NCBI RefSeq assembly: GCF_013376475.1
Contig: NZ_CP045508.1
Coordinates: 3,012,001 to 3,076,000 of the forward strand
Origin: Desulfolutivibrio sulfoxidireducens
Lineage (GTDB): Bacteria > Desulfobacterota > Desulfovibrionia > Desulfovibrionales > Desulfovibrionaceae
Reading direction: 5' to 3'
DNA: 64,000 nucleotides
The notes below the pieces were generated by a model that was not told where the DNA came from, did not search any database, and saw only the letters and a list, made by a program, of their open reading frames with translations. This document shows, in pieces, positions 1 through 64,000 of the stretch (positions are counted from its first letter, which is position 1; every line of letters starts with the position of its first letter). The translations under genes were made by a program, and so were the position numbers.

Positions 1-548
1 CGGAACATCTCGTACATCAGAAGCGGGGCCAAACCCATGGACGGCTCGTCGAGCAGAATGAAGTCGCACCCGGTCATAAGCGCCCGGCCCACGGCCAGCA
101 TCTGCTGTTCGCCGCCGGACAGGGACTCGCTACGCTGTTTGCGGCGCTCGGACAGACGCGGAAACAGGAGGAACACCCGTTCCAGGTCGACAGCGATGGC
201 CTCGGGGCCGTCGGTCCGGGCGTAGGTGGCCAGATTCAGGTTCTCCATGACCGAGAGGTTGCCGAAAATGCGGCGTCCTTCCGGGGCCAAATCCATGTGC
301 AGCTTGCGCACCACGTCGTGGGTCTCGACGCCGATCAAGGTTTTGCCGTCGAATCGGATATCGCCCTCGATGACCCTGGGGGCCTCGGGGGGCGGCAGGC
401 GCATGACGGACAGAAGCGTGGTGGTCTTGCCCGCGCCGTTGGCCCCGATCAGGGTCACGATCTCCCCCCGGTCCACCTGAAAGGAAATGCCGTGCAGGGC
501 CTCGATGTTGCCGTACTTGACGCGCAGATTCTCGACGGAAAGGAGCAT
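1..548 (-). CDS. livF: Branched-chain amino acid ABC transporter ATP-binding protein LivF (partial)
   Basis: The protein begins at an ATG at 548 (MLLSVENLRVKYGN) and runs off the left edge of the window, so only about the first 182 residues are present. Visible motifs are the Walker A GANGAGKTT near residue 35, the ABC signature LSGGEQQ and the Walker B FILLDEPSMGLAP. This is one of the two cytoplasmic ATPases that drive leucine/isoleucine/valine import. It is the last gene of the livJ-livH-livM-livG-livF group, lying 198 bases behind livG, a wider gap than between the other genes. In that gap only a small hairpin (627-642) is seen. Family assignment is secure; substrate is inferred from the neighbours. 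Confidence 0.93.
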   Translation of the reverse strand, partial: MLLSVENLRVKYGNIEALHGISFQVDRGEIVTLIGANGAGKTTTLLSVMRLPPPEAPRVIEGDIRFDGKTLIGVETHDVVRKLHMDLAPEGRRIFGNLSVMENLNLATYARTDGPEAIAVDLERVFLLFPRLSERRKQRSESLSGGEQQMLAVGRALMTGCDFILLDEPSMGLAPLLMYEMF

Positions 549-746
549 GCTGTATCCCGGTTCTGGCTTGCGTTCGTCACGTGGACGGGCGCGATGGCGC
601 GAAAATGTGGCGATGCCGTTTCGGCCCGCCACACGAGTGGCGTGTCCTCGAGATTCGCGTAGAGGAATCCTGAAGACAATACGTTGAAATAATTACTTTT
701 CCCTTAACAAACTACTGCCGTATTCTTCAAGGAACGCAACACGCCG

Positions 747-1514
747 CTAGATGGTGTCGTCCCCCAGATAGGCCTTGATGACTACGGGGTTCTGGCGAAT
801 CTCCGCAGGGGTGCCCTCGGCGATGGTGGCCCCGAAATCGATGACCTTGATCCAGGTGCACAGGCTCATGACCACGTCCATCTGATGCTCGATCATCCAG
901 ATGGACAGCTTGAACTCCTTGTGGATCCAGCGGATGAGCGTGATCAGTCCCTCCACGTCGGCGGAGTTGAGGCCGGCGGCGGGTTCGTCGAGCATGAGCA
1001 GGTCGGGCCGTATGGACAGGGCCCGGGCGATCTCCACCCGGCGCTGGATGCCGTAAGGCAGGTTTCCCGGCAGTTCGTTGGCGAATTGGGCCAGATCCAG
1101 GGCCGTAAGGATCTCCATGGCCCAGTCGCGCATCTCCTTTTCCCGACGCATGAACCGCCTGGAGCGCAGGAAACAGTCCACGAGGCCGTACCCCAGATGA
1201 TAGTACTGGGACACCAGGATGTTGTCCAAGACGGTCATGTCGAACCACAGCCGGATGTTCTGGAAGGTCCGGGCGATACCCAGGCCCGTGACCTTGTGGG
1301 GCTTGAGGCCCCGGGTGTTTTTGCCCTTGAAAACGATGTCCCCGCACGAGGGCTGGTAGAAGCCGCTGACCAGGTTGAAGACCGTGGTCTTGCCCGCGCC
1401 GTTGGGACCGATCAGCCCCATGAGTTCGCCGCCCTCGAAGGTGACGCCAAAATCGGTGACCGCGCACAGGCCGCCGAAATACTGGGTCATGTCCTTGACT
1501 TCCAAAAGCGCCAC
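747..1514 (-). CDS. livG: Branched-chain amino acid ABC transporter ATP-binding protein LivG
   Basis: This 255-residue protein is the second ATPase of the Liv importer. A GTG start at 1514 gives MALLEVKDMTQYFGG, five bases behind the livM stop and preceded by an AAGGGG ribosome site that overlaps the end of livM, so translation is probably coupled. Walker A is GPNGAGKTT, the signature is the LivG-type LPYGIQRRVEIARAL rather than LSGGQ, and Walker B is LLMLDEPAAGLN. Length matches the family (about 255). A much longer reading frame runs through upstream of this start, but that portion is a low-quality shadow of livM and livH. Confidence 0.95.
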   Translation of the reverse strand: MALLEVKDMTQYFGGLCAVTDFGVTFEGGELMGLIGPNGAGKTTVFNLVSGFYQPSCGDIVFKGKNTRGLKPHKVTGLGIARTFQNIRLWFDMTVLDNILVSQYYHLGYGLVDCFLRSRRFMRREKEMRDWAMEILTALDLAQFANELPGNLPYGIQRRVEIARALSIRPDLLMLDEPAAGLNSADVEGLITLIRWIHKEFKLSIWMIEHQMDVVMSLCTWIKVIDFGATIAEGTPAEIRQNPVVIKAYLGDDTI

Positions 1515-1519
1515 GAGCC

Positions 1520-2536
1520 CTACCCCTTGAGTCTGTAGAATTTTTTCAGTCCCGGGAAGATGTCGGAGAGTTCCCGGTTGCCCATGATCCCCTCGGGGCG
1601 AAACTGCATCAGAAGCACCAGAAGAAGCGGGATGACCACCCACTTGATGATCTGCAGGGGCCGCAGGGCCTCCATGAGCAGGGTGAACAGGATGGCCGAG
1701 AGCACGGACCCCGAAAGCGATCCCATGCCCCCGAGATAGACCATGACCATGACCTCGGTGGATTTGAGGATGGTGAACGACCCGGGGTTCACATAGCCCA
1801 GGACGTGGGCGAAAAGGCCGCCGGCCACCCCGGCCAGGCCGCAGGAGATCATAAAGGCCGTCAGCTTCACCCGGTTGGTGTTCACGCTCATGATCTCGGC
1901 CGCGATCTCGTCCTGGCACACGGCGTTGACCCCGTTGCCCAGGGTGGAAAAGATGAAACGGCGAATGAGCCAGATGGAAAAGACCGTGCCCAGAAAGACC
2001 CAGATGATCATCCAGGGCAGCTCGGCGGTGGTGTTCATGGCCGCCGTGACCTTGCTCATGCCCATGAATCCCCTGGCCCCGCCGATGGCGCTGATGTTCT
2101 CGATGGTGCTTTTGACGATGTAGGCGGCGGCGATGGTGATGATGGCCAGATAGTCGCCCCGGGTGCGAAACGAGGGCACGGCCACCAGAAGGCCCACCAG
2201 GGAGGCGGCCACCCCGCCGATGCCCAGGATCACCGGGAACAGAAACAGGGCCAGTTGGGGAGGCAAAAGCGCCGCTCCGAAGACCGAGCCCTCGGCGAAG
2301 AGCAGCACGGACAAAACCGAGGACACGTAGGCCCCCACGGCCATGAACCCGGCGTGGCCGCAGGAGAATTCGCCCATGTTGCCGTTGATGATGTTCAGGC
2401 TCGAGGACAAAATGATGTTGATGCCCATGAACATGAGCACCGACTGCCAATATATGTTCATGGCCCCGGTCATGGACACGGCCACCAAAACCGCCAGAAG
2501 CAGGACGAGCAGAGCTGGAATGGTATACTGTTTCAT
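1520..2536 (-). CDS. livM: Branched-chain amino acid ABC transporter permease LivM
   Basis: This is a 338-residue, strongly hydrophobic permease with about nine predicted membrane segments. It carries the conserved stretch LNIINGNMGEFSCGHAGFMAVGAY typical in form of LivM/LivH proteins near residue 47-70, and a cytoplasmic loop around residues 205-225 that would contact the ATPases. It forms the membrane channel together with LivH. It sits 18 bases behind livH and 5 bases before livG in one transcription unit. Confidence 0.94.
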   Translation of the reverse strand: MKQYTIPALLVLLLAVLVAVSMTGAMNIYWQSVLMFMGINIILSSSLNIINGNMGEFSCGHAGFMAVGAYVSSVLSVLLFAEGSVFGAALLPPQLALFLFPVILGIGGVAASLVGLLVAVPSFRTRGDYLAIITIAAAYIVKSTIENISAIGGARGFMGMSKVTAAMNTTAELPWMIIWVFLGTVFSIWLIRRFIFSTLGNGVNAVCQDEIAAEIMSVNTNRVKLTAFMISCGLAGVAGGLFAHVLGYVNPGSFTILKSTEVMVMVYLGGMGSLSGSVLSAILFTLLMEALRPLQIIKWVVIPLLLVLLMQFRPEGIMGNRELSDIFPGLKKFYRLKG

Positions 2537-2554
2537 CGTTTCCCGGCCACAGGG

Positions 2555-3478
2555 CTAAATCTTGGTCCGCCGCGCCACGCCGAACAGTCCGGTGGGCTTG
2601 ACCGACAAAATGAGCAGCAGGATGGTGAACGCGATGAGGTCCCGGAAGGTGGAGGGAAAAAAGGCCACCACCATGATCTCCACGAACCCCAGAAGAAAGC
2701 CGCCGGCAAAGGCCCCGCGGATGGAGCCGATGCCCCCCACCACCGCCGCGATGAACGCCTTCCAGCCGATGAGCGCCCCCATGTAGGGGTCGAGCACCGG
2801 ATAGGTCATGGCGAAGAGCAGTCCGGCCAGCCCCGCGAACCCGGATCCCAGGACGAAGGTGAAGACGATGACGCTGTCGGCCGGGATGCCCATGAGCGGC
2901 ACGGCGAACCGGTCGTAGGAGATGGCCCGCATGGCCATGCCGATCTTGGTCTTGACCACCACGAAGCGCAGAAACACGAAGGCCAGGATGGCCACCAGGA
3001 TGACCCCGATTTTTAAGTTGGTGACGTTGACCCCGGCGAAGGAAAAGACGGTGGTGGGGATGAGCGTGGGGAAACTGCGGCGGCTGGCGCCTAAAAGGGC
3101 CAGGTTGGCGTGTTCCAGGATAAGGCCGCACATAAGCGCGGTGATGACCACGTAGAGGCGGTTGACGCCCTTGCGGCGAAGGGGCCGGTAGGCCACCCGT
3201 TCCAGGGTCACGCCGACCACGGCGGTGAGCATCATGGTCAGGGGCACGGCCAGGGCCAGGACCAGCCAGCCGGGCAGGCCCGGGATGAGGCCGAATTTTC
3301 CCAGAAGCGTCATGCACGCGTAAAAGGCGATATAGGCCCCGACCATGAAGATGTCGCCGTGGGCGAAGTTGATCAGGAGCAACACGCCGTAGACCAGACA
3401 GTACCCCAGGGCGATGAGGGAATAAAAACTCCCCCACTGCAGGGCGTTGAAGATGTTCTGGATGAAGGATTGCAGCAA
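2555..3478 (-). CDS. livH: Branched-chain amino acid ABC transporter permease LivH
   Basis: This 307-residue inner-membrane permease is the partner of LivM. Its N-terminus (ALQWGSFYSLIALGYCLVYG, then LLINFAHGDIFMVGAY) is the classic LivH signature, and the length is normal. It is the first gene of the livHMGF block; the substrate-binding gene livJ lies upstream on the same strand, separated by 178 bases that contain an AT-rich hairpin which could lower read-through from livJ. Confidence 0.95.
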   Translation of the reverse strand: MLQSFIQNIFNALQWGSFYSLIALGYCLVYGVLLLINFAHGDIFMVGAYIAFYACMTLLGKFGLIPGLPGWLVLALAVPLTMMLTAVVGVTLERVAYRPLRRKGVNRLYVVITALMCGLILEHANLALLGASRRSFPTLIPTTVFSFAGVNVTNLKIGVILVAILAFVFLRFVVVKTKIGMAMRAISYDRFAVPLMGIPADSVIVFTFVLGSGFAGLAGLLFAMTYPVLDPYMGALIGWKAFIAAVVGGIGSIRGAFAGGFLLGFVEIMVVAFFPSTFRDLIAFTILLLILSVKPTGLFGVARRTKI

Positions 3479-3622
3479 CGGCCTGTCCCCCGGGCGATGG
3501 GATTTGCGTCAGCCGCCGGTCCGGGACGCGGGGTCCCGGACCGGAAGGGCGGACGTGATGTATGTCCTCGCAATCCGTGTTATGAATGTCGAGGGCATGA
3601 TGCTTCCATACTGTTTTTTCTC

Positions 3623-3645
3623 AAAAAATACCGTCGTATTTTTTT
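3623..3645 (-). terminator. AT-rich hairpin between livJ and livH
   Basis: A perfect inverted repeat AAAAAATAC / GTATTTTTT with a 4-base loop lies 12 bases behind the livJ stop codon. Read on the minus strand it ends in a T run and resembles a weak or leaky terminator. This would let livJ (the abundant binding protein) be expressed above livHMGF. The stem is almost all A-T, so strength is doubtful. Confidence 0.4.
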
Positions 3646-3656
3646 AAGAAGCGCGG

Positions 3657-4826
3657 CTAGTTGGGGCACACCGACTTGTAGAAGCCGAACTTTCCGGCGT
3701 CGTCGATCTTGACCACCACGGCGCACTTGACCGGATCATGATCGCCCTCGGGATTGAACGACATGTTTCCGGTGATGCCCGCGAAATCCTTGGTGGCGGT
3801 CATGGCCGCGCGCAGGGCGTCGTGATCCTTGTCCATGTCGCCGGTGATGGAGCCCATGCGCTTGACGCCGTCGAGCATCAGGTTGATGGAGTCCCAGGTC
3901 AGGGCGGCCACGTCGTCCGGGGTCTTGTTGTAGAGCTTGGTGTATTCGTCGATGAATTCCTTGGTCTGGCCCTTGGCGCCGGCGGCGGCGTAGTGGGTGA
4001 CGAAGAAAAGGCCCTTGCAGTCGTCGCCGCAAAGTCCCATCAGGTCGCCGCTGCCCCAGGAGTCGCTGCCCATGACCGGCTTGTTGAAGCCCATGCCCTT
4101 GGCCTGCTTCACGATCAGCGGCACCTCGTTGTAGTACTGCGGGGTGAAAAGGATTTCCGCGCCGGACTTGGCGATGTTGGTCAACTGGGCCGAGAAGTCC
4201 ACGTCCTTGGTGGTGAAGGTCTCAAAGGCCACCACGGAGCCGGGACCGTTTATCTTCTCAAAGGCGGCCTTGAAGTCCTCGGCCAGGCCCTTGGGATAGT
4301 CGCTGGCGATATCGTAGAGCACGGCGGCCTTTTTGGCGCCGAATTCCTCGGTGGCGAACTTGGCGGCCACAGGGCCCTGGAAGGTGTCCAGGAAGCAGCC
4401 CCGGAAAACGAAGGGACGGCCCTTGGTGGTGTTGGGGTTGGTGGACCAGGGCGAGACCATGGGGGTCTTCAACTCGTTGGCGGCCTCGCCGGCGGGCACG
4501 GCCTGCTTGCTGGACTGGGGTCCGATGATGCCCAGGACCTTGTCCTGGGTGCTCAGTTTGCGGGCGGCGGACAGGGCGGACTCGGCCTTGGACTCGTTGT
4601 CCTCGTAGATGAAGTCCAGGGTGTACTTCTTGCCGCCGACCTCGATGCCTCCGGCGTCGTTGATCTTTTTCCTCAGCATCTCGGCCGAATTCTTGGAGGA
4701 CTCGCCCACATCCGGGATGTCCCCGGTCATGGGGATGTTGAAGCCGATCTTGATGCTGTCCGCGGCGAACGCGGGCAAGGCCGTCACAAGGAGCAGCGCC
4801 AGGGCGCCTAGCAGGGACTTTTTCAT
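3657..4826 (-). CDS. livJ: Branched-chain amino acid ABC transporter substrate-binding protein LivJ
   Basis: This 389-residue periplasmic binding protein belongs to the Leu/Ile/Val-binding (Peripla_BP_6) family. The start at 4826 gives a signal peptide MKKSLLGALALLLVTALPAFA with cleavage after AFA, and an AGGAGG ribosome site lies 5 bases upstream, so a longer reading frame beginning at 4895 is rejected. The mature part opens DSIKIGFNIPMTGDIPDVGE, the usual ligand-binding start, and contains LGIIGPQSSKQAVPAGE, the typical pocket loop. It is transcribed ahead of livHMGF and supplies the importer with substrate; exact specificity cannot be read from sequence. Confidence 0.94.
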   Translation of the reverse strand: MKKSLLGALALLLVTALPAFAADSIKIGFNIPMTGDIPDVGESSKNSAEMLRKKINDAGGIEVGGKKYTLDFIYEDNESKAESALSAARKLSTQDKVLGIIGPQSSKQAVPAGEAANELKTPMVSPWSTNPNTTKGRPFVFRGCFLDTFQGPVAAKFATEEFGAKKAAVLYDIASDYPKGLAEDFKAAFEKINGPGSVVAFETFTTKDVDFSAQLTNIAKSGAEILFTPQYYNEVPLIVKQAKGMGFNKPVMGSDSWGSGDLMGLCGDDCKGLFFVTHYAAAGAKGQTKEFIDEYTKLYNKTPDDVAALTWDSINLMLDGVKRMGSITGDMDKDHDALRAAMTATKDFAGITGNMSFNPEGDHDPVKCAVVVKIDDAGKFGFYKSVCPN

Positions 4827-4997
4827 GCAAACCTCCTGTTCTCGCTTCATTTCAAAGAGTTGCCGATTGCGCACCAGGACCAGCCAATATCCCAACTTCC
4901 CGAGGAAGAAAATCCCTTTTGTGTCAAAAAAGACAATTTTGTAAAATAAGCGTCATCATCCGGCCACATGCGACGCGGTTCCGCCTTTGTTCGCGAT

Positions 4998-5033
4998 CCG
5001 TCCGGCCGAGACAAAACGAACCCGGCCGGACGG
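4998..5033 (-). terminator. GC-rich stem-loop behind ald
   Basis: An 11-base perfect inverted repeat (CCGTCCGGCCG / CGGCCGGACGG, 14-base loop) lies 9 bases behind the ald stop codon. It has no clear T run, so it may be a processing or weak termination hairpin separating ald from livJ. Confidence 0.45.
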
Positions 5034-5042
5034 AATCGGCAT

Positions 5043-6155
5043 CTAGGCCAGGCCCAGCACCTTTTCCACCGTGGTCGAGGGCATGCCGAAGGCCTCGCCC
5101 ACGGCCCCGAAGGTCAGGGTTCCCAGATAGGTATTGAGTCCAAGGGCCAGGGAGCGGTCCTCGCGCAGGGCGTCCACGCCCTTTTGGGCCAGCTTCATGG
5201 CATAGGGCAGGGTCTGGTTGCACAGGGCATAGGTGGAGGTGCGCGGCACGGCCCCGGGCATGTTGGCCACGCCGTAGTGCACCACCCCGTCCACGAGATA
5301 GGTCGGTTCGGCGTGGGTGGTGGCCTTGATGGTCTCCACGCAGCCGCCCTGGTCCACGGCCACGTCCACGATGACCGAGCCCTTCTTCATGGTCCCGATC
5401 ATGTCCCGGGTGACCAGCCTGGGGGCCTTGGCCCCGGTGATGAGCACCGCGCCGATCAGAAGGTCGGCGTAGGTCACGGCCTTGCGGATGTTGGGCTCGT
5501 TGGAGGACACGGTGACGATGCGGCCCTGGTAGATGTCGTCGAGGTACTGCAGCCGGGAATGGTTGACGTCGAGCACGGTGACCTGGGCGCCCATGCCCAT
5601 GGCGATCTTGGCCGCGTTGGTGCCGACCACGCCCGCGCCCAGGATGACCACCGAGGCCTGGGGCACGCCGGGCACGCCGCCAAGCAGAAGCCCCCGTCCT
5701 CCCTGGGATTTCTCCAGATGATGGGCGCCCACCTGGGGAGCCATGCGTCCGGCCACCTCGCTCATGGGCAACAGAAGCGGCAGGCCCCCGCCGGGAAGCT
5801 CCACGGTCTCATAGGCGATGCCGATGGTTTTGGACGACAGCAGCACCTCGGTCAGGGGCTTGTCCGCAGCCAGGTGCAGATAGGTGAAAAGCAAAAGCCC
5901 TTCGCGCAGGTACTTGTATTCCTTGGCGATAGGCTCCTTGACCTTGACCACCATGTCCGCGCCCCAGGCCCCGGCCGCGTCGGTGATTTTCGCCCCGGCG
6001 ACCGCGTATTGCTCGTCGGGAAGCCCGCTGCCCAGGCCCGCCCCGGACTCCACCAGGACCGTGTGCCCGCGCCGCGCCAGGGTTTCCACCGCGCCCGGGG
6101 TCAAAGAAACCCGGTTCTCCAAGGTCTTGATCTCTTTTGGAATTCCAATGATCAT
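5043..6155 (-). CDS. ald: Alanine dehydrogenase
   Basis: This 370-residue enzyme (family norm about 371) catalyses NAD-dependent interconversion of L-alanine with pyruvate and ammonia. Seen in sequence: [20 protein letters not shown] with the substrate Arg, VVKVKEP with the catalytic Lys, TYLHLAAD with the catalytic His, and the Rossmann motif [15 protein letters not shown] around residue 170. The ATG at 6155 is preferred over an in-frame GTG at 6167 because GGAG sits 6 bases before it and family members begin MIIG. It lies upstream of livJ on the same strand, which fits a shared role in amino-acid nitrogen metabolism, but the hairpin after ald suggests separate transcripts. Confidence 0.95.
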
Positions 6156-6538
6156 CGTATTCTCCACGCTACGTTTTCATAGAAGGATCCATCCGATCGC
6201 GCCATTGCGGCGTGATCGCCGGATCGCCGTTTCCATTCACGGGGTGTCGAACTTTTATGACAAGCCCGGGGGAAAGACAACCGAAAACGCCGCAATCCGC
6301 CCGGGCCGGGCTGTTTCATTTCTTTATAAACCCATGCCCGCCGCGCCCCCGGGGACATCCGCCGGGGCCGAGCCAAACCTGGACGATACGACATCCATCC
6401 GATATTTTTGAATTTTTCATTCCAGGCCGACCATCTTCAGGAAAGGCCTGTTTTTTGCAAATCTATATAGTCAGTCGTAACGCCCCCCAACCCTTTCACC
6501 CGGGACAAGGCCGGATCGCGCACACGCAGGAGGAGGAG
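6156..6538. other. Divergent spacer between ald and the PagL-like barrel gene
   Basis: This 383-base spacer must hold promoters for both flanking genes. An AT-rich patch with TTGCAAATCTATATAG around 6455-6470 is the likeliest promoter zone for the plus-strand gene, but no convincing -35/-10 pair could be fixed. No gene or RNA is recognised. Confidence 0.4.
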
Positions 6539-7117
6539 ATGGAAAGGCTCTTTCGGAAAATACTGTTCATGCTTGCCGGCGTATGCCTGGCCCTGACCCT
6601 GACCACGGTCCTGGTGGCGGCTCAGGACTACAAGAGCGGCTCGACCTATTTCGAGCCCCGGGGCGGGGTGTACGGGACGTTCAGCGACCATGTGAAGGTC
6701 ATCGCCACCTACGGCGGCGCGCTTGGCTATTTCATTCTCGACAATTTTTCCCTGGAGGCCGAGGGGCTCGGCTATTACATCGACCAGCAAAAAATCGACA
6801 TCGCCAACGGGATCGCGGCCAAAAACGACACGGCCACGGCCTTCGGGGGCAGTCTCATGGCCCGCTGGCACATCCCCGCCTCGGAGAGCGCCACGTTTTT
6901 CATCGGGGCCGGGGCCGGTGGCCTGTGGGCCGACCGCAAGGTGCCCTACAACGGCATGCAGTACAGCGTCACCGAGCAGGCCGAACTTGGCGCGACCGTG
7001 CGCATCACCGACGGATTCAACCTCAAGCTGGCCGGACGCTACCAGCATATCGGATGCTTCGACAAAACGGGCTTGAGCGCCCTTGGCGGCAACCTGGGCC
7101 TGCAATTCACGTTCTGA
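6539..7117 (+). CDS. Outer membrane beta-barrel protein, PagL (acyloxyacyl hydrolase)-like
   Basis: The ATG at 6539 follows a strong AGGAGGAGG site and gives a 192-residue protein with a signal peptide ending LVAAQ and a short barrel. The strand pattern (ALGYFILDNFSLEAEGLGYY, then FFIGAGAGGLWADRKVP, then ELGATVRITDGFNLKLAGRYQHI) and the C-terminal phenylalanine match the PagL-like lipid A deacylase/acyloxyacyl hydrolase family. The catalytic motif in that family is His-x-Ser; here it reads H170-I-G172, so the serine is missing and activity is doubtful. It is monocistronic with its own terminator. A plain OmpA-like porin is the alternative. Confidence 0.55.
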   Translation: MERLFRKILFMLAGVCLALTLTTVLVAAQDYKSGSTYFEPRGGVYGTFSDHVKVIATYGGALGYFILDNFSLEAEGLGYYIDQQKIDIANGIAAKNDTATAFGGSLMARWHIPASESATFFIGAGAGGLWADRKVPYNGMQYSVTEQAELGATVRITDGFNLKLAGRYQHIGCFDKTGLSALGGNLGLQFTF

Positions 7118-7138
7118 CCCGGCCGCGCGTCTTTTCGG

Positions 7139-7176
7139 AAAAAGTCCGGCCGCGACCTCGCGGGTGGACTTTTTTT
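7139..7176 (+). terminator. Rho-independent terminator of the barrel gene
   Basis: The stem pairs AAAAAGTCC with GGACTTTTT and, inside it, CCGCG with CGCGG around an ACCT loop, followed by a run of T. It lies 22 bases behind the stop codon. Confidence 0.85.
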
Positions 7177-7276
7177 GCGCCGGCGGGTAGCGTTGTTGAT
7201 CAGCGAAGACATCTCCGGGGCAGGCGCGAAGAAGTCCCCGGGAAACACGGTTCATGAAAGCCCAGGAACCCGGACC

Positions 7277-8257
7277 ATGAGCAAGATACTGGACCAGGAC
7301 GAGGTCGATGCCCTGCTGAGGGGGCTTTCCGGGGGCGAGATCGAGGCCGAGTCGGACATCCTCGAGGACGACTCGGGGGTGGTGGTCTTTGACCTGTCCA
7401 ACCAGGACCGCATCATCCGGGGCCGCATGCCGGTCCTTGAGATCATCAACGACCGCTTCGCCCGCCTGGCCTCCAACGCCATGGCCAACGCCATGCGCAA
7501 ACGGGCCGACGTCAACCCCATCTCCATCGACATGTCCAAGTTCGGGGACTTCATGCGCTCCCTGCCCGTGCCCACCTCCATCAACATCTTCAAGCTCGAT
7601 CCCCTGCGCGGCAACGCCATCCTGGTGGTGGACTCCCGGCTGGTCTTCGCCATGGTGGAGAGCTTTTTCGGGGGCGCGGGCAGCCAGCCCAAGATCGAGG
7701 GCCGGGACTTCACGCCCATCGAACAGGCCATCATCGGCAAGGTGGTGCGCATCGCCCTGGAGAACATGGAGGAGTCCTGGGCCCCGGTGCACGAGGTGCA
7801 TATCGAGCTGGTGCGCTCGGAGGTCAACCCCCAGTTCGCGGCCATCGTGCCGCCAAGCGACGTGGTGGTGGTGGTCACCTTCGAGGTGGAGCTGGAAAAC
7901 GCCATCGGGTCGCTTGTGGTCTGCCTGCCCTACGCCACCATCGAGCCCATCCGCTCCAAGCTCTACGCCTCCTTCCAGACCGAACGCCTGGAGGTGGACC
8001 ACGCCTGGATCTCGCGCTTCAAGGAGCGGCTGATGGAGACGCCGGTGGAGATGGTGGTCCGGTTCGGCAAGGCCCAGATCACCGGACGACAGCTTATGAG
8101 CCTAAAACCCGGGGACATCCTGCTGTTAGACAACGACGAGGACGACCTGCTCGACGCCGAGGTGCAGGGGGTGCGCAAATTCCAGGGCATTCCCGGAATG
8201 GTCAAATCCAACAAGGCCTTCCAGATCGTCAAGGAAGAGGAAATCCGCTACGAATAG
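7277..8257 (+). CDS. fliM: Flagellar motor switch protein FliM
   Basis: This 326-residue protein is the middle component of the flagellar C-ring and receives CheY-phosphate. The N-terminal MSKILDQDEVDALLRGL is the CheY-binding motif (LxQxEIDALL form); the middle domain contains RLASNAMANAMRKRADV and the CheC-like fold with GGAGSQPKIEGRDFTPIEQ; the C-terminal SpoA domain includes KAQITGRQLMSLKPGDILLL. The start at 7277 is chosen because it gives the conserved N-terminus; an in-frame extension upstream to 7175 is not family-like. It stands alone with a terminator behind it, away from any flagellar operon. Confidence 0.96.
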   Translation: MSKILDQDEVDALLRGLSGGEIEAESDILEDDSGVVVFDLSNQDRIIRGRMPVLEIINDRFARLASNAMANAMRKRADVNPISIDMSKFGDFMRSLPVPTSINIFKLDPLRGNAILVVDSRLVFAMVESFFGGAGSQPKIEGRDFTPIEQAIIGKVVRIALENMEESWAPVHEVHIELVRSEVNPQFAAIVPPSDVVVVVTFEVELENAIGSLVVCLPYATIEPIRSKLYASFQTERLEVDHAWISRFKERLMETPVEMVVRFGKAQITGRQLMSLKPGDILLLDNDEDDLLDAEVQGVRKFQGIPGMVKSNKAFQIVKEEEIRYE

Positions 8258-8286
8258 GCCCGGGCGGCGGCGCATGAACATCACAG

Positions 8287-8309
8287 GCCGGGAGCGATCC
8301 CGGCTTTTT
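8287..8309 (+). terminator. Rho-independent terminator of fliM
   Basis: GCCGGGA and TCCCGGC pair perfectly around a GCGA tetraloop and are followed by five T. It lies between the convergent genes fliM and eutC. Confidence 0.92.
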
Positions 8310-8334
8310 GCATGGCGCGCAAGGATGGCTCGCA

Positions 8335-9258
8335 TCAGGACACCCCGCCGCGCCGCCCTCCCCGGCCCCTGGAGGCTCCCGGACCGGTCACTGCGGCGCG
8401 CGAAGCGGCCAGGGGGCGGTCGTCTTTGAGCATGACCCCGGTCATCTCCCGGGCCAGGGCCAGGCGGAGCAGGTGGTCCAGGGTGGCGGCGGCCTCGGCG
8501 TGGGACAAGCCCTCGGGCCGGACGTTTGAGATACAGTTGCGCCGCTCGTCGGTGGTGCCCACGCGCGGGGCGAAGGTCAGATAGATCCCCAGGCTGTCAG
8601 GAGACGTGAGGCCAGGGCGCTCGCCGATGAGAATGGCCGTGGCCCGCGCCCCGAACAACGCGCCGATCTCGTCGGCCACGGCCACCCGGGCAAGGCTCAC
8701 GTAGGCCCCCCTGGCCAGGGAAAGCCCCTGACGTGAGCAATACGGCAGAAATTCCCGTAAAAATGGCACGGCCTGACGCATCACCGCCGGGGCCGAGAGT
8801 CCCTCGGATACCACCAGGGCCAGATCGGGATGCCCCACCCCGGCAAGCGCCCCCGCATGGGCCGCCCGGTCCACCATGCCCGCCGATTCGTGATCCAGCC
8901 TGCGCCCCAGGTCCGGCCGCAGCAGATACTCCTGGCGGTTCCCGGCCCGGCTTCGTAGCGACAGGGACGGCAGGCCGACCTCCTCAAGCTCGCCCAGGAG
9001 CCGGGCCACATCCACCGGCATGTTCACCGCGTCCCGGGCCATGGCCTGGTCAGCCAAAAAGGCCAGATGCGCCGCTGTGGGCAGGCTCACGCCGCTTCGG
9101 CCCACCGCCACCCGGGCGGCGGTGAACATGGCCAGGTCCAGGCGGTCACCGCTGGTTTCGGCCGGCGCGTTCTGTTCGGAGACGGCGGGCGGGGAGGCGG
9201 ACCCATCCGAGGCCGTGTCGGCGGGAGGGGTGTCGACGGGCGGATCAGCGCGGGTCAT
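8335..9258 (-). CDS. eutC: Ethanolamine ammonia-lyase small subunit
   Basis: This 307-residue protein is the light chain of the adenosylcobalamin-dependent enzyme that splits ethanolamine into acetaldehyde and ammonia. It starts at an ATG inside the end of eutB (14-base overlap), so synthesis of the two subunits is coupled. Conserved EutC blocks are visible: ARVAVGRSG near residue 50, GHPDLALVVSEGLSA, AILIGERPGLTSPDSLGIYL and RNCISNVRPEGLSHAEA. The first 45 residues are a low-complexity Ala/Pro/Asp-rich leader. No EutA reactivase or microcompartment gene is nearby, so acetaldehyde must be handled in the cytosol or elsewhere. Confidence 0.94.
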   Translation of the reverse strand: MTRADPPVDTPPADTASDGSASPPAVSEQNAPAETSGDRLDLAMFTAARVAVGRSGVSLPTAAHLAFLADQAMARDAVNMPVDVARLLGELEEVGLPSLSLRSRAGNRQEYLLRPDLGRRLDHESAGMVDRAAHAGALAGVGHPDLALVVSEGLSAPAVMRQAVPFLREFLPYCSRQGLSLARGAYVSLARVAVADEIGALFGARATAILIGERPGLTSPDSLGIYLTFAPRVGTTDERRNCISNVRPEGLSHAEAAATLDHLLRLALAREMTGVMLKDDRPLAASRAAVTGPGASRGRGGRRGGVS

Positions 9259-10627
9259 GGGGCAGCTCCAGCAGAGAATGGCCGGGAGGGACGGCCCGGG
9301 GCAGGCCCCGGTCATCGAAAAGGCCCATGGCCACAAGCCAGGCCTCGAACTCCGGCGCGGGCCGGAGATTGAGCACCCGGCGCAGGTAGAGCACGTCATG
9401 AAACGAGGCGCTCTGGTAGTTGAGCATGATGTCGTCGGCCCCGGGCACGCCGATGACGTAGGCGCACCCGGCCGGGCCAAGCAGGGTCAAAAGCACGTCC
9501 ATGTCGTCCTGGTCGGCCTCGGCGTGATTGGTGTAGCACGCGTCCGCCCCCATGGGCAGGCCCAACAGCTTGCCGCAAAAGACGTCCTCAAGTCCGGCCC
9601 GGATGATCTGCCTGCCGTCGTAGAGGTATTCCGGCCCGATGAACCCCACCACGGTGTTCACCAAAAGGGGGTCGAAGGCCCTGGCCACGCCGTAGGCCCG
9701 GGCCTCCAGGGTCTGCTGGTCCACGCCGTGGTGGGCGTCCGCGGACAGGGCCGAACCCTGGCCGGTCTCGAAATACATGACGTTTTGGCCCACGGTTCCC
9801 CGATGCAGCGACAGGGCCGCGTCCCGGGCCTCGGCCAGAAGCGACAGGTTCACCCCGAAACTGGCGTTGACGGCCTGGGTGCCGCCGATGGACTGGAACA
9901 CCAGATCCACGGGCGCGCCCTGGCGCATGACCTCCAGGGTCGTGGTCACATGGGTGAGCACGCAGCTCTGGGTGGGGATGGCGTAGCGCTCCCGCAATTC
10001 CTCGAGCATGTTGAGCAGACGGACCACATTGGCCGGGCTGTCCGTGGCGGGATTGATGCCGATGCAGGCGTCGCCGCTGCCCATGACCAGCCCGTCGATG
10101 ATCGAGGCCAGGATGCCCGAGGGATCGTCGGTGGGATGGTTGGGCTGCAACCGGGAGGCCATGCGGCCGGGCAGGCCGATGGTGGTACGCAACGCGGCCA
10201 CGTTGTGGATCTTGGAGGCCACCAGGATCAAATCCTGGTTGCGCATGATCTTGGACACGGCCGCGACCATCTCCGGGGTCAGGCCCGGGGCCAGGGCGGC
10301 CAGGGACGCGGCGTCGGCGGCCTCAGAGAGAAGCCAGTCCCGGAACTGTCCGACGCTTAAGCCGGACACGGGTGAAAAGGCGACGCGGTCGTGGGTCTCC
10401 AGGATAAGCCGACTGACCTCGTCGACCTCGGGTGGGATCAGCGGGGATTCCAGAAAAACGTCCAAGGGCGTGTCGGCCAGGACGAACCGCGCCGCCACGC
10501 GCTCCGCCTCGCTCTCGGCGGCCAGACCGGCCAGGACGTCCCCGGATCGGAGGGGCGTGGCCTTGGCCAGAAGCCGGGCCAGATCCGGAAAGCGGTATCC
10601 CACGCCGCCGAGGGTGCGCGCATACAT
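9245..10627 (-). CDS. eutB: Ethanolamine ammonia-lyase large subunit
   Basis: This 460-residue chain (family about 450-460) forms the TIM barrel that binds ethanolamine and cobalamin. Conserved stretches include KIMRNQDLILVASKI, GRMASRLQPNHPTDDP, DGLVMGSGDACIGINPATDSP, VFQSIGGTQAVNASFGVNL and NVMYFETGQGSALSADAHHGVDQQT. It is 18 bases behind ybbR and probably belongs to the same transcript as ftsH-folP-cdaA-ybbR, occupying the place where glmM is often found. It gives the cell a route to ammonia and acetaldehyde from ethanolamine. Confidence 0.96.
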   Translation of the reverse strand: MYARTLGGVGYRFPDLARLLAKATPLRSGDVLAGLAAESEAERVAARFVLADTPLDVFLESPLIPPEVDEVSRLILETHDRVAFSPVSGLSVGQFRDWLLSEAADAASLAALAPGLTPEMVAAVSKIMRNQDLILVASKIHNVAALRTTIGLPGRMASRLQPNHPTDDPSGILASIIDGLVMGSGDACIGINPATDSPANVVRLLNMLEELRERYAIPTQSCVLTHVTTTLEVMRQGAPVDLVFQSIGGTQAVNASFGVNLSLLAEARDAALSLHRGTVGQNVMYFETGQGSALSADAHHGVDQQTLEARAYGVARAFDPLLVNTVVGFIGPEYLYDGRQIIRAGLEDVFCGKLLGLPMGADACYTNHAEADQDDMDVLLTLLGPAGCAYVIGVPGADDIMLNYQSASFHDVLYLRRVLNLRPAPEFEAWLVAMGLFDDRGLPRAVPPGHSLLELPHDPR

Positions 10628-10645
10628 GGAAAAACGCCGTCTCCC

Positions 10646-11536
10646 CTATTTTACGGTCACGGTCACCCTGTCCGGCCTGGCCTCCACCAGTTCGCAGCCC
10701 TGGGGCATCTTGACCTGGTAGGGCATCTCGTGCCGGCCCACCTCCAGGCCCGGTTTGAGGTCGATGCGGGCCTCCACGGAATCCTCGAAGCTCTTGTCGT
10801 TTAAAAGCTGCACCGGCCCCTTGATGCGCAGGGACACGGTCTTGGGCGTCGCCTCCGCCCGCTCCGGGGGGAATATCCGCACCGGCACCCTGACCGTGGC
10901 CTCCCCCTGGCGGGGGGAGAAATGCAAGGTGACCACGGCCGAAAGCGGCGCGGCCTCGAGGCCCTCGGGCACGTCCAGGCTGACCCGGTCCTCCCAGACC
11001 GCCCCGGGCGCGGACCCGAAGGAGATGGCGTCGGTGCGGATGTTTTCCAGGGCGTTCACCTCTTTTTCGGCCCCGGTGACCCGCGCCGTCTCCGGACGGA
11101 TCCGGGTCCCGGCCAGGACGTAGCCCTCGGGAACCGCGGCCCCCAGCACGGGCTTTATGGGCACGTCCCGGGAGATGCGCCGCTCCACGTCGAGTTCGAT
11201 GCGCGAAGGGCGCACCTCCACCACGTCGAAGACCTTGGAAATGGGGATGTTGGCCGGATCCAGGCCGATGACGTTTTTCCCCGGGGTGATCCGGCTTAAG
11301 TTCAGGGGATAGACCAGGGGGGCCTCCTCGATCGTGCGCACCATGCCGCGCGGGCCCCGCAACAGGACGTCGACCGAGCCGAGCATGCCCCCCTTGATGA
11401 ACAACCCGTCGGGCATGCCGGTCATCTCCACCCGCATGGGCACCCAACTGTCCACCTTTTCCCGGCCCGTGACCAGATACCAGCAAAAAACCGCCAAAAC
11501 GAAGGCCAGAAGGAGTTGCTGCCAGTTGGACCTCAT
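10646..11536 (-). CDS. ybbR: YbbR-domain protein, probable regulator of CdaA
   Basis: This 296-residue protein starts at an ATG that overlaps the cdaA stop (ATGA). It has one N-terminal membrane helix (LLLAFVLAVFCWYLVTGREK) and then repeated YbbR domains of about 80 residues on the periplasmic side, for example the block starting WVPMRVEMTGMPDGLFIKGG and later copies near residues 110 and 200. Known relatives (CdaR) bind and modulate the membrane diadenylate cyclase. A longer reading frame reaching to 11752 is rejected because it would run far into cdaA. Confidence 0.85.
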   Translation of the reverse strand: MRSNWQQLLLAFVLAVFCWYLVTGREKVDSWVPMRVEMTGMPDGLFIKGGMLGSVDVLLRGPRGMVRTIEEAPLVYPLNLSRITPGKNVIGLDPANIPISKVFDVVEVRPSRIELDVERRISRDVPIKPVLGAAVPEGYVLAGTRIRPETARVTGAEKEVNALENIRTDAISFGSAPGAVWEDRVSLDVPEGLEAAPLSAVVTLHFSPRQGEATVRVPVRIFPPERAEATPKTVSLRIKGPVQLLNDKSFEDSVEARIDLKPGLEVGRHEMPYQVKMPQGCELVEARPDRVTVTVK

Positions 11537-12306
11537 ATCCGCCGTCCCCACACGTCCCACAGCTTGTCCCTCAGCGCGGCCTCGTCCGGGCAGGAGACGA
11601 TCTCGCCGTTCTCGGCCCACGACACCACGCCGCGCTCCTCGGAGACCACCACGGCCAGGCAGTCGGATTCCTCGGTGATGCCAAGCGCGGCCCGGTGCCT
11701 GGTGCCGTAGACCGAGTCGAGCCCGGAGATGGCGGCCAGGGGCAGGATGCATCCGGCCGCGGCCACCCGGTCCCGGCTTATGACCACCGCGCCGTCGTGC
11801 AGGGGCGTTCCGGTATGAAAGATGGTGATCAGAAGCTCCTTGGTCACCTTGGCCGAGATCTCCACCCCGCGCTGGACCACGTCGCCCAGGGGGATGTCGC
11901 GCTCGATGACCACCAGCGCCCCGGTCTTGGCCTTGGCCATGCGAAAGACCGCCAAAACCACCTCCCGGACCATGCCTTCGACCTCATCGGAACGCCGGAC
12001 CCGCCGCCAGAACAGGCCCGTGCCCATGTTGGACAGGGCCCGGCGGATGTCGGTCTGAAACAGGATGATGACCACCAGAAAGACCGACCCCAGAAAGTTG
12101 GTCAAAAGCCAGTGCAGGGTGTTCAGGCCGAATTCGCCCGAGACGTAGTAGATGATGATGATCAGCAAAAAGCCGTGCATGATGGACACGGCCCGGGTGC
12201 CTTTGACCAGCAACAGGCCCCGGTAGAAGATAAAGGTCACGATGGCCACGTCCACAAGCTCGCGCCACGTGACATGCAGGCTCTCGAACCATTGGACCGG
12301 GTTCAC
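11533..12306 (-). CDS. cdaA: Diadenylate cyclase CdaA (c-di-AMP synthesis)
   Basis: This 257-residue membrane enzyme makes cyclic di-AMP from two ATP. Three hydrophobic segments occupy roughly residues 20-82; the DAC domain follows with the catalytic DGA motif at 171-173 (LHDGAVVI) and the RHR motif at 203-205 (GTRHRAALG). The GTG start at 12306 overlaps the folP stop (GTGA). It is followed by its regulator ybbR in the same operon. c-di-AMP usually controls osmolyte/potassium transport and wall balance; targets are not in this window. Confidence 0.93.
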   Translation of the reverse strand: MNPVQWFESLHVTWRELVDVAIVTFIFYRGLLLVKGTRAVSIMHGFLLIIIIYYVSGEFGLNTLHWLLTNFLGSVFLVVIILFQTDIRRALSNMGTGLFWRRVRRSDEVEGMVREVVLAVFRMAKAKTGALVVIERDIPLGDVVQRGVEISAKVTKELLITIFHTGTPLHDGAVVISRDRVAAAGCILPLAAISGLDSVYGTRHRAALGITEESDCLAVVVSEERGVVSWAENGEIVSCPDEAALRDKLWDVWGRRI

Positions 12307-13343
12307 GGCGCGTCCTCCCCGGTCTCCCTGTCCCCCGCCGCGTCCCTTGTCGCCTCGGGCGGGAAAAACTCCCGGGCCAGCCGCAGTCCAAGGCGGGCCG
12401 CGCCCACGTCGTGGACCCGGTGGATGTGCGCCCCCCTGGCCCCGGCCAGGGCCGTGGCGGCCAGGGTGGCCGGGCCGCGCTCCCCGGGAGCCAGGCCGAA
12501 AAGGCCCTGAAAAAGGGCCTTGTTGGACAGTCCCAGATAGACGGGCCGCCCGAATTCCGCGAACCTGGGCAGGGCGCGCAAGAGCGCCAGATTGTGCTCC
12601 AGGAGCTTGCCGAAGCCGATGCCCGGGTCCAGGACCACGTGTTCCTCGGGCAGACCGGCGGCCACCAGCCGGGAAAGCCCCCGCTCGAAAAAGGCCAGCA
12701 CGTCCTCGACCACGTCGTCGTAGGCCGGGGCGCGCTGCATGGTTTTGGGCCGGCCCAGGCTGTGCATGAGCACGTAGCCGGGACGGTACTGGACCAGAAC
12801 GTCCAGAAGGCCGGGGTCCCAGGCGCAGGCCGAGACGTCGTTGACGATGGCCGCCCCGGCGTCGAGGCAGGCGGCGGCGCAGGCGGCCTTGCAGGTGTCC
12901 ACGGCCACCACCGGGGGAAAGACGGACGCCCCGTTTGGATCGCCCGCGGGGTCGCGCCCGGCGGCCAAGACCGGGTCCGCGAAGGCCCGGACCAGTTCCC
13001 GGACCACGGGCAGCACCCGGCGCAACTCCTCGACAAAGGATACGGGGTCGCTCCCGGGGCGTGTGGACTCGCCGCCCACGTCCACCAGGTCCGCGCCGTC
13101 CCGGGCAAGCCCGAGGCCATGGGCCACGGCGGCGTCCGGGGTGTCGTGGCGACCGCCGTCGTAGAAGGAATCGGGGGTGACGTTGACGATCCCGGCCACC
13201 AGGAAGGGATCGGGAACCAGGTCCCGGTCGCCGATGCGCCAGACCGGACCCGAGGCCCTGGGCCGGGGACCGGGGCGCCCGGCGAAATCGCGCGTCGGGA
13301 GATCCGCGCCCGGCCCGAGGCCCGTGGAGGTGGCCTGGATCAC
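12303..13343 (-). CDS. folP: Dihydropteroate synthase
   Basis: This protein condenses 4-aminobenzoate with dihydropterin pyrophosphate in folate synthesis. Motifs are clear: GIVNVTPDSFYDGG, VDVGGESTRPGS, VVAVDTCKA, AAIVNDVSA and VLDPGIGFGK, with the C-terminal HIHRVHDV. The GTG at 13343 is taken as start (346 residues); it sits 7 bases behind the ftsH stop and gives a leader of about 50 residues before the barrel, longer than usual (family about 280), so a start further in is possible. An insertion after the VVAVDTCK region and a Pro/Asp-rich stretch (AAGRDPAGDPNGASVFPP) add to the length. Confidence 0.92.
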   Translation of the reverse strand: MIQATSTGLGPGADLPTRDFAGRPGPRPRASGPVWRIGDRDLVPDPFLVAGIVNVTPDSFYDGGRHDTPDAAVAHGLGLARDGADLVDVGGESTRPGSDPVSFVEELRRVLPVVRELVRAFADPVLAAGRDPAGDPNGASVFPPVVAVDTCKAACAAACLDAGAAIVNDVSACAWDPGLLDVLVQYRPGYVLMHSLGRPKTMQRAPAYDDVVEDVLAFFERGLSRLVAAGLPEEHVVLDPGIGFGKLLEHNLALLRALPRFAEFGRPVYLGLSNKALFQGLFGLAPGERGPATLAATALAGARGAHIHRVHDVGAARLGLRLAREFFPPEATRDAAGDRETGEDAP

Positions 13344-13350
13344 GGCCGCC

Positions 13351-15396
13351 TCACGCGGGGTTGCCCGGTTTTCCGGAATCGGCGGGGGGCGGGGCGTCGT
13401 CCCCCGGCTCAAGGGAGAACTCGTCGGAGCCGGATGCGGCCGGAGCCGAAGGCGCCGAGGTCGCGCTCCCGCCGCCGGTCCCTTGCGGGGCGGACGGCGC
13501 GGCCTGGGTCGCGGTCGGCGCGGCCGCCGGCCCCCCCGCCCCGGAGCCCGAAGGGGCGGGCGAAGCGCCGGTACCGGCCTTGGGGGGAGGAGTGTCCTGG
13601 GGCGGCAGGGGTTCGCCGCGCATGAGCAGGTCGATGTCCGCGCCGGAGATGGTCTCGCGTTCGAGCAGGGCGGCCGCGATGGCATGCAGCATGTCCATGT
13701 TCTCGGTCAGGATGGTCTCGGCCCGGCGGTAGGCGTCCTCCACGATATTGCGCACCTCGGCATCGATGCGCCGGGAGGTCTCGTCGCTGAAATTCTTGTG
13801 GTGCAGAAGCTCCTTGCCCAAAAAGATCTCGTCCTCTCGCTCGCCATAGGACAGTGGGCCAAGGGCCTTGCTCATGCCCCACTTGCAGACCATCTTGTGG
13901 GCCATGTTGGTGGCCCGTTCGATGTCGTTGCCAGCCCCGGTGGTGACCTGGTCGAGCACCAGCTCCTCGGCCACCCGGCCGCCCATGAGCACGCACAGGG
14001 TCTTGTCCAGATACTGCTTGGAATAGTTGTGGCGGTCGTCCGTGGGCAACTGCTGGGTGATGCCCAGGGCCATGCCCCGGGGGATGATGGACACCTTGTG
14101 GATGGGGTCGGTGCCCGGCAGGACCCGGGCCACCAGGGCGTGCCCGGCCTCGTGATAGGCCGTGGTCCGCTTCTCCTCGTCGGAGAGGATCAGGCTTCGG
14201 CGCTCCTTGCCCATGAGCACCTTGTCCTTGGCGTGCTCGAAGTCCTCCATGGCCACGTGGTTCTTGTCCATCTTGGCGGCCTGCAGCGCGGCCTCGTTGA
14301 CCAGGTTCTCCAGGTCCGCGCCGGAAAACCCCGGGGTCCCCCGGGCCAGGACCTCCAGGTCCACGCCCGGATCCAGGGGGGATTTGCGGGTGTGCACCTC
14401 GAGAATGCGCTTTCTGCCCCGCACGTCCGGGGTGGGCACGACCACCTGGCGGTCGAAGCGGCCCGGGCGCAGAAGGGCCGGGTCCAGGACGTCGGGCCGG
14501 TTGGTGGCGGCGATGAGGATGACCCCCTCGTTGGACTCGAAGCCGTCCATCTCCACCAGAAGCTGGTTCAGGGTCTGCTCGCGCTCGTCGTGGCCGCCGC
14601 CAAGGCCCGCGCCGCGCTGCCGGCCCACGGCGTCGATCTCGTCGATGAAGATGAGACAGGGGGCGCTTTTTTTGCCCTGCACGAAGAGGTCGCGGACCCT
14701 GGCCGCGCCCACGCCCACGAACATCTCCACGAAGTCCGAGCCGGAAATGGAGAAAAACGGCACCCCGGCCTCGCCGGCCACGGCCCGGGCCAGCAGGGTC
14801 TTGCCGGTGCCGGGCGAGCCCACGAGCAAAACGCCCTTGGGGATGCGCCCGCCCAGGCGGGTGAATTTTTTGGGATCGGACAAAAACTGGACCACCTCGG
14901 AGAGTTCCTCCTTGGCCTCGTCCACCCCGGCCACGTCCTCGAAGGTGACCTTGGTCTGCTCCTGGGAGATCATCCGCGCCCGGGAGCGGCCGAAGGACAT
15001 GGCCCGGCCGCTGCCGTTTTGCATCTGGCGCATGAAAAAGATCCACACGCCGACCAAAAGCAGCATGGGAAACCAGGAGACCAGAAGGGTCATGTACCAG
15101 GGCGACTCCTCCTCGGGCTCGGCCATGATCTGCACCTTGTTCTGCATGAGCATGCCGACCATGTTCGGGTCCTCGGGGGTGTAGGTCATGAACTTGGCCC
15201 CGTCGGAGGTGACGCCGCTTATTTTGCTGCCCTGGATCTTGACCGAGACCACCTCCCCGGCGGTCGCCTTCTGGACGAACTCGGAATAGGAGAGCTTGGC
15301 GCTCGGGGTCTGGGGCTGGTTGAAGAGGTTGAAAAGGACGACCATGACCAGGGAGATGGCCGCCCAAAGCATGATGTTTTTAGCGAAACTATTCAA
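13351..15396 (-). CDS. ftsH: ATP-dependent zinc metalloprotease FtsH
   Basis: This 681-residue membrane protease degrades damaged and regulatory membrane proteins. Two membrane helices (about residues 6-25 and 102-122) flank a periplasmic domain; Walker A GSPGTGKT is at 193-200, Walker [13 protein letters not shown] near 250, the second region of homology [11 protein letters not shown] near 311, and the zinc site HEAGH at 415-419. The start is TTG at 15396, supported by GGAGG 8 bases upstream. Residues from about 610 onward form a long Ala/Pro/Ser/Gly-rich disordered tail, longer than in most FtsH proteins. It heads the operon ftsH-folP-cdaA-ybbR-eutBC. Confidence 0.96.
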
Positions 15397-15858
15397 ACCG
15401 CGATCCTCCAGGGGATTTTATGCTCCGGGGTTGGTTCCGCGCCGTTTATAGCGTGAAGAGCATTTATCAGCATAGCATGGGGCATATCCCTCTGTCCACG
15501 CGCAAAAGTCGGTGATTCGGAAGCGGTCGCGGCCTCCGTCGGAACAGGGGATACCCACTGCCTCCATTCCGATGCCGCCTGTCGCCGGCGGGACGAAGCC
15601 GGGGCCTCCCGAGGAAGACGCAAACCATCATGTAATTCCGCTGGCGGGTTTCGGCAACCGCCGGGCCTGCATTTTTCTTTAGGCCCCCCTTTTGCCCCTT
15701 GTCACCCCCGGCGGGTGTCCCTGCCCTGAGGGGCATACACTTTTGTCGGGAAACCCCCTACAGAATTGTCGCGAGCCAGAACCAGGCCGCGCCGCCCATT
15801 TCTCTGATGGCGACCTCAACAGGTCTTCATATCACGCTTTTCCCCATTCCCGCGTCCG
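15397..15858. other. Divergent control region between ftsH and nifH
   Basis: This spacer, together with the promoter that ends it, spans about 518 bases. It should contain the ftsH promoter on the minus strand and the activator sites for nifH. No TGT-N10-ACA NifA site could be found by eye; a TGT-N13-ACA element at 15745-15763 is the nearest match and has the wrong spacing. No gene is recognised. Confidence 0.5.
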
Positions 15859-15873
15859 TGGCACAGCTCTTGC
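15859..15873 (+). promoter_or_regulatory. Sigma-54 promoter of nifH operon
   Basis: TGGCAC, five bases, TTGC is a perfect -24/-12 element of RpoN-dependent promoters. It lies 42 bases before the nifH ATG and implies control by an enhancer-binding activator such as NifA. Confidence 0.93.
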
Positions 15874-15878
15874 CCTAA

Positions 15879-16739
<861 letters not shown>

Positions 16740-17084
16740 GGTCACGATAAAATAACAGAGGACATGCATCCCTGAAATACACGCTCATGGTGTGACGTGA
16801 TTCGCCGCCGGGCACAAACGCCGTGAAGCGGTGAACGCACACGGGTCCCGAAGCGTGCCCAGGGCCGCTGACCCAAGGCGCGACAGCGAGACCGAGAGCA
16901 CGACCGGCCCCCCGAGGCGGATACGGGCAAGGCCGTCGCGGCGGAAATTTCGAACAGGCAAGGCCCCTTCGCGAGACGGCGGACCATGCCACAGGACCCC
17001 CGCGCGGCGCGATGCGCGGCGAGAGCGCCGCACGGGAAACGGCCCGACGCGGCCGCAACGAAAAACCGACAAGGAGATACGGAT
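16740..17084 (+). other. nifH-nifI1 intergenic spacer with GC hairpin
   Basis: No protein gene is convincing in these 345 bases. A perfect 7-base stem GCGGCGC (17004-17010) / GCGCCGC (17025-17031) sits about 55 bases before nifI1, and smaller GC hairpins occur upstream. They could stabilise the nifH 3' end or attenuate transcription into nifI1. Confidence 0.45.
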
Positions 17085-17414
17085 ATGTTGACCATGGTGA
17101 GAGCCATCGTGCGCCCTGAAAAAACCGACGACGTCCTTTCCGCCCTCATGGACGCCGGGTTCCCGGCCGTGACCAAGTTCAACGTGGCCGGGCGCGGCAA
17201 GCAGCGCGGCATCAAGATCGGCGAGATCCACTACGACGAGCTCCCCAAGACCATGCTCATCTGCGTGGTCAAGGACGACGACAAGGACTACGTCATAAAG
17301 ACCATCATGGAGAGCGCCCGGACCGGCAAGCAGGGCTCCTTCGGCGACGGCAAGATCTTCGTGAGCCCGGTTGAGGAGATGTACACCATATCGTCGGGCA
17401 CGAAGGAATCCTAA
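17085..17414 (+). CDS. nifI1: PII-family nitrogenase regulator NifI1
   Basis: This 109-residue PII-like protein (GlnB family) begins MLTMVRAIVRPEKTDDVLSAL. The PII signature and T-loop are altered as in NifI1 proteins (VAGRGKQRGIKIGEIHYDELPKT), and the second PII block GSFGDGKIFVSPVEEMYTI is intact. An AAGGAG site precedes the ATG; a longer reading frame from 16986 is rejected. In methanogens NifI1 and NifI2 form a complex that binds NifDK and switches off nitrogenase when ammonium is present, relieved by 2-oxoglutarate; the same job is inferred here. Confidence 0.95.
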   Translation: MLTMVRAIVRPEKTDDVLSALMDAGFPAVTKFNVAGRGKQRGIKIGEIHYDELPKTMLICVVKDDDKDYVIKTIMESARTGKQGSFGDGKIFVSPVEEMYTISSGTKES

Positions 17415-17425
17415 GGAGAGCGGTC

Positions 17426-17800
17426 ATGAAGGAAGTCACGGCGATCATCCGCATGAACAAGATGAACCAGACCAAAAAGGCCCTGGCCGACGCGGGCATC
17501 CCGGCCTTCGTGGCCCTGGAGTGCCTGGGGCGGGGACGCGGCCTGATCAACCAGGCCGTGCTTCAGGGCGCGGCCGAGGGCAACGAGGAGGCCATCGCCC
17601 TTCTGGGCACCAAGGGCCGTCTCTACCCCAAACGCATGGTCACGGTGGTGGTTCCGGACGCGGACGTGGCAAAGGTGGTGGAGACCATCATGGCCGTGAA
17701 CCGCTCGGGCAAGGCCGGCGACGGCAAGATCATGGTCATGCCCATAAGCGATTCCGTGCGGGTGCGCACGGGCGAGGCCGGCGAGGCCGCCGTCTCCTGA
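17426..17800 (+). CDS. nifI2: PII-family nitrogenase regulator NifI2
   Basis: This 124-residue partner of NifI1 starts MKEVTAIIRMNKMNQTKKAL, 11 bases behind nifI1 with an AAGGAG site. It has the longer T-loop of NifI2 (LECLGRGRGLINQAVLQGAAEGNEEA) and the conserved GDGKIMVMPISDSVRVRTGE C-terminal block. Its placement between nifI1 and nifD is the standard arrangement in archaea, clostridia and Desulfovibrio-type bacteria and predicts post-translational ammonium switch-off rather than reliance on DraT/DraG. Confidence 0.95.
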   Translation: MKEVTAIIRMNKMNQTKKALADAGIPAFVALECLGRGRGLINQAVLQGAAEGNEEAIALLGTKGRLYPKRMVTVVVPDADVAKVVETIMAVNRSGKAGDGKIMVMPISDSVRVRTGEAGEAAVS

Positions 17801-17865
17801 CGCGTCCGGTCCTTCGCGGCGCAAAGGCCCCACCGGAAAGAGAACAAGACCAGCGAGGTATACAG

Positions 17866-19488
17866 ATGAGCACGACTCCCAAGAACATCGAGGAGCTCAA
17901 GAAGGAGCTTTTGGACAAGATGCCCACCAAGGTCGCGCGCAAGCGGGACAAGGGCATCGTCCCAGGAGCCGGTTCCGGCGAGGCCATCCCCGTGATCCAG
18001 GCCAACGTCCGCACCATCCCCGGCATTCTGACCCAGCGCGGCTGCACCTATGCCGGGTGCAAGGGCGTGGTGCTCGGGCCCACCCGGGACATCGTCAACC
18101 TGACCCACGGCCCCATCGGCTGCGGCTTCTATTCCTGGCTCACCCGCCGCAACCAGACCGACGCCGGGCCTGACGGCGACAACTACATGACCTACTGCTG
18201 CTCCACGGACATGACCGAGAACGACATCGTCTTCGGCGGCGAAAAAAAGCTGCGCGCGGCCATCCGTGAGGCCTACGACAACCTGCATCCGAAGACCATC
18301 TCGATCTTCGCCACCTGTCCCGTGGGCCTTATCGGCGACGACATCCACGCCGTGGCCCGCCAGATGCAAGACGAGCTGGGCATCACCGTGTTCGCCAACT
18401 CCTGCGAGGGCTACAAGGGCGTGTCCCAGTCCGCCGGGCACCACATCGCCAACAACCAGATATTTAGGCACATCATCGGCACGGACGAGACCCCGGTCGA
18501 AGGCAAGTACAAGATCAACCTGCTCGGCGAATACAACATCGGCGGCGACGCCTTCGAGATCGAACGCATCTTCGAGAAGTGCGGCATCACCCTTCTGGCC
18601 ACCTTCTCGGGCAACTCCAGCATCCAGCAGTTCCGCCAGGCCCACCACGCCGACCTCAATACCGTCATGTGCCACCGGTCCCTCAACTACGTGGCCGAGA
18701 TGATGGAGACCAAGTTCGGCATCCCCTGGATGAAGATCAACTTCATCGGGGCCGAGGCCACGGCCAAGTCGCTTCGGCGCATCGCGACCTACTTCGAGGA
18801 CCCCGAGCTCATGGCCCGGGTGGAGGAGGTCATCGCCGAGGAGCTGCCGCCGGTTGCGGCCGCGGCGGCCGAGGTTTTTCCCCGCACCGCGGGCAAGACG
18901 GCCATGCTCTTCGTCGGCGGCTCACGGGCCCACCACTACCAGGAGCTTTTCCGCGAGATCGGCATGGAGACCCTGGCCGCGGGCTACGAGTTCGCCCACC
19001 GCGACGACTACGAAGGCCGCCAGGTGCTGCCCACCATCAAGGTGGACGCCGACTCGCGCAACATCGAGGAACTGGAGATCGAACCCGATCCCACGCGCTA
19101 CCGGCCCAGAAAGACCCCGGAGCAGATCAAGGCCCTGGAGGACAAGGACCTCCGCTTCAAGGTCTACGAAGGGATGATCGGCGAGATGAAAAAGGAAGCG
19201 CTCATCATCGACGACATCAACCAGTACGAGACGCACCGGCTGATCGAACTCTTGAAGCCGGACATCTTTTGCGCGGGCATCAAGGAAAAGTACATCATCC
19301 AGAAGATGGGCGTGCCGATGAAGCAGCTCCACAACTACGACATGGGCGGCCCCTACGCCGGATTTAAGGGGGCCATCAACTGGTACCACGAGATCGACCG
19401 ACTGGTGAACACCAAGGTCTGGAGCCTGATCAAGGCCCCCTGGCGGGAGACCGGTCCCGAGCTCGAGGCCGGCTACGTGGACGCCTGA
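17866..19488 (+). CDS. nifD: Nitrogenase MoFe protein alpha chain NifD
   Basis: This 540-residue chain binds the FeMo cofactor and shares the P-cluster. P-cluster cysteines are C60, C86 and C151; cofactor ligands are C269 (NTVMCHRSLNY) and H489 (MKQLHNYDMGG); Q188 and H192 (VSQSAGHH) and V68 are the expected active-site residues of a Mo enzyme. It is about 50 residues longer than the Azotobacter type because of an insertion around residues 405-450 (RPRKTPEQIKALEDKDLRF), as in Clostridium. The ATG at 17866 is chosen for the conserved N-terminus; upstream in-frame sequence overlaps nifI2. Confidence 0.98.
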   Translation: MSTTPKNIEELKKELLDKMPTKVARKRDKGIVPGAGSGEAIPVIQANVRTIPGILTQRGCTYAGCKGVVLGPTRDIVNLTHGPIGCGFYSWLTRRNQTDAGPDGDNYMTYCCSTDMTENDIVFGGEKKLRAAIREAYDNLHPKTISIFATCPVGLIGDDIHAVARQMQDELGITVFANSCEGYKGVSQSAGHHIANNQIFRHIIGTDETPVEGKYKINLLGEYNIGGDAFEIERIFEKCGITLLATFSGNSSIQQFRQAHHADLNTVMCHRSLNYVAEMMETKFGIPWMKINFIGAEATAKSLRRIATYFEDPELMARVEEVIAEELPPVAAAAAEVFPRTAGKTAMLFVGGSRAHHYQELFREIGMETLAAGYEFAHRDDYEGRQVLPTIKVDADSRNIEELEIEPDPTRYRPRKTPEQIKALEDKDLRFKVYEGMIGEMKKEALIIDDINQYETHRLIELLKPDIFCAGIKEKYIIQKMGVPMKQLHNYDMGGPYAGFKGAINWYHEIDRLVNTKVWSLIKAPWRETGPELEAGYVDA

Positions 19489-19521
19489 TCCGAATAACGC
19501 TTTTGCAACGAGGAAGACACC

Positions 19522-20907
19522 ATGGCCCTTCTCAGACATACCCTTCCGGAAATCAAGGAGCGCGCGGCGCTCACCGTCAATCCGGCCAAGACCTGCCAGC
19601 CCATCGGCGCCATGTACGCGGCCCTGGGCGTGCGCGGCTGCATGCCGCACAGCCATGGGTCCCAGGGATGCTGCGCCTACCACCGCTCCACCCTGACCCG
19701 GCATTACAAGGAACCCATCGTGGCCGGCACCAGTTCCTTCACCGAAGGCTCCTCGGTCTTCGGCGGCCAGTCGAACCTGCTGCAGGCCATCGACAATATC
19801 TTCACCATCTACGAGCCCGACGTCATCGCCGTGCATACCACCTGCCTGTCCGAGACCATCGGCGACGACCTGCGCCAGATCTCGCAAAAGGCCAAGGACG
19901 ACGGCAAGATTCCCGACGGCAAGCATGTGATCTACTGCAACACCCCAAGCTACGTCGGCACCCATGTCACGGGCTACGCCAACATGGTCAAGGGCATCCT
20001 CAAGGGCTTCGTGAAAAAGACCGGAACGCCCACGGGCAAGGTGAACATCATCCCGGGATTTTGCGAGCCCTCGGACATGGCCGAGATGCGCCGCCTGTGC
20101 GGCATGCTGGGGGTTCCCATCACCATGGTCCCGGACACCGACGGCGTGGTCAACGGCCCCCTGACCGGCACCTACGAGATGTTCCCCAAGGCCGGGACCA
20201 CGCCTGCGGAGGTGGCCGGAATGGGCGACGCCACAGGCTCCATCGGCCTTGGCCGCTGGGCCACGGCCGACGCGGTCAACTTCCTGGACGCCGAATACAA
20301 GGTGCCCGGCAAGATCGTGGACCTGCCCCTCGGCATCCAGGCCACGGACCGGTTCGTGAACACCCTGCGCACGATGGCCGGCGTCCCGGTACCCGCCAGC
20401 GTGGACTTCGAGCGCGGCCAGGTGGTGGACGCCATCTCCGACTACATCCAGTACCTGCATGGCAAGAAGGTGGCCCTGGCCGGCGATCCGGACCAGATCC
20501 TGCCCCTGGTGGAGTTCCTTCTGACCCTGGGCATGATCCCGGCCTACGTGGTCACGGGAACCGGCGGCAAGCTCTTCGACGAGCGCATGACCGAACTGCT
20601 TGCGGACGCGCCCTACGCCTGCAAGTACAAAAACGGCGAGCAGGCCGACATGTTCCTTCTGCACCAGTGGATCAAGCAGGAGCCCGTCGATCTTCTGATC
20701 GGCAACACCTACATGAAATACATCGCCCGGGACGAGGACATCCCGCTGGTGCGCCACGGCTTCCCCATCCTGGACCGCATGGGCCACCAGTACTTCCCGA
20801 GCGTGGGCTACATGGGGGCGCTGCGGCTGATCGAGAAGATCACCGGGGCGATCATGGACCGCATGGACCGCGACGCCCCCGAGACCTCCTTCGAACTGCA
20901 GATGTAA
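19522..20907 (+). CDS. nifK: Nitrogenase MoFe protein beta chain NifK
   Basis: This 461-residue chain pairs with NifD and completes the P-cluster with C25, C50 and C108 (KTCQPIGAM, GSQGCCAYHR, TTCLSETIGDD). It lacks the N-terminal extension of about 60 residues found in Azotobacter NifK, again like clostridial enzymes. A GAGGAAG site precedes the ATG, 33 bases behind nifD. The C-terminal half contains the usual VTGTGGKLFDERM and PLVRHGFPILDRMGHQYFPSVGY blocks. Confidence 0.98.
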   Translation: MALLRHTLPEIKERAALTVNPAKTCQPIGAMYAALGVRGCMPHSHGSQGCCAYHRSTLTRHYKEPIVAGTSSFTEGSSVFGGQSNLLQAIDNIFTIYEPDVIAVHTTCLSETIGDDLRQISQKAKDDGKIPDGKHVIYCNTPSYVGTHVTGYANMVKGILKGFVKKTGTPTGKVNIIPGFCEPSDMAEMRRLCGMLGVPITMVPDTDGVVNGPLTGTYEMFPKAGTTPAEVAGMGDATGSIGLGRWATADAVNFLDAEYKVPGKIVDLPLGIQATDRFVNTLRTMAGVPVPASVDFERGQVVDAISDYIQYLHGKKVALAGDPDQILPLVEFLLTLGMIPAYVVTGTGGKLFDERMTELLADAPYACKYKNGEQADMFLLHQWIKQEPVDLLIGNTYMKYIARDEDIPLVRHGFPILDRMGHQYFPSVGYMGALRLIEKITGAIMDRMDRDAPETSFELQM

Positions 20908-20973
20908 CGACAACCCGGGGAGGGGGAAACCCCCTCCCCTTTTTCACGCCGACGCGAAAGGGAGACAACGCGC

Positions 20974-21279
20974 ATGGAGAAGCCAAAACATCTCATCCTG
21001 TGCTGTGCCAGCTTCCGGATGAAGGGAGAGCCCAAGGGCATCTGCCACAAGAAGGGATCGCATTCGCTCATGGGATACATGGAGGAAGGGGTGCTGGACC
21101 GGGGACTCGACGCCCGGGTGGTCAGCACGGGGTGCATGAAGCAGTGTGAGGACGGCCCGGTTGTGGTCGTGATGCCCGAGAACTACTGGTACCGGGGCAT
21201 CGACAGCGAGGACGCCGTGGACGAGATCCTGGACGCCCTGGAAGGCGGCGAGGCGGCCGAGGATCGTCTTTTCACCTAA
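20974..21279 (+). CDS. Thioredoxin-like [2Fe-2S] ferredoxin of the nif operon
   Basis: This 101-residue protein has the cysteine pattern of thioredoxin-like 2Fe-2S ferredoxins: C10/C11, C24, C54 and C58 (STGCMKQC), with the N-terminal strand LILCCASFRMKGEPKGIC. Such proteins commonly follow nifK in Desulfovibrio and are thought to supply electrons or act in cluster delivery to nitrogenase. It is the last gene before the operon terminator. Confidence 0.85.
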   Translation: MEKPKHLILCCASFRMKGEPKGICHKKGSHSLMGYMEEGVLDRGLDARVVSTGCMKQCEDGPVVVVMPENYWYRGIDSEDAVDEILDALEGGEAAEDRLFT

Positions 21280-21314
21280 ATTCCCCCCTCCGCCATTGGG
21301 CCATTGCCCAACCC

Positions 21315-21354
21315 CCGCCCCGTCGGAACGCCGCGCCGTCGGGGCGGCTTTTTT
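21315..21354 (+). terminator. Rho-independent terminator of nifHIIDK-fdx
   Basis: CCGCCCCGTCGG (21315-21326) pairs with CCGTCGGGGCGG (21336-21347) with one internal T-T mismatch and a 9-base loop, followed by C and six T. Confidence 0.88.
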
Positions 21355-21367
21355 GGGGCATCGCCCG

Positions 21368-21396
21368 TTGACACCAGGACATTTCTGTCCTACATG
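21368..21396 (+). promoter_or_regulatory. hicAB promoter with palindromic operator in the spacer
   Basis: A consensus -35 TTGACA (21368-21373) is followed after 17 bases by TACATG (21391-21396) as a possible -10. Between them lies a perfect palindrome AGGACA-TTTC-TGTCCT (21376-21391), with a further TGTCC half-site at 21396-21399. This is where a DNA-binding HicB antitoxin could block RNA polymerase. The predicted transcript start (about 21403) nearly coincides with the hicA GTG, suggesting leaderless translation. Confidence 0.55.
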
Positions 21397-21403
21397 TCCC
21401 CAT

Positions 21404-21604
21404 GTGAAGAACAAGGAATTTCTCAGACGCCTGCGCCGTCACGGCGTTGAACTCATCGAGGGCAAGGGCAAGGGCGGCCACGTCTGGGCCATTCACAACG
21501 GCATGAAAACCACGATCCCGGTTCACGGCGGCCGGGACATGGACCCTGACTTTCTCAAGGATATTTGCAAGCAACTAGGTCTTGCCCCCAAGGACGTGCT
21601 GTAA
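21404..21604 (+). CDS. hicA: HicA-family toxin (mRNA interferase)
   Basis: A GTG start gives a 66-residue protein beginning MKNKEFLRRLRRHGVELIEG, the classic HicA double-stranded RNA-binding-like fold, with the catalytic histidine in GKGGHVWAIH and the late TIPVHGGRDMDPDFLKDICKQLGL block. HicA cleaves mRNA when released from its antitoxin. No ribosome site is visible, in keeping with a leaderless message. The gene sits directly behind the nif operon terminator and 30 bases ahead of hicB. Confidence 0.85.
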   Translation: MKNKEFLRRLRRHGVELIEGKGKGGHVWAIHNGMKTTIPVHGGRDMDPDFLKDICKQLGLAPKDVL

Positions 21605-21634
21605 CGGCACGGCCCCGGCACGCACGGAGGACGC

Positions 21635-22129
21635 ATGTACACCTATCCCGTCACCCTGAAGACGCTTGGCAACGGCGACGTCATGGCCTCGTTTCCGGAC
21701 GTCCCCGAGGCTGTCACCTACGGAGAGAACGAGGCCTTCGCCCTGGAATGGGCCCAGGACGCCCTGCATGTGGCCCTGGCCGGATATATGGACGATCATC
21801 GGGACATTCCGCCCGCTTCCACGCCGGCCCCGGGGCAGCCCACCGTCGGCCCCTCCCCCCTGACGCGGATCAAGCTGGCCATCTATCAGGCCATGCGCGA
21901 CCAGGGCATCTCCCAACTCCGCCTCGCCGGGCTTTTGCACCGCGACGCCCGGCAGGTGCGGCGCATTCTCGATCTCGATCACCAATCCACCCTCAACCAG
22001 CTCGTGGACGCGGCCGCCGTGCTGGGGTTTCGGCTGGATGTCGCGCTTTGCAAAGCGGATGCGGACGACGTCTTGCCCGCCGTGCCCGCTACGGGCTTGG
22101 GGACGGCAGCCCCGGCGCGTCAGTGCTGA
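21635..22129 (+). CDS. hicB: HicB-family antitoxin
   Basis: This 164-residue protein has the HicB N-terminal half (YPVTLKTLGNGDVMASFPDVPEAVTYGENEAFALEWAQDAL), a Pro-rich linker near residue 65-78, and a C-terminal helix-turn-helix (SQLRLAGLLHRDARQVRRILDLDHQSTLNQLVDAAAVLG) of the Xre type. The first part would neutralise HicA and the second bind the operator upstream of hicA. The HTH class of HicB matches promoter autoregulation. Confidence 0.88.
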   Translation: MYTYPVTLKTLGNGDVMASFPDVPEAVTYGENEAFALEWAQDALHVALAGYMDDHRDIPPASTPAPGQPTVGPSPLTRIKLAIYQAMRDQGISQLRLAGLLHRDARQVRRILDLDHQSTLNQLVDAAAVLGFRLDVALCKADADDVLPAVPATGLGTAAPARQC

Positions 22130-22356
22130 CCCGGCGCGGTGCGGCGAGGTCCACGACGACCGACCTCGCCCAGGCCGAAAGCGCCATCCAATCTGACGTG
22201 AACACGCTCCTCAGCTCGATACGCGCCGACATCGCCAAGCTCGACGGCAAGATCGACAAGCTGGCCATGCAGGTGAAGCTGCTCATCATCCTGGCGCTTT
22301 TGGCCATCGCCATGTTCAGCCCGAATCTGGCCGCCTTGCTCAAGATCGCGAAATAA
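22123..22356 (+). CDS. Small coiled-coil protein with C-terminal membrane helix
   Basis: A GTG at 22123 overlaps the hicB stop (GTGCTGA) and opens a 77-residue frame. It has a heptad-like stretch (AESAIQSDVNTLLSSIRADIAKLDGKIDKLAMQ) followed by a single hydrophobic helix LLIILALLAIAMFSPNLAALL and a short basic end. The layout resembles XhlA/holin-associated small proteins and CCDC90-like coiled-coil proteins, but no family is certain. Translational coupling to hicB suggests it is a third member of the operon. Start codon is uncertain. Confidence 0.5.
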   Translation: MLTRRGAARSTTTDLAQAESAIQSDVNTLLSSIRADIAKLDGKIDKLAMQVKLLIILALLAIAMFSPNLAALLKIAK

Positions 22357-22418
22357 CCGCCAAGGCCGCTCACTCCGCAATTCCCGCGCCAGCCCCGCTG
22401 TGTTCCCGATCTCCCGTC

Positions 22419-23390
22419 TTAAAACCGATAGGCGACCTTGACCGAAACCGAGGACTGCTCGGACCACACCCGGACCCCGTGCGACCAGGTCATGCTTTGG
22501 CCCTCCTCGCGCCAGGTGTGGCTTCCCCGGGTGTCGATGCACAGATATTCCCCCTCCACCCCGAGATCCAGGCTCTCGGTCAGCCCGAACATCACCCCCA
22601 GGGTGGCGTGCCAGGCGTTTCCGGCGGTTTTTTCGCGCGTGGTGCGGTCGCCGCGCAGCAGATGCCGGTCCAGGTTGCGCCCGAACACGTAACTCCAGTC
22701 CACCTGCGACGTGATCGCGATCCGGTGCAGCACCGGCGGCCTGTCCCACTCGTAGCCCAGGCGCAGGCCGGCGACGAGCTGATACCAATCCTGCTTGAAA
22801 GAGATGCTGTCGCCGGGCAGCGGGTCGACCACATTGACCGTGCCGAACGTATTGTATTCATACTGGGTGCCGTCGTGGGCCATGAAGGAGAAACGCTGGA
22901 AGCGAAACCCCAGCATGGGGCGCACCCCGAACCCGGCGGGCAGGGTCAAGAGATCGGCCACCTGCATGTCGATATCCGCCGCCAGTTGGTAGCTCGGCCG
23001 CATCCGACACTGCGACTCGCTGTAGACCGACAACCGGGTCGGCACCTCGTCGTCGTCCCAGTCGGAATCCCGGAAGGTGCCGGCGTCCTGATCGGACACG
23101 CTGGAGAGGTATTCCACGCCGGCGGACAGGCGGCCCAACCGCCGGCGCACCTCAAGCCCGCCCCACACGGATTCGAGGGGGAATTCGAGGCGGCTGAGCG
23201 GACTTTGGAAGGGCGAGAATGGATTGCCGAATTCATAGGACGTATGGCTGTTGAACAGAAATTTCGTCTTGAGGGTGACGGACCAGTTCGGGTCGTCGGC
23301 CTCGGCTTGGGCGCGCCCCGGCGCACAGGCCGCAACCAGTAGGAACGCCAGAACCACCCCGATACACCGACTTTTCCGCCCTATGGTCAC
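22419..23390 (-). CDS. Omptin-like outer membrane protease
   Basis: This 323-residue protein has a signal peptide ending AQA (with a possible lipobox VAAC ahead of it) and a ten-strand barrel pattern with C-terminal F. The omptin catalytic pairs can be placed: D108-S-D110-W matches the Asp83/Asp85 pair of OmpT and D241-R-H243 matches the Asp210-x-His212 pair; ISFKQDWYQLVAGLRLGYEW aligns with the omptin strand before the second pair. Omptins cut surface peptides and proteins, often after dibasic sites, and need LPS. It is convergent with the hicB downstream gene. Family call rests on motif spacing, not on a search. Confidence 0.6.
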   Translation of the reverse strand: MTIGRKSRCIGVVLAFLLVAACAPGRAQAEADDPNWSVTLKTKFLFNSHTSYEFGNPFSPFQSPLSRLEFPLESVWGGLEVRRRLGRLSAGVEYLSSVSDQDAGTFRDSDWDDDEVPTRLSVYSESQCRMRPSYQLAADIDMQVADLLTLPAGFGVRPMLGFRFQRFSFMAHDGTQYEYNTFGTVNVVDPLPGDSISFKQDWYQLVAGLRLGYEWDRPPVLHRIAITSQVDWSYVFGRNLDRHLLRGDRTTREKTAGNAWHATLGVMFGLTESLDLGVEGEYLCIDTRGSHTWREEGQSMTWSHGVRVWSEQSSVSVKVAYRF

Positions 23391-23555
23391 ATCGCCCTCC
23401 CGGTTTGGTTGCGTCGGTCAGTACGGGAAAACCCGTCCTGCATCAAGCCAATCACGCGACTTGCCCGTCTCTTCTTTTTCCTGCCTTCGCCCTCCTCCCG
23501 CACCATAGCCGCCCGCCCCCTCGCCCCCGTCCTTCCCGAGGCCCTTTTCGGGATT

Positions 23556-23577
23556 CCAAAGGGCACAAGCCCTTTGG
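23556..23577. repeat. Extragenic palindrome
   Basis: CCAAAGGGC and GCCCTTTGG pair around an ACAA loop, followed by a run of C/G (CCCCCGGAGGG). It resembles the palindromic spacers at 29.8 and 35.6 kb in layout but lacks their shared 21-base core. Confidence 0.6.
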
Positions 23578-23767
23578 CCCCCGGAGGGTATTCCTCTTCT
23601 CCTCCTCCCGCCGCCGCAGGCATCTCTTCCCGACGGCAGGTCTTGCGCCTCGCGGCCATTCGCGTTTCCCGGGAAGCTTCGTTGACGCGGCATGTGCCGC
23701 CGCGTATTCCCATCATGACATACGAACGACAATCGGATTCCGCTTCCTCCAAAAAGGACGGGCGAAC

Positions 23768-23884
23768 ATGCGGCGACTGTTTTTCGGTATCGCGCTTGCG
23801 GCGGGGATGCTTTGGCTGTGGGGCTGGGATGCGGTGATCGTCGCCGCGCCGACGCCGCCTCTTCCCTCCTGCAAAAAAGGATAG
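23768..23884 (+). CDS. Possible 38-residue secreted or membrane peptide
   Basis: An ATG preceded by AGGA at 9 bases opens a frame MRRLFFGIALAAGMLWLWGW with a signal-like hydrophobic core and a Pro-rich end finishing SCKKG. Nothing recognisable; it could equally be chance in non-coding DNA. Confidence 0.25.
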   Translation: MRRLFFGIALAAGMLWLWGWDAVIVAAPTPPLPSCKKG

Positions 23885-24027
23885 CACAAAGCCAAACTAA
23901 TATCGACACGCCCTAGGCTCAAGCGGGACCCCGGTTTACAAGTAGCCGTCATCCTTTTTCTGCTTGACACTAGGCGGTATGTGTTCGCAAAAAGGTCGGG
24001 AGAATCCTTAAAAAGGGGAGAATCTTT

Positions 24028-24465
24028 ATGGCTCGTTTTGCGGCAGTCATCGTTTTTCTCATGGTTATTACCGGTTGCGCTAGCATGAAAGTACGGCAAA
24101 ACGGGGCCATCGATCCCAATGAAAAAACTATAAATGTTCCGCCAGGTGGTGGGTTTGCCGGGAAGGTCAAAGATGCACTTACAGGCAGGGGATGGAAAAC
24201 CTTCGTCGCGACTGACCTGTCCCAGAGTAGAGCGCTTGGGGGTGACGTGGAATCTGTCCAGGTTTCCAGGAACAATCGCGGCAGGTATACTTTGTTTGTA
24301 AACTCAAGCGTCTATGATTTGTGTTTGGATGGAACCGATGCGGTTTCTTACGACATATCCATTGTTGACTCAAAAGAAGGTATCGAAATTTTTACTGCCT
24401 CCGGGAGAGGGTGCGAAAACGCAGTAATAAAAAAGCTTATTGAAAAATCAGAGGGGAAGATATGA
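24028..24465 (+). CDS. Predicted lipoprotein, unknown function
   Basis: This 145-residue protein starts MARFAAVIVFLMVITGCASM: a short hydrophobic signal and the lipobox ITGC predict lipidation at C17. The mature part is about 128 residues with a Gly-rich patch (PPGGGFAGKVKDALTGRG) and two later cysteines in LCLDGT and GRGCEN. A GGGGAG site lies upstream. Base composition is clearly more AT-rich than the nif genes on either side, so transfer is likely. No family is recognised. Confidence 0.7.
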   Translation: MARFAAVIVFLMVITGCASMKVRQNGAIDPNEKTINVPPGGGFAGKVKDALTGRGWKTFVATDLSQSRALGGDVESVQVSRNNRGRYTLFVNSSVYDLCLDGTDAVSYDISIVDSKEGIEIFTASGRGCENAVIKKLIEKSEGKI

Positions 24466-24482
24466 TCGTCAACCCGTCAACA

Positions 24483-24692
24483 TGGATGCATTCCTAGACG
24501 CAGAGGGGATGGTGAGCCGCTTTCGTTTGCCGGGGCAAAAAGGATCATTGAGGATTGGAGGCAGGATTACAACACTGTGCGCCCCCCAGCGCTCTCGCAG
24601 GTATGAGCCCGGAGGAATACCGAAGAGCCGTTAAAGGGGGAAACCCTGAAACCCAGAGTCCGAACTTATCCGTGGTATACTCGACGGGGTAA
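24483..24692 (+). pseudogene. Remnant of an IS3-family transposase (C-terminal end)
   Basis: From 24526 the reading frame gives FAGAKRIIEDWRQDYNTVR, the well-known C-terminal block of IS3 OrfB integrases. At the C-run near 24581-24586 one base is missing where CAC would encode His, and the reading continues one frame over as PPSALAGMSPEEYRRAVKGG to a stop at 24692. No upstream catalytic domain or terminal inverted repeat remains. It is a decayed fragment that documents past insertion next to the AT-rich genes. Confidence 0.8.
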
Positions 24693-24774
24693 GGTCAAAC
24701 AAGGTCAGGGAATATAATAACGTGTTGATTCTTCTAGTCGATGAGGATGTTTTTGCCGTAACTGGGAGGATGTT

Positions 24775-25425
24775 ATGGGCAGGAAAGGAACTGTAAATAT
24801 TCATCTATATTTATTTGTCGTCATTTTTGTGATGTTTTTAGTCTCATGCAAGACGACCAAGGAAGAACCTATAAGAAGCGGGCTTCCCGATGATTTTGAT
24901 CATATCGCGAGGGAAGATATATCTGTAAAAGTAATAGACCAGTGGAAAAAATGTATTGAGAAGGCGACAAGTGACATATCAATAAAAGAAAATGATGTGT
25001 ATAAAGTATCAACAATAGCATATTATGAATGCGATAAATATGAAAAATTGATGCTTAATAGTAAGCTAGCGTCAAGAAGCAGAGAGTCTGCTTTTGTTGA
25101 GCTTGATTATTTAATTAACGACATGAAGATGTACTCTGTTAGAATGGCAAGCAAAGAAAGTAATATAAAGAATGCTGGGAAAGAGGCAAAGAGATACTCG
25201 GCTTGCCTTGCAGAAATGATATTGTACTATTTTAAAAAAAACATAAAAAACAAGGAACGTATCTATTCTTTGGCGGTAGAGTCTTGCAAAAAAGAGGAAA
25301 ATGAAAGCCGAGATTCTCTGCTTACCATGTTTAGCGAAGGAGAAGCGGAAAGTTTAATAGATTATGCTAAAAATTTAAATAAAAAAATACTCAGCGACCC
25401 AGCGTATGGGAAAAATCCATATTAG
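24775..25425 (+). CDS. Predicted lipoprotein with very AT-rich coding sequence
   Basis: This 216-residue protein has an N-terminal hydrophobic segment and the lipobox FLVSC, predicting lipidation at C25. The mature part is Lys/Glu/Ser-rich and mostly helical, with scattered cysteines (KKCIEKA, YYECDKY, SACLAEM, VESCKKE) spaced through the chain. A GGGAGGA site precedes the ATG. Codon use is strongly A/T-ended, unlike any other gene in the window, which is a clear sign of recent acquisition. No family is recognised. Confidence 0.75.
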   Translation: MGRKGTVNIHLYLFVVIFVMFLVSCKTTKEEPIRSGLPDDFDHIAREDISVKVIDQWKKCIEKATSDISIKENDVYKVSTIAYYECDKYEKLMLNSKLASRSRESAFVELDYLINDMKMYSVRMASKESNIKNAGKEAKRYSACLAEMILYYFKKNIKNKERIYSLAVESCKKEENESRDSLLTMFSEGEAESLIDYAKNLNKKILSDPAYGKNPY

Positions 25426-25443
25426 ACACACTAATGTGTGTCT
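25424..25443 (+). terminator. Hairpin overlapping the end of the AT-rich lipoprotein gene
   Basis: AGACACAC and GTGTGTCT pair perfectly around a TAAT loop; the left arm starts inside the TAG stop codon. A weak pyrimidine run follows. Probable terminator. Confidence 0.5.
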
Positions 25444-25619
25444 TCTCGCCTAATCTTGGACACGGCCATAACCTCTTGACCTGCCGCCCTCCCCTCTCCC
25501 CGAATTTCCCTCTTTCCCCTCCAAACACCTACAAATTCGTAGCCTCCCTTCTACGTTTTTGTTGTCGCAAATCGCCCCCCGGCACTGTCACTCTTCCATT
25601 ATTTCAAGGTGTTGTCTCC

Positions 25620-25634
25620 TGGCACGGGCCTTGT
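25620..25634 (+). promoter_or_regulatory. Sigma-54 promoter of nifENB
   Basis: TGGCAC, five bases, TTGT fits the -24/-12 element, 51 bases before the nifE ATG. It lets the second half of the nif cluster be switched on with nifH in spite of the intervening genes. Confidence 0.85.
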
Positions 25635-25684
25635 ACTAGCCCCTCCCACATCCGGCCGAACCCGCGGCCGGAAAGGGAGATCGC

Positions 25685-27061
25685 ATGCAACACGCCATTC
25701 TCGAGGAACGAAAGGACCAGGTCCACGTCACCGGCAGCGGCCCCTTCGCCCTGGCCTGCAACCGCGACAGCCTAGCCGGCGCGGTCAGCCAGCGGGCCTG
25801 CGTGTTCTGCGGTTCGCGGGTGGTCCTCTACCCCATCGCCGACGCCCTGCACCTGGTGCACGGCCCCATCGGCTGCGCGGTCTACACCTGGGACATCCGG
25901 GGCGCGTTGTCCTCCGGCCCGGAACTGCACCGATTGAGCTTCTCAACCGACCTTCAGGAAAAAGACGTCATCTTCGGCGGCGAGAAAAAGCTCAAGGCCG
26001 CGCTCCTGGAGCTGATCGCCCGGCACAAGCCCAAGGCCGCCTTTGTCTACGCCACCTGCATCGTGGGCATCATCGGCGACGACGTGGCCTCGGTGTGCCG
26101 CCAGGTGGCCGCCGAGACCGGCATCCCGGTCATCCCGGTGCAGTCGGAGGGCTTTAAGGGCAACAAGCGCGAGGGCTACGCCGCCGCCTGCCGGGCCATG
26201 TTCGAGCTTATCGGCACGGGCGACGTCGCGGACGTGCCGGCCGTGAGCCTGAACATCCTGGGCGACTTCAACCTGGCCGGCGAGATCTGGATCATCCGCG
26301 AATACTTCGAGCGCATGGGCGTGGCCGTGGTGGCCAACATCACCGGCGACGGCCGGGTGGACGACATCCGCCGGGCGCACGGCGCGGGCCTCAACGTGGT
26401 GCAGTGTTCCGGTGCCACCATGGAACTGGCCAAAATGATGCGCGACAAATACGACATCCCGTTCATCCGGGCCTCGTACCTGGGCATCGAGGACATGGCC
26501 GATTCGCTCTACGCCGTGGCCGAACACTTCAAGGACCGGGACCCGGGCATCGTGGCCCGGACCAAGGCTGTGGTGCGCGACGAACTCTCCATCCTGCTCC
26601 CGGAACTCAAAAAATACCGCAAGGACCTGGAGGGCAAGAAGGCCGCCGTCTACGTGGGCGGCGCGTTCAAGGCCTTCTCGCTGATTAAGGCCTTCAAGCA
26701 CCTGGGCATGCGCGTGGTCCTGGTCGGGTCCCAGACCGGCACCAAGGAGGACTACGAGGAACTGGCCGCCATCTGCGATCCGGACACCATCATCGTGGAC
26801 GACGCCAACCCCTTGGAGCTGTCCCAGTTCATCAAGGAAAAGGACGTGGACGTGTTCGTGGGCGGGGTCAAGGAACGGCCCATCGCGTTCAAGCTCGGCG
26901 TGGGCTTTTGCGACCACAACCACGAGCGCAAGCAGGCCCTGGAAGGCTTCGTGGGCATGCTCAACTTCGCCAAGGAGATTCACGCCTCGGTGACAAGCCC
27001 GGTGTGGCGCTTCGTGCCCCGCCGGGAGATGCGGCCCGGGATTCTGGAGGAACGGCCATGA
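25685..27061 (+). CDS. nifE: Nitrogenase FeMo-cofactor scaffold protein NifE
   Basis: This 458-residue NifD paralogue forms with NifN the scaffold on which NifB-cofactor is matured into FeMo-co. Cluster-binding cysteines are in QRACVFCGSR (near residue 38), HGPIGCAVY and YATCIVGIIGDD; the NifD-like cofactor Cys is replaced in context VVQCSGATMELAKMM. Typical blocks VPVIPVQSEGFKGN and GGVKERPIAFKLGVGFCDHNHER are present. It is the first gene behind the second sigma-54 promoter and overlaps nifN by ATGA. Confidence 0.97.
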   Translation: MQHAILEERKDQVHVTGSGPFALACNRDSLAGAVSQRACVFCGSRVVLYPIADALHLVHGPIGCAVYTWDIRGALSSGPELHRLSFSTDLQEKDVIFGGEKKLKAALLELIARHKPKAAFVYATCIVGIIGDDVASVCRQVAAETGIPVIPVQSEGFKGNKREGYAAACRAMFELIGTGDVADVPAVSLNILGDFNLAGEIWIIREYFERMGVAVVANITGDGRVDDIRRAHGAGLNVVQCSGATMELAKMMRDKYDIPFIRASYLGIEDMADSLYAVAEHFKDRDPGIVARTKAVVRDELSILLPELKKYRKDLEGKKAAVYVGGAFKAFSLIKAFKHLGMRVVLVGSQTGTKEDYEELAAICDPDTIIVDDANPLELSQFIKEKDVDVFVGGVKERPIAFKLGVGFCDHNHERKQALEGFVGMLNFAKEIHASVTSPVWRFVPRREMRPGILEERP

Positions 27062-28413
27062 AAGACGCGCCCTTCGTCTCCACCACCAACGCCTGCAAGC
27101 TGTGTACGCCCCTGGGCGCGGCCCTGGCCTTTCGGGGCATCGAGGGGGCCATCCCCTTCCTGCACGGCTCCCAGGGCTGCGCCACCTACATGCGCCGCTA
27201 CATCATCAGCCACTTCCGCGAGCCCATGGACATCGCCTCCTCGGCGCTCGGCGAAAAGCAGGCGGTCTTCGGCGGCGGCCCGAACCTTAAAAAGGGCATC
27301 TTAAACGTCATGGAGAAGTACGGGGCCACGGTCATAGGCGTGGCCACCACCTGCCTGACCGAGACCATCGGCGACGACGTGCCCCGGCTGGTCTACGAAT
27401 TCAAGAAGGAATTCGCGGACCTGCCCCTGCCCGAGATCGTGACCGTGTCCACCCCGAGCTATTCCGGCACGCACATGGACGGCTGGCACGCGGCCATGGC
27501 CGCCACAGTGGACCAACTCGCCGATCCCGAGCCGGTCCGGCACGGCGGGGTGAACGTCCTGCCGGGGTTCGTCTCCCCGGAGGACATCCGGCACGTCAAG
27601 GACATCTTCGAGGACTTCGGCCTGGCCGCGACCATATTGCCGGACATCTCCGAGACCATGGATGGGCCCGCGCTTCTCGACTACGAAAAGATCCCCAAGG
27701 GCGGCACGCCCGTCTCCGGCATCAAGGCCATGTCCGGGGCCAGGGCCACGGTGGAGTTCGGCCGGCTTCTGGGGCTGGCCGAGAGCGCCGGCCACGTGCT
27801 TCAGCGCCGTTTCGGCGTGCCCCGGGTGTCGCTTGGCCTGCCCATGGGCATCCGCGAGACCGACGCCCTGTTCGCGGCCCTCGAAGACATCTCCGGCCGG
27901 CCCACCCCGGCCCGCTACGCCCGCGAACGCGGCCGCTACGTGGATTCGCTGGTGGACGGCCACAAGTACGTCTCGGGGAAAAGGGCCGTGGTCTACGGCG
28001 AAGAGGATCTGGTCATCGGCCTGACCGCGTTTCTGGCCGAGATCGGCGTCCACCCCGTCTTGGTGGCCACCGGCGGCAAGGACAAGGGTTTCAAGGCCGC
28101 CGTGGCCGCGGCCTGCGCCGACATGGTCCCCGAACTCCCGGCCATCCGCGAGGGCGTGGACTTCTTCGACATCGCCGCCGAGGCCGGGGAACTGGCCCCG
28201 GACCTCATGATCGGCCACAGCAAGGGCTACCGCTACGCCAAACAGTGGAACGCGCCCCTGGTGCGCGTGGGCTTCCCCCTTCACGACCGTTTCGGCGGCC
28301 AGCGGGTGCGCCATCTGTCCTACGGCGGGGCCCAGGCCCTTTTCGACCGGGTGGTCAACGCCGTCCTGGCCCGCCAGCAGGACGCCTGTCCCGTGGGCTA
28401 CGGCTACCTGTAA
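27058..28413 (+). CDS. nifN: Nitrogenase FeMo-cofactor scaffold protein NifN
   Basis: This 451-residue NifK paralogue is the partner of NifE. The ATG at 27058 overlaps the nifE stop. Conserved features are NACKLCTPLGAALAFRGIEG, FLHGSQGCATYMRRYIISHFREP, VATTCLTETIGDDV and the late VGFPLHDRFGGQRVRHLSYGGAQ. Length is normal. A longer frame reaching back into nifE is discarded because it precedes the conserved start. Confidence 0.97.
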   Translation: MKDAPFVSTTNACKLCTPLGAALAFRGIEGAIPFLHGSQGCATYMRRYIISHFREPMDIASSALGEKQAVFGGGPNLKKGILNVMEKYGATVIGVATTCLTETIGDDVPRLVYEFKKEFADLPLPEIVTVSTPSYSGTHMDGWHAAMAATVDQLADPEPVRHGGVNVLPGFVSPEDIRHVKDIFEDFGLAATILPDISETMDGPALLDYEKIPKGGTPVSGIKAMSGARATVEFGRLLGLAESAGHVLQRRFGVPRVSLGLPMGIRETDALFAALEDISGRPTPARYARERGRYVDSLVDGHKYVSGKRAVVYGEEDLVIGLTAFLAEIGVHPVLVATGGKDKGFKAAVAAACADMVPELPAIREGVDFFDIAAEAGELAPDLMIGHSKGYRYAKQWNAPLVRVGFPLHDRFGGQRVRHLSYGGAQALFDRVVNAVLARQQDACPVGYGYL

Positions 28414-28434
28414 GAAACCGCAAAGGAGCTTGCG

Positions 28435-29712
28435 ATGATTCCCGAAAGAGACGCCTCCCGCCACCCCTGCTTCAACAAGGCCGCCTCGGGACACTGCGGC
28501 CGGGTGCACCTGCCCGTGGCCCCCAAATGCAATATCCGCTGCAACTACTGCGACCGCAAGCACGACTGCGTCAACGAATCGCGCCCCGGGGTGTCCAGCG
28601 CCGTGCTCACCCCGCCCCAGGCCCTGGCCTACATGAGGCAGGTCCTGGAACGCGAGCCGCGCATCACCGTGGCCGGCATCGCCGGACCCGGCGACCCCAT
28701 GGCCAACTGGGCCGAGACCCACCACACCCTGCGGCTGCTCAAGGAACACTACCCGCACCTGCTCTTCTGCCTGTCCACCAACGGCCTGGCCCTGCCCGAC
28801 CATGTGGACGAACTGGCCGAGGTCGGGGCCACCCACGTCACCGTGACCATCAACGCCGTGGACCCGGCCGTCGGCGCCGAGATCTACGGCTGGGTGCGCG
28901 ACGGCAAACTGATCCTGCGCGGCCGCGACGCCGCCGCACTGCTCATCGGCCGCCAGCTCGAATCCGTGCGCCGGCTCAAGGACCGGGGCATCACCGTCAA
29001 GATCAACACCATCCTCATTCCCGGCAAGAACGACCACCACATCGGCCAGGTGGCCGCCACCGTGGCCGCTCTTGGCGCGGACATCCACAACATCATCCCC
29101 ATGTTCCCCACGGCCAACACGCCCTTTGAGGACATCCCCGAACCCGGCAAGGAGCAGGTCGAGGCCGCCCGCCGGGCATCCGTGGTCCACCTGCCCCAGA
29201 TGACCCACTGCCGTCGCTGCCGGGCCGACGCGGTGGGCCTTTTGTGCTCGGACCTGTCCGGCGAACTGAGCGAGACGCTTCGGGCCTGCTCCCGCATCGT
29301 GCCCGGGGCGGGGGAAAACCGGCCGTACGTGGCCGTGGCCAGCCGCGAGGGCATGCTCATCAACCTGCACCTGGGCGAGGCCTGGGCCTTCCATATCTAC
29401 GGCAAAAACGACGAGGGCGTCTTCCTTGTCGAGGAACGCGCCGCCCCGGAACCCGGCGGCGGCCCAAGGCGCTGGGAGGAACTGGCCCGGACGCTTAAGG
29501 ACTGCCGCGCGATATTGTGCTCGGCCTACGGCGAGACGCCGGCCAAAATCCTTATGGATCGGGGGATCATGGTCCACGGCTGCGCCGGCCTTGTGGAGGA
29601 CGGCGTGGAGGAGGCCTTCGGGACAGGGGGACTGACGAGCCTCAAGTCCCGCCGCCAGGGCCTCTCCGGGGCCTGCCGGTGCGGCGGCGGCAGCGGCGAG
29701 GGGTGTGGATGA
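28435..29712 (+). CDS. nifB: NifB radical SAM enzyme fused to a NafY/NifX domain
   Basis: This 425-residue protein makes NifB-cofactor, the 8Fe-9S-C precursor of FeMo-co. The radical SAM cysteines are C32, C36 and C39 (CNIRCNYC), followed by GIAGPGDPMANW for SAM binding; additional cluster ligands lie at HPCFNKAA, GHCGR and MTHCRRCRADAVGLL. From about residue 305 (RPYVAVASREGMLINLHLG) a NifX/NafY dinitrogenase cofactor-binding domain is fused, common in Desulfovibrio and clostridia and probably holding the product for hand-over to NifEN. The last 25 residues are Gly/Cys/Arg-rich and look unstructured. Confidence 0.96.
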   Translation: MIPERDASRHPCFNKAASGHCGRVHLPVAPKCNIRCNYCDRKHDCVNESRPGVSSAVLTPPQALAYMRQVLEREPRITVAGIAGPGDPMANWAETHHTLRLLKEHYPHLLFCLSTNGLALPDHVDELAEVGATHVTVTINAVDPAVGAEIYGWVRDGKLILRGRDAAALLIGRQLESVRRLKDRGITVKINTILIPGKNDHHIGQVAATVAALGADIHNIIPMFPTANTPFEDIPEPGKEQVEAARRASVVHLPQMTHCRRCRADAVGLLCSDLSGELSETLRACSRIVPGAGENRPYVAVASREGMLINLHLGEAWAFHIYGKNDEGVFLVEERAAPEPGGGPRRWEELARTLKDCRAILCSAYGETPAKILMDRGIMVHGCAGLVEDGVEEAFGTGGLTSLKSRRQGLSGACRCGGGSGEGCG

Positions 29713-29750
29713 GAGGGAGGATTGTGGGGAGCAGGGAACGTATGCTCTTT

Positions 29751-29849
29751 TGCGGGGAGGAGGCGTCGCCTCCTCCCCGCACCCCACCACCATCGGGGGG
29801 AATCATTCCCCCCGAACCCCCCACATCCCCGCAACCTTCGGTTGCGGGG
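29751..29849. repeat. Cluster of three extragenic palindromes including the shared 21-base core
   Basis: Three perfect palindromes stand in a row between the convergent genes nifB and cheV: 29751-29781 (arms TGCGGGGAGGAGGCG, one-base centre), 29794-29814 (arm CGGGGGGAAT, centre C) and 29827-29849 (arms CCCCGCAACC, loop TTC). The middle one is identical to bases 35516-35536. They may act as bidirectional terminators, but the repeated core suggests a dispersed repeat family. Confidence 0.85.
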
Positions 29850-29934
29850 GCCGCGGCGCTTGACGGGCGATATTGCGACCCGAAAGGAAGTGTTTTCAGG
29901 GGGATGGAGACAGGGGAAAAAATGGGGAAAAAAG

Positions 29935-30918
29935 CTAACGCCGCAAGGCGACAATGTTGTTGTAGGCCAGTTCCCTGGCCCGCTCGGCCAGAATCTTCAT
30001 GTCCGGCTTGGACACCTGCTCGTCGGCCCCCACGGCAAGACCCTTGTGCCGCAGGCTCTCGGTGATCAGCGAGGAAAAAAGGATCACCGGAAGCTGACAC
30101 AGAACCGGGTCCTCCTTGATGCGCTTGGTCAGGCTGTGCCCGTCCATGGCCGGCATCTCGATGTCGGAAATAACGATGTGCACAAAATCGAAAAGAGTCT
30201 TGCCCTCGGCCTGGATCGTCTCCTTGAAGCGACACAGGATGTCCCAGGCCTCGCGGCCGTTGATCGCCGCCGTCACCTCGAACCCGGCCCGCTCCAGGGA
30301 CTTGACCATCATGTTGCGGATGGTGCCCGAATCGTCGGCCACCAGCACCCTGAAGACCATGTCCTTGTCAGGAAGCTCCATGCGCTCTTCGACGAACGTC
30401 TTCTCGTCCAGTTCGCGCAGGGCCAGATTGGGATTTAAGTCCCCGATGATCTTTTCCATGTCCAAAATGAAAAGGATCCGGTCCTCCATGCGCACCACGC
30501 CGGTTACGCTCTCCCCGGAAAACACGCTGACCTGGCGGCTGGGCGGATCGATGCGCTCCCAACTCAGACGATGGATGCGGTTGACCCCGGAAACCCGAAA
30601 GGCGTTGACCACGTTGTTGAACTCCGTGACCACAACCTTGTCCGTGTCGCTTTGATACTTCTCCTTGCCAAGCCATCTACACAAGTCGACCAACGGCACA
30701 ACCTTGTTGCGCAGGTTGAAGGTGCCCATGACGCACGGATGCGGGGTCTGGGGAAGCTCCGTGACCTTGGGCATGCGGATGATTTCCAGAACCTTGGCCA
30801 CGTTGACGCCGTAATGTCCGGTGTATTTCGCGCCGGAGGGCAGGCTTTCATCCAGAAAAAATTCTACGATTTCAAGCTCATTTGTGCCTGATTCAAGAAG
30901 AATATTGGTCTGCGCCAT
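29935..30918 (-). CDS. cheV: Chemotaxis coupling/response protein CheV
   Basis: This 327-residue protein has an N-terminal CheW domain (about residues 15-165, with VLEIIRMPKVTELPQTPHPCVMG and NKVVPLVDLCRWLG) and a C-terminal receiver domain (about 190-320) whose phospho-acceptor Asp lies in VISDIEMPAMDGH, with acidic pair VLVADDSGTIR. CheV links receptors to CheA and helps adapt signalling. It is monocistronic and faces nifB. No other chemotaxis gene is in the window. Confidence 0.95.
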   Translation of the reverse strand: MAQTNILLESGTNELEIVEFFLDESLPSGAKYTGHYGVNVAKVLEIIRMPKVTELPQTPHPCVMGTFNLRNKVVPLVDLCRWLGKEKYQSDTDKVVVTEFNNVVNAFRVSGVNRIHRLSWERIDPPSRQVSVFSGESVTGVVRMEDRILFILDMEKIIGDLNPNLALRELDEKTFVEERMELPDKDMVFRVLVADDSGTIRNMMVKSLERAGFEVTAAINGREAWDILCRFKETIQAEGKTLFDFVHIVISDIEMPAMDGHSLTKRIKEDPVLCQLPVILFSSLITESLRHKGLAVGADEQVSKPDMKILAERARELAYNNIVALRR

Positions 30919-31180
30919 GTCGTCGCGCTGCTCCGCTCGAAAGGGGTAAGGAGAGAATCGACCACGTCTGGCCCGTTTTGCACGTCACATGAAAACTAGC
31001 ACGCCATCACCCGGATTGAAAGCGGGAAGATTGGGTTTCCGATTTCTCCGTGATTCCGGGACCTGCGAAGCGTCGCGGCGGCCGCACACTCTTCCGACGC
31101 ATTTTTTCATTGCCATTCCGTGGTCAAGGAGTATGCAGTATGAAGCCGGAAATGCCTGAATCCGCCCTTGGGGGGCAACC

Positions 31181-31993
31181 ATGCTCAATCCCGCCATGTT
31201 TCGCCGTTGGCTTCTCGCCCCGCTGCTGGCCATGGCCCTTTCCCCGGCCGTCTCCCCGGTCATCCCCGCATCCGCCCGGGAAAAAACCCTGACCGTCCTG
31301 GTCTTCCACCGGCCGCCCTACTACATTGTGGAAAATGGCCGGCCCGTTGGAGGCCTCCTCGTCGACATCACCCGAAAGGCCCTTGTCGCGGCGAACATCC
31401 CCCACGTCTTCGTGGAGGCCCCCCCAAAACGCATCCTCAAGACCCTCGCGGACGACCAGGAATACGCCTGCTCCGTGGGCTGGTTCAAAACCACGGAGCG
31501 CGAACGCTTTGCCCGGTTCAGCGACCCCATCTATACCGGCCAGCCCATGGGCGCGGCCATGCGCCCCGACCTGGCGAAAACGCTGCCGCATGATCCCGCC
31601 ATCGCCGATCTGGCGCACAAAAACCTGAGACTTGGCCTGCGCGCGGGATTCTCCTACGGGGAGTGGCTGGACGCAAAACTGGCCGGACACCGGGGCACGA
31701 CCGACCTGTCGGTGACCGAAAACCACCAGCTCCTGGAGATGATCGCCCGCAACCGTATCGACTACACCGTCATCGACCCCGAGGAATACGCCTGGCTCGT
31801 CTCCCAAAGCCAGGATATCCGCAAACACACCACGTTCGTCGCCCTGCGCGACATCCCCCCGGAGACCCCCCGCCATCTCATGTGCGGCCAGGCCGTGCCC
31901 CCGGAGGTCATCGCCCGCCTCAACGCCGCCCTGGTCCGTCCGCCGACGGAACCGAGCCCGGAACGCACAAAAATACCCTCTCCCGCCCCATAA
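31181..31993 (+). CDS. Periplasmic solute-binding protein, amino-acid (SBP_bac_3) type
   Basis: This 270-residue protein has a signal peptide ending PASA near residue 31 and a mature start REKTLTVLVFHRPPYYIVENGRPVGGLLVDITRKAL, typical of extracellular solute-binding family 3. A short form of the family fold follows, with MIARNRIDYTVIDPEEY near the hinge. No permease or ATPase is adjacent, so it is an orphan: it may serve a distant transporter or sensor. A promoter was not identified in the 262-base spacer to cheV. Confidence 0.8.
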   Translation: MLNPAMFRRWLLAPLLAMALSPAVSPVIPASAREKTLTVLVFHRPPYYIVENGRPVGGLLVDITRKALVAANIPHVFVEAPPKRILKTLADDQEYACSVGWFKTTERERFARFSDPIYTGQPMGAAMRPDLAKTLPHDPAIADLAHKNLRLGLRAGFSYGEWLDAKLAGHRGTTDLSVTENHQLLEMIARNRIDYTVIDPEEYAWLVSQSQDIRKHTTFVALRDIPPETPRHLMCGQAVPPEVIARLNAALVRPPTEPSPERTKIPSPAP

Positions 31994-32096
31994 TCCGGCC
32001 CCATCGGAAGATACGCCGCATCGGACCTCATCGGGCGCGGTCTTCGCTGGGAGAAGGCGGCTCGCCCCGTCTCTCCGGAAAACGCGACATCGGCCC

Positions 32097-32558
32097 TCAA
32101 TGCACCCGGCCGCCGGGATCCGATGCCTGACGGGACAGGGGACACTCCGTCCCGGTTTCCGGATGCGCCCGGCCAAGCCGATGCAGTTCCACAGCCCGCC
32201 GCAGATCGAGGCGGAACCGGGCCAGCATCTCGTTCTCGGCCAGAAAATCGTAAAAAAGCCGCAGGCCGTGGGAAAAAACCCGCATCTTGCCGTCCTTGTC
32301 CAGCCTTCCCAGGGCGACCCGATGCCGCCAGGGTTTGTCCATGACCGCCAGAAACGGCCGGGCCCCGTCCCGAAGGCAGATCAGCCGAATCTCGTGGTCC
32401 TGGCCCAGAAACGACTGGGAGGCCAGTTCCCCTCCCCTCTCGGGAGCCCGGCCGCTCCCCATGATGGACGCGCGCATCATGTCCAGCAAACGGCTCATCG
32501 TGTCCAGAAAAGTCGCGAAATCATCGGCCGTGGCGGCCGGACCGTCGCTCTCCCGCAT
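32097..32558 (-). CDS. Conserved-looking protein of unknown function
   Basis: The ATG at 32558 with GGAGGAG 6-7 bases upstream gives 153 residues starting MRESDGPAATADDFATFLDT; longer frames upstream lack a ribosome site. The sequence has a helical N-terminal part (FLDTMSRLLDMMRASIMGSG), then GQDHEIRLICLRDGARPFLAVMD and a long helix FYDFLAENEMLARFRLDLRRAVELH. It is cytoplasmic by composition. No family or function is recognised. It is convergent with the solute-binding protein gene. Confidence 0.6.
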   Translation of the reverse strand: MRESDGPAATADDFATFLDTMSRLLDMMRASIMGSGRAPERGGELASQSFLGQDHEIRLICLRDGARPFLAVMDKPWRHRVALGRLDKDGKMRVFSHGLRLFYDFLAENEMLARFRLDLRRAVELHRLGRAHPETGTECPLSRQASDPGGRVH

Positions 32559-32778
32559 GCCGGGCTCCTCCGGGTTACGCTGACTGTGAACCCAGGTACA
32601 TATCGGATTGTTTTTTCCCACTCGCTCGCAGGCACCCGCCTCACGGCCGCCGCATCCCCAGTTCGACAACCGCTTCCCAATCCCATCGCCGTCGCGGACG
32701 AAAGCGCCCACTCCTTGCCGTGGCGCGTGACGCGCCGTAGCCCCGCTCCCGTGGCTTCCGTCACCCGCCGGACGCTCC

Positions 32779-32812
32779 AAAAAAACGGCCCATCCCCGCG
32801 GACAGGCCGTTT
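32779..32812 (-). terminator. Rho-independent terminator of the M16 peptidase gene
   Basis: On the minus strand AAACGGCC and GGCCGTTT pair around a 14-base loop and are followed by a T run, 28 bases behind the stop codon. Confidence 0.85.
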
Positions 32813-32839
32813 CGCATCCCCGTGAGCGATCCCGGCGTC

Positions 32840-35470
32840 CTACGGCTCGATACGCATCACGTAGGCCTTCCCCGGATCGAGATACTTTCCGGCCAGATCA
32901 CGCAGGTCCTTGGCCGACAGGGTCACGGCCTTCTCGATGACCTCCCGGTCATGGTCGAGGCCATAGCCGTACACCAACTCCCGGGCGGCCTCGTTGCTTC
33001 GCGCCCCAAGCCGCTGCCGCTCGCGGTGGTAGTCGCCCCACAAGAGGTTCTTGGCCCGCGACACCTCGGCCTCGGGCAGATCGGCCGCCGCCAGCCCAGC
33101 CGCCACCCGCTTGAAGCCTTCCATGGCCCGCTCGGCCTTTTGGGGCTCGGTGCCGATATAAAAGGCCATGAATCCGGTATGGACCGACTGCCACAAAAAC
33201 GAGGTTACCGAATAGCCCAGACTCTCCTTCTCGCGCAGGTCCTTGAACAAAAGGCCCCCCTGCCCGGCCAGGACGGTGTTGAGCAGCTCAAGCCCCGGCG
33301 TCTGCGGAGCGTTCGTGCCGGGCACCGGAAAAACCAGCAGGAGATGGGACTGGTTGCGCTCGGCCAGGGTCAGCTTCTCCTCCCGCTTCTTGCCCCATTC
33401 GGGAGTGGCGAAGGCATACGGCTCGGCCGGACCGCACCACGCGGCAAGCGAGGTGGCCAGCTCCACCACCTTGGCCCGGTCGAACTCCCCGCACACGGAC
33501 AAGACCCACGGCATACGCATCTGCCTGGCCATGAACCGGCGCGCGTCGTCCGGGGTAAAGGCCGCCACCCGGGCCGGATCGCCCAGCCGGGTATAGGAAT
33601 AGCCGCCCCCGGAATAGAGAAAGGGGAAAAGCTTGCGGAAGGCCAGCCCCATGGGCTCGTCCTCCTGGCGCTTGATGCCCGCAAGCTGGCTTTGCCTGGT
33701 CCGCTCCACTTCCTTTTCCGCAAAGGCCGGCTCGCGCAAGACCTCGGCGAAAAGCCCCAGCAGGTCAGCGGCGAACCGCGACGGATAGCGCGCCTCGACA
33801 CTGAACGTGTCCCGCCCGGACGCGGCGGAAAGCGAGGCCGCCCGGTCGGACAAAAAGTCCTGGATCTCCACGGCCCCGCGCTTGGTCGTACCCATGATCA
33901 GGGCGTCCGAGGCCAGTTGGGCCAGGCCCTGTTCGTCAGGGGCCAAAAGCATGTCCCCGCCGGCGAAGACCATGGATACGGCGGCATAGGGCAAGGCCTG
34001 GTCCGGTGAAAGGACCAGCCGGTGTCCGCCGCCCAGATCGACGATCTCGGTCCCGCCGGCCTTTGTGCCCGCGAGGTCGGTTTTCGCCGCGCCGGCCCCG
34101 GCCGGCCAGACGGCGGCCACGGCCTTTTCCAGGGCCTCGGCGGAAACCTTGCCCTGGGCGTCCCGGGGCAGAAGGGCCACGGCCCGCAGATCGCCCGGCT
34201 TGAGCCAGGCGTCGATCACGCCCTGAAGCTCCTTTCTGTCCACCTGCCCGGCCGCCCGCAGATAATTGGCCTCGCCCCCGGTCCCGTACCCGAAAAACAC
34301 GAACGAGCCGAATTTCGCGGCCAGCCCCGGGATGGTCTCCCTGGCCCGAAACAGGGCGTCCTCCAGGTTGAGCTTGGCCCGCTCGATCTCCCGGTCCGTG
34401 AAGTCCTCGGCCTTGAGCCCGGCCAGGTCGTCCAGAAGCTCCTTCCAGAAGGTCTCCAGATTGGCCGCGTCGAGCGTGGCCCCGATATACAAAATCCCCC
34501 CGCGCTCAAGGGTCATGGACGAGGCCGAAATCTCGTCCACCAGCCGCTTTTCGTACTTGAACCGGCGGTACAAACGCGAGGTCTCGTCCCCGCCCAGAAG
34601 CTGGGCGAAGATCTCAAGCGCCGCCTCCCGTGGCGCGCGCATGCCCGGGGTGGGAAAGGCCACGCTCAGATAGACCTTGTTCCACTCCCCGAACTCCACC
34701 TTGACCTCGGGCCTGGCCCCGGCCGTCCGGACCAGGGGCATGGGCGGAATGATGGTCCGGTCGTTTTTCATGTCCCCGAAAAGGGCCTCGGCCTTGTGCA
34801 GCACCTCGCCGGCGTCGACCTTGCCGGCCACCACCAAAAGCATGGACTGGGGCTGATACCACCGCGCCACATGGGCCTTGAGGTCCTCACGGGAAAACCC
34901 GGCCACCCGTTCCCTGGACCCGATGATCGGCCGCTCATACCCCGTCCCCGGCCACATCAGGGCCTGCAGGTCCTGGAACATCACGTCCTGCGGATCGTCG
35001 CGGCCCCGGTCGATCTCGGCCAGGACCACCTTTTTTTCGCTCTCAAGCTCCGAGGGCTCGAACCTGGCCCCGAAAATCATGTCCTTGATGACCTCAAGCC
35101 CCACCAGCCACCGGTCCGCCGGCAGGTCGGCATAGTACATGGTATAGTCGAAACTGGTGGCCGCGTTCACAGCACCCCCGGCGCTCTCGATGTCCTTGGC
35201 CGCCTGCCCGGCCCCCCGGGTCTCGGTGCTCTTGAACACCATGTGCTCCAGCAGATGGCTGATCCCGGACTGCTCCGGCGTCTCGTAGGCCGATCCGGCA
35301 TGCACGTACAGCCGCACCGAGGCCAACGGAAAGCGCTCGTCCTCCAACACGGCCACGGTCATCCCGTTTTTAAGCACGTACACCCGGGGGACACTCGCAT
35401 CGGACCCGGCCACGGCCACGCCCGCCAGAACGACCACCAACATCACCGCCAACATCATCTTGCGTAACAT
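32840..35470 (-). CDS. Tandem M16 zinc peptidase, exported
   Basis: This 876-residue protein has a signal peptide (MLRKMMLAVMLVVVLAGVAVAG) and two M16 repeats. The zinc site HxxEH is H72-L-L-E75-H76 in SGISHLLEHMVF, with the third ligand Glu in LESEKKVVLAEIDRG near residue 150; the C-terminal repeat (from about 450) lacks the motif, as in other pitrilysin-like two-domain enzymes. It probably trims peptides in the periplasm. Its upstream spacer is unusually rich in palindromes, so expression may be affected by them. Confidence 0.9.
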   Translation of the reverse strand: MLRKMMLAVMLVVVLAGVAVAGSDASVPRVYVLKNGMTVAVLEDERFPLASVRLYVHAGSAYETPEQSGISHLLEHMVFKSTETRGAGQAAKDIESAGGAVNAATSFDYTMYYADLPADRWLVGLEVIKDMIFGARFEPSELESEKKVVLAEIDRGRDDPQDVMFQDLQALMWPGTGYERPIIGSRERVAGFSREDLKAHVARWYQPQSMLLVVAGKVDAGEVLHKAEALFGDMKNDRTIIPPMPLVRTAGARPEVKVEFGEWNKVYLSVAFPTPGMRAPREAALEIFAQLLGGDETSRLYRRFKYEKRLVDEISASSMTLERGGILYIGATLDAANLETFWKELLDDLAGLKAEDFTDREIERAKLNLEDALFRARETIPGLAAKFGSFVFFGYGTGGEANYLRAAGQVDRKELQGVIDAWLKPGDLRAVALLPRDAQGKVSAEALEKAVAAVWPAGAGAAKTDLAGTKAGGTEIVDLGGGHRLVLSPDQALPYAAVSMVFAGGDMLLAPDEQGLAQLASDALIMGTTKRGAVEIQDFLSDRAASLSAASGRDTFSVEARYPSRFAADLLGLFAEVLREPAFAEKEVERTRQSQLAGIKRQEDEPMGLAFRKLFPFLYSGGGYSYTRLGDPARVAAFTPDDARRFMARQMRMPWVLSVCGEFDRAKVVELATSLAAWCGPAEPYAFATPEWGKKREEKLTLAERNQSHLLLVFPVPGTNAPQTPGLELLNTVLAGQGGLLFKDLREKESLGYSVTSFLWQSVHTGFMAFYIGTEPQKAERAMEGFKRVAAGLAAADLPEAEVSRAKNLLWGDYHRERQRLGARSNEAARELVYGYGLDHDREVIEKAVTLSAKDLRDLAGKYLDPGKAYVMRIEP

Positions 35471-35489
35471 CTGCGTTCCTCCATAGTTC

Positions 35490-35784
35490 CCGGGGCTGCC
35501 GCCCCGGACCCCGCCCGGGGGGAATCATTCCCCCCGGACCCCCTTACTCCCGGCCCGGACGCGGGTTCCCAGGCGCTACGCGCCTGGGAACCCGCGTCCG
35601 GGCCGGGAAATCAAGGGGCACGGAGGTGATCATGCCCTCCGGCCAGGGCGCGAAGGCCTTGCGCCTGTGTTTTCGCGGCGGGCTTTAGCCCGAGAGCTTT
35701 GCTCTCGGGCTAAAGCCCGCCGCGTAACACGGGGTGCAGGGGGCTTAGCCCCCTGCCGGGGGGTTCGGGGGGCGGAGCCCCCCG
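35490..35784. repeat. Dense array of extragenic palindromes
   Basis: Six perfect palindromes follow each other: 35490-35507 (CCGGGGC, loop TGCC), 35516-35536 (same 21-base core as at 29794), 35548-35608 (29-base arms, loop TAC), 35674-35724 (24-base arms, loop TTT), 35736-35756 (arms of 10 around one base) and 35766-35784 (8-base arms, loop GGA). The last two lie in or across the 3' end of the neighbouring radical SAM gene. Arms differ in sequence, so this is not one simple repeat. Confidence 0.9.
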
Positions 35785-38297
35785 AAAATCTGTTGTGTCT
35801 TGACCAGCCCGATGGCCTCGGGCGGGGTATCGGGGCACACGGCGCGCACCAGTTTCAGGGGACTGATATATTTCTCGCGCCAGGAGAAGACAAGGCGCAC
35901 GGTATCGGGGGAAAGGGGCTCGATGGTTTCCAGGATGGGCCGGATGTCCTCGCTTTTCGTGCCTTTTTTGGTCACCCGCAGGAAGGGAAAGTGGGCCTGG
36001 GCGGCGAAGGCGCGTATGGCGTCGAGAGCGGCTTGGGCGTGGGGTTCCCGGATGCGCAGGAAAAATTCCTCGGCCTCGGGCTGGGACACCTTGCGGCCCA
36101 TGGGCAGTTCCTCCACGTGGGAGAGGATGAGACCTTCGGGCAGGGCCGGGGCCAGAAGGCGGGCGAAGGCGTCCGGGGAGAGGGGGGTACGCAGGAAGAC
36201 GGCGAACCATTCGGCGCGACTTTCCACGCCCACGGGCAGGGCCCAGCCGAAGGACAAAAGCGGCAGGGGGTGGAAGCCGGCGGAAAAGGTCGGGGCCACG
36301 CCGGCCCGGCGCAGGGAGCGTTCGAAGACGCTTTGCAATTCGAGTTGGCTTAAGAAAGCGGCCGGCCCGAGCTTGGCGTACCACACCCGGTAGTGGCCGG
36401 CCTTGCGGGTCAGGTCGTCCTCGGAGGGAGTATCGGGTTGCGGAACGGCCGGAAGTTCCAGGCTCTCGCGGTTGAGCCGGGGGCGGATGTCCAGATGGGC
36501 CTGGGAGGGCAGTCCGCAACGCCGGCCCTCGAAGGAGCAGACCCCGCACCCGGAGCAGTCCCCGAAGCGGCAGTCCGGGGTGACATGGCCCTGGCGGGAG
36601 CGGCGGCGTTCGAGTTTGAGAAAGGCGGTGGAGACGCCGGTATGCAGGTGATCCCAGGGCAGGGGGGCGTCCGGGTCCCGGGCGGCCAGATAGGCGTCGG
36701 AGTCGATGCCCTCGGCGGCGAAGGCGTCGTCCCACAGGGATGGTTTGAAGTGGTCCGCCCAGTCGCAGAAAAGCGCACCGGCCCGGTAGGCCCGCAGCAC
36801 GGCCGGGGCCAGGTTGCGGTCGCCGCGTGAGAAGACGCCTTCCAGGCGGCTCATGGCCGGATCATGCCAACGCATGGTCAGTTTTTTATTGGTGGAAAAC
36901 AGGGACCGCAAAAAGGCGAGCTTTTCGGCGGTCTCCTCCCTTGAGTCCTGGCGTTCCCACTGGAAGGGGGTGTGGGGTTTGGGCACGAAGGGGGACACGG
37001 CGGCCGTGACCTGGAGGCGTTTGGTTCCCGGCGGGGCCAGGGCCAGGACCCTGTGACACAGTTCGAAGATGCCCTGGACGTCGGCCCGGGTCTCGGTGGG
37101 AAGACCGATCATGAAATAGAGTTTGACCTGTTGCCAGCCCCGGGCGAACAGGCGTCCGGCGTGGGAGAGGATATCCTGTTCGCTGATGCCCTTGTTGATC
37201 ACGTCGCGCAGGCGCTGGGTGGCGGCCTCCGGGGCCACGGTGGCCCCGGTGCGCCGGATGCCGGCCATGATCGCGAGCATGGAGTCGCTTAGGGTGCCGG
37301 CCCGAAGCGACGGCAGGGAGATGGCGACCTGTTCGCGGCGGCATTTTGCGGCGAACTGGCAAAAGAGGCTTTCCAGGGCCGAGAAATCTCCGGTGGACAG
37401 GGAGAGGAAGGAGAGTTCCTCGAACCCGGTGGCGGCCAGGCCCGCATCCACCAGGGAGGCGATGGTCGCAAGGCTTCGTTCGCGTACGGGGCGGTAGATC
37501 ATGCCCGCGTGGCAGAAGCGGCAGCCCCGGGTGCAGCCCCGGGCGATCTCCACGGCCAGGCGGTCATGCACGGCCTGTCCGAAGGACACCGGCCGGTTGG
37601 CCGGGAACACGGCGGCGTCCAGGTCCGGGACCAGGGCCTTTTCCACGTGGTCATAGCCGGGAACCAGGGGCCGGACGCCGCCGCCCGGGGCGGGCTCGAA
37701 AAAGGACGGCACATAGACCCCGGGCAGCCTGGACAGGGAAAGAAGCAGGGTGCGCCGGTCCTCGCCCCGGGCCCGGGAATCGCGCACGGCCAGAAGGATG
37801 TCCGGCAGGATGTCCTCGCCGTCGCCCAGGACCGCGATGTCGATAAAGGGGGCCAGTGGTTCGGGGTTGAAGGCGCAACCGCCGCCGGCGGCCACCAGGG
37901 GCATGGCGGCGTCGCGCTGGCTGGAGAGAAGCGGCAGCCCGGCCAGATCGAGCATAAAAAGGACGTTGGTGTAGCACAGCTCGTGGGTCAGGTGAAAGGC
38001 CAGCATGTCGCAGTCGGCCAGGGGGGTGTCGGTCTCCAGGGTACACAGGGGGGCGCCCTTGTGGCGCAGGACCTCGGCGGCCTCCCTCGATGGGGCGTAA
38101 ACCCGCTCGGCGGCCAGCTCCGGGCGACGGTTGACGGCCTCGTAGAGGATGGCCTGACCGAGGTAGGACATGCCGACCTCGTAGAGGTCGGGGAAGGCCA
38201 GGGCCACGCGGGCCGAGGCCTGGGGCTTTCGCACCGCGCCCCACTCGCTTCCGGCGAAGTGGCTTGGTTTGGGAACCAGGGTCAGGATGTCGCGCAT
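35745..38297 (-). CDS. Radical SAM protein fused to a DUF2344 domain (TIGR03960-like)
   Basis: This 850-residue protein has a B12-binding-like N-terminal region, a radical SAM core with the cysteine motif in RGCTRGCRFCHAGMIYRP near residue 240, and a C-terminal DUF2344 domain (from about 640, YHRVWYAKLGPAAFLSQLEL in form KAGHYRVWYAKLGP). The fused form is known from Desulfovibrio and related bacteria. In cyanobacteria and others DUF2344 proteins accompany radical SAM proteins near rne/rng, hinting at RNA or translation modification, but the reaction is unknown. The last 13 residues (FGGLRPPNPPAGG) are encoded by palindromic repeat DNA and are probably not part of the original protein. Confidence 0.88.
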   Translation of the reverse strand: MRDILTLVPKPSHFAGSEWGAVRKPQASARVALAFPDLYEVGMSYLGQAILYEAVNRRPELAAERVYAPSREAAEVLRHKGAPLCTLETDTPLADCDMLAFHLTHELCYTNVLFMLDLAGLPLLSSQRDAAMPLVAAGGGCAFNPEPLAPFIDIAVLGDGEDILPDILLAVRDSRARGEDRRTLLLSLSRLPGVYVPSFFEPAPGGGVRPLVPGYDHVEKALVPDLDAAVFPANRPVSFGQAVHDRLAVEIARGCTRGCRFCHAGMIYRPVRERSLATIASLVDAGLAATGFEELSFLSLSTGDFSALESLFCQFAAKCRREQVAISLPSLRAGTLSDSMLAIMAGIRRTGATVAPEAATQRLRDVINKGISEQDILSHAGRLFARGWQQVKLYFMIGLPTETRADVQGIFELCHRVLALAPPGTKRLQVTAAVSPFVPKPHTPFQWERQDSREETAEKLAFLRSLFSTNKKLTMRWHDPAMSRLEGVFSRGDRNLAPAVLRAYRAGALFCDWADHFKPSLWDDAFAAEGIDSDAYLAARDPDAPLPWDHLHTGVSTAFLKLERRRSRQGHVTPDCRFGDCSGCGVCSFEGRRCGLPSQAHLDIRPRLNRESLELPAVPQPDTPSEDDLTRKAGHYRVWYAKLGPAAFLSQLELQSVFERSLRRAGVAPTFSAGFHPLPLLSFGWALPVGVESRAEWFAVFLRTPLSPDAFARLLAPALPEGLILSHVEELPMGRKVSQPEAEEFFLRIREPHAQAALDAIRAFAAQAHFPFLRVTKKGTKSEDIRPILETIEPLSPDTVRLVFSWREKYISPLKLVRAVCPDTPPEAIGLVKTQQIFGGLRPPNPPAGG

Positions 38298-38340
38298 GAG
38301 GGATCTCCGGCGACGGGAATCGCCGCTGGAAAACAGGGAA

Positions 38341-38376
38341 GGACCGCCGCGAGGCCGTTGCCCGTCGCGGCGGTCC
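38341..38376 (-). terminator. Stem-loop behind the small Sm-like gene
   Basis: A perfect 12-base stem GGACCGCCGCGA / TCGCGGCGGTCC with a 12-base loop lies between the radical SAM gene and the small gene upstream. The T run is weak on the minus strand. Confidence 0.65.
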
Positions 38377-38430
38377 GTTTGGTCCGGCCCATCCGCGCGA
38401 CGGCGGACGGTCGGGTCGGGTCGTCCGAGG

Positions 38431-38784
38431 CTATTTCCGGATGAGTCCGCCGAGTCCGCCCTTGGCCGCCGGCCCGGCCATATTTTTTATGGTGCGCAAG
38501 TCGCCGGGCATGGACAGGGTCAGGTTGCTGGTGGCCTCAAGGTATTTGGTCTTGATCTCGTCGGGGAACTTCTTAAACTCGTAGAGCACGTGTTCCATGG
38601 CGATCTCGCCGCCGACCTCGGTCTCGAAGGGATAACCGAAGGGCAGGATAAGCATCTGCACGCCCTGCTGGGTGGGGACGGTCTGGAGGATGGCCACGTC
38701 CGTGAGTTTTTTCCCTTCCTCGTCGATCTTGCCGAGGACGGTCTCGCCGTTGACCAGTTTCACCAGCCGGATATCGTAGGCCAT
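38431..38784 (-). CDS. Small conserved protein, possibly Sm/LSm-like fold
   Basis: The ATG at 38784 has GGAG close upstream (a longer frame to 38850 lacks one) and gives 117 residues. MAYDIRLVKLVNGETVLGKIDEEGKKLTDVAILQ has the alternating pattern of an Sm1 motif, a short strand-rich protein continues to residue 75, and the C-terminus is Gly/Lys-rich (AKGGLGGLIRK). RNA binding is therefore conceivable but unproven. It stands alone between a metal-uptake operon and the radical SAM gene. Confidence 0.6.
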   Translation of the reverse strand: MAYDIRLVKLVNGETVLGKIDEEGKKLTDVAILQTVPTQQGVQMLILPFGYPFETEVGGEIAMEHVLYEFKKFPDEIKTKYLEATSNLTLSMPGDLRTIKNMAGPAAKGGLGGLIRK

Positions 38785-38950
38785 CTCACGCTCCTTCACG
38801 TATGTCCGCTCGCCTCGCCGGCGCGGTTTGGTTGACAGGAAAAAAAACAAAAGCGGCCCTGGCGGAAACCGGCCATGCGGATCACGCCGGCACGCTGGGC
38901 GACGGTATCAGGTAGTTCCCGGAAGCGGACCTGTCAAGGCCACGCCGGCA

Positions 38951-39406
38951 TCACGGCCGGGGAGGCGCATCACCCTCCCCGGCCCGGCGACACTGCCGGC
39001 ACAGCCCGTCGATGCGGATCTCGACCCCCTCCACGTCCATGTCCAGCCGGTCCACAAAGGCGGCCACCCCCAGTTCCCGGACGGCCTCGGGCATGCACTC
39101 CATGCGGCCGCACCGCCGGCACCAGACATGGCAATGAAACGCGGAGCCGTGGGACGCGCCCAGGCAATAGCGCAGGGACCGGCCCTCGATGGCATGGCGC
39201 AGGGCCACGCCCTTTTCCACGAAGAGATCCAGGGTCCGGTACACGGTCACCTTGTTCACCGGCCCGGCCCGGCGCACGATCGAGAGGATATCCAGGGCGC
39301 TCACGGCCCGGCCCTCGCCGGACATGGCCGCAAGGACCGCCCGGCGGATGGGGGTGGCCTCGATCCCGGCCGCGCGCAACAGGCGTTCGGCCGCGGCGTC
39401 GGTCAT
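38951..39406 (-). CDS. zur: Fur-family regulator, probably Zur
   Basis: This 151-residue repressor has the winged-helix half (TPIRRAVLAAMSGEGRAVSALDI, then NKVTVYRTLDLFVEKGVA) and the metal half with two CxxC pairs (WCRRCG and LCRQC) for structural zinc and the His-rich HGSAFHCHVW. The ATG overlaps the znuB stop (ATGA), so it is the last gene of the znuACB operon, which argues for zinc rather than iron as effector. It would bind the palindrome upstream of znuA and so regulate itself. Confidence 0.88.
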   Translation of the reverse strand: MTDAAAERLLRAAGIEATPIRRAVLAAMSGEGRAVSALDILSIVRRAGPVNKVTVYRTLDLFVEKGVALRHAIEGRSLRYCLGASHGSAFHCHVWCRRCGRMECMPEAVRELGVAAFVDRLDMDVEGVEIRIDGLCRQCRRAGEGDAPPRP

Positions 39407-40251
39407 GGGGCGTCTCCGTTGTCCGGGGCCAGCCGCCGTCCGGCCACCCGGGCGCGGACCGCGTCGAAAAGGGTCACGACCACGAAAAAGGCCACGGCCA
39501 CGGCGATGATGGAGGCCCCGGAGGTCAGATCGAAGCGGTAGGCGAAAAAAAGTCCGGCCGCGCAGAAAAGGACGCTGAAAAGCGCCGAGAGGAGCATCAT
39601 GGCGCCCAGGGATGTGGCCCGGCGCTCGGCCAGATACGGCGGGATGGTCAAAAGGGCCATGACCAGGACCAGCCCCACCACCCGGATGAGCATGACCACG
39701 GACACGGCGGTCATGGCCAGAAGCAGATAGTGCAGAAAGACCACGGGCGCGCCGCGCACCTCGGAGAACTCGCGGTCGAAGGACATGGCCGCCAGGTCCT
39801 TGTAGTAATAAAGGGTCAGCCCCAAAAGGACCACGTCCATGACCGCCATGCGCCGGATGTCCGCGTCGGGCACGGTGAGGATGGAGCCGAACAAGAAACT
39901 CATGAGGTCGGTGTTGTAGCCCGGCGTCAGGTCGATGAGGATGATGCCCAGGGCCATGCCGGCGGCCCACATGACCCCGATCATGGTATCGGCGCGCTCG
40001 GCCCGGCGCAGGGTCGCCGTGCCCATGGCCAGGGCCGAGAAGACCGTGAACCCAAGCGTCGTGGGCAGCACCGGCAGGCCGAAAAAAAAGGCCAGCCCCA
40101 CGCCGCCGTAGGCCGCGTGGGCCACGCCGCCGGCCAGAAACACCAGCCGGTTGACCACCACCAGGACGCCGATGATCCCGCAGGCCACCGATGCGAAAAG
40201 CCCGGCCCATAAGGCGTTTCGCATGAAATCGAAGGACAGGGCCTCAAGCAT
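39403..40251 (-). CDS. znuB: Zinc ABC transporter permease ZnuB
   Basis: This 282-residue ABC-3 family permease has about eight membrane helices. Family blocks are VNRLVFLAGGVAHAAYGGVGLAF near residue 35, LFGSILTVPDADI near 120 and LIRVVGLVLVMALLTIPPYLAE near 185. It overlaps znuC by 8 bases and zur by 4, a fully coupled operon. It transports zinc (possibly manganese) delivered by ZnuA. Confidence 0.93.
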   Translation of the reverse strand: MLEALSFDFMRNALWAGLFASVACGIIGVLVVVNRLVFLAGGVAHAAYGGVGLAFFFGLPVLPTTLGFTVFSALAMGTATLRRAERADTMIGVMWAAGMALGIILIDLTPGYNTDLMSFLFGSILTVPDADIRRMAVMDVVLLGLTLYYYKDLAAMSFDREFSEVRGAPVVFLHYLLLAMTAVSVVMLIRVVGLVLVMALLTIPPYLAERRATSLGAMMLLSALFSVLFCAAGLFFAYRFDLTSGASIIAVAVAFFVVVTLFDAVRARVAGRRLAPDNGDAP

Positions 40252-41056
40252 GGGGGGGGCCTCCGGCGGCGCGGCGCGCCTCGAGCATGGTCGGGATGCC
40301 CCGGATGAACGCGTCCATGGGGCACTGGTGGCTATGCACCCCGTAGATGAGGGCGATCATCTCCGGGGTCAGTTCCGGGGCCGGATTGTAGGCCAGGCTG
40401 ACGTTGACGCTGGCCACGGCCGTGACCCCGGCGGTGAGTAGGCTCAGGTCGTGGCTGACGGCGATGGTGGTGACCTCCCGGGTGAGCTTCGAGAGCACCT
40501 CGTGGAAGCAGAACTTGCCCTGGGGGTCGATATTGGCCGTGGGCTCGTCGAGGATGAGCAGTTCCGGCCCGGAGACCAGGGAGCGGGCGATGAGCACGCG
40601 TTTCTGCTGTCCGCCGGACAGGGCCGGGAAGCGCCGGGCCGCGAATCGGCCCATCTCGACCTTCTCCAGGGCGGCCTCGGCCAGTCTCTTGTCCGCCGCG
40701 CTCCACAGAAAACCGCGCCGGGCGCCAGGGCATCCCGGTCCCAAAAGGCCCATGAGCACCACCTCGCGCACGGTGATGGGGAAATCCCGGCGCAGCATGC
40801 CGCCGGCCACCTGCTGGGGCACGTAGCCGACGCGGCCCCGGGCCTTGTCCGGCTCCTGGCCAAAGACCCGCACCGTGCCCTCATTGGGCCGCAAAAGCCC
40901 CAGGATCAGGCGCAACAGCGTGGTCTTGCCGCCGCCGTTGGGGCCTAAAACGGCCAGAAAGTCGCCCCGGGCCACATCGAGATCCACCCGGCGCAGGACC
41001 TCCTGGCCGTCGTAGGCAAACGACACGCCACGCACGGCCACGACTGGTTCCGACAT
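40244..41056 (-). CDS. znuC: Zinc ABC transporter ATP-binding protein ZnuC
   Basis: This 270-residue ATPase has Walker A GPNGGGKTT, signature LSGGQQKRVLIARSL and Walker B LLILDEPTANID. The ATG at 41056 is preferred to an in-frame GTG at 41062 because AAGGA lies 7 bases before it. The C-terminal extension (YGVHSHQCPMDAFIRG) carries His and Cys and may sense metal. It follows znuA after a spacer with a strong hairpin. Confidence 0.94.
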   Translation of the reverse strand: MSEPVVAVRGVSFAYDGQEVLRRVDLDVARGDFLAVLGPNGGGKTTLLRLILGLLRPNEGTVRVFGQEPDKARGRVGYVPQQVAGGMLRRDFPITVREVVLMGLLGPGCPGARRGFLWSAADKRLAEAALEKVEMGRFAARRFPALSGGQQKRVLIARSLVSGPELLILDEPTANIDPQGKFCFHEVLSKLTREVTTIAVSHDLSLLTAGVTAVASVNVSLAYNPAPELTPEMIALIYGVHSHQCPMDAFIRGIPTMLEARRAAGGPPHA

Positions 41057-41126
41057 GCCCACATCCTTGTCTTGCCGGCTGTGCGCCGGCCGCTACGAGT
41101 GTGCGCCCCATCCGGACGCAAGGGGC

Positions 41127-41165
41127 GGCCGCCCGGACCGGCCGGAAGGCCGGACCCGGGCGGCC
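41127..41165 (-). terminator. Double hairpin between znuA and znuC
   Basis: Outer arms GGCCGCCCGG / CCGGGCGGCC enclose inner arms CCGGCC / GGCCGG with a GGAA loop, only 8 bases behind the znuA stop. There is no T run, so it more likely protects the znuA mRNA end or attenuates read-through than ends it. Confidence 0.55.
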
Positions 41166-41172
41166 TGGGTCC

Positions 41173-42201
41173 CTATTTCATGGCCGCCTGAAAGGCCGCC
41201 GCCGCCTTGTCCATGTTGGCCAGCCAGTCCTCGGCCAGGGGATTGACCGGGACCACCGTGCCGCCGATGCCCTGGGCCACCACCTCCGCGTTTCGGGTGG
41301 AGAACTGGGGCTGGACGAAAACGACCGTGATCCCGTCTTTTTTGGCCTCGTCGATGAGTGCCGCGAGTTGGGCCGGTCCGGGCTCCTTGCCCTCGCGCTC
41401 CACCGGCACCTGGGTCAACCCGTACTGTCTGGCGAAATACCCCCAGGCCGGATGAAAGACCATGAATTTCCGCCGCTGCGGCGGGACCGGGGCGAAGATG
41501 GCCCGAAGCCTCGCGTCCAGGGCGCCAATATCCGCGATCAGGGATTCGTAGCCCACCCGGTAGGCGTCGGTGTTGCCCGGATCGGCGGCGATCAGGGCGT
41601 CGCGCATGGCCGTGGCCAGGATCTTGACCTGGGCCGGGGACAGCCAGACGTGGGGGTCCAGGCCGGCGTGGTCGTGGTGGTGATCGTGGTCCTGGCCGGC
41701 CTCGGCGGCGTGATCGTGGTCCGCCTCAGCGGCATGGTCATGGCCTTGTCCGGGAGGCGCGGGGGATGCGGCGTCAGGAGCGTGGCCGGGGGCTTCCGGC
41801 GCGGCGGCATGGTCGTGGCCGGTCTCGACGGCGTGGTCGTGGGCATGGGGGACCATGGCCATTTTGACGATGTTCGCGTCGGTGTGCACGATGGTCATGG
41901 TCTTGTTCACGTCGGCGAACCGGGGCAGCCAGGCCTTTTCAAAGTCGATGCCCACGGCGAAGTAGATTTTGGCCTTTTGCAAGGCGGCCATCTGGCTGGG
42001 TTTGGGCTCGAAGGTATGGGCGTCGGTCCCGGGCGGGACCATGGTGGTGACATCGACCTTGTCGCCGCCGATGCGTTTCGCGAAATAAGCCTGGGGGGCG
42101 ATGCTGACCGTGACGGGCACAGGTTCGGCCAGGGCCGAGGCGACGGCCAGGGCGAAAACCAGGACCGGGACCAGGAAAAAAATCAAAGACAGGCGTTTCA
42201 T
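41173..42201 (-). CDS. znuA: Zinc-binding periplasmic protein ZnuA
   Basis: This 342-residue protein has a signal peptide ending ASALA near residue 25 and the cluster A-I metal-binding fold. Zinc ligands are H62 region (PPGTDAHTFEPKPSQ), H in LDPHVWLSP, and H in VFHPAWGYFARQYG, with a final Asp/Glu near the C-terminus. Residues about 118-182 form an exceptionally His/Asp-rich loop (many HDHA repeats), as in ZnuA chaperone loops, here longer than usual. First gene of the znu operon, preceded by a palindromic operator. Confidence 0.95.
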   Translation of the reverse strand: MKRLSLIFFLVPVLVFALAVASALAEPVPVTVSIAPQAYFAKRIGGDKVDVTTMVPPGTDAHTFEPKPSQMAALQKAKIYFAVGIDFEKAWLPRFADVNKTMTIVHTDANIVKMAMVPHAHDHAVETGHDHAAAPEAPGHAPDAASPAPPGQGHDHAAEADHDHAAEAGQDHDHHHDHAGLDPHVWLSPAQVKILATAMRDALIAADPGNTDAYRVGYESLIADIGALDARLRAIFAPVPPQRRKFMVFHPAWGYFARQYGLTQVPVEREGKEPGPAQLAALIDEAKKDGITVVFVQPQFSTRNAEVVAQGIGGTVVPVNPLAEDWLANMDKAAAAFQAAMK

Positions 42202-42234
42202 GCGGGCACCTCCGGGTTAGTCGGACATCCTCAA

Positions 42235-42249
42235 TGCAACTCAGTTGCA
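42235..42249. promoter_or_regulatory. Probable Zur box upstream of znuA
   Basis: A perfect palindrome TGCAACT-C-AGTTGCA lies 33 bases before the znuA start codon. Position and symmetry fit a Fur/Zur operator overlapping the promoter; the zur gene at the end of the operon is the likely ligand-binding partner. Confidence 0.7.
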
Positions 42250-42455
42250 CAAGGCCGGTGCTAGCCAAAACTCGCGGGAAGATCAAGGGGGCGGCAAAAC
42301 CGGACAAAAAAGCACCCCGGCCGCAACCGGCCGGCCGGGATATCACGCCGCCACGGGGAGGAGGGGATGGTCTGAATGCGGCGGGGTATGGGCCCGAGCC
42401 CATCCGGGGTCATCGGACACGGGCCTGCCGGGCGCGACCGGCGTCATCCCGAAGG

Positions 42456-42854
42456 TCATTCGGCAAGTATTTTCGAGGATTTCAATTCGTTGATCAATTC
42501 CTCCTCGGTGAAGGGCTTTTTGATGAAGCATTTCGCCCCATGCGTGTACAACGCGATATTTATGTTGTTGAGGTCGGAGTGTGCCGACACCATCACCAGA
42601 TTGAAGCGGTCCTTCTCCAAAATATTGAGATTTTTTTCGGCCTGCCGAAAGAGCTCGACCATATCGTGCCCCTTGAACCCGGGCATCTCGATGTCCATGA
42701 ATACCGTATGAAACGGCTCCTTCCTGAGACTGCTGGTGAAAAGCCGGAGCGCGTCGGTGGTGTTGGTGGCGGAAAAGCACCGGGCATGGCTGGCCAGGTA
42801 GAAGGTCAGGATCTGGCACATGGCCAGGTCGTCGTCCACAATCAAAAATTTCAT
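42456..42854 (-). CDS. Single-domain response regulator
   Basis: This 132-residue protein is a lone receiver domain: MKFLIVDDDLAMCQILTFYL carries the acidic pair, VFMDIEMPGFKGHD the phospho-acceptor Asp, MVSAHSD the conserved Ser/Thr position and CFIKKPF the Lys. A GGAGGA site precedes the ATG. No output domain or cognate kinase is adjacent, so it may act by protein contact like CheY or Spo0F. Confidence 0.9.
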   Translation of the reverse strand: MKFLIVDDDLAMCQILTFYLASHARCFSATNTTDALRLFTSSLRKEPFHTVFMDIEMPGFKGHDMVELFRQAEKNLNILEKDRFNLVMVSAHSDLNNINIALYTHGAKCFIKKPFTEEELINELKSSKILAE

Positions 42855-43283
42855 TGGCGTCCTCCGGGGAACTCGTCGCGGGAATCCGGCTTTTCATGCC
42901 CTGACGGCACGGGGCCAGGGCCTCGATCCATATCGTTTTTTATACAAAACAAAGGAAATATGCACAAATATATTTTTTTCCGACGGCTCGCCGAACCACC
43001 TCCCGGTCGGTCCGGGTCGCGGGCCGCCGGCGTTCGCACACAGCCTCCCGGCAGGCGCGTCGTGCGGATAGGGCCGTATCGACCCTGGCGCGCGCGTGAT
43101 CGAGGCCGGGATCCCCGGGACTCGTGATGATGCTCGGGAAAATGGTCTTGAACGTGGAGCGGGCCACAACGGAGATGCGCTCCGGCGCCAAGAAATTGAC
43201 TCCCCCCGGGTCGTCCGCCTTCGCGGCGCACCTCCCTCCAGGCACGCTTGACAGGCCTGGATGGCGAGGGTTTACTGCCGGCA
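42855..43283. other. Spacer between the response regulator and the surface-sugar locus
   Basis: This 429-base divergent spacer holds the promoter of the response regulator (42939-42967) in an AT-rich patch and must also hold the promoter of the sugar locus, which was not located. No gene is supported. Confidence 0.5.
42939..42967 (-). promoter_or_regulatory. Candidate promoter of the response regulator
   Basis: On the minus strand TTGTGC, 17 bases, TATAAA lies in an AT-rich patch about 85 bases before the start codon. The -10 matches five of six consensus bases, the -35 only three. Confidence 0.4.
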
Positions 43284-43952
43284 ATGTCCACAAAAGATCC
43301 CCCGATCCCCGTCATCGTCCTTGGCGGAGGCGGCCACGCCCGTTCGCTTCTCGACGCCATGGCCACCATGCCGGCGGTTTCCGCCGTCGGCATTCTCGAC
43401 CCCGACCCCTCGCTGCACGCGGCATGCGTCCTTGGCGTCCCGGTCCTTGGCGGCGACGAACTGCTTTCGTCCCTGCCGCTACAAGGGATACAGGGCTTCG
43501 CGGTGGGCGTCGGCCAGGTCGACGCGGCCGGGGCGCGCCTGCGCCGCCGGCTCTACGACGCGGCCCGCAAGGCCGGACTGCGTCCCATGACCATCGTCCA
43601 TTCCCGGGCGTGCCTGTCCCGGTTTTGTGAAATCGGGCTCGGCGCGCAGTGCCTGGCCGGCGCGGTGGTCAACGCCGGGGCCGTGGTCGGGGAGAACGTC
43701 ATCGTCAACACGGGCGCGGTCGTCGAGCATGATTGCCTGATCGGCGCGCACGCCCACATCGCCAGCCGGGCCTGTCTGTGCGGCGGGGTCCAGGTCGGTG
43801 AATCGAGCCTGGTGGGGGCCAATGCCGTGGTCCTGCCACACATCCGCATCGGCGCGGGCGCCGTGGTGGGCGCGGGAGCGGTCGTGTGCGCCGACGTGCC
43901 CCGAAACGCCACAGTGGCCGGCAATCCGGCCCGGCCCGTCTCTGGCGCATAA
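43284..43952 (+). CDS. Sugar O-/N-acetyltransferase, NeuD/PglD family
   Basis: This 222-residue protein has a Rossmann-like N-terminal part (IPVIVLGGGGHARSLLDAM) and a left-handed beta-helix of hexapeptide repeats (GAVVNAGAVVGENVIVNTGAVVEHDCLIGAHAHIASRACL) with the catalytic His in VEHDC. NeuD/PglD-type enzymes acetylate amino sugars or sialic-acid-like sugars. The ATG at 43284 is taken; an in-frame TTG at 43248 would add 12 residues. It opens the nonulosonic-acid locus. Confidence 0.85.
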   Translation: MSTKDPPIPVIVLGGGGHARSLLDAMATMPAVSAVGILDPDPSLHAACVLGVPVLGGDELLSSLPLQGIQGFAVGVGQVDAAGARLRRRLYDAARKAGLRPMTIVHSRACLSRFCEIGLGAQCLAGAVVNAGAVVGENVIVNTGAVVEHDCLIGAHAHIASRACLCGGVQVGESSLVGANAVVLPHIRIGAGAVVGAGAVVCADVPRNATVAGNPARPVSGA

Positions 43953-44103
43953 GTGTTGAAGAGGCCGTCTGGCCAACCGGCGCTTCCATGGACGGGCTGG
44001 CCTGAAATACATTGCGGGAACAGGCCTTGTCCGACGCCTCCGGACGCGATGCCGGAATGGCAACCGCGACTCCACCTTCAAGCCACAAACAAGGATCATC
44101 CGA

Positions 44104-45048
44104 ATGCGCGATCATTCCGAGGAAACGAGGCATGTCTACCATCAGCAGCACCTGCGCGTATCGCAAGACTCCACGACCATGGAACGCTTCATTTCCATGT
44201 TCACTCTGGAGTACTTCGGCCTTGAGCCTGGATATTTCCAAAAAAAGAGGGTCCTTGACGCCGGGTGCGGGGACACGGCCAAGCTCATCATCGCCTTGTA
44301 CCGGCTGGGGGCGCGGGACATCAGCGCCTTTGACCTCGGCGAGGACTTCATTCCCGTGGTCCGCGCCAACCTCGACCGGTACGGCGTGCCGCAAGAGCTT
44401 GTCCGGGTCGCCAGCGGCAACATCCTGTCCATTCCCTTTTCGGATCAGGAATTCGATTTCGTGGCCTGCCACGGCGTCATGGTCCACCTGAACACCTATG
44501 CGGAGGTCGAGCGGGGGTTTGCGGAGCTGGCCCGGGTCACCAAGCCGGGGGGCCTGCTCTACACCGTGCTCGGCGAGGAGGGAGGACTCTGGCGGGACTG
44601 TCTCTACCCGGCCCTGCGCAAGTATTACCTGGAGAACGAAGCCTTCAGAGGGTTCGTGGACAAGACGACTCCCGAGGATATTGCGCGGACCATAGATTTT
44701 GTGGAGGAGAAAATGCGGGAGCTCGAAGGCTCGGACGTAAACCTTTCTTTTCTCAAGCCCCTGCTGGATCTCGACCTTTTAGTGACCCTCCAGAACATCT
44801 GCCAGGCGCCTGTGCGAATTCCCGTGAGCGAAAAGCAACACATCGGCATGTATTTGGACAACGGATTCGAAACGCCGCAACGGCTGCGGCGCTTCATCAA
44901 GAGAAAGAACATCCGTCGCTACTTCGCGCCATTGCATTACCACTACGACCACCCCCTGAGCCGACTCCTCTACGGCGGAGGGTGCCTGGAATTCATCGCC
45001 AGGAAAAAAGGGGACGGGCGGCATACCCCAGACCGGGACACGTTCTGA
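44104..45048 (+). CDS. SAM-dependent methyltransferase
   Basis: This 314-residue protein has a class I methyltransferase core with motif I LDAGCGDTAKLI near residue 50, DISAFDLGEDF (motif II), and SIPFSDQEFDFVACHGVMVHL (post-motif). The C-terminal 120 residues are helical and basic (RRFIKRKNIRRY). Being between a NeuD-like enzyme and LegB suggests O- or N-methylation of a sugar, but the substrate is inferred only from context. Confidence 0.8.
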   Translation: MRDHSEETRHVYHQQHLRVSQDSTTMERFISMFTLEYFGLEPGYFQKKRVLDAGCGDTAKLIIALYRLGARDISAFDLGEDFIPVVRANLDRYGVPQELVRVASGNILSIPFSDQEFDFVACHGVMVHLNTYAEVERGFAELARVTKPGGLLYTVLGEEGGLWRDCLYPALRKYYLENEAFRGFVDKTTPEDIARTIDFVEEKMRELEGSDVNLSFLKPLLDLDLLVTLQNICQAPVRIPVSEKQHIGMYLDNGFETPQRLRRFIKRKNIRRYFAPLHYHYDHPLSRLLYGGGCLEFIARKKGDGRHTPDRDTF

Positions 45049-45139
45049 AAGGACAGCCCGAAGACGAAAGCCGACATCCTGGTGCGTTGCCGCAAGCGGC
45101 ACGGTTATTGCTTTTCATCTGGAACGAAGGAACGATACC

Positions 45140-46144
45140 ATGGAGTTTACCGGAAAGCGTTGTCTCGTGACCGGGGCCGGCGGATTTATCGGCTCGCACC
45201 TTGTGGAGCGGCTTGTCCGCGCCGGGAATCCGGTCCGGGCCCTGGTGCGCTACTGCTCGAGCGGTTCCATCGGCCTGCTGCGCGACGTGCCCGAAGAGAT
45301 CGCCGCGTCGGTGGAGATCGTTTCCGGCGATGTGCGCGACGCCGCACTCATGGCCGCGACGACCAGGGGTGTGGACGTGGTCTTCCATCTGGCCGCGCTC
45401 ATCGGCATCCCCTATTCCTACGCGGCGGCCGAATCCTATGTGGACACCAACGTCAAGGGCACGCTCAACGTGCTCCAGGCGGCCCTTTGCGCCGGGGCCT
45501 CGGTGGTGCACACCTCCACCAGCGAGGTCTACGGCACGGCGGATTTCGTGCCCATCACCGAGGAGCATCCGCTCAAGGCCCAATCGCCCTATGCCGCGTC
45601 GAAGATCGCGGCGGACCAGCTCGCCTTGTCGTTTCATCATTCCTTCGATCTGCCGGTGACGGTGGTTCGCCCCTTCAACACCTTCGGACCGCGACAGTCG
45701 CCCCGGGCGGTCATTCCGAGCATCATCCTCCAGATGCTCCGGGGAGGGGAAACGCTGCGGCTTGGCGCGCTGCATCCCACCCGGGACTTCTGTTTCGTGG
45801 AGGACACCGTGGCCGGGTTCCTGTCCCTGGCCGCCTCGAAAGAGGCCCTGGGGGAGGTGGTCAACATCGGCACCGGACACGAGTATTCCATCGCCGAGGT
45901 GGCGCGCCTGATTGGACGATGCATGGGCCGGGACGTGGCCTTTGCCCAGGAGGCGCACCGGCTGCGGCCGGAAAAAAGCGAGGTCGAGCGGCTGCTTGCG
46001 GGTGTGGACAAGGCCAGGCGGCTTGCCGGCTGGCAGGCCCGTTACGCCGGTCCGGAAAACTTTCTCCTGGCGCTGCGAAAGACCATCGAATGGTTTTCAC
46101 AGCGCCTGGAACTGCCCATGTACGCCGAGGATTTCCGCCTCTAG
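45140..46144 (+). CDS. legB: NAD-dependent sugar 4,6-dehydratase, LegB-like
   Basis: This 334-residue extended SDR has the NAD motif VTGAGGFIGSHLVERL, the catalytic Thr/Ser-Tyr-Lys set (HTSTSEVYG and SPYAASK) and RPFNTFGPRQSPRAVIPSIILQML, which is typical of LegB, the UDP-GlcNAc/UDP-aminosugar 4,6-dehydratase that starts legionaminic acid synthesis. A 4-keto-6-deoxy sugar is the expected product, to be aminated by a DegT enzyme of this locus. Related UDP-glucose-type dehydratases are the alternative. Confidence 0.83.
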   Translation: MEFTGKRCLVTGAGGFIGSHLVERLVRAGNPVRALVRYCSSGSIGLLRDVPEEIAASVEIVSGDVRDAALMAATTRGVDVVFHLAALIGIPYSYAAAESYVDTNVKGTLNVLQAALCAGASVVHTSTSEVYGTADFVPITEEHPLKAQSPYAASKIAADQLALSFHHSFDLPVTVVRPFNTFGPRQSPRAVIPSIILQMLRGGETLRLGALHPTRDFCFVEDTVAGFLSLAASKEALGEVVNIGTGHEYSIAEVARLIGRCMGRDVAFAQEAHRLRPEKSEVERLLAGVDKARRLAGWQARYAGPENFLLALRKTIEWFSQRLELPMYAEDFRL

Positions 46145-46197
46145 TGTCCTCGAAGCCGGTGTGCGGCATGCGGCCAACCAGGAACAAAACACCACGC

Positions 46198-48450
46198 ATG
46201 AATACACGTCCCCTACTCGACGCGGTTGACGGCTTGCTCGGCAAGAACCAACTGCGGCAGGCTGAAACGATGCTCAAGGACCTCTTGCGCGTCGACCCGA
46301 AAAACGTCCAGGCCTTGCAACGCCTGGCCGCCGTGGCCAAGGGCAAGGGAGACTACACGGCCGCAAGCGTCATCCTGCGCAGGGCCCAAAAACATGCGGA
46401 TGCCCAGGCGGTCCGGATCGTGCGGTTTTCAAGCTTTCTGGAAAAGGACGATCCGACCGGACCGGCCTTGCGCCAGGGGCTGACGGCCGCCGGATTGCGC
46501 GTGGACGAATCGCCAGAGCCCACGCCCGGGGCCGACGTGTTCTATGCGGCCCTTGGACCGGGGCGAATGGATGCGGCCATGCGCTTTTTGCGGGACGCGC
46601 CAAAAGGCGCGCCCGTGATCCTGGACATGGCCCGGCTGTCGCAAAACCTTGCCCAGGAGGCCAGACGCGGCCTGCACCAGGCCCTGGCCGCGCGCCTGCC
46701 GTGGGTCGTGGCCCGACGCCAAAGCCAACTTTTGGACCACCAGGGAAATCCCTATGCCGGGCCGGCCCTGGTCTGCCCCGACTATCTGTCCTATGGCCCG
46801 CTCAGCCCGGCTGTGCGGGCGGACATCTCCTGGTTCGTGCTTCGCGCCCTGGGCCGCGTGACGTGCGAAAAGCGCCCGACCGAGTACGTGGAGGCGTTGC
46901 TGGAGGCCCCTTTGGGCGACCCGGCGCTGGAAGACGCGGCCCGCCGGCTGCTGGCCCTGGCCCCGGATTTCGCTCCCGCGCTGGCCTACCTGCGCGCCAG
47001 GGACTTATGCCGGGGGGAGGCCATACCCAAAGGGGAGTTCGCCATCTATATGCGCGACAGTCTGGGAGGGCGCTCGCTGCTCTCCCTGGCACGGGGGGAA
47101 ACGGTGCGGCCCCTGGCCGAATACATCGCCACCCTGCGCCGCCACCTTTTTCCCCGAGGGATCCGCGGCGACCGGCGAAAACGCGTCCTTCTGAGCGTGG
47201 GGCGCAAGCAGCGCGACCTGTTCATCACCCTTTTCATCCGCTACTGGCTGGAGAAGATGGGCTACGAGGTCTTCGTGCGCCCCTCCCAGAACGCCTTCAG
47301 GGCGGGCATCGTGGAACTGCTGCCCGACGCGGTGGTCTGGGGCGAACGGACCACGCCCAGCAAGATGTCCCTGGGGCGCTTCGCCCGCGAACGCGGGCTC
47401 GTCTCCATCGTGCGCCGCGAGGAGGCCGGGCACACCTATTCGAGTTGGCAAAGCGCCGATCCCAAGCGGCGAAGCTGGTCCATCGGCCAGGCCGACTATT
47501 CCGACATCGTGGACGCCGAGATCTTTTCCGGACCCGAGGCGGCTGATCTGACGGCCACCCACGGGCACATGCCGCGCCAGGCCGTGCATGACGTCGGGGC
47601 CATGCTCTTCGACATCTACCTAAACGGCGCCCTCGCCCCGCATCTGCCGCCCCGGGAGGACTTCCGCGCCAGGCACGGCCTGGACCCGGGCAAAAAAAAC
47701 ATGGTTTTCTGCGCCCGCTGGGCCCATGCCGACCGCGACCCCAAAAACGCCATCCCGGAGTCGACGTTTCAGACCAAGGGCCAGGCCGTGGATGAGCGGG
47801 TCGTCGCATACATCGCGATGTGCCAAAAAGGGCGGCGGGTTTGGCTCGAGGCCCTGGACAGGCTGTATCGGGAGCGCGGGGATCGCTGGAATTTCATCTT
47901 CCGCCCCCACCCGGGCGAACTCATGGAGCCCTATGTCACCCATTTCCAGGCCAAGGGCATGCATGTCCCGGTCATCCTCGACGACTTCATGCCGATCATG
48001 CTCAACCACATGGACCTGGTGATCCATGCGGCGTCCACCACAGCTTTGGAAGCCCATTTCCTGGGCATTCCGGCCATCAACTTCGCCGATCCCGAGCCCG
48101 CGTATCTTCCCGTTTCCCGGCTTTCCCCGCGCTGCGACGACTACGAGTCCCTTGTGCAATGCATCGACAGCGTCGAACCGGGGCGCTCCAACGCGGACAC
48201 AACCGTCCTGGCCGAGATCCAAAGGAGCCACTACGGCCTCATGGACGGCCAGGCCTGCCGCCGGGCCGCGGAGGTGATCCACGGGGTGATCGAAAAAAGC
48301 GGGACGTCCCCCTGCCGCCTGCCCAAGGACACGGTGCGGCCCTATACCGAGGAGCGCGGACGCGACGCCATCAAGGGGGACGTCACCATCGAGGAAGTGG
48401 AGCGCTACTACGCCCTGGTCAAAAGGCTGCTCGACAGCGGCGCCGCGTAA
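46198..48450 (+). CDS. TPR-containing glycosyltransferase-like protein (surface polysaccharide)
   Basis: This 750-residue protein opens with TPR-like helices (LLGKNQLRQAETMLKDLLRVDPKNVQALQRLAAVAKGKGDY) and continues into a large domain that ends with a GT-B-like fold: WNFIFRPHPGELMEPYV, then DLVIHAASTTALEAHFLGIPAINF. The latter resembles CDP-glycerol glycerophosphotransferase/capsule-type transferases and lipid-sugar transferases. ATG 46198 follows AGGA at some distance; 46168 is an alternative start. It probably attaches or polymerises sugar on a protein or envelope carrier. The acceptor is unknown. Confidence 0.6.
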   Translation: MNTRPLLDAVDGLLGKNQLRQAETMLKDLLRVDPKNVQALQRLAAVAKGKGDYTAASVILRRAQKHADAQAVRIVRFSSFLEKDDPTGPALRQGLTAAGLRVDESPEPTPGADVFYAALGPGRMDAAMRFLRDAPKGAPVILDMARLSQNLAQEARRGLHQALAARLPWVVARRQSQLLDHQGNPYAGPALVCPDYLSYGPLSPAVRADISWFVLRALGRVTCEKRPTEYVEALLEAPLGDPALEDAARRLLALAPDFAPALAYLRARDLCRGEAIPKGEFAIYMRDSLGGRSLLSLARGETVRPLAEYIATLRRHLFPRGIRGDRRKRVLLSVGRKQRDLFITLFIRYWLEKMGYEVFVRPSQNAFRAGIVELLPDAVVWGERTTPSKMSLGRFARERGLVSIVRREEAGHTYSSWQSADPKRRSWSIGQADYSDIVDAEIFSGPEAADLTATHGHMPRQAVHDVGAMLFDIYLNGALAPHLPPREDFRARHGLDPGKKNMVFCARWAHADRDPKNAIPESTFQTKGQAVDERVVAYIAMCQKGRRVWLEALDRLYRERGDRWNFIFRPHPGELMEPYVTHFQAKGMHVPVILDDFMPIMLNHMDLVIHAASTTALEAHFLGIPAINFADPEPAYLPVSRLSPRCDDYESLVQCIDSVEPGRSNADTTVLAEIQRSHYGLMDGQACRRAAEVIHGVIEKSGTSPCRLPKDTVRPYTEERGRDAIKGDVTIEEVERYYALVKRLLDSGAA

Positions 48451-48523
48451 ACGCAACCAGGCCAGCCGAGCGGGCGCCCAAGGCGCGCGCAGGCGGGCAT
48501 CGCCAACCAAGCAGAGGTGCGAC

Positions 48524-49753
48524 TTGAAAAATACCTGGCGTTTCGACGAAAAAGAGTTGGAGTACATCCAGGAAGTGCTGCAATCCGACTTCATGTCGTC
48601 CACCGTGGGCAACATGAACCAGCGATTCGAGAAGGCCTACGCCGCCAAATGCGGGGCGCGCTACGCCGTATCCATGAACTCGGGCACCTCCACCATGCAC
48701 GCCTGCCTGGCGGCGGTCGGCGTCGGCCCAGGCGACGAGGTCATCGTGCCCGCGCTGACCGTGATCAGCACCGCCTCCGTGGTCCTGCACCAAAACGCCG
48801 TCCCGGTCTTCGCGGATATCGACCCCGAGACCTTCACCATCGACCCGGACGACGTGCGCAAAAAAATCACCCCCCGCACCAGGGCGATCATCCCGGTCTC
48901 CCTCTACGGGCTGTGCTGCGACTTCGACCCCATCCTGGAACTCGCGGCCGAGCACGGGCTCACGGTCATCGAGGACGCGGCCCAGGCCCACATGGCGGGC
49001 TACAAGGGACGCACCTCCGGGGCCATCTGCCACATGACCAGCGTCAGCTTCGAGAACTCCAAGCACATCACCACCGGCGACGGCGGCATGGTCACCACGG
49101 ACGACGAACGCCTGGCCGTGGCCGTGCGCAAGTTCGCGACCCTGGGCTATGCCGGCCTGCGCGCGGACGACGGCCGGGTGCGCAAGATTCTCAAGGACGA
49201 GCTGCAATCCCCGGGCTACGAGCGCCATGACGGCTTCGGCTGGAACTACAGGATGCCCGAGGTGGCCGCCGCCGTGGGCCTGGCCCAGGTGGAGAAGATG
49301 GATCGCTTCGTGGCCATGCGCCAGAAGATCGCGGCCATGTACGCCGCGGTCATTCGGGAGGAAGGCTGCGGATTCCTGATCCCCCAGAAAAATCCCGAGG
49401 GCCATGAGAACACCTATTTCACCTTCGCGGCGCGTTTTGACGCGGCCAAGGCCGGCAGGTCCTGGCGGGATTTCCGCGATCTCTACAAGCGCCACGGCGG
49501 CGACGGCATCTACGCCGCCTGGTTGCCGGTCTACCTGGAACCGGTCATGCGCGAGTACCGTTTCTACGGCAAGGGCTGTCCGGTGCGCTGCCCCCTGTAC
49601 GCGGGGCATGTGGAGTACACCCGGGGACTGTGCCCGGTCACGGAAGAGGTGCAGCCCACGCTGATGCAATTCGTGAACAACTACCGCGACGAACAGGAGG
49701 CCGCGCCCAAGGTGGAAGCCTTGCGCCAGGCCATTCGCGAATGTGGGAAATAG
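48524..49753 (+). CDS. PLP-dependent sugar aminotransferase, DegT/DnrJ/EryC1 family (first copy)
   Basis: This 409-residue enzyme starts at TTG 48524 with GAGGTG 5 bases ahead. Family features: NSGTSTMHACLAAVGVGPGDEVIVPALTVI near residue 50, VIEDAAQAHMAGYKG with the Asp that touches PLP, and the Schiff-base Lys in SFENSKHITTGDGG near 185, then NYRMPEVAAAVGLAQ. Such enzymes aminate keto-sugars. It belongs to the first module of the locus with the divergent NeuB and the SpsF-like protein. Confidence 0.9.
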   Translation: MKNTWRFDEKELEYIQEVLQSDFMSSTVGNMNQRFEKAYAAKCGARYAVSMNSGTSTMHACLAAVGVGPGDEVIVPALTVISTASVVLHQNAVPVFADIDPETFTIDPDDVRKKITPRTRAIIPVSLYGLCCDFDPILELAAEHGLTVIEDAAQAHMAGYKGRTSGAICHMTSVSFENSKHITTGDGGMVTTDDERLAVAVRKFATLGYAGLRADDGRVRKILKDELQSPGYERHDGFGWNYRMPEVAAAVGLAQVEKMDRFVAMRQKIAAMYAAVIREEGCGFLIPQKNPEGHENTYFTFAARFDAAKAGRSWRDFRDLYKRHGGDGIYAAWLPVYLEPVMREYRFYGKGCPVRCPLYAGHVEYTRGLCPVTEEVQPTLMQFVNNYRDEQEAAPKVEALRQAIRECGK

Positions 49754-49757
49754 CGGC

Positions 49758-50807
49758 ATGGAAAAAACGGTTTCGTTCGCGGGACACCGGATAGGCGACG
49801 GCCATCCCGTGTTCCTGGTCGCCGAGCTTGGCGTCACCCACGAGCAGAACGTGGAACTGGCCCGGTCCTTTACCCGCGCCGCCGCCTCGGCCGGATTCGA
49901 CAGCGTGAAGGTCGAGTCCTTCCAGGCCGACGACCTGGTGGTGGACAAGACCATGGTCCACACCTACGGCACGGCCGACGGCGTGGTCCGCGAGAACTAC
50001 TACGACCTGCTCAAACGCCTCGAACTGTCCTATGCGGATTTCGCGGCCATCAAGCGCGAGGCAGACGCGGCGGGCACCCTGTTCTTTCCCACGGTGGCCA
50101 CGGCGTCCAGCGTGGATTTCTTCGAGTCCATCGGGGTCGCGGGCTACAAGCTGGCCTCGCCGGATCTTGTCAACTTCCCCTTGCAGAAGCTGGTGGCCGC
50201 CACGGGCAAGGTCCTGTTCATGGACACCGGCGGGGGTTTTTTGCACGAGATCGAGAAGGCGGTCCTGCATCTGGAGGCCCGCGGCGCCAGCCAGGTGGTG
50301 CTGATGCACAACCCCTCGGGCTATCCCGCCCCCCCCGAGAAGACCGATCTGCGCATGATCCGCACCCTCAAGGACGTCTTCGACATCCCTGTGGGGCTTT
50401 CCTGCCACACCCCGGGCACGGACTGCGTCATGGCCGCCGTGGCCCTGGGCGCGAACGTCATCGAGAAGCCCGTCACCAGGGACACGACCATCGCCGGTCC
50501 GGAGCACGTGTTTTCCCTGCCCATCGGGGAGGGCGCGGACTTCGTGGCCCGCATCCGCAGGCTGGAGACCTCCCTTGGCGGGCGGCGACGGCTGTCCGTG
50601 GACGAGAACAGCCTGCCCCGCAGGATCGGCCGGCGCGGCGTGTATGCGGCGCGCGACCTCAAGGCCGGGCACGTCCTCGAATTCGCGGACATCCTTCTGG
50701 CGAAACCGCAACAGGGCGTGCCGGTGGAGCTTCTGGATCAGGTGTTGGGACGCGCCTTGGGCCGGGATCTGGCCCGGCATACGCCCGTGACCTGGGAGGT
50801 CTTCTGA
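49758..50807 (+). CDS. Divergent NeuB-family sugar acid synthase with SAF domain
   Basis: This 349-residue protein has the NeuB barrel (residues 1-265) and C-terminal SAF domain (about 285-349). Comparison with the second NeuB of this window shows the same spacing but altered signature residues: HEQN for HNG at 28-31, VES for FQ at 52-54, SCHTPG with H217 kept, and EKPVTRD where P238 replaces the metal-ligand His of EKHFTLD. It should still condense a sugar with phosphoenolpyruvate-like substrate or have changed function. ATG 49758 is chosen; GTG 49743 is alternative. It is five bases behind the aminotransferase and two bases before the nucleotidyltransferase. Confidence 0.75.
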   Translation: MEKTVSFAGHRIGDGHPVFLVAELGVTHEQNVELARSFTRAAASAGFDSVKVESFQADDLVVDKTMVHTYGTADGVVRENYYDLLKRLELSYADFAAIKREADAAGTLFFPTVATASSVDFFESIGVAGYKLASPDLVNFPLQKLVAATGKVLFMDTGGGFLHEIEKAVLHLEARGASQVVLMHNPSGYPAPPEKTDLRMIRTLKDVFDIPVGLSCHTPGTDCVMAAVALGANVIEKPVTRDTTIAGPEHVFSLPIGEGADFVARIRRLETSLGGRRRLSVDENSLPRRIGRRGVYAARDLKAGHVLEFADILLAKPQQGVPVELLDQVLGRALGRDLARHTPVTWEVF

Positions 50808-50808
50808 G

Positions 50809-51612
50809 GTGCCCGCGCCCCATGAGCCCACGGCCGCGGCCAGCCTCCCCGCGCCTTACGACACGGGCATGCTCGTCCAGGTCAGGCTTGGCTCCACGCG
50901 TCTGCCGGGCAAGGCCCTGCTCGAGGCCGGGGGGGTCCCCCTGCTGGGCCATCTCATCCGGCGGGCGCGCTGCCTGGCCGAGCTTGGCCGCTATCCCCTG
51001 ATCGTCGCCACGACCGCCAGGGACGCGGAGATCGCGGACTTTTGCGCCAGGCTGGGCATCGACTGCCTCATGGGCGAGGAAGAGGACGTGACCCTGCGAC
51101 TGCTCGATGCCGCCCACAAATACGGCCTGGCGCGTTTCGTCCGGCTCCAGGGCGACGATCCCCTGGTGTGCCCGTACGGCATCCTGGCCGCGCTTGCGGC
51201 CCATGACCCGGCATCGGCCGACGTCACCACCACGGCGCACCTTTCCGGCTGGCCCGTGGGCACGGCCTCCATGGTCATGGAGACACAGGCCCTGGCCGCC
51301 GCCTACGAGGACCTGGCCGCCCGGGACCCGGAACGCCTGCGGCGGGCGTTTCTGCCCCTTGACCAGGGGCGGCTGCGCATCCGCCCGGTACACCGCGTCC
51401 GGCCGTGGGACGTGACCGGGGCGTTTTTCACCATCGACCATCCCGAGGACTTCGCCCTGTTCCGGGACATCGTGGACCACCTGCGGCCCATGGAACGCGG
51501 CTACGACTTTCCCTTGGACGATGTCTACGCGGCCATGGCCGCGGGCGCGGTCAGGCCGGGCAACCGGCATCGGCACGAGCCCTTCCCGGCCATGACGGAG
51601 CGCGGGTCATGA
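50809..51612 (+). CDS. Cytidylyltransferase-like protein (SpsF/COG1861 type)
   Basis: This 267-residue protein has the nucleotidyltransferase N-terminus VQVRLGSTRLPGKALLEAGGVPLLGHLIRRA, then FVRLQGDDPLVCPYGI (catalytic DxD-like Asp) and late GYDFPLDDVYAAM. It probably activates the product of the preceding NeuB-family enzyme as a CMP sugar. GTG start at 50809 with GGGAGG 9 bases upstream. Stop overlaps the next gene (ATGA). Confidence 0.75.
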   Translation: MPAPHEPTAAASLPAPYDTGMLVQVRLGSTRLPGKALLEAGGVPLLGHLIRRARCLAELGRYPLIVATTARDAEIADFCARLGIDCLMGEEEDVTLRLLDAAHKYGLARFVRLQGDDPLVCPYGILAALAAHDPASADVTTTAHLSGWPVGTASMVMETQALAAAYEDLAARDPERLRRAFLPLDQGRLRIRPVHRVRPWDVTGAFFTIDHPEDFALFRDIVDHLRPMERGYDFPLDDVYAAMAAGAVRPGNRHRHEPFPAMTERGS

Positions 51613-52817
51613 AGACGCTCTTCGTCACCGGCATGTTCCGCTCGGGAACCACGCTGATGAGCCGGATGCTCCACGCCCACCCCGACATCGGCCTGGCCTC
51701 CGACGGGCTGTTTCCCTTTTTCAAGCACCTGCGGTCCGCCGTGGCCAGGCGGGCCGGCGTGGCGTCCGACTCCCCTTTCCACGCCCCCCTGGCCGATTAT
51801 TATTTCGGGGAGCAAAAAGAGGTCCTGGACGCGATCCTGGCGGCCGACCTGGATCCGCCCCTGGCTCCGGAGGAAAGACGGCTATTGCTAGATCGCGTCG
51901 CTACCTGGTGCACCGGGCATCCGCAATACGCCCCCCTGCTCGAACCCCATGTGCGGGACTGCCCGGGGGAGAGCTTCGCGGTCCTGCTGCAAGGGCTTCT
52001 GGAGGTCGTCCACGCGGTCTACGGCCGGGGAACCGCCACGATCACGGCCTTCAAGGAGGTCTGGACCACGGAATTCATCTGGGCCCTGGCGCGAAGCTTT
52101 CCCGAGATGCGGTTTCTGTGCGTGGTCCGCGACCCGCGCTCGGTCTTTGCCTCCAAAATGCATCGCCAGGCCCTGTACCCGCCCCTGTTTCTGGCCCGGC
52201 AGTGGCGCAAGCTGGCGGCCCTGTCACTTCTGGCGGCCCGGGATCCGGCCCTTGGCCCCCGCGTTTGCGTGGTGCGCTTCGAGGACCTCGTCTTGAGCCC
52301 GCGGGACACGACCAGACAGGTGTGCCGGTTTCTCGACATTGCCTGGAATGCGTCTATGATACGTCCCGAGTCCTTTGTGGACGGATACGGCGATCCCTGG
52401 CGGCAGAACACGGCCTACGGCGCGGGCGGGACCGGCTTCGATCCGGGGGCGGCCACGAGTTGGGAACAGGCCCTGACCGGGCGGGAGACGGCCTTCGTCG
52501 AAGGCCTTTGCTGGCCCGAGGCCGGGCTTTTCGGGTATGAGGCGCGGCACGCCCCGGACCTGGCGCGCCTGGCGGACATGACCGTCACCCCCTGCCTCGT
52601 TGAGGAGCACCGGTTGGCGCGGTGGATCAAGCCCTTCGTGACCGTCTCTCCCACGGCCACGGCCTTGGAGATGGGCAGGGAATTCGTGAGGGCGGCCATG
52701 TTGCGGCAACGGCCGTCCATGGACCAGGAGCACGGCCGGGACCTGGCCGCATGCTGTTTTCTGGCCGGCGACATCTACGAGGCGTGCGCGCGGTTTGTCG
52801 CGCGGGGTGAGGGATGA
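51609..52817 (+). CDS. Sulfotransferase family protein
   Basis: This 402-residue protein starts MKTLFVTGMFRSGTTLMSRML; FRSGTTL is the 5'-phosphosulfate-binding loop of PAPS-dependent sulfotransferases, and FLCVVRDPRSVFASKM is the 3'-phosphate loop. A long C-terminal half is of unknown fold. Within a sugar locus it would transfer sulfate to a glycan hydroxyl or a carrier; a sulfate reducer has abundant adenylyl sulfate. The ATG overlaps the previous stop. Confidence 0.8.
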   Translation: MKTLFVTGMFRSGTTLMSRMLHAHPDIGLASDGLFPFFKHLRSAVARRAGVASDSPFHAPLADYYFGEQKEVLDAILAADLDPPLAPEERRLLLDRVATWCTGHPQYAPLLEPHVRDCPGESFAVLLQGLLEVVHAVYGRGTATITAFKEVWTTEFIWALARSFPEMRFLCVVRDPRSVFASKMHRQALYPPLFLARQWRKLAALSLLAARDPALGPRVCVVRFEDLVLSPRDTTRQVCRFLDIAWNASMIRPESFVDGYGDPWRQNTAYGAGGTGFDPGAATSWEQALTGRETAFVEGLCWPEAGLFGYEARHAPDLARLADMTVTPCLVEEHRLARWIKPFVTVSPTATALEMGREFVRAAMLRQRPSMDQEHGRDLAACCFLAGDIYEACARFVARGEG

Positions 52818-54175
52818 TGGAAGACAAGACGCTTTACGTCGTGCACAGCGTGGATACGGAAGGCCCCCTGTACCAGTCGCCCAAGGCCACCCTGCTGCGG
52901 GTCAACGAGATTTACGGCACGGATTTTCCGACCGACGGGCCGCCGGCCCTGTTGCGGGAGCTCGTGGACAAGCTGGGGCGCCAGGAGATCCCGACGAACG
53001 GGCTTGAGGCCGAGATCGGGCACTTTCTCTCCACGGCCCGCTTTCTCAGCGACCACCGGGACTATGCGGCCGCGATCCAGGAGGCCACCGCCGCGCCGAC
53101 GCGCTCGGCCCTGGCCGATCCGCAGGGTGGCCCGCACCGCTACAGTTGGTTCGTGCTGGACAACACCGCCACCTTCATCAACCCCCGGCGCCGGCTGGTG
53201 GGGTATTCCCAGGTCTACCGGAACCTCCTGGAGAGCGTGGCCCCCTCGAGCCTGGAGCTTGACGGCTTCTACTGGCACTACCACCAGATGCGCCGCGACC
53301 AGCACCCCTTCGTCAAGGAGAGCTCCTTTTTTGCCGACGGCGAGTACGACCAGATCCTGTGCCGGCACATCATCGAGTGCCGGACCTTTCCCGCGGCCTA
53401 CCGGGCGGGGTACTGCCTGGAGCGCTGGGACGCCAACCTCTGGCTGGAGAACTGGATTCCCTTCGACTTCAGCAACCAGGCCGCGAGCTTCGACTACCCG
53501 GTCGCGAAACGCATCGGCCTGGAGCACGACTTCTGGCTGCGCGCGCCGGCGGACTGGTCGCACTACCATCCGGACTCCCGGGACGTGGAACGGCCGGGCA
53601 ATCTGCGCCGGACCATGTTCCGCAGCCTGTGCATCAGGACCCGGCTGTACGCCATGTCCGACGACGACGTGCACGCCGCCTTTCGCCGGGCGGATTCGGG
53701 CCAGCCCACGGTTCTTTCGGGATTCAGCCACGACTTCCGGGCCCTGCGGCCCGAGGCCGAGATACTGCACGAAAAGGTCGCCGCGGTGGCCAGGCACTAC
53801 CCCGACGTGACCTGGCGCAAGGCCACCGCCGTGCAGGCCGCCGCCGGGGTCCTCGGCCTGGGGCATCTTCCGCCGCTTGAACTGGACCTGCGGGTCGAGG
53901 ACGGCATCGTGTACGCCGCGAGCAACCAGGCGGTCTTCGGGAGCGAGCCCTACCTGGCCATAAAAACCGTGGACCACCGGTTTTACACGGAAAATTTCGT
54001 CAAGATCGACGACACGTCATGGGGTTGTCCCCTGCGGTATCCGCAGACCGTGCAGTTTCTCGGCATCGGCGCGTGCAATCCGGCCGGGGACACGGCAACG
54101 TGCCTTCTGGAATGCCGCGCCGGGGCTTTTCACCCGGTGCGGGGAACCGGGTATTGGGCCGGTTCGCCCGAATAG
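52814..54175 (+). CDS. Unknown protein with a NodB-like HSVDTEG motif
   Basis: This 453-residue protein begins with DKTLYVVHSVDTEGPLYQ; the xDxEG motif with nearby His (FYWHYHQMRRDQHPF and SGFSHDFRALRPE) resembles the metal site of NodB-like polysaccharide deacetylases. The middle part is rich in Trp/Tyr and charged residues, consistent with carbohydrate binding. It overlaps the sulfotransferase gene by ATGA. A deacetylase role on the amino sugar is an inference from motif and setting only. Confidence 0.45.
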   Translation: MMEDKTLYVVHSVDTEGPLYQSPKATLLRVNEIYGTDFPTDGPPALLRELVDKLGRQEIPTNGLEAEIGHFLSTARFLSDHRDYAAAIQEATAAPTRSALADPQGGPHRYSWFVLDNTATFINPRRRLVGYSQVYRNLLESVAPSSLELDGFYWHYHQMRRDQHPFVKESSFFADGEYDQILCRHIIECRTFPAAYRAGYCLERWDANLWLENWIPFDFSNQAASFDYPVAKRIGLEHDFWLRAPADWSHYHPDSRDVERPGNLRRTMFRSLCIRTRLYAMSDDDVHAAFRRADSGQPTVLSGFSHDFRALRPEAEILHEKVAAVARHYPDVTWRKATAVQAAAGVLGLGHLPPLELDLRVEDGIVYAASNQAVFGSEPYLAIKTVDHRFYTENFVKIDDTSWGCPLRYPQTVQFLGIGACNPAGDTATCLLECRAGAFHPVRGTGYWAGSPE

Positions 54176-54199
54176 CGGCATCCCGGCCAGGAGCGGACC

Positions 54200-54817
54200 A
54201 TGCGCATCGGACTCATCGACTACGCGGCCGGCAACCTCAGGTCCGTGTCCAACGCCTTCAAGGCCCTGGGCGCGCGGGACCTGACCCTGGTCTCCACCCC
54301 CGGGGAACTCGCCGCCTGCGACAAGATCGTGCTGCCCGGGGTCGGGGCCTTCCCAAAGGCCATGCGGCACCTGCGCGAAAGCGGCCTGGCCGAGGCCCTG
54401 GACCGCGAGGTGCGCCGGGGCAAGCTCTTTTTGGGCATCTGCCTGGGGATGCAACTGGCCATGGATTTCAGCCTGGAACTCGGCAGGACCGAGGGCTTCG
54501 GCTGGGTCCGGGGGGGGGTTACCCCCTTTCCCCGGGACATGGGGCTGAGCGTTCCCCACGTGGGCTGGAACGACGTCCGGCGGGCCCGGACCTCGGCCTT
54601 GCTCGCGGACCTGCCCGAGTCCACGGATTTTTATTTCGTGCACGGCTTTTACGTGTCCTGCGACGACCCTGGCGACGTGCTCCTTTGGTGCAATTACGGC
54701 ATGGATTTTGCTGCGGCCATCCAGAAGGACAACGTGATGGGAACCCAGTTCCACCCGGAAAAAAGCCAGACCCACGGCCTGAAGCTTCTTGAGAACTTCA
54801 TGAACATGCCATGCTGA
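54200..54817 (+). CDS. hisH: HisH-type glutamine amidotransferase subunit (sugar modification)
   Basis: This 205-residue protein is a class I glutaminase with the nucleophile Cys in LGICLGMQLAMDFS and His/Glu in GTQFHPEKSQTHG. It releases ammonia for its partner HisF. An AGGAG site lies 6 bases before the ATG. The absence of other his genes and the presence of the amidotransferase behind it show that it is a paralogue for sugar amidation, not histidine synthesis. Confidence 0.88.
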   Translation: MRIGLIDYAAGNLRSVSNAFKALGARDLTLVSTPGELAACDKIVLPGVGAFPKAMRHLRESGLAEALDREVRRGKLFLGICLGMQLAMDFSLELGRTEGFGWVRGGVTPFPRDMGLSVPHVGWNDVRRARTSALLADLPESTDFYFVHGFYVSCDDPGDVLLWCNYGMDFAAAIQKDNVMGTQFHPEKSQTHGLKLLENFMNMPC

Positions 54818-55575
54818 AACGACGCCTCATCGCGGTGCTCGTCGTCAGGGACGGCAGGATCGTCCAGAGCGAGCGCTTCCGCCATCCGCACCTGATCCAT
54901 GACGACCCCGTGTTCGCCATGGACTGCTTCAACAAGTGGGCCGTGGACGAGATCGTCACCTTAAACGTCAGCCGTTCGCCGGAAAGCCGGGCGGGATTTC
55001 TCGATGTCGTCGGCCGGCTCTCGGACAAATGCTTCGTGCCCCACAGCGTGGGCGGCTGGATCGAGCACGAGTCCCAGGCCCGGGACCTGCTCAACGTGGG
55101 GGCGGACAAGATCATCGTCAACACCGCCGCCTATCGCGACCCACGCCTCGTCCCGGGCCTGGCCGACGCGTTCGGCAGCCAGTGCGTGGTGGTCTCCATC
55201 GACGCAAAACGCGACGAGGGGGGCCGGGAGCTGGTGTGCATCGACCGGGGGCGCGAGCTCACGCCGACCCCGGTGATCGAGTGGGCGAGGACCGTGGAGG
55301 GGCGCGGGGCCGGGGAGCTGTTCGTCAACTCCATCGACCACGACGGGATGCGCCGGGGCTACGACCTGGACCTGATGCGCCGGGTCAAGCGGGCGGTCAC
55401 CATCCCGGTCATCGGCTTCGGCGGCGTCTTTGAATGGGACGACCTGGCGGCCGGCGTCGAGATCGCCGACCTTGACGCCGTGGCCGTGGCCAACAAGCTG
55501 CATTACATCGAAAACAGCGGCAAGCACGCCAAGCGCCACCTCATCGGCAAGGGCTTGCCGTTTCGGGCCGTCTGA
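54811..55575 (+). CDS. hisF: HisF-like protein lacking catalytic Asp11 (sugar amidation)
   Basis: This 254-residue barrel overlaps hisH by 7 bases. Its start MLKRRLIAVLVVRDGRIV aligns without gaps to HisF, but residue 11 is Val instead of the Asp needed for cyclase chemistry; D131 (SIDAKRDEG) is kept. The phosphate loops remain (NTAAYRDP, IGFGGVFEW). It most likely only channels ammonia from HisH to the amidotransferase encoded next, as the HisF2/HisH2 pairs in Pseudomonas O-antigen loci do. Confidence 0.85.
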   Translation: MLKRRLIAVLVVRDGRIVQSERFRHPHLIHDDPVFAMDCFNKWAVDEIVTLNVSRSPESRAGFLDVVGRLSDKCFVPHSVGGWIEHESQARDLLNVGADKIIVNTAAYRDPRLVPGLADAFGSQCVVVSIDAKRDEGGRELVCIDRGRELTPTPVIEWARTVEGRGAGELFVNSIDHDGMRRGYDLDLMRRVKRAVTIPVIGFGGVFEWDDLAAGVEIADLDAVAVANKLHYIENSGKHAKRHLIGKGLPFRAV

Positions 55576-55686
55576 GCGGGGCCGGTTCCAGGCCTTTCCG
55601 GCAAAGGCCTGTGCGTCGCGCGGGCAGTCCCTTTCGATTCGACCCGCCCCAAGGGGTCCGCAAACAGTCCATCCGGGATGGAGACC

Positions 55687-56988
55687 ATGAGATACTGCAA
55701 ACGATGCTGCTACCCTGAAAATGCCAAGCCCACCATCATCTTCGACGAGGATGGCGTGTGCAGCGGATGCCGCTACCATGAGAGCCGTTCCGACGCGGAC
55801 ATCGATTGGGACCAGCGGGAGGCGATGCTCGCCCGCCTCATGGAGCAGACCCGCGCGGAGGCCAAAAAACGCGGCGCCCCCTACGATTGCATCATCCCCG
55901 TGAGCGGCGGCAAGGACAGCCATTTCCAGACCTGGCTTTTGACCACCCGCTACGGCATGAACCCCCTGCTGGTGGCCTTCAACCACACGTTCAACACCCC
56001 TTCCGGGCAACGCAACCTGGAAAACCTGGTGACCCGCTCGGGCTGCGACCTTTTGCGCATCACCCCAAGCCCATGCTCGGTGCGCAAGGTCTCGCGCTTC
56101 ATGCTCAAGCGCGTGGGCGATCTGACCTGGCACTACCACGCCGGCATCTATACCGTGCCCTTTCAGGTCTCGGCGCGGATGAACATCCCGCTGATCGTCT
56201 GGGGGGAACACGGCTACGCCGAACTGACCGGCATGTTCTCCATCAAGGATTTCGTGGAGTTCACCCGCTGGACCCGCAAGCAATACGACATGCGCGGCCT
56301 GGACGTCTTCGACGTGGTCAACGACGCCGGCAACGACATCGAACTCAAGGACATGGCGTCCTACATTTTCCCGTCCTCCGAGGATGTGGAGCGCGTGAAC
56401 ATGCGCGGCATCTATCTGAGCAACTTCATCAACTGGGAGGCCAAGCGCCAGACCGAACTGATGATAAAGGAATGGGGGTTCGCCCCTGTGACCTACAGGC
56501 GGGAGCGCACCTTCAACCTGTATTCCCACATCGAGGACCACGCCAACGAGGTGCACGACTATATGAAGTTCCTCAAGTTCGGGTACGGCCGGGCCACGGA
56601 CGCGGCCAGCCGCGAGATCCGCCTGGGCCGGCTGACCCGGGAAGAGGGGATTTCGCTGGTGCGCGAGTACGACCACGTGGAGCCTTCGACCCTCTCCACC
56701 TATCTCGATCTCTACGAGATGGACAAAAAGGAGTTCTACGCCCTCTTCGACGCGAAACGCGACCCCGCGATCTGGACACGCGACGCAAGCGGGGACTGGG
56801 CGCTTCGGGACGCCTGCCACCGGCAGGACATGGACCAGGGGCACGAGGCCTTCAGGCCGGCCATGGATGCGGGCGACCACATCTTCGCCCCCCATAACCG
56901 GCACCTCTACTACAACCCCGCGTTGCCCCCCGAGCCGTCCGGCGATCCCCGATTGGACGAACCGGCCATGAAATTCAAGGTGTTATAG
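55687..56988 (+). CDS. N-acetyl sugar amidotransferase (PseA/WbpG family)
   Basis: This 433-residue protein has N-terminal zinc cysteines (YCKRCCYP and CSGCRYH), then the PP-loop IIPVSGGKDSHFQTWLLTTRYG that activates the carbonyl with ATP, and late HIEDHANEVHDYMKFLKFGYG. It belongs to the TIGR03573 family, which converts an N-acetyl group into acetamidino using ammonia from HisH/HisF. The start at 55687 gives MRYCKRC and GGAG just before it; 55678 is an alternative. It gives the best clue to a rare group on the sugar. Confidence 0.85.
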   Translation: MRYCKRCCYPENAKPTIIFDEDGVCSGCRYHESRSDADIDWDQREAMLARLMEQTRAEAKKRGAPYDCIIPVSGGKDSHFQTWLLTTRYGMNPLLVAFNHTFNTPSGQRNLENLVTRSGCDLLRITPSPCSVRKVSRFMLKRVGDLTWHYHAGIYTVPFQVSARMNIPLIVWGEHGYAELTGMFSIKDFVEFTRWTRKQYDMRGLDVFDVVNDAGNDIELKDMASYIFPSSEDVERVNMRGIYLSNFINWEAKRQTELMIKEWGFAPVTYRRERTFNLYSHIEDHANEVHDYMKFLKFGYGRATDAASREIRLGRLTREEGISLVREYDHVEPSTLSTYLDLYEMDKKEFYALFDAKRDPAIWTRDASGDWALRDACHRQDMDQGHEAFRPAMDAGDHIFAPHNRHLYYNPALPPEPSGDPRLDEPAMKFKVL

Positions 56989-57002
56989 GTACAGGCGACG
57001 AG

Positions 57003-57902
57003 ATGACGCACCAGGAGAAGAACCTTCCGGCCGACACCTGCCCGCTGTGCGGGGCCAGGGACGTCCCCCTGTGCTTTGAGCGCGAAAGCGGGGAGCGCTA
57101 CCACCAGTGCGGCTGCGGCATGGTGTTTCTGGCCAACGGCACGCCCGAGTGCCACTACCCGGTGGACGCGTTGTCCGAAAAAATGCGGCGTTGCGGATTT
57201 TTCTGGGACTATCGGGGCAACAAGCTGCGTTCGATCGCCCAAAGCCACATGCGCTGGGTCCTGTCCCGGCTTCGGGGGCAAGAGCTGTCGCACCCGCCGC
57301 GGGCCTTGAGCGTGGGCTGCGCCTACGGCCACGACCTGTACGAACTCAAAAAAGCCGGGTGGCGGGTCCTTGGCGTGGACCACGACGCAAGCTTTGCCGA
57401 ACGCGCCAGGCGGCAGCACGGCATCGAGGTGAAAACCGCCTTCTTTGAGGCCCTTGACCTTGGCGAGGATTTCGACCTGGTCATTCTGGCCAGCGTTCTG
57501 CCCTATCTGACGGACATCCGGGCCAGTCTGCGCCGCCTGGAGCAACTGACGCGACCCGGCGGATGTGTCTTTATCACCACGCGGGACATCGACCACTGCG
57601 ACGTGGCCGAGGTGCTTTCCTACCCCATGAACGTGCATGCCCGGCAGTATTTCACCACGGCGGGCCTTGCGGCCCTGTCACAGGCCCACGGTTTTTCCCC
57701 GGTCGCCTGCGAATCCTTCGCCGTGCGCCACCCCTTTTTCACCCGGATTCTGCCCCGTCTGCGCGAGGGGCGGCCAAAACGCCTGGCCCGGGGCCTGGCC
57801 AACCTGCAGCACGCGGCCGCCAACGCCCTGGGCCTGGACTGCTACCGCCCCGCCCAGGGCGGGCACGCGAACCAGGTGCGTTTTCTGGCCCGCAAGACCT
57901 GA
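57003..57902 (+). CDS. Methyltransferase with N-terminal zinc ribbon
   Basis: This 299-residue protein has a zinc-ribbon-like N-terminus (CPLCGARDVPLCF ... YHQCGCGMVF) and a class I SAM core with motif ALSVGCAYGHDLYELKKAG near residue 100 and VLGVDHDASF. Such two-part proteins occur in surface polysaccharide loci and methylate sugars or process the growing chain. Target not identifiable. Confidence 0.75.
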   Translation: MTHQEKNLPADTCPLCGARDVPLCFERESGERYHQCGCGMVFLANGTPECHYPVDALSEKMRRCGFFWDYRGNKLRSIAQSHMRWVLSRLRGQELSHPPRALSVGCAYGHDLYELKKAGWRVLGVDHDASFAERARRQHGIEVKTAFFEALDLGEDFDLVILASVLPYLTDIRASLRRLEQLTRPGGCVFITTRDIDHCDVAEVLSYPMNVHARQYFTTAGLAALSQAHGFSPVACESFAVRHPFFTRILPRLREGRPKRLARGLANLQHAAANALGLDCYRPAQGGHANQVRFLARKT

Positions 57903-57923
57903 GCCGGGTTCGGGAGCCTTCGC

Positions 57924-59159
57924 ATGCTCTGCTTTTTCGGCAATTGCCAGGTGGCCCACATGCGGGCGACCCTCGCCTCGACCGGGGAAACCACCACCTA
58001 TGTGCGCCTGCCGCACACCGATTTTTTCACAGACGCGGATGTGGGACCTCGCCATGTGGCGTTTCGACGTCAGGCGGTGGCGATGGGCCTGGAGAAAAAT
58101 CTGACCTCACGGGTTCTCATCCCCCAGCAGGAGTTGCGAACCCTGAAACCCGCGGTCATCGTCACCAACCTCTTCAACGAACGCCCCGTGCTGACCCGCG
58201 CGGATGACGGATACAGCGTCTCCATCTCGCAAAACGACCTGGCCAAATGCTCCAGGGCCCAACGGGAGTGGCTCCTCGCCGGCTTTGTTTTCCGCCAGGC
58301 CGACCCGACCGGCTATGCCCGGCGGTTTGTGGAGTATCTGAAGCGGCTCAGAAAGGCCTACCCGGAAACGCCTCTCGTGTTGCTGGACCGTCTGCGACCT
58401 TGTCCGGCCATCGGCCCCTCCCCGCGTTCGCTGCTGCACGAATGGGATGAACGCTTCCAGGAGATGTGGGCGGTCATTTCGCAAGGGGCCATGGCAACCG
58501 GAGGAGTCCGGTTCTTCTCGCTGGAGGCCGCCACGGCCCGGTTCTGCATGCGGGCCGCCCACGGCATCGACGAGGCCGTGCCGTTTCTGCGCTTTGACGA
58601 CGAGCTCCCCTGCCTGGCCCGGCCCCGGGGATGCCCGCCTGACCAGACTCCTGATCCGGCCTCTCACGCCAGAAGGGACATCGAGCACTTCTCCGCGTCT
58701 TTTTCCGAATTCCTGGCCAAGCTCCTTGTTTCGGGCGTCGCGCCTCGGGAACCGGACGCGGCGCACAGGGCCTGGCTTGCCGCCCCGTATGCGCCGCGCC
58801 CCCTGGACGGCACGGCCTTGCGACAACTGCTCGGCAGCGGGGACGCCCATCGCACGGCCATCGCCCTGGGCAACATGATTTTGAGAAAAAAACCGGCCAC
58901 CGAGGCGTTGCTCGAACATGCCCGGGACATACCCGCCCAGCAGAACGTCCTGAACATGGTCCGGGGCTATGCCCTGGCCTTCCCGTCTGTGGGAATCGTT
59001 CGCTGGTGCGCCATGCACGCGAAAAAGGCGGCTCGGGACCTGGCCTTCCGCGAGGAGGGCTATCTCGGCAATTACCTGGGGCGGGTCGAGGCCGTCGCGC
59101 AGGCCGCGACCGCCCGCCTGGCGTCGGCCATGCGCGCGCGTGAGGCGATTTCGGCCTGA
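57924..59159 (+). CDS. WcbI-like polysaccharide biosynthesis protein
   Basis: This 411-residue protein begins MLCFFGNCQVAHMRATLA, matching the GNCQ motif of WcbI, a capsule protein proposed to be an acetyltransferase. It has GGGAG 8 bases upstream. Later parts (LLDRLRPCPAIGP; a C-terminal helical region from about 300) are not recognised. It sits between a methyltransferase and an SDR enzyme in the same direction. Confidence 0.55.
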   Translation: MLCFFGNCQVAHMRATLASTGETTTYVRLPHTDFFTDADVGPRHVAFRRQAVAMGLEKNLTSRVLIPQQELRTLKPAVIVTNLFNERPVLTRADDGYSVSISQNDLAKCSRAQREWLLAGFVFRQADPTGYARRFVEYLKRLRKAYPETPLVLLDRLRPCPAIGPSPRSLLHEWDERFQEMWAVISQGAMATGGVRFFSLEAATARFCMRAAHGIDEAVPFLRFDDELPCLARPRGCPPDQTPDPASHARRDIEHFSASFSEFLAKLLVSGVAPREPDAAHRAWLAAPYAPRPLDGTALRQLLGSGDAHRTAIALGNMILRKKPATEALLEHARDIPAQQNVLNMVRGYALAFPSVGIVRWCAMHAKKAARDLAFREEGYLGNYLGRVEAVAQAATARLASAMRAREAISA

Positions 59160-59189
59160 TCCAGGGCCGTGACCGGAACGGAGGAGGCG

Positions 59190-59963
59190 ATGCGGGAACT
59201 CAGGCTGGACACAAAGGCCGTGGCCATCACCGGGGGGCTGGGCCGAATAGGCTGCGCCGTGGCCCAGTGCCTGTGCGAATCCGGGGCCCGGGTCCTGATC
59301 CTCGACCGGGCCGAGGCCCTGGGGAACGCCGCGTGCCCGACGCCAACCGAGGGCGAGTGGGAGACCCGGGCCCTCGACGTGACCGACTTCGCGGACCTCG
59401 ACGCCCGTCTGGCCGCCCTGGAAAAGGACTTCGCCCCCCTGGACGGATGGGTCAACTGCGCCTACCCCCGCACGCCGGACTGGGGCGCGCCCTTCGAGAA
59501 GACCACCCCGGAGCACTGGCTGCGGAATCTGGAGCTGCAGATGGGCGCAAGCTGCCTGTGGGCCGAGGCCGCGGCCAGGGCCATGGCCCGGCGCAACCGG
59601 GGCAGCGTGGTCAGCCTGGGCTCGGTCTACGGGTCACAGGCCCCGGACTTCGCCATCTACGCCGGCACGGACAAGACCACGCCGGCGGTGTACAGCGCGG
59701 TCAAGGGCGGGATCGTGGCCCACGCCAGATGGCTGGCAAGCTATTTCGGGCCAAGGGGCGTGCGCGTCAACGCGGTCTGCCCCGGCGGGGTCCGCCATGC
59801 CCAAAGCGAGCCTTTTCTGGGCAACTTCACCTCCCGCACGCTGCTCGGGCGCATGGCCGAACCCCGCGAGGTGGGCGCGGCCGTGGTGTTTCTGCTCTCC
59901 GACGGCGCCGGCTACATCACCGGGCAGGCCTTACTGGTGGACGGCGGCATGAGCGTTTTTTGA
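59190..59963 (+). CDS. Short-chain dehydrogenase, PtmA-like
   Basis: The ATG at 59190 has GAGGAGG upstream and gives 257 residues (an in-frame GTG at 59169 lacks this). Features: AVAITGGLGRIGCAVAQ, VNCAYPRTPDWGAPF, catalytic Ser/Tyr/Lys in SLGSVYG and YSAVKGG, and C-terminal GQALLVDGGMSVF. VNCAYPR is characteristic of PtmA-type SDRs found with legionaminic acid synthesis in Campylobacter, where they are required for flagellin glycosylation, though the exact reaction is unclear. Confidence 0.72.
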   Translation: MRELRLDTKAVAITGGLGRIGCAVAQCLCESGARVLILDRAEALGNAACPTPTEGEWETRALDVTDFADLDARLAALEKDFAPLDGWVNCAYPRTPDWGAPFEKTTPEHWLRNLELQMGASCLWAEAAARAMARRNRGSVVSLGSVYGSQAPDFAIYAGTDKTTPAVYSAVKGGIVAHARWLASYFGPRGVRVNAVCPGGVRHAQSEPFLGNFTSRTLLGRMAEPREVGAAVVFLLSDGAGYITGQALLVDGGMSVF

Positions 59964-59986
59964 CCTTGAAACAAGGGTGATCGGCC

Positions 59987-61207
59987 ATGTCCTTTTTCCC
60001 GCACGGGTTTGCCGAGGCCTTCCTGTCGCGCGTCGCGTCCGTGGTCGGCGGGGGGGAAGGCGTGGTGCCCCTGCACGAGCCCGACCTGGGCGAGGCGGAA
60101 CGGCGCAGCGTCCTTGCCTGCCTCGAGTCGACCTTCGTCTCCACCGTCGGCGAGCACACCCCGCGCTTCGAACGGCTCCTGGCCGACTACGTGGGCTGCC
60201 GCGAGGCCGTGGGCATGGTCAACGGCACGGCCGCCCTGCACATGTGCCTTCTGGGCGCGGGGGTACGGCCCGGCGACGAGGTCGTGCTGCCCTCGCTCAG
60301 CTTCGTGGCCACGGCCAACGCCGTGGGCTATTGCGGCGCCGTGCCCCATTTCGCCGACGTGGAACCCCAGACCCTCTGCCTGTGCCCGGACAGGCTGCGG
60401 GACCATCTGCGCCGCCACGTGGACAGGCGCCCGGACGGGGCCTTCAACAAGGAGACCTCGCGCCGCGTCGCCGCGCTCGTGCCCATGCACGCCTTCGGCC
60501 ATCCCGCAAAACTCGACGACCTGCGCGCCCTGTGCGTCGAATACGGCCTGGCCCTGGTGGAGGACGCGGCCCAGGCCCTGGGCACACGCCTCGACGGACG
60601 CGGCGTCGGGGCCTTTGGTCTGTGCGGGGCCCTCAGCTTCAACGGCAACAAGATCATCACCACCGGGGGGGGCGGCGCGGTATTGACCGACGACCCGGAA
60701 CTGGCGGCGTGGATCCGCCACACCGCCGCCACGGCCAAGAAACCGCACCCCTGGAAGTTCAGCCACGACCAGCCCGGCTTCAACTATCGCCTGCCCAACC
60801 TCAACGCGTCCCTGGGCATCCCGCAATTGCGGCGCATCGAGGAGCTGGTGGCGGCGAAAAGACGGCTGGCCGCGGCCTACGCCGCCGCGTTCGCCGACAT
60901 CGCGCAATGCCGCTTCGTCGCGGAGCGTCCCGAGGCGCGCAGCAACTACTGGCTGTGCACCGTGGTGCTCGACCCTCGGGGGGAACTCGGCGACAGGGCC
61001 GAAGAGCTCCGCGCCGAGGTGCTCGCCGCCGCGCACGGACGCGGCCTTCTGCTGCGCCCGGTCTGGGAGCCCCTGCACACCCTGCCCATGTATCGCCGCT
61101 GCCCGAAGGGCGATCTGGGCGTCACCGAGTTTCTGGCCCCGCGCATCGTCAACCTCCCCAGCAGTTCCCATCTGGGTCGGGCCCTGCCCGGGGACGGGAC
61201 CGCATGA
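59987..61207 (+). CDS. legC: Sugar aminotransferase, LegC-like (DegT family, second copy)
   Basis: This 406-residue PLP enzyme has VVPLHEPDLGEAERRSVLAC and FVSTVGEHTPRFER at the N-terminus, the signature of LegC, then NGTAALHMCLLGAGVRPGDEVVLPSLSF, LVEDAAQALGTRLDG and the PLP Lys in SFNGNKIITTGGGG. LegC aminates the 4-keto sugar made by LegB. The stop overlaps the next gene. It opens the second sugar module (LegC, transferase, NeuB, PtmE). Confidence 0.83.
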   Translation: MSFFPHGFAEAFLSRVASVVGGGEGVVPLHEPDLGEAERRSVLACLESTFVSTVGEHTPRFERLLADYVGCREAVGMVNGTAALHMCLLGAGVRPGDEVVLPSLSFVATANAVGYCGAVPHFADVEPQTLCLCPDRLRDHLRRHVDRRPDGAFNKETSRRVAALVPMHAFGHPAKLDDLRALCVEYGLALVEDAAQALGTRLDGRGVGAFGLCGALSFNGNKIITTGGGGAVLTDDPELAAWIRHTAATAKKPHPWKFSHDQPGFNYRLPNLNASLGIPQLRRIEELVAAKRRLAAAYAAAFADIAQCRFVAERPEARSNYWLCTVVLDPRGELGDRAEELRAEVLAAAHGRGLLLRPVWEPLHTLPMYRRCPKGDLGVTEFLAPRIVNLPSSSHLGRALPGDGTA

Positions 61208-62088
61208 GCGGGCTGTCCCTGGCGGTCTATTCCACCATCCATCCCGGGGTCCTGCCCTATCTGAAAGACTGGTCCGCCTCGCTTGCGGCCCAGCACGACC
61301 GGGACTTCGCACTGATCCTCGGCCTGGACATGGTCGACGAGGCGGACCTCGCCCGGGCCCGCGGGGGCGGGCCGGACGCGGTCGTGGTCAAGGCCCCGCC
61401 GGGCGCCTCTCCGGCCCGGGTCCGGACCCTGGCCCTCACGCGGGCCGTATCCGAATACGACGGCATCCTGTTCCTGGACGCCGACGACGTCATGTTGCCC
61501 CACCGGGTGGCCGAGACCAAAAAGCGCCTGCGGGAGCTGGACTGTTGCGGCTTCGGCCTGCGGCTCATCGACGGCGCGGGAGGCGATCTCGGCCTGACGA
61601 TGGGGATGCGCGAGGACTTTTCCCTGGTTCGCGGCAACCTCTACGGCATGTCCAACACGGCCTACAGGACGCGTTTCGTCCGGCGCGCCCTGCCGTTTCC
61701 CGAAGGCTGCCTGTGCCTGGACTGGTACCTCGCGGCCCTGGCCGAGGCCGAGGGGGCGGGCCTGGGATTCGAGAACGAACCGGCCGGGCTGTATCGGCAG
61801 CATCCGGACAACTGCGCGTCGCTGCTCCCCCCGTTCACCCGCCAGGGGGTCCGGGCCGCGACCCGGGTGGTGCGCGACTTTCTGGCGCGCCTGATCCCGG
61901 CCCTGCCCGCGCGGCGTCGGGAACTCTACCGGGAACGGGCCGCCGAGGTGGCGCTTTTCACCCGGGCCATGGAAACGGATGACGACGCCGCCACGGGCTA
62001 TCTGCGGGCCCTGGCCGAAAAGCCCCTGCTCGAACACTGGTGGGCGCAGGTGGCCAACAAGAAATTGGAGCACCTATGGAAACGCTGA
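61204..62088 (+). CDS. Glycosyltransferase family 2-like protein
   Basis: This 294-residue protein has a GT-A-like start (LSLAVYSTIHPGVLPYLKDWSASLAAQ), the metal motif in GILFLDADDVMLPHRV and LCLDWYLAALAEAEG near the acceptor site. It is shorter than standard GT2 enzymes at the front but follows the family pattern. It overlaps both neighbours (ATGA with legC, 13 bases with neuB), so it is tightly co-translated and probably transfers the sugar made by this module. Confidence 0.7.
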   Translation: MSGLSLAVYSTIHPGVLPYLKDWSASLAAQHDRDFALILGLDMVDEADLARARGGGPDAVVVKAPPGASPARVRTLALTRAVSEYDGILFLDADDVMLPHRVAETKKRLRELDCCGFGLRLIDGAGGDLGLTMGMREDFSLVRGNLYGMSNTAYRTRFVRRALPFPEGCLCLDWYLAALAEAEGAGLGFENEPAGLYRQHPDNCASLLPPFTRQGVRAATRVVRDFLARLIPALPARRRELYRERAAEVALFTRAMETDDDAATGYLRALAEKPLLEHWWAQVANKKLEHLWKR

Positions 62089-63128
62089 TCACGCCGTCGC
62101 GCACAATCGGCCCCGGGGAGGAACCCTATATCATCGCCGAGATCGGGGCCAACCACAACGGGGACATGGCGCTGTGCCGGGACCTGGTGGACGCGGCGGC
62201 CGGGGCCGGGGCCCATGCCGTCAAATTCCAGTCCTGGACGGCGACCTCGCTGATTTCCGAGGCCGAATACGCGCGCAACACCCGGTATTCGGACCCGCAC
62301 CGCCATTTCGGCTCGCTACGGGAGATGGTCGAGAAATATCAGCTTTCCCCCGCCGACCATGCGATGATAGCCGACCATTGCCGCGCCAGGGGCATCGACT
62401 TCTGCTCCTCGGCCTTCTCCCCGCGCGAGGTCGATCTGCTGCTTTCACTCCGGGCGCCTTTCGTCAAGATCGCGTCCATGGACGTGAACAACCGGCCCTT
62501 GCTGGAATATGTGGGCGCCACGGGGTGCCAGGTGATCCTTTCCACGGGCATGGCCGACATGGCCGAGATCGCCCGGGCCGTCACCTGGCTGCGGGAGGCG
62601 GGAGGCGGCCCGATCTGCCTGCTGCACTGCGTGTCCATCTATCCGCCCCGTCCCGAGACCATCAACCTGCGCAACATCCAGACCCTTGCCCAGGCCTTTG
62701 ACGTGCCCGTGGGCTTGAGCGACCACACCCTGGGCACAGCCGTGCCGCTGGCGGCGGTGGCCCTGGGGGCGTGCGTGGTGGAGAAGCATTTCACCCTGGA
62801 CACCTCGCTTCCGGGCTGGGACCATGCCATATCCGCGACCCCTGGCGAACTGGCCGCGCTTGCGCGCGAATGCCGGGTGGTGTTCCAGGCCCTGGGCGTG
62901 GCCCGGCGCGTGGTCAGCGGGGAGGAACTGGCCAAGAGGCGGGCCTTTCGCCGGCGCATCGTCCTGCGCGCGGCCAAGGGCAAAGGGGAGGCGATCGCCT
63001 TAGAGGACCTGGATTTCAAGCGTCCCGGCACCGGCATCGCCCCGGACGAATATCCCTATGTGGTCGGGCGGTTGGCCGCCAGGGACCTTGAAGCGGGGGC
63101 CGAACTCGAATGGAGCGACCTGGTCTGA
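62076..63128 (+). CDS. neuB: N-acetylneuraminate/legionaminate synthase (NeuB/LegI family)
   Basis: This 350-residue enzyme condenses an N-acetylated hexosamine with phosphoenolpyruvate to a nine-carbon sugar acid. Family residues are all present: IIAEIGANHNGDM, VKFQSW, LSTGMADMAEI, SDHTLG with H217, EKHFTLD with H238 (both metal ligands) and PGWDHAISATPGEL; a C-terminal SAF domain follows from about residue 290. The ATG has GGAG 6 bases upstream and overlaps the glycosyltransferase gene. Legionaminic rather than sialic acid is inferred from legB, legC and ptmE-like neighbours. Confidence 0.92.
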   Translation: METLITPSRTIGPGEEPYIIAEIGANHNGDMALCRDLVDAAAGAGAHAVKFQSWTATSLISEAEYARNTRYSDPHRHFGSLREMVEKYQLSPADHAMIADHCRARGIDFCSSAFSPREVDLLLSLRAPFVKIASMDVNNRPLLEYVGATGCQVILSTGMADMAEIARAVTWLREAGGGPICLLHCVSIYPPRPETINLRNIQTLAQAFDVPVGLSDHTLGTAVPLAAVALGACVVEKHFTLDTSLPGWDHAISATPGELAALARECRVVFQALGVARRVVSGEELAKRRAFRRRIVLRAAKGKGEAIALEDLDFKRPGTGIAPDEYPYVVGRLAARDLEAGAELEWSDLV

Positions 63129-63138
63129 GCGCAAGGCG

Positions 63139-64000
63139 TTACAGAAAGACGCCGAGGTGCTGCAAGAGCTTGCGGTATTCCTTGAACTGTCCCATGTCCA
63201 GCCATTCGTCCGAGGTGACGTGGCAGTGGACTTTTTTTCCCTTCTCCAAAAGCGCGGCGATGAGCTTGTCCATGCCGAAGTCCTGGTTGGCGGGGATGTG
63301 CTCCAGGATGCTGCCGCTTAACATGTAGACGCCGCTTATGACCACATAGCTGTAGGTCGGTTTTTCCTCCACGCTGATCACGTTGGATTCGGCGTCGAGC
63401 CCGATGACCCCGTAGGGAATGTCCATGACCCGATTGATGCCCAGGATGGTCAGTTCGGCGTCCTCGGCGGCATGGGCCTGTATCAGCTTGTTCATGTCCG
63501 TCTTGACGAGCACGTCGCAGTTCGTCAGCAGGAACCGCTCGCCCACGGATTCCGGCAACAGGCGCAGTCCCCCGGCCGTGCCCATGAATTCGTCCTCGTC
63601 CACGAAACTGATGCCGTCCATGAGGCTGTTCTCGTAGAAGTAGGACTTGATCAGTTCCTTCATGTAGTTGACGATGATGTAGAAATCCTTGAAGCCCTGG
63701 CTGCGGAAGTAGGTGATGATCAGTTCGATCATGGTGCTTTCGCCGACCGGGACCAGGGGCTTGGGAATGACGCTGGTCAAGGGCGTCAGCCGGGAGCCCT
63801 TGCCGCCGGCCATGATCACCACGGGCAGCGCCTTGGCATGCTTGGCCTCCCGGTGCAGCGAGGCCAGGGTGACCAGGTCCAGGACCACGCCGGCGTCGTC
63901 CAGGATGGGCACCTCCTGGAACTTGCCCTTCATGATGATTTCCTCGGCCCTGTGCCGCTGCGAAACATGCAGCGCGGTGAACCGGGTGTTCATGAATTCG
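63139..64000 (-). CDS. CBS-domain sugar-1-phosphate nucleotidyltransferase, PtmE-like (N-terminus off window)
   Basis: This gene is read on the minus strand and runs off the right edge. Visible residues comprise the end of a CBS domain (AEEIIMKGKFQEVPILDDAGVVLDLVTLASL) and a full nucleotidyltransferase (VVIMAGGKGSRLTPLTSVIPKPLVPVGE, LLTNCDVLVKTDM, EEKPTYSYVVISGVY). PtmE with N-terminal CBS domains makes the GDP-glucosamine precursor for legionaminic acid in Campylobacter. The in-frame ATG at 63993 falls inside the CBS pair, so the true start lies beyond the window. It is convergent with neuB. Confidence 0.85.
   Translation of the reverse strand, partial: EFMNTRFTALHVSQRHRAEEIIMKGKFQEVPILDDAGVVLDLVTLASLHREAKHAKALPVVIMAGGKGSRLTPLTSVIPKPLVPVGESTMIELIITYFRSQGFKDFYIIVNYMKELIKSYFYENSLMDGISFVDEDEFMGTAGGLRLLPESVGERFLLTNCDVLVKTDMNKLIQAHAAEDAELTILGINRVMDIPYGVIGLDAESNVISVEEKPTYSYVVISGVYMLSGSILEHIPANQDFGMDKLIAALLEKGKKVHCHVTSDEWLDMGQFKEYRKLLQHLGVFL

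Follow-up and report, generated by a model that had tools for sequence, protein, structure and literature searches.

A branch of the NeuB family carries coupled changes in its active site and accompanies canonical NeuB genes. NeuBP, a Pro-type NeuB-family protein of Desulfolutivibrio sulfoxidireducens, is one of its members. The gene lies in a stretch of 64,000 nucleotides (the window), which covers positions 3012001–3076000 of the 4.16 Mb genome. A preliminary description of this DNA had pointed out a synthase that had lost a metal-binding histidine. The finding is real and wider than that: the histidine is lost, not as a lone change but coupled with changes at positions 27, 156 and 249 besides position 238 itself, and the combination marks a clade.

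Gene cluster and active-site residues of NeuBP

The genome contains four NeuB-family genes. The cluster at 43–64 kb of the window includes genes for a LegB-like dehydratase, LegC, NeuD, HisH/HisF/WbuX and a canonical NeuB, and the DegT, NeuBP and SpsF-like genes lie among them (Table 1). The intergenic gaps are 4 bases between DegT and NeuBP and 1 base between NeuBP and the SpsF-like gene. NeuBP is flanked by a DegT gene and an SpsF-like (CTP_transf_3) gene, as had been described, although the latter starts just past the region then considered (48524–50807). Its product is the sole one of the genome's 7 CTP_transf_3 matches inside the window. The sugar-1-phosphate nucleotidyltransferase at the end of the window is presumably PtmE-like.

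The best solved-structure match of the DegT protein was perosamine synthetase 3bn1. The conserved Lys column was present in the alignment (SFENSKHITTG), and we take this residue to be the PLP lysine. The protein scored below the NCBIfam equivalog cut-offs of both PseC (221.8 of 423.5) and LegC (219.5 of 420). In the DegT homologue of locus G004 (77% identity), an in-frame MKNTWRFG was found at the point of the window DegT TTG start, and the longest G004 open reading frame begins further up. Both domains of NeuBP were over the gathering score, with 192.7 bits for PF03102 (cut-off 22.1) and 34.1 bits for PF08666 (cut-off 21). NeuBP scored 238 bits against TIGR03569 (NeuB_NnaB; cut-off 399.65) and 201 bits against TIGR03586 (PseI; cut-off 340.25). 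The canonical NeuB of the window was below both cut-offs too, with 339.8 and 270.3 bits.

Both metal-site histidines of NeuB bind Mn. The two NeuB paralogues of the window align without gaps at the active site (residues 212–250), which agrees with the preliminary description. In the alignments to Neisseria meningitidis NeuB and to the canonical NeuB of the window, NeuBP has Pro at the position of the second histidine and keeps His217, so that one of the two histidines characteristic of Mn-dependent NeuB is present. The HNG and FQ motifs are changed as well, from ANHNG to VTHEQ and from VKFQ to VKVE. The residues of N. meningitidis NeuB that are the same in NeuBP are Glu25 (E23), Lys53 (K51), Thr110 (T112), Lys129 (K131), Ser132 (S134), Tyr186 (Y189), Ser213 (S215), His215 (H217) and Glu234 (E236). 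Those that are changed are Gln55 (E53), Phe112 (A114), Ser154 (D156), Cys182 (N185), His236 (P238), Asp247 (E249) and Arg314 (K316). Positions 110, 129, 131, 132, 182 and 184 of N. meningitidis NeuB surround phosphoenolpyruvate, according to PMC7371886. Glu25, Thr110, Lys129, Ser213, His215 and Glu234 are among the ligand-close residues in the ligand-contact list of PMC6795526; Gln55, Phe112 and Arg314 are also listed near the ligand, and His236 is absent from that list. As for the earlier suggestion that NeuBP may use a substrate other than phosphoenolpyruvate, NeuBP keeps several ligand-side residues, but has gained Asp156 and differs at position 185.

Table 1. Genes of the cluster and active-site codons of NeuBP (positions in the window)
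Feature	Position	Strand	Basis or remark
NeuD family acetyltransferase	43248..43952	+	TIGR03570 210 bits, cut-off 161
LegB-like NAD-dependent 4,6-dehydratase	45140..46144	+	TIGR04180 445 bits, below cut-off 475
DegT/DnrJ/EryC1/StrS aminotransferase, 409 aa	48524..49753	+	PF01041 304 bits; TTG start
NeuBP, Pro-type NeuB-family protein, 349 aa, barrel + SAF	49758..50807	+	ATG 49758; PF03102, PF08666
Thr27 codon	49836..49838	+	column on KDO8P-synthase metal Cys (profile alignments); Cys in 6/8 Pro-type rows
Glu53 codon (Gln55 of N. meningitidis NeuB)	49914..49916	+	alignment
Asp156 codon (Ser154 of N. meningitidis NeuB)	50223..50225	+	alignment
His217 codon (His215 of N. meningitidis NeuB), kept	50406..50408	+	alignment
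Pro238 codon (His236 of N. meningitidis NeuB, second histidine)	50469..50471	+	alignment
Glu249 codon (Asp247 of N. meningitidis NeuB; column of Asp in KDO8P-synthase CDGP)	50502..50504	+	alignment
SpsF-like cytidylyltransferase, 267 aa	50809..51612	+	PF02348 (CTP_transf_3) 69.5 bits, cut-off 22.6
HisH-like, HisF-like, WbuX N-acetyl sugar amidotransferase (three genes)	54200..56988	+	PF00117, PF00977; TIGR03573 340 bits, cut-off 203
LegC family aminotransferase	59987..61207	+	TIGR04181 459 bits, cut-off 420
Canonical NeuB, His217 and His238 present	62076..63128	+	PF03102 283 bits
Sugar-1-phosphate nucleotidyltransferase	63139..63993	-	best match TIGR03992 116 bits, below cut-off 292

NeuB proteins without the second histidine

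The search covered 149 genomes of the family, 395 of the phylum, 348 of the order, 242 of another order and 395 of the phylum of the L034 genome. A collection of genome contigs was also searched, from which one locus was taken. A subset of all matches was used, namely 210 distinct rows (differing over residues 81–200 of the matched piece) from 202 sources (loci or the window). The second histidine was present in 192 rows and absent in 18. The residues at 156, 238 and 249 were Ser/His/Asp in 190 rows, Asp/Pro/Glu in 8, Asp/Thr/Glu in 7, Asp/Arg/His in 3, and Ser/His/Glu and Ala/His/Asp in 1 each. All 18 non-His rows had Asp156 together with Glu or His at 249, while Ser156 and Asp249 were each found in 191 of the 192 His rows.

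Position 27 was Asn in 187 His rows, Ala in 3 and a gap in 2. The non-His rows had Thr27 in the Thr type (7/7) and the Arg type (3/3); six of the eight Pro rows had Cys27, and the two with Thr27 were the window NeuBP and G004. Glu53 was exclusive to the Pro type, where 8/8 rows had it (one gap among the remaining rows). Position 185 (182 of N. meningitidis NeuB) was Asn or Gln in 8/8 Pro rows and Cys in 69/69 His rows. Glu23, Lys51, Thr112, Lys131, Ser215 and Glu236 were invariant in all non-His rows. The only rows without His217 were the three Arg rows; they had Glu, Glu and Arg at this position and are without both histidines. The Pro group splits into the window, G004 and L034 with Cys216, and G044, G289, G1094, G1096 and G1101 with Asp216 and Cys27. 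L034 has Cys at both 27 and 216. A Pro-type copy was found in 6 of the 348 genomes of the order at a threshold of 1e-88, at which weaker relatives may be missed.

The dN/dS between NeuBP and G004 was about 0.19 (0.247/1.296); the canonical NeuBs from these two clusters gave 0.40 (0.525/1.302). dS is high in both pairs, and the orthology of the canonical pair is uncertain. P238 reflects neither chance nor decay, as eight distinct rows have it together with the same companion changes and the dN/dS is low. A decayed gene was ruled out by the open frame, the same ratio and the strict conservation.

The main tree contained 83 of 85 rows, the duplicate L001 and one row shorter than 280 residues being left out. 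With all columns, the support was 99/96 for the Pro group and 100/97 for the Thr group, and Pro and Thr together were on one side of a branch with 100/98; the bootstrap was unsettled. When the motif columns were removed, a quick tree gave 70 for Pro and 98 for Thr, and Pro and Thr were still on one side at 63. The tree with the Arg group was built from all 18 non-His rows and 67 His rows (some from the same loci, others random), and each of the Pro, Thr and Arg groups was single (95–100). In a quick tree with all columns, the 18 non-His rows formed one side (SH-aLRT 91), and with the motif columns removed two changes were needed. Because this removal breaks the single non-His side, only three clades, Pro, Thr and Arg, are claimed from the sequences, and Pro and Thr probably form one clade.

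Structure and metal site compared with KDO8P synthase

The AlphaFold (AF2) model of NeuBP, made with a 20-row alignment, had a mean pLDDT of 93.0 with a weak stretch at 276–282. By VIA-align, the best matches of the model were 6ncs (Z 37.2 over 278), 2wqp (37.2 over 341) and 1xuu (36.8). PseI 8h2c (34.5), SpsE 1vli (33.1) and 3g8r (30.0) came next, and DAHP and KDO8P synthases scored 25–29. Foldseek ranked PseI first and NeuB next. NeuBP is 23–27% identical to solved NeuB and PseI. It resembles NeuB, LegI and PseI (PF03102 + SAF) in fold, domain order, several phosphoenolpyruvate-side residues and the nonulosonic-acid-type cluster setting, but the second histidine, Ser154, Asp247 and the Asn of NHNG are replaced. 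KDO8P and DAHP synthases have the same barrel, and their Cys and Asp ligands align with columns 27 and 249; NeuBP differs from them in having a SAF domain and Thr27, and the identity is 12–22%. KDO8P synthase occurs in metal and non-metal forms.

Among solved structures other than 3g8r, the 4 or 5 top-ranked matches listed for each of the window protein, L034, L237 and L010 have the second histidine in every case. Neither a description of a NeuB without the second histidine nor a characterised NeuB subfamily without it was found in the open-licence literature, subscription journals being mostly outside the scope.

When the NeuB set was aligned by profile to 18 candidate KDO8P synthases from related genomes, the probability reached 95.9. 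A total of 12 runs were made with the Pro, Thr and His sets in four settings, with probabilities of 66–96. Position 27 was aligned in 6 of the 12 runs and lay on the metal Cys of KDO8P synthase each time; position 249 was aligned in 9 and always lay on the Asp of CDGP. The Asp156 column was on a KDO8P-synthase Lys in 12/12 runs, and this Lys acts at phosphoenolpyruvate. With the Pro and Thr sets, position 238 matched the Glu of MEVH; with the His set, it matched the His of this motif. For the H217 column, the Thr set alone gave the His of DATHS; the Pro set gave Cys234 and the His set Ala221.

The metal ligands of metallo-KDO8P synthase are Cys, His, Glu and Asp, and the non-metallo enzyme has Asn in place of Cys, with the loop of the metal Asp mattering too, as given in PMC3052366. 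According to their titles, 3fyo and 3fyp are mutants of KDO8P synthase carrying N23C and D247E. Changes of the same kinds, Asn to Cys and Asp to Glu, were found at the aligned columns in six of the eight Pro rows. NeuBP itself has the Asp to Glu change only, with Thr27 at the column of the metal Cys and Cys216 beside His217 instead. The likeness to KDO8P synthase is weaker for the window NeuBP and for G004, which have Thr27 and not Cys.

The parallel of Cys27 and Glu249 with KDO8P synthase is the main ground for considering the two-histidine metal site rebuilt rather than abolished. His238 would have been given up in the branch, and Asp156, Glu249 and, in most Pro-type proteins, Cys27 would have been taken in. 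The lost metal ligand of the preliminary description may rather be a swap of ligands. The loose profile alignment at 217 and 238, the Arg rows without His217, and the missing His236 in the contacts listed in PMC6795526 count against a rebuilt site. The branch could instead consist of metal-independent synthases that gave up the metal like the non-metallo KDO8P synthases and position the substrates by protein side chains. The Arg rows without either histidine and Thr27 in NeuBP, G004 and all Thr and Arg rows are consistent with this, and few changes, the metal-Asp loop included, were enough for the metal loss of KDO8P synthase according to PMC3052366. However, His217 and Glu249 are present in 15/15 Pro and Thr rows, and Cys27 of the six Pro rows looks like a gained ligand. 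Metal independence is judged unlikely.

Genomic company and proposed function

Gene contexts were assigned by BLAST to proteins of the window and of self-labelled loci. The labels PseB, PseC, PseG, PIG-L and rSAM of neighbour genes were given by the look of the sequences and are presumptive. A cytidylyltransferase-like gene was present in the same stretch in 18/18 non-His loci (by Pfam in 5, by BLAST in the others), mostly next door and a few genes off at most. A canonical NeuB was present in the examined stretch in 8/8 Pro, 5/7 Thr and 3/3 Arg loci; one of the two remaining Thr loci is 4 kb from a contig end and the other is on a 17 kb contig. PseB- and PseC-like genes (like those of L038) were found in 7/7 Thr loci. 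In all three Arg loci the genes follow one another as PseC-like, NeuB-R, cytidylyltransferase, PseG-like, canonical NeuB and HisH, and one of these loci has a PseB-like gene inside the stretch. For the Arg rows, proximity to a canonical NeuB carries no weight, because the 9 stretches of the phylum sample that yielded them had been picked for two NeuB matches 3–20 kb apart on one contig; the same 9 stretches also gave neighbouring pairs of His-type copies (G478, G486 and G523). In the family sample, 150 NeuB rows among the matches listed were sorted by sequence into 3 Pro, 4 Thr and 143 His. Among these, another NeuB lay within 15 kb of 7/7 non-His copies and of 4/143 His copies (His neighbours only), with a Fisher p of about 1e-9 when the kinship of the genomes is ignored.

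The DegT, NeuBP and SpsF-like genes had been described as a self-contained three-gene module. This was not upheld, since the order is common to the window and G004 alone, that is, 2/8 Pro-type loci, and the trio recurs in only one of the other seven; the identity between the two is 68% for NeuBP and 52% for SpsF. As a module, the trio is not fixed. Of 199 genomes of the class, 3 had a strong DegT relative, the source genome being one of these. The third relative, of G121 (41%), adjoins SpsF-, WbuX-, HisH- and HisF-like genes; close to it is a NeuB-like gene with 37% identity to the canonical NeuB of the window and 29% to NeuBP. In phages, tblastn gave 2 records, both below 30% identity. In plasmids it gave 95 records, all below 60% identity, and the three inspected (L087, L088 and L089) were all His-type. 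The 64 pattern matches in viral contigs included no relative, and the trio gave no PADLOC match that would indicate a defence role.

SpsC of Bacillus subtilis is presumably a DegT protein. The sps legionaminic acid pathway of B. subtilis (SpsC, D, G, E, F) has the NeuB-family SpsE and the putative cytidylyltransferase SpsF, as in the window, according to PMC7439481. SpsE keeps the second histidine in the alignment to 1vli, unlike NeuBP, and the genes adjoining the trio of the window included none recognised as SpsD- or SpsG-like.

NeuBP would be a working member of the NeuB fold and no relic. Most likely, its reaction would join phosphoenolpyruvate to a sugar aldehyde that differs from the one used by the canonical NeuB of the cluster. 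The resulting ulosonic acid would be CTP-activated by the SpsF-like enzyme of the next gene, and DegT would place the amino group on the precursor in the window. An active ulosonic-acid synthase is favoured because several phosphoenolpyruvate-side residues and the SAF domain are kept, a cytidylyltransferase adjoins, and the gene is under purifying selection. Another acceptor is favoured because Gln55, Phe112 and Arg314, near the ligand in the list of PMC6795526, are changed. The DegT protein and the WbuX system suggest an amino sugar as the type of product. The different sugar acid of the preliminary description is thus plausible, a distinct NeuB-like enzyme with an adjoining cytidylyltransferase being present besides a complete NeuB. 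The reading of NeuBP as an active ulosonic-acid synthase whose metal site is rebuilt and whose acceptor differs is given a chance a little short of even. Asp156 and residue 185 near phosphoenolpyruvate count against it, as does the single cytidylyltransferase for two NeuBs in the window.

NeuB is a domain-swapped dimer. The changed copy could be a non-catalytic partner that pairs with the canonical NeuB of the cluster and steers or regulates it. The closeness of another NeuB to the non-His copies of the family sample fits such pairing, and so does the one cytidylyltransferase for two NeuBs, which is seen in the window and also in the three Arg loci (stretches of 7–10 kb). However, Lys51, Lys131, Thr112, Ser215 and Glu236 are kept and Asp156 is new in 18/18 rows, and at least two cytidylyltransferase-like genes stand alongside two NeuBs in G289, G044, G1094, G1096 and G1101. 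The window NeuBP is 11 kb from the canonical NeuB. Close pairs of two His-type NeuBs also exist in the phylum sample (G478, G486 and G523, within 10 kb), so closeness alone is no proof of partnership, and a partner role has a small chance of being right.

A different chemistry on the same fold, with a three-carbon donor other than phosphoenolpyruvate or cleavage instead of synthesis, would explain the change of Ser154 to Asp in 18/18 rows, of Gln55 to Glu in 8/8 Pro rows and of Cys to Asn or Gln at 185 in 8/8 Pro rows. It is improbable, with Lys51, Lys131 and Thr112 kept, the latter two at phosphoenolpyruvate positions in PMC6795526 and PMC7371886. An ordinary NeuB, LegI or PseI with a dispensable second histidine is very improbable: the closest solved structures are NeuB and PseI, but the non-His rows are all in separate clades with three more changed sites and a canonical copy is present too, while the sub-cut-off NeuB_NnaB and PseI scores carry little weight here, the canonical NeuB of the window being below both as well.

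For the branch as a whole, it is tentatively proposed that the two-histidine Mn site was left, with a KDO8P-synthase-like Cys/His/Glu site in most Pro-type proteins and metal loss in the Arg type, and that a second, undescribed ulosonic acid might be made in legionaminic- or pseudaminic-type clusters. As argued in PMC7371886, the NeuB sequence alone is enough to assign the pathway of a nonulosonic-acid cluster. Recurrence of a second NeuB whose active site has changed in a coupled way would imply more acids per cluster than predicted. It would also supply a natural NeuB counterpart of the metal/non-metal split of KDO8P synthase. The four marker columns make the branch recognisable in any genome and directly testable.

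Pro-type loci

The Pro-type NeuB-family copies, with proline at residue 238, occur in two kinds of locus. The five loci of the second kind (L036, L071, L090, L091, and L092) all carried radical-SAM-like genes, and a PIG-L-like gene and an APH-kinase-like gene were each present in four of the five; these three assignments were Pfam-tested in L036 only. At least two cytidylyltransferase-like genes and a canonical NeuB were found in all five.

L034, a locus whose Pro-type copy groups with those of the window and G004, lies on a contig titled as a Flavobacteriaceae MAG, and its start adjoins the end of a glucose-6-phosphate-isomerase-like gene. Among 395 genomes from the phylum of the L034 genome, a search limited to E <= 1e-75 revealed no further Pro-type copies. 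The contig may be misbinned.

Neighboring proteins

Three window proteins had no Pfam match: 46300-48450, 52814-54175, and 61204-62088. Their counterparts in G004, the genome sharing the DegT-NeuB-SpsF order of the window, were 52%, 64%, and 28% identical, respectively. The DegT relative in G121 lies between an SpsF-like gene and WbuX-, HisH-, and HisF-like genes.

Coordinates of the Arg-type copies and the DegT relative
Feature	Locus	Positions
Arg-type NeuB copy	L237	4531-5565
Arg-type NeuB copy	L238	5410-6444
Arg-type NeuB copy	L240	4872-5906
41% relative of window DegT	L249 (G121)	9034-10218

Arg-type copies and single-site changes

The Arg-type copies of L237, L238, and L240 lacked both metal histidines, with Glu in two and Arg in one at 217 and Arg at 238 in all, and retained Lys51, Lys131, and Glu236. 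All three were flanked by a PseC-like gene and a cytidylyltransferase-like gene. Two His-type rows, L213 and L242 2223-3233, each differed at one of the three coupled sites 156/238/249 (Ala156 in one row and Glu249 in the other); therefore, isolated single-site changes occur without the others.
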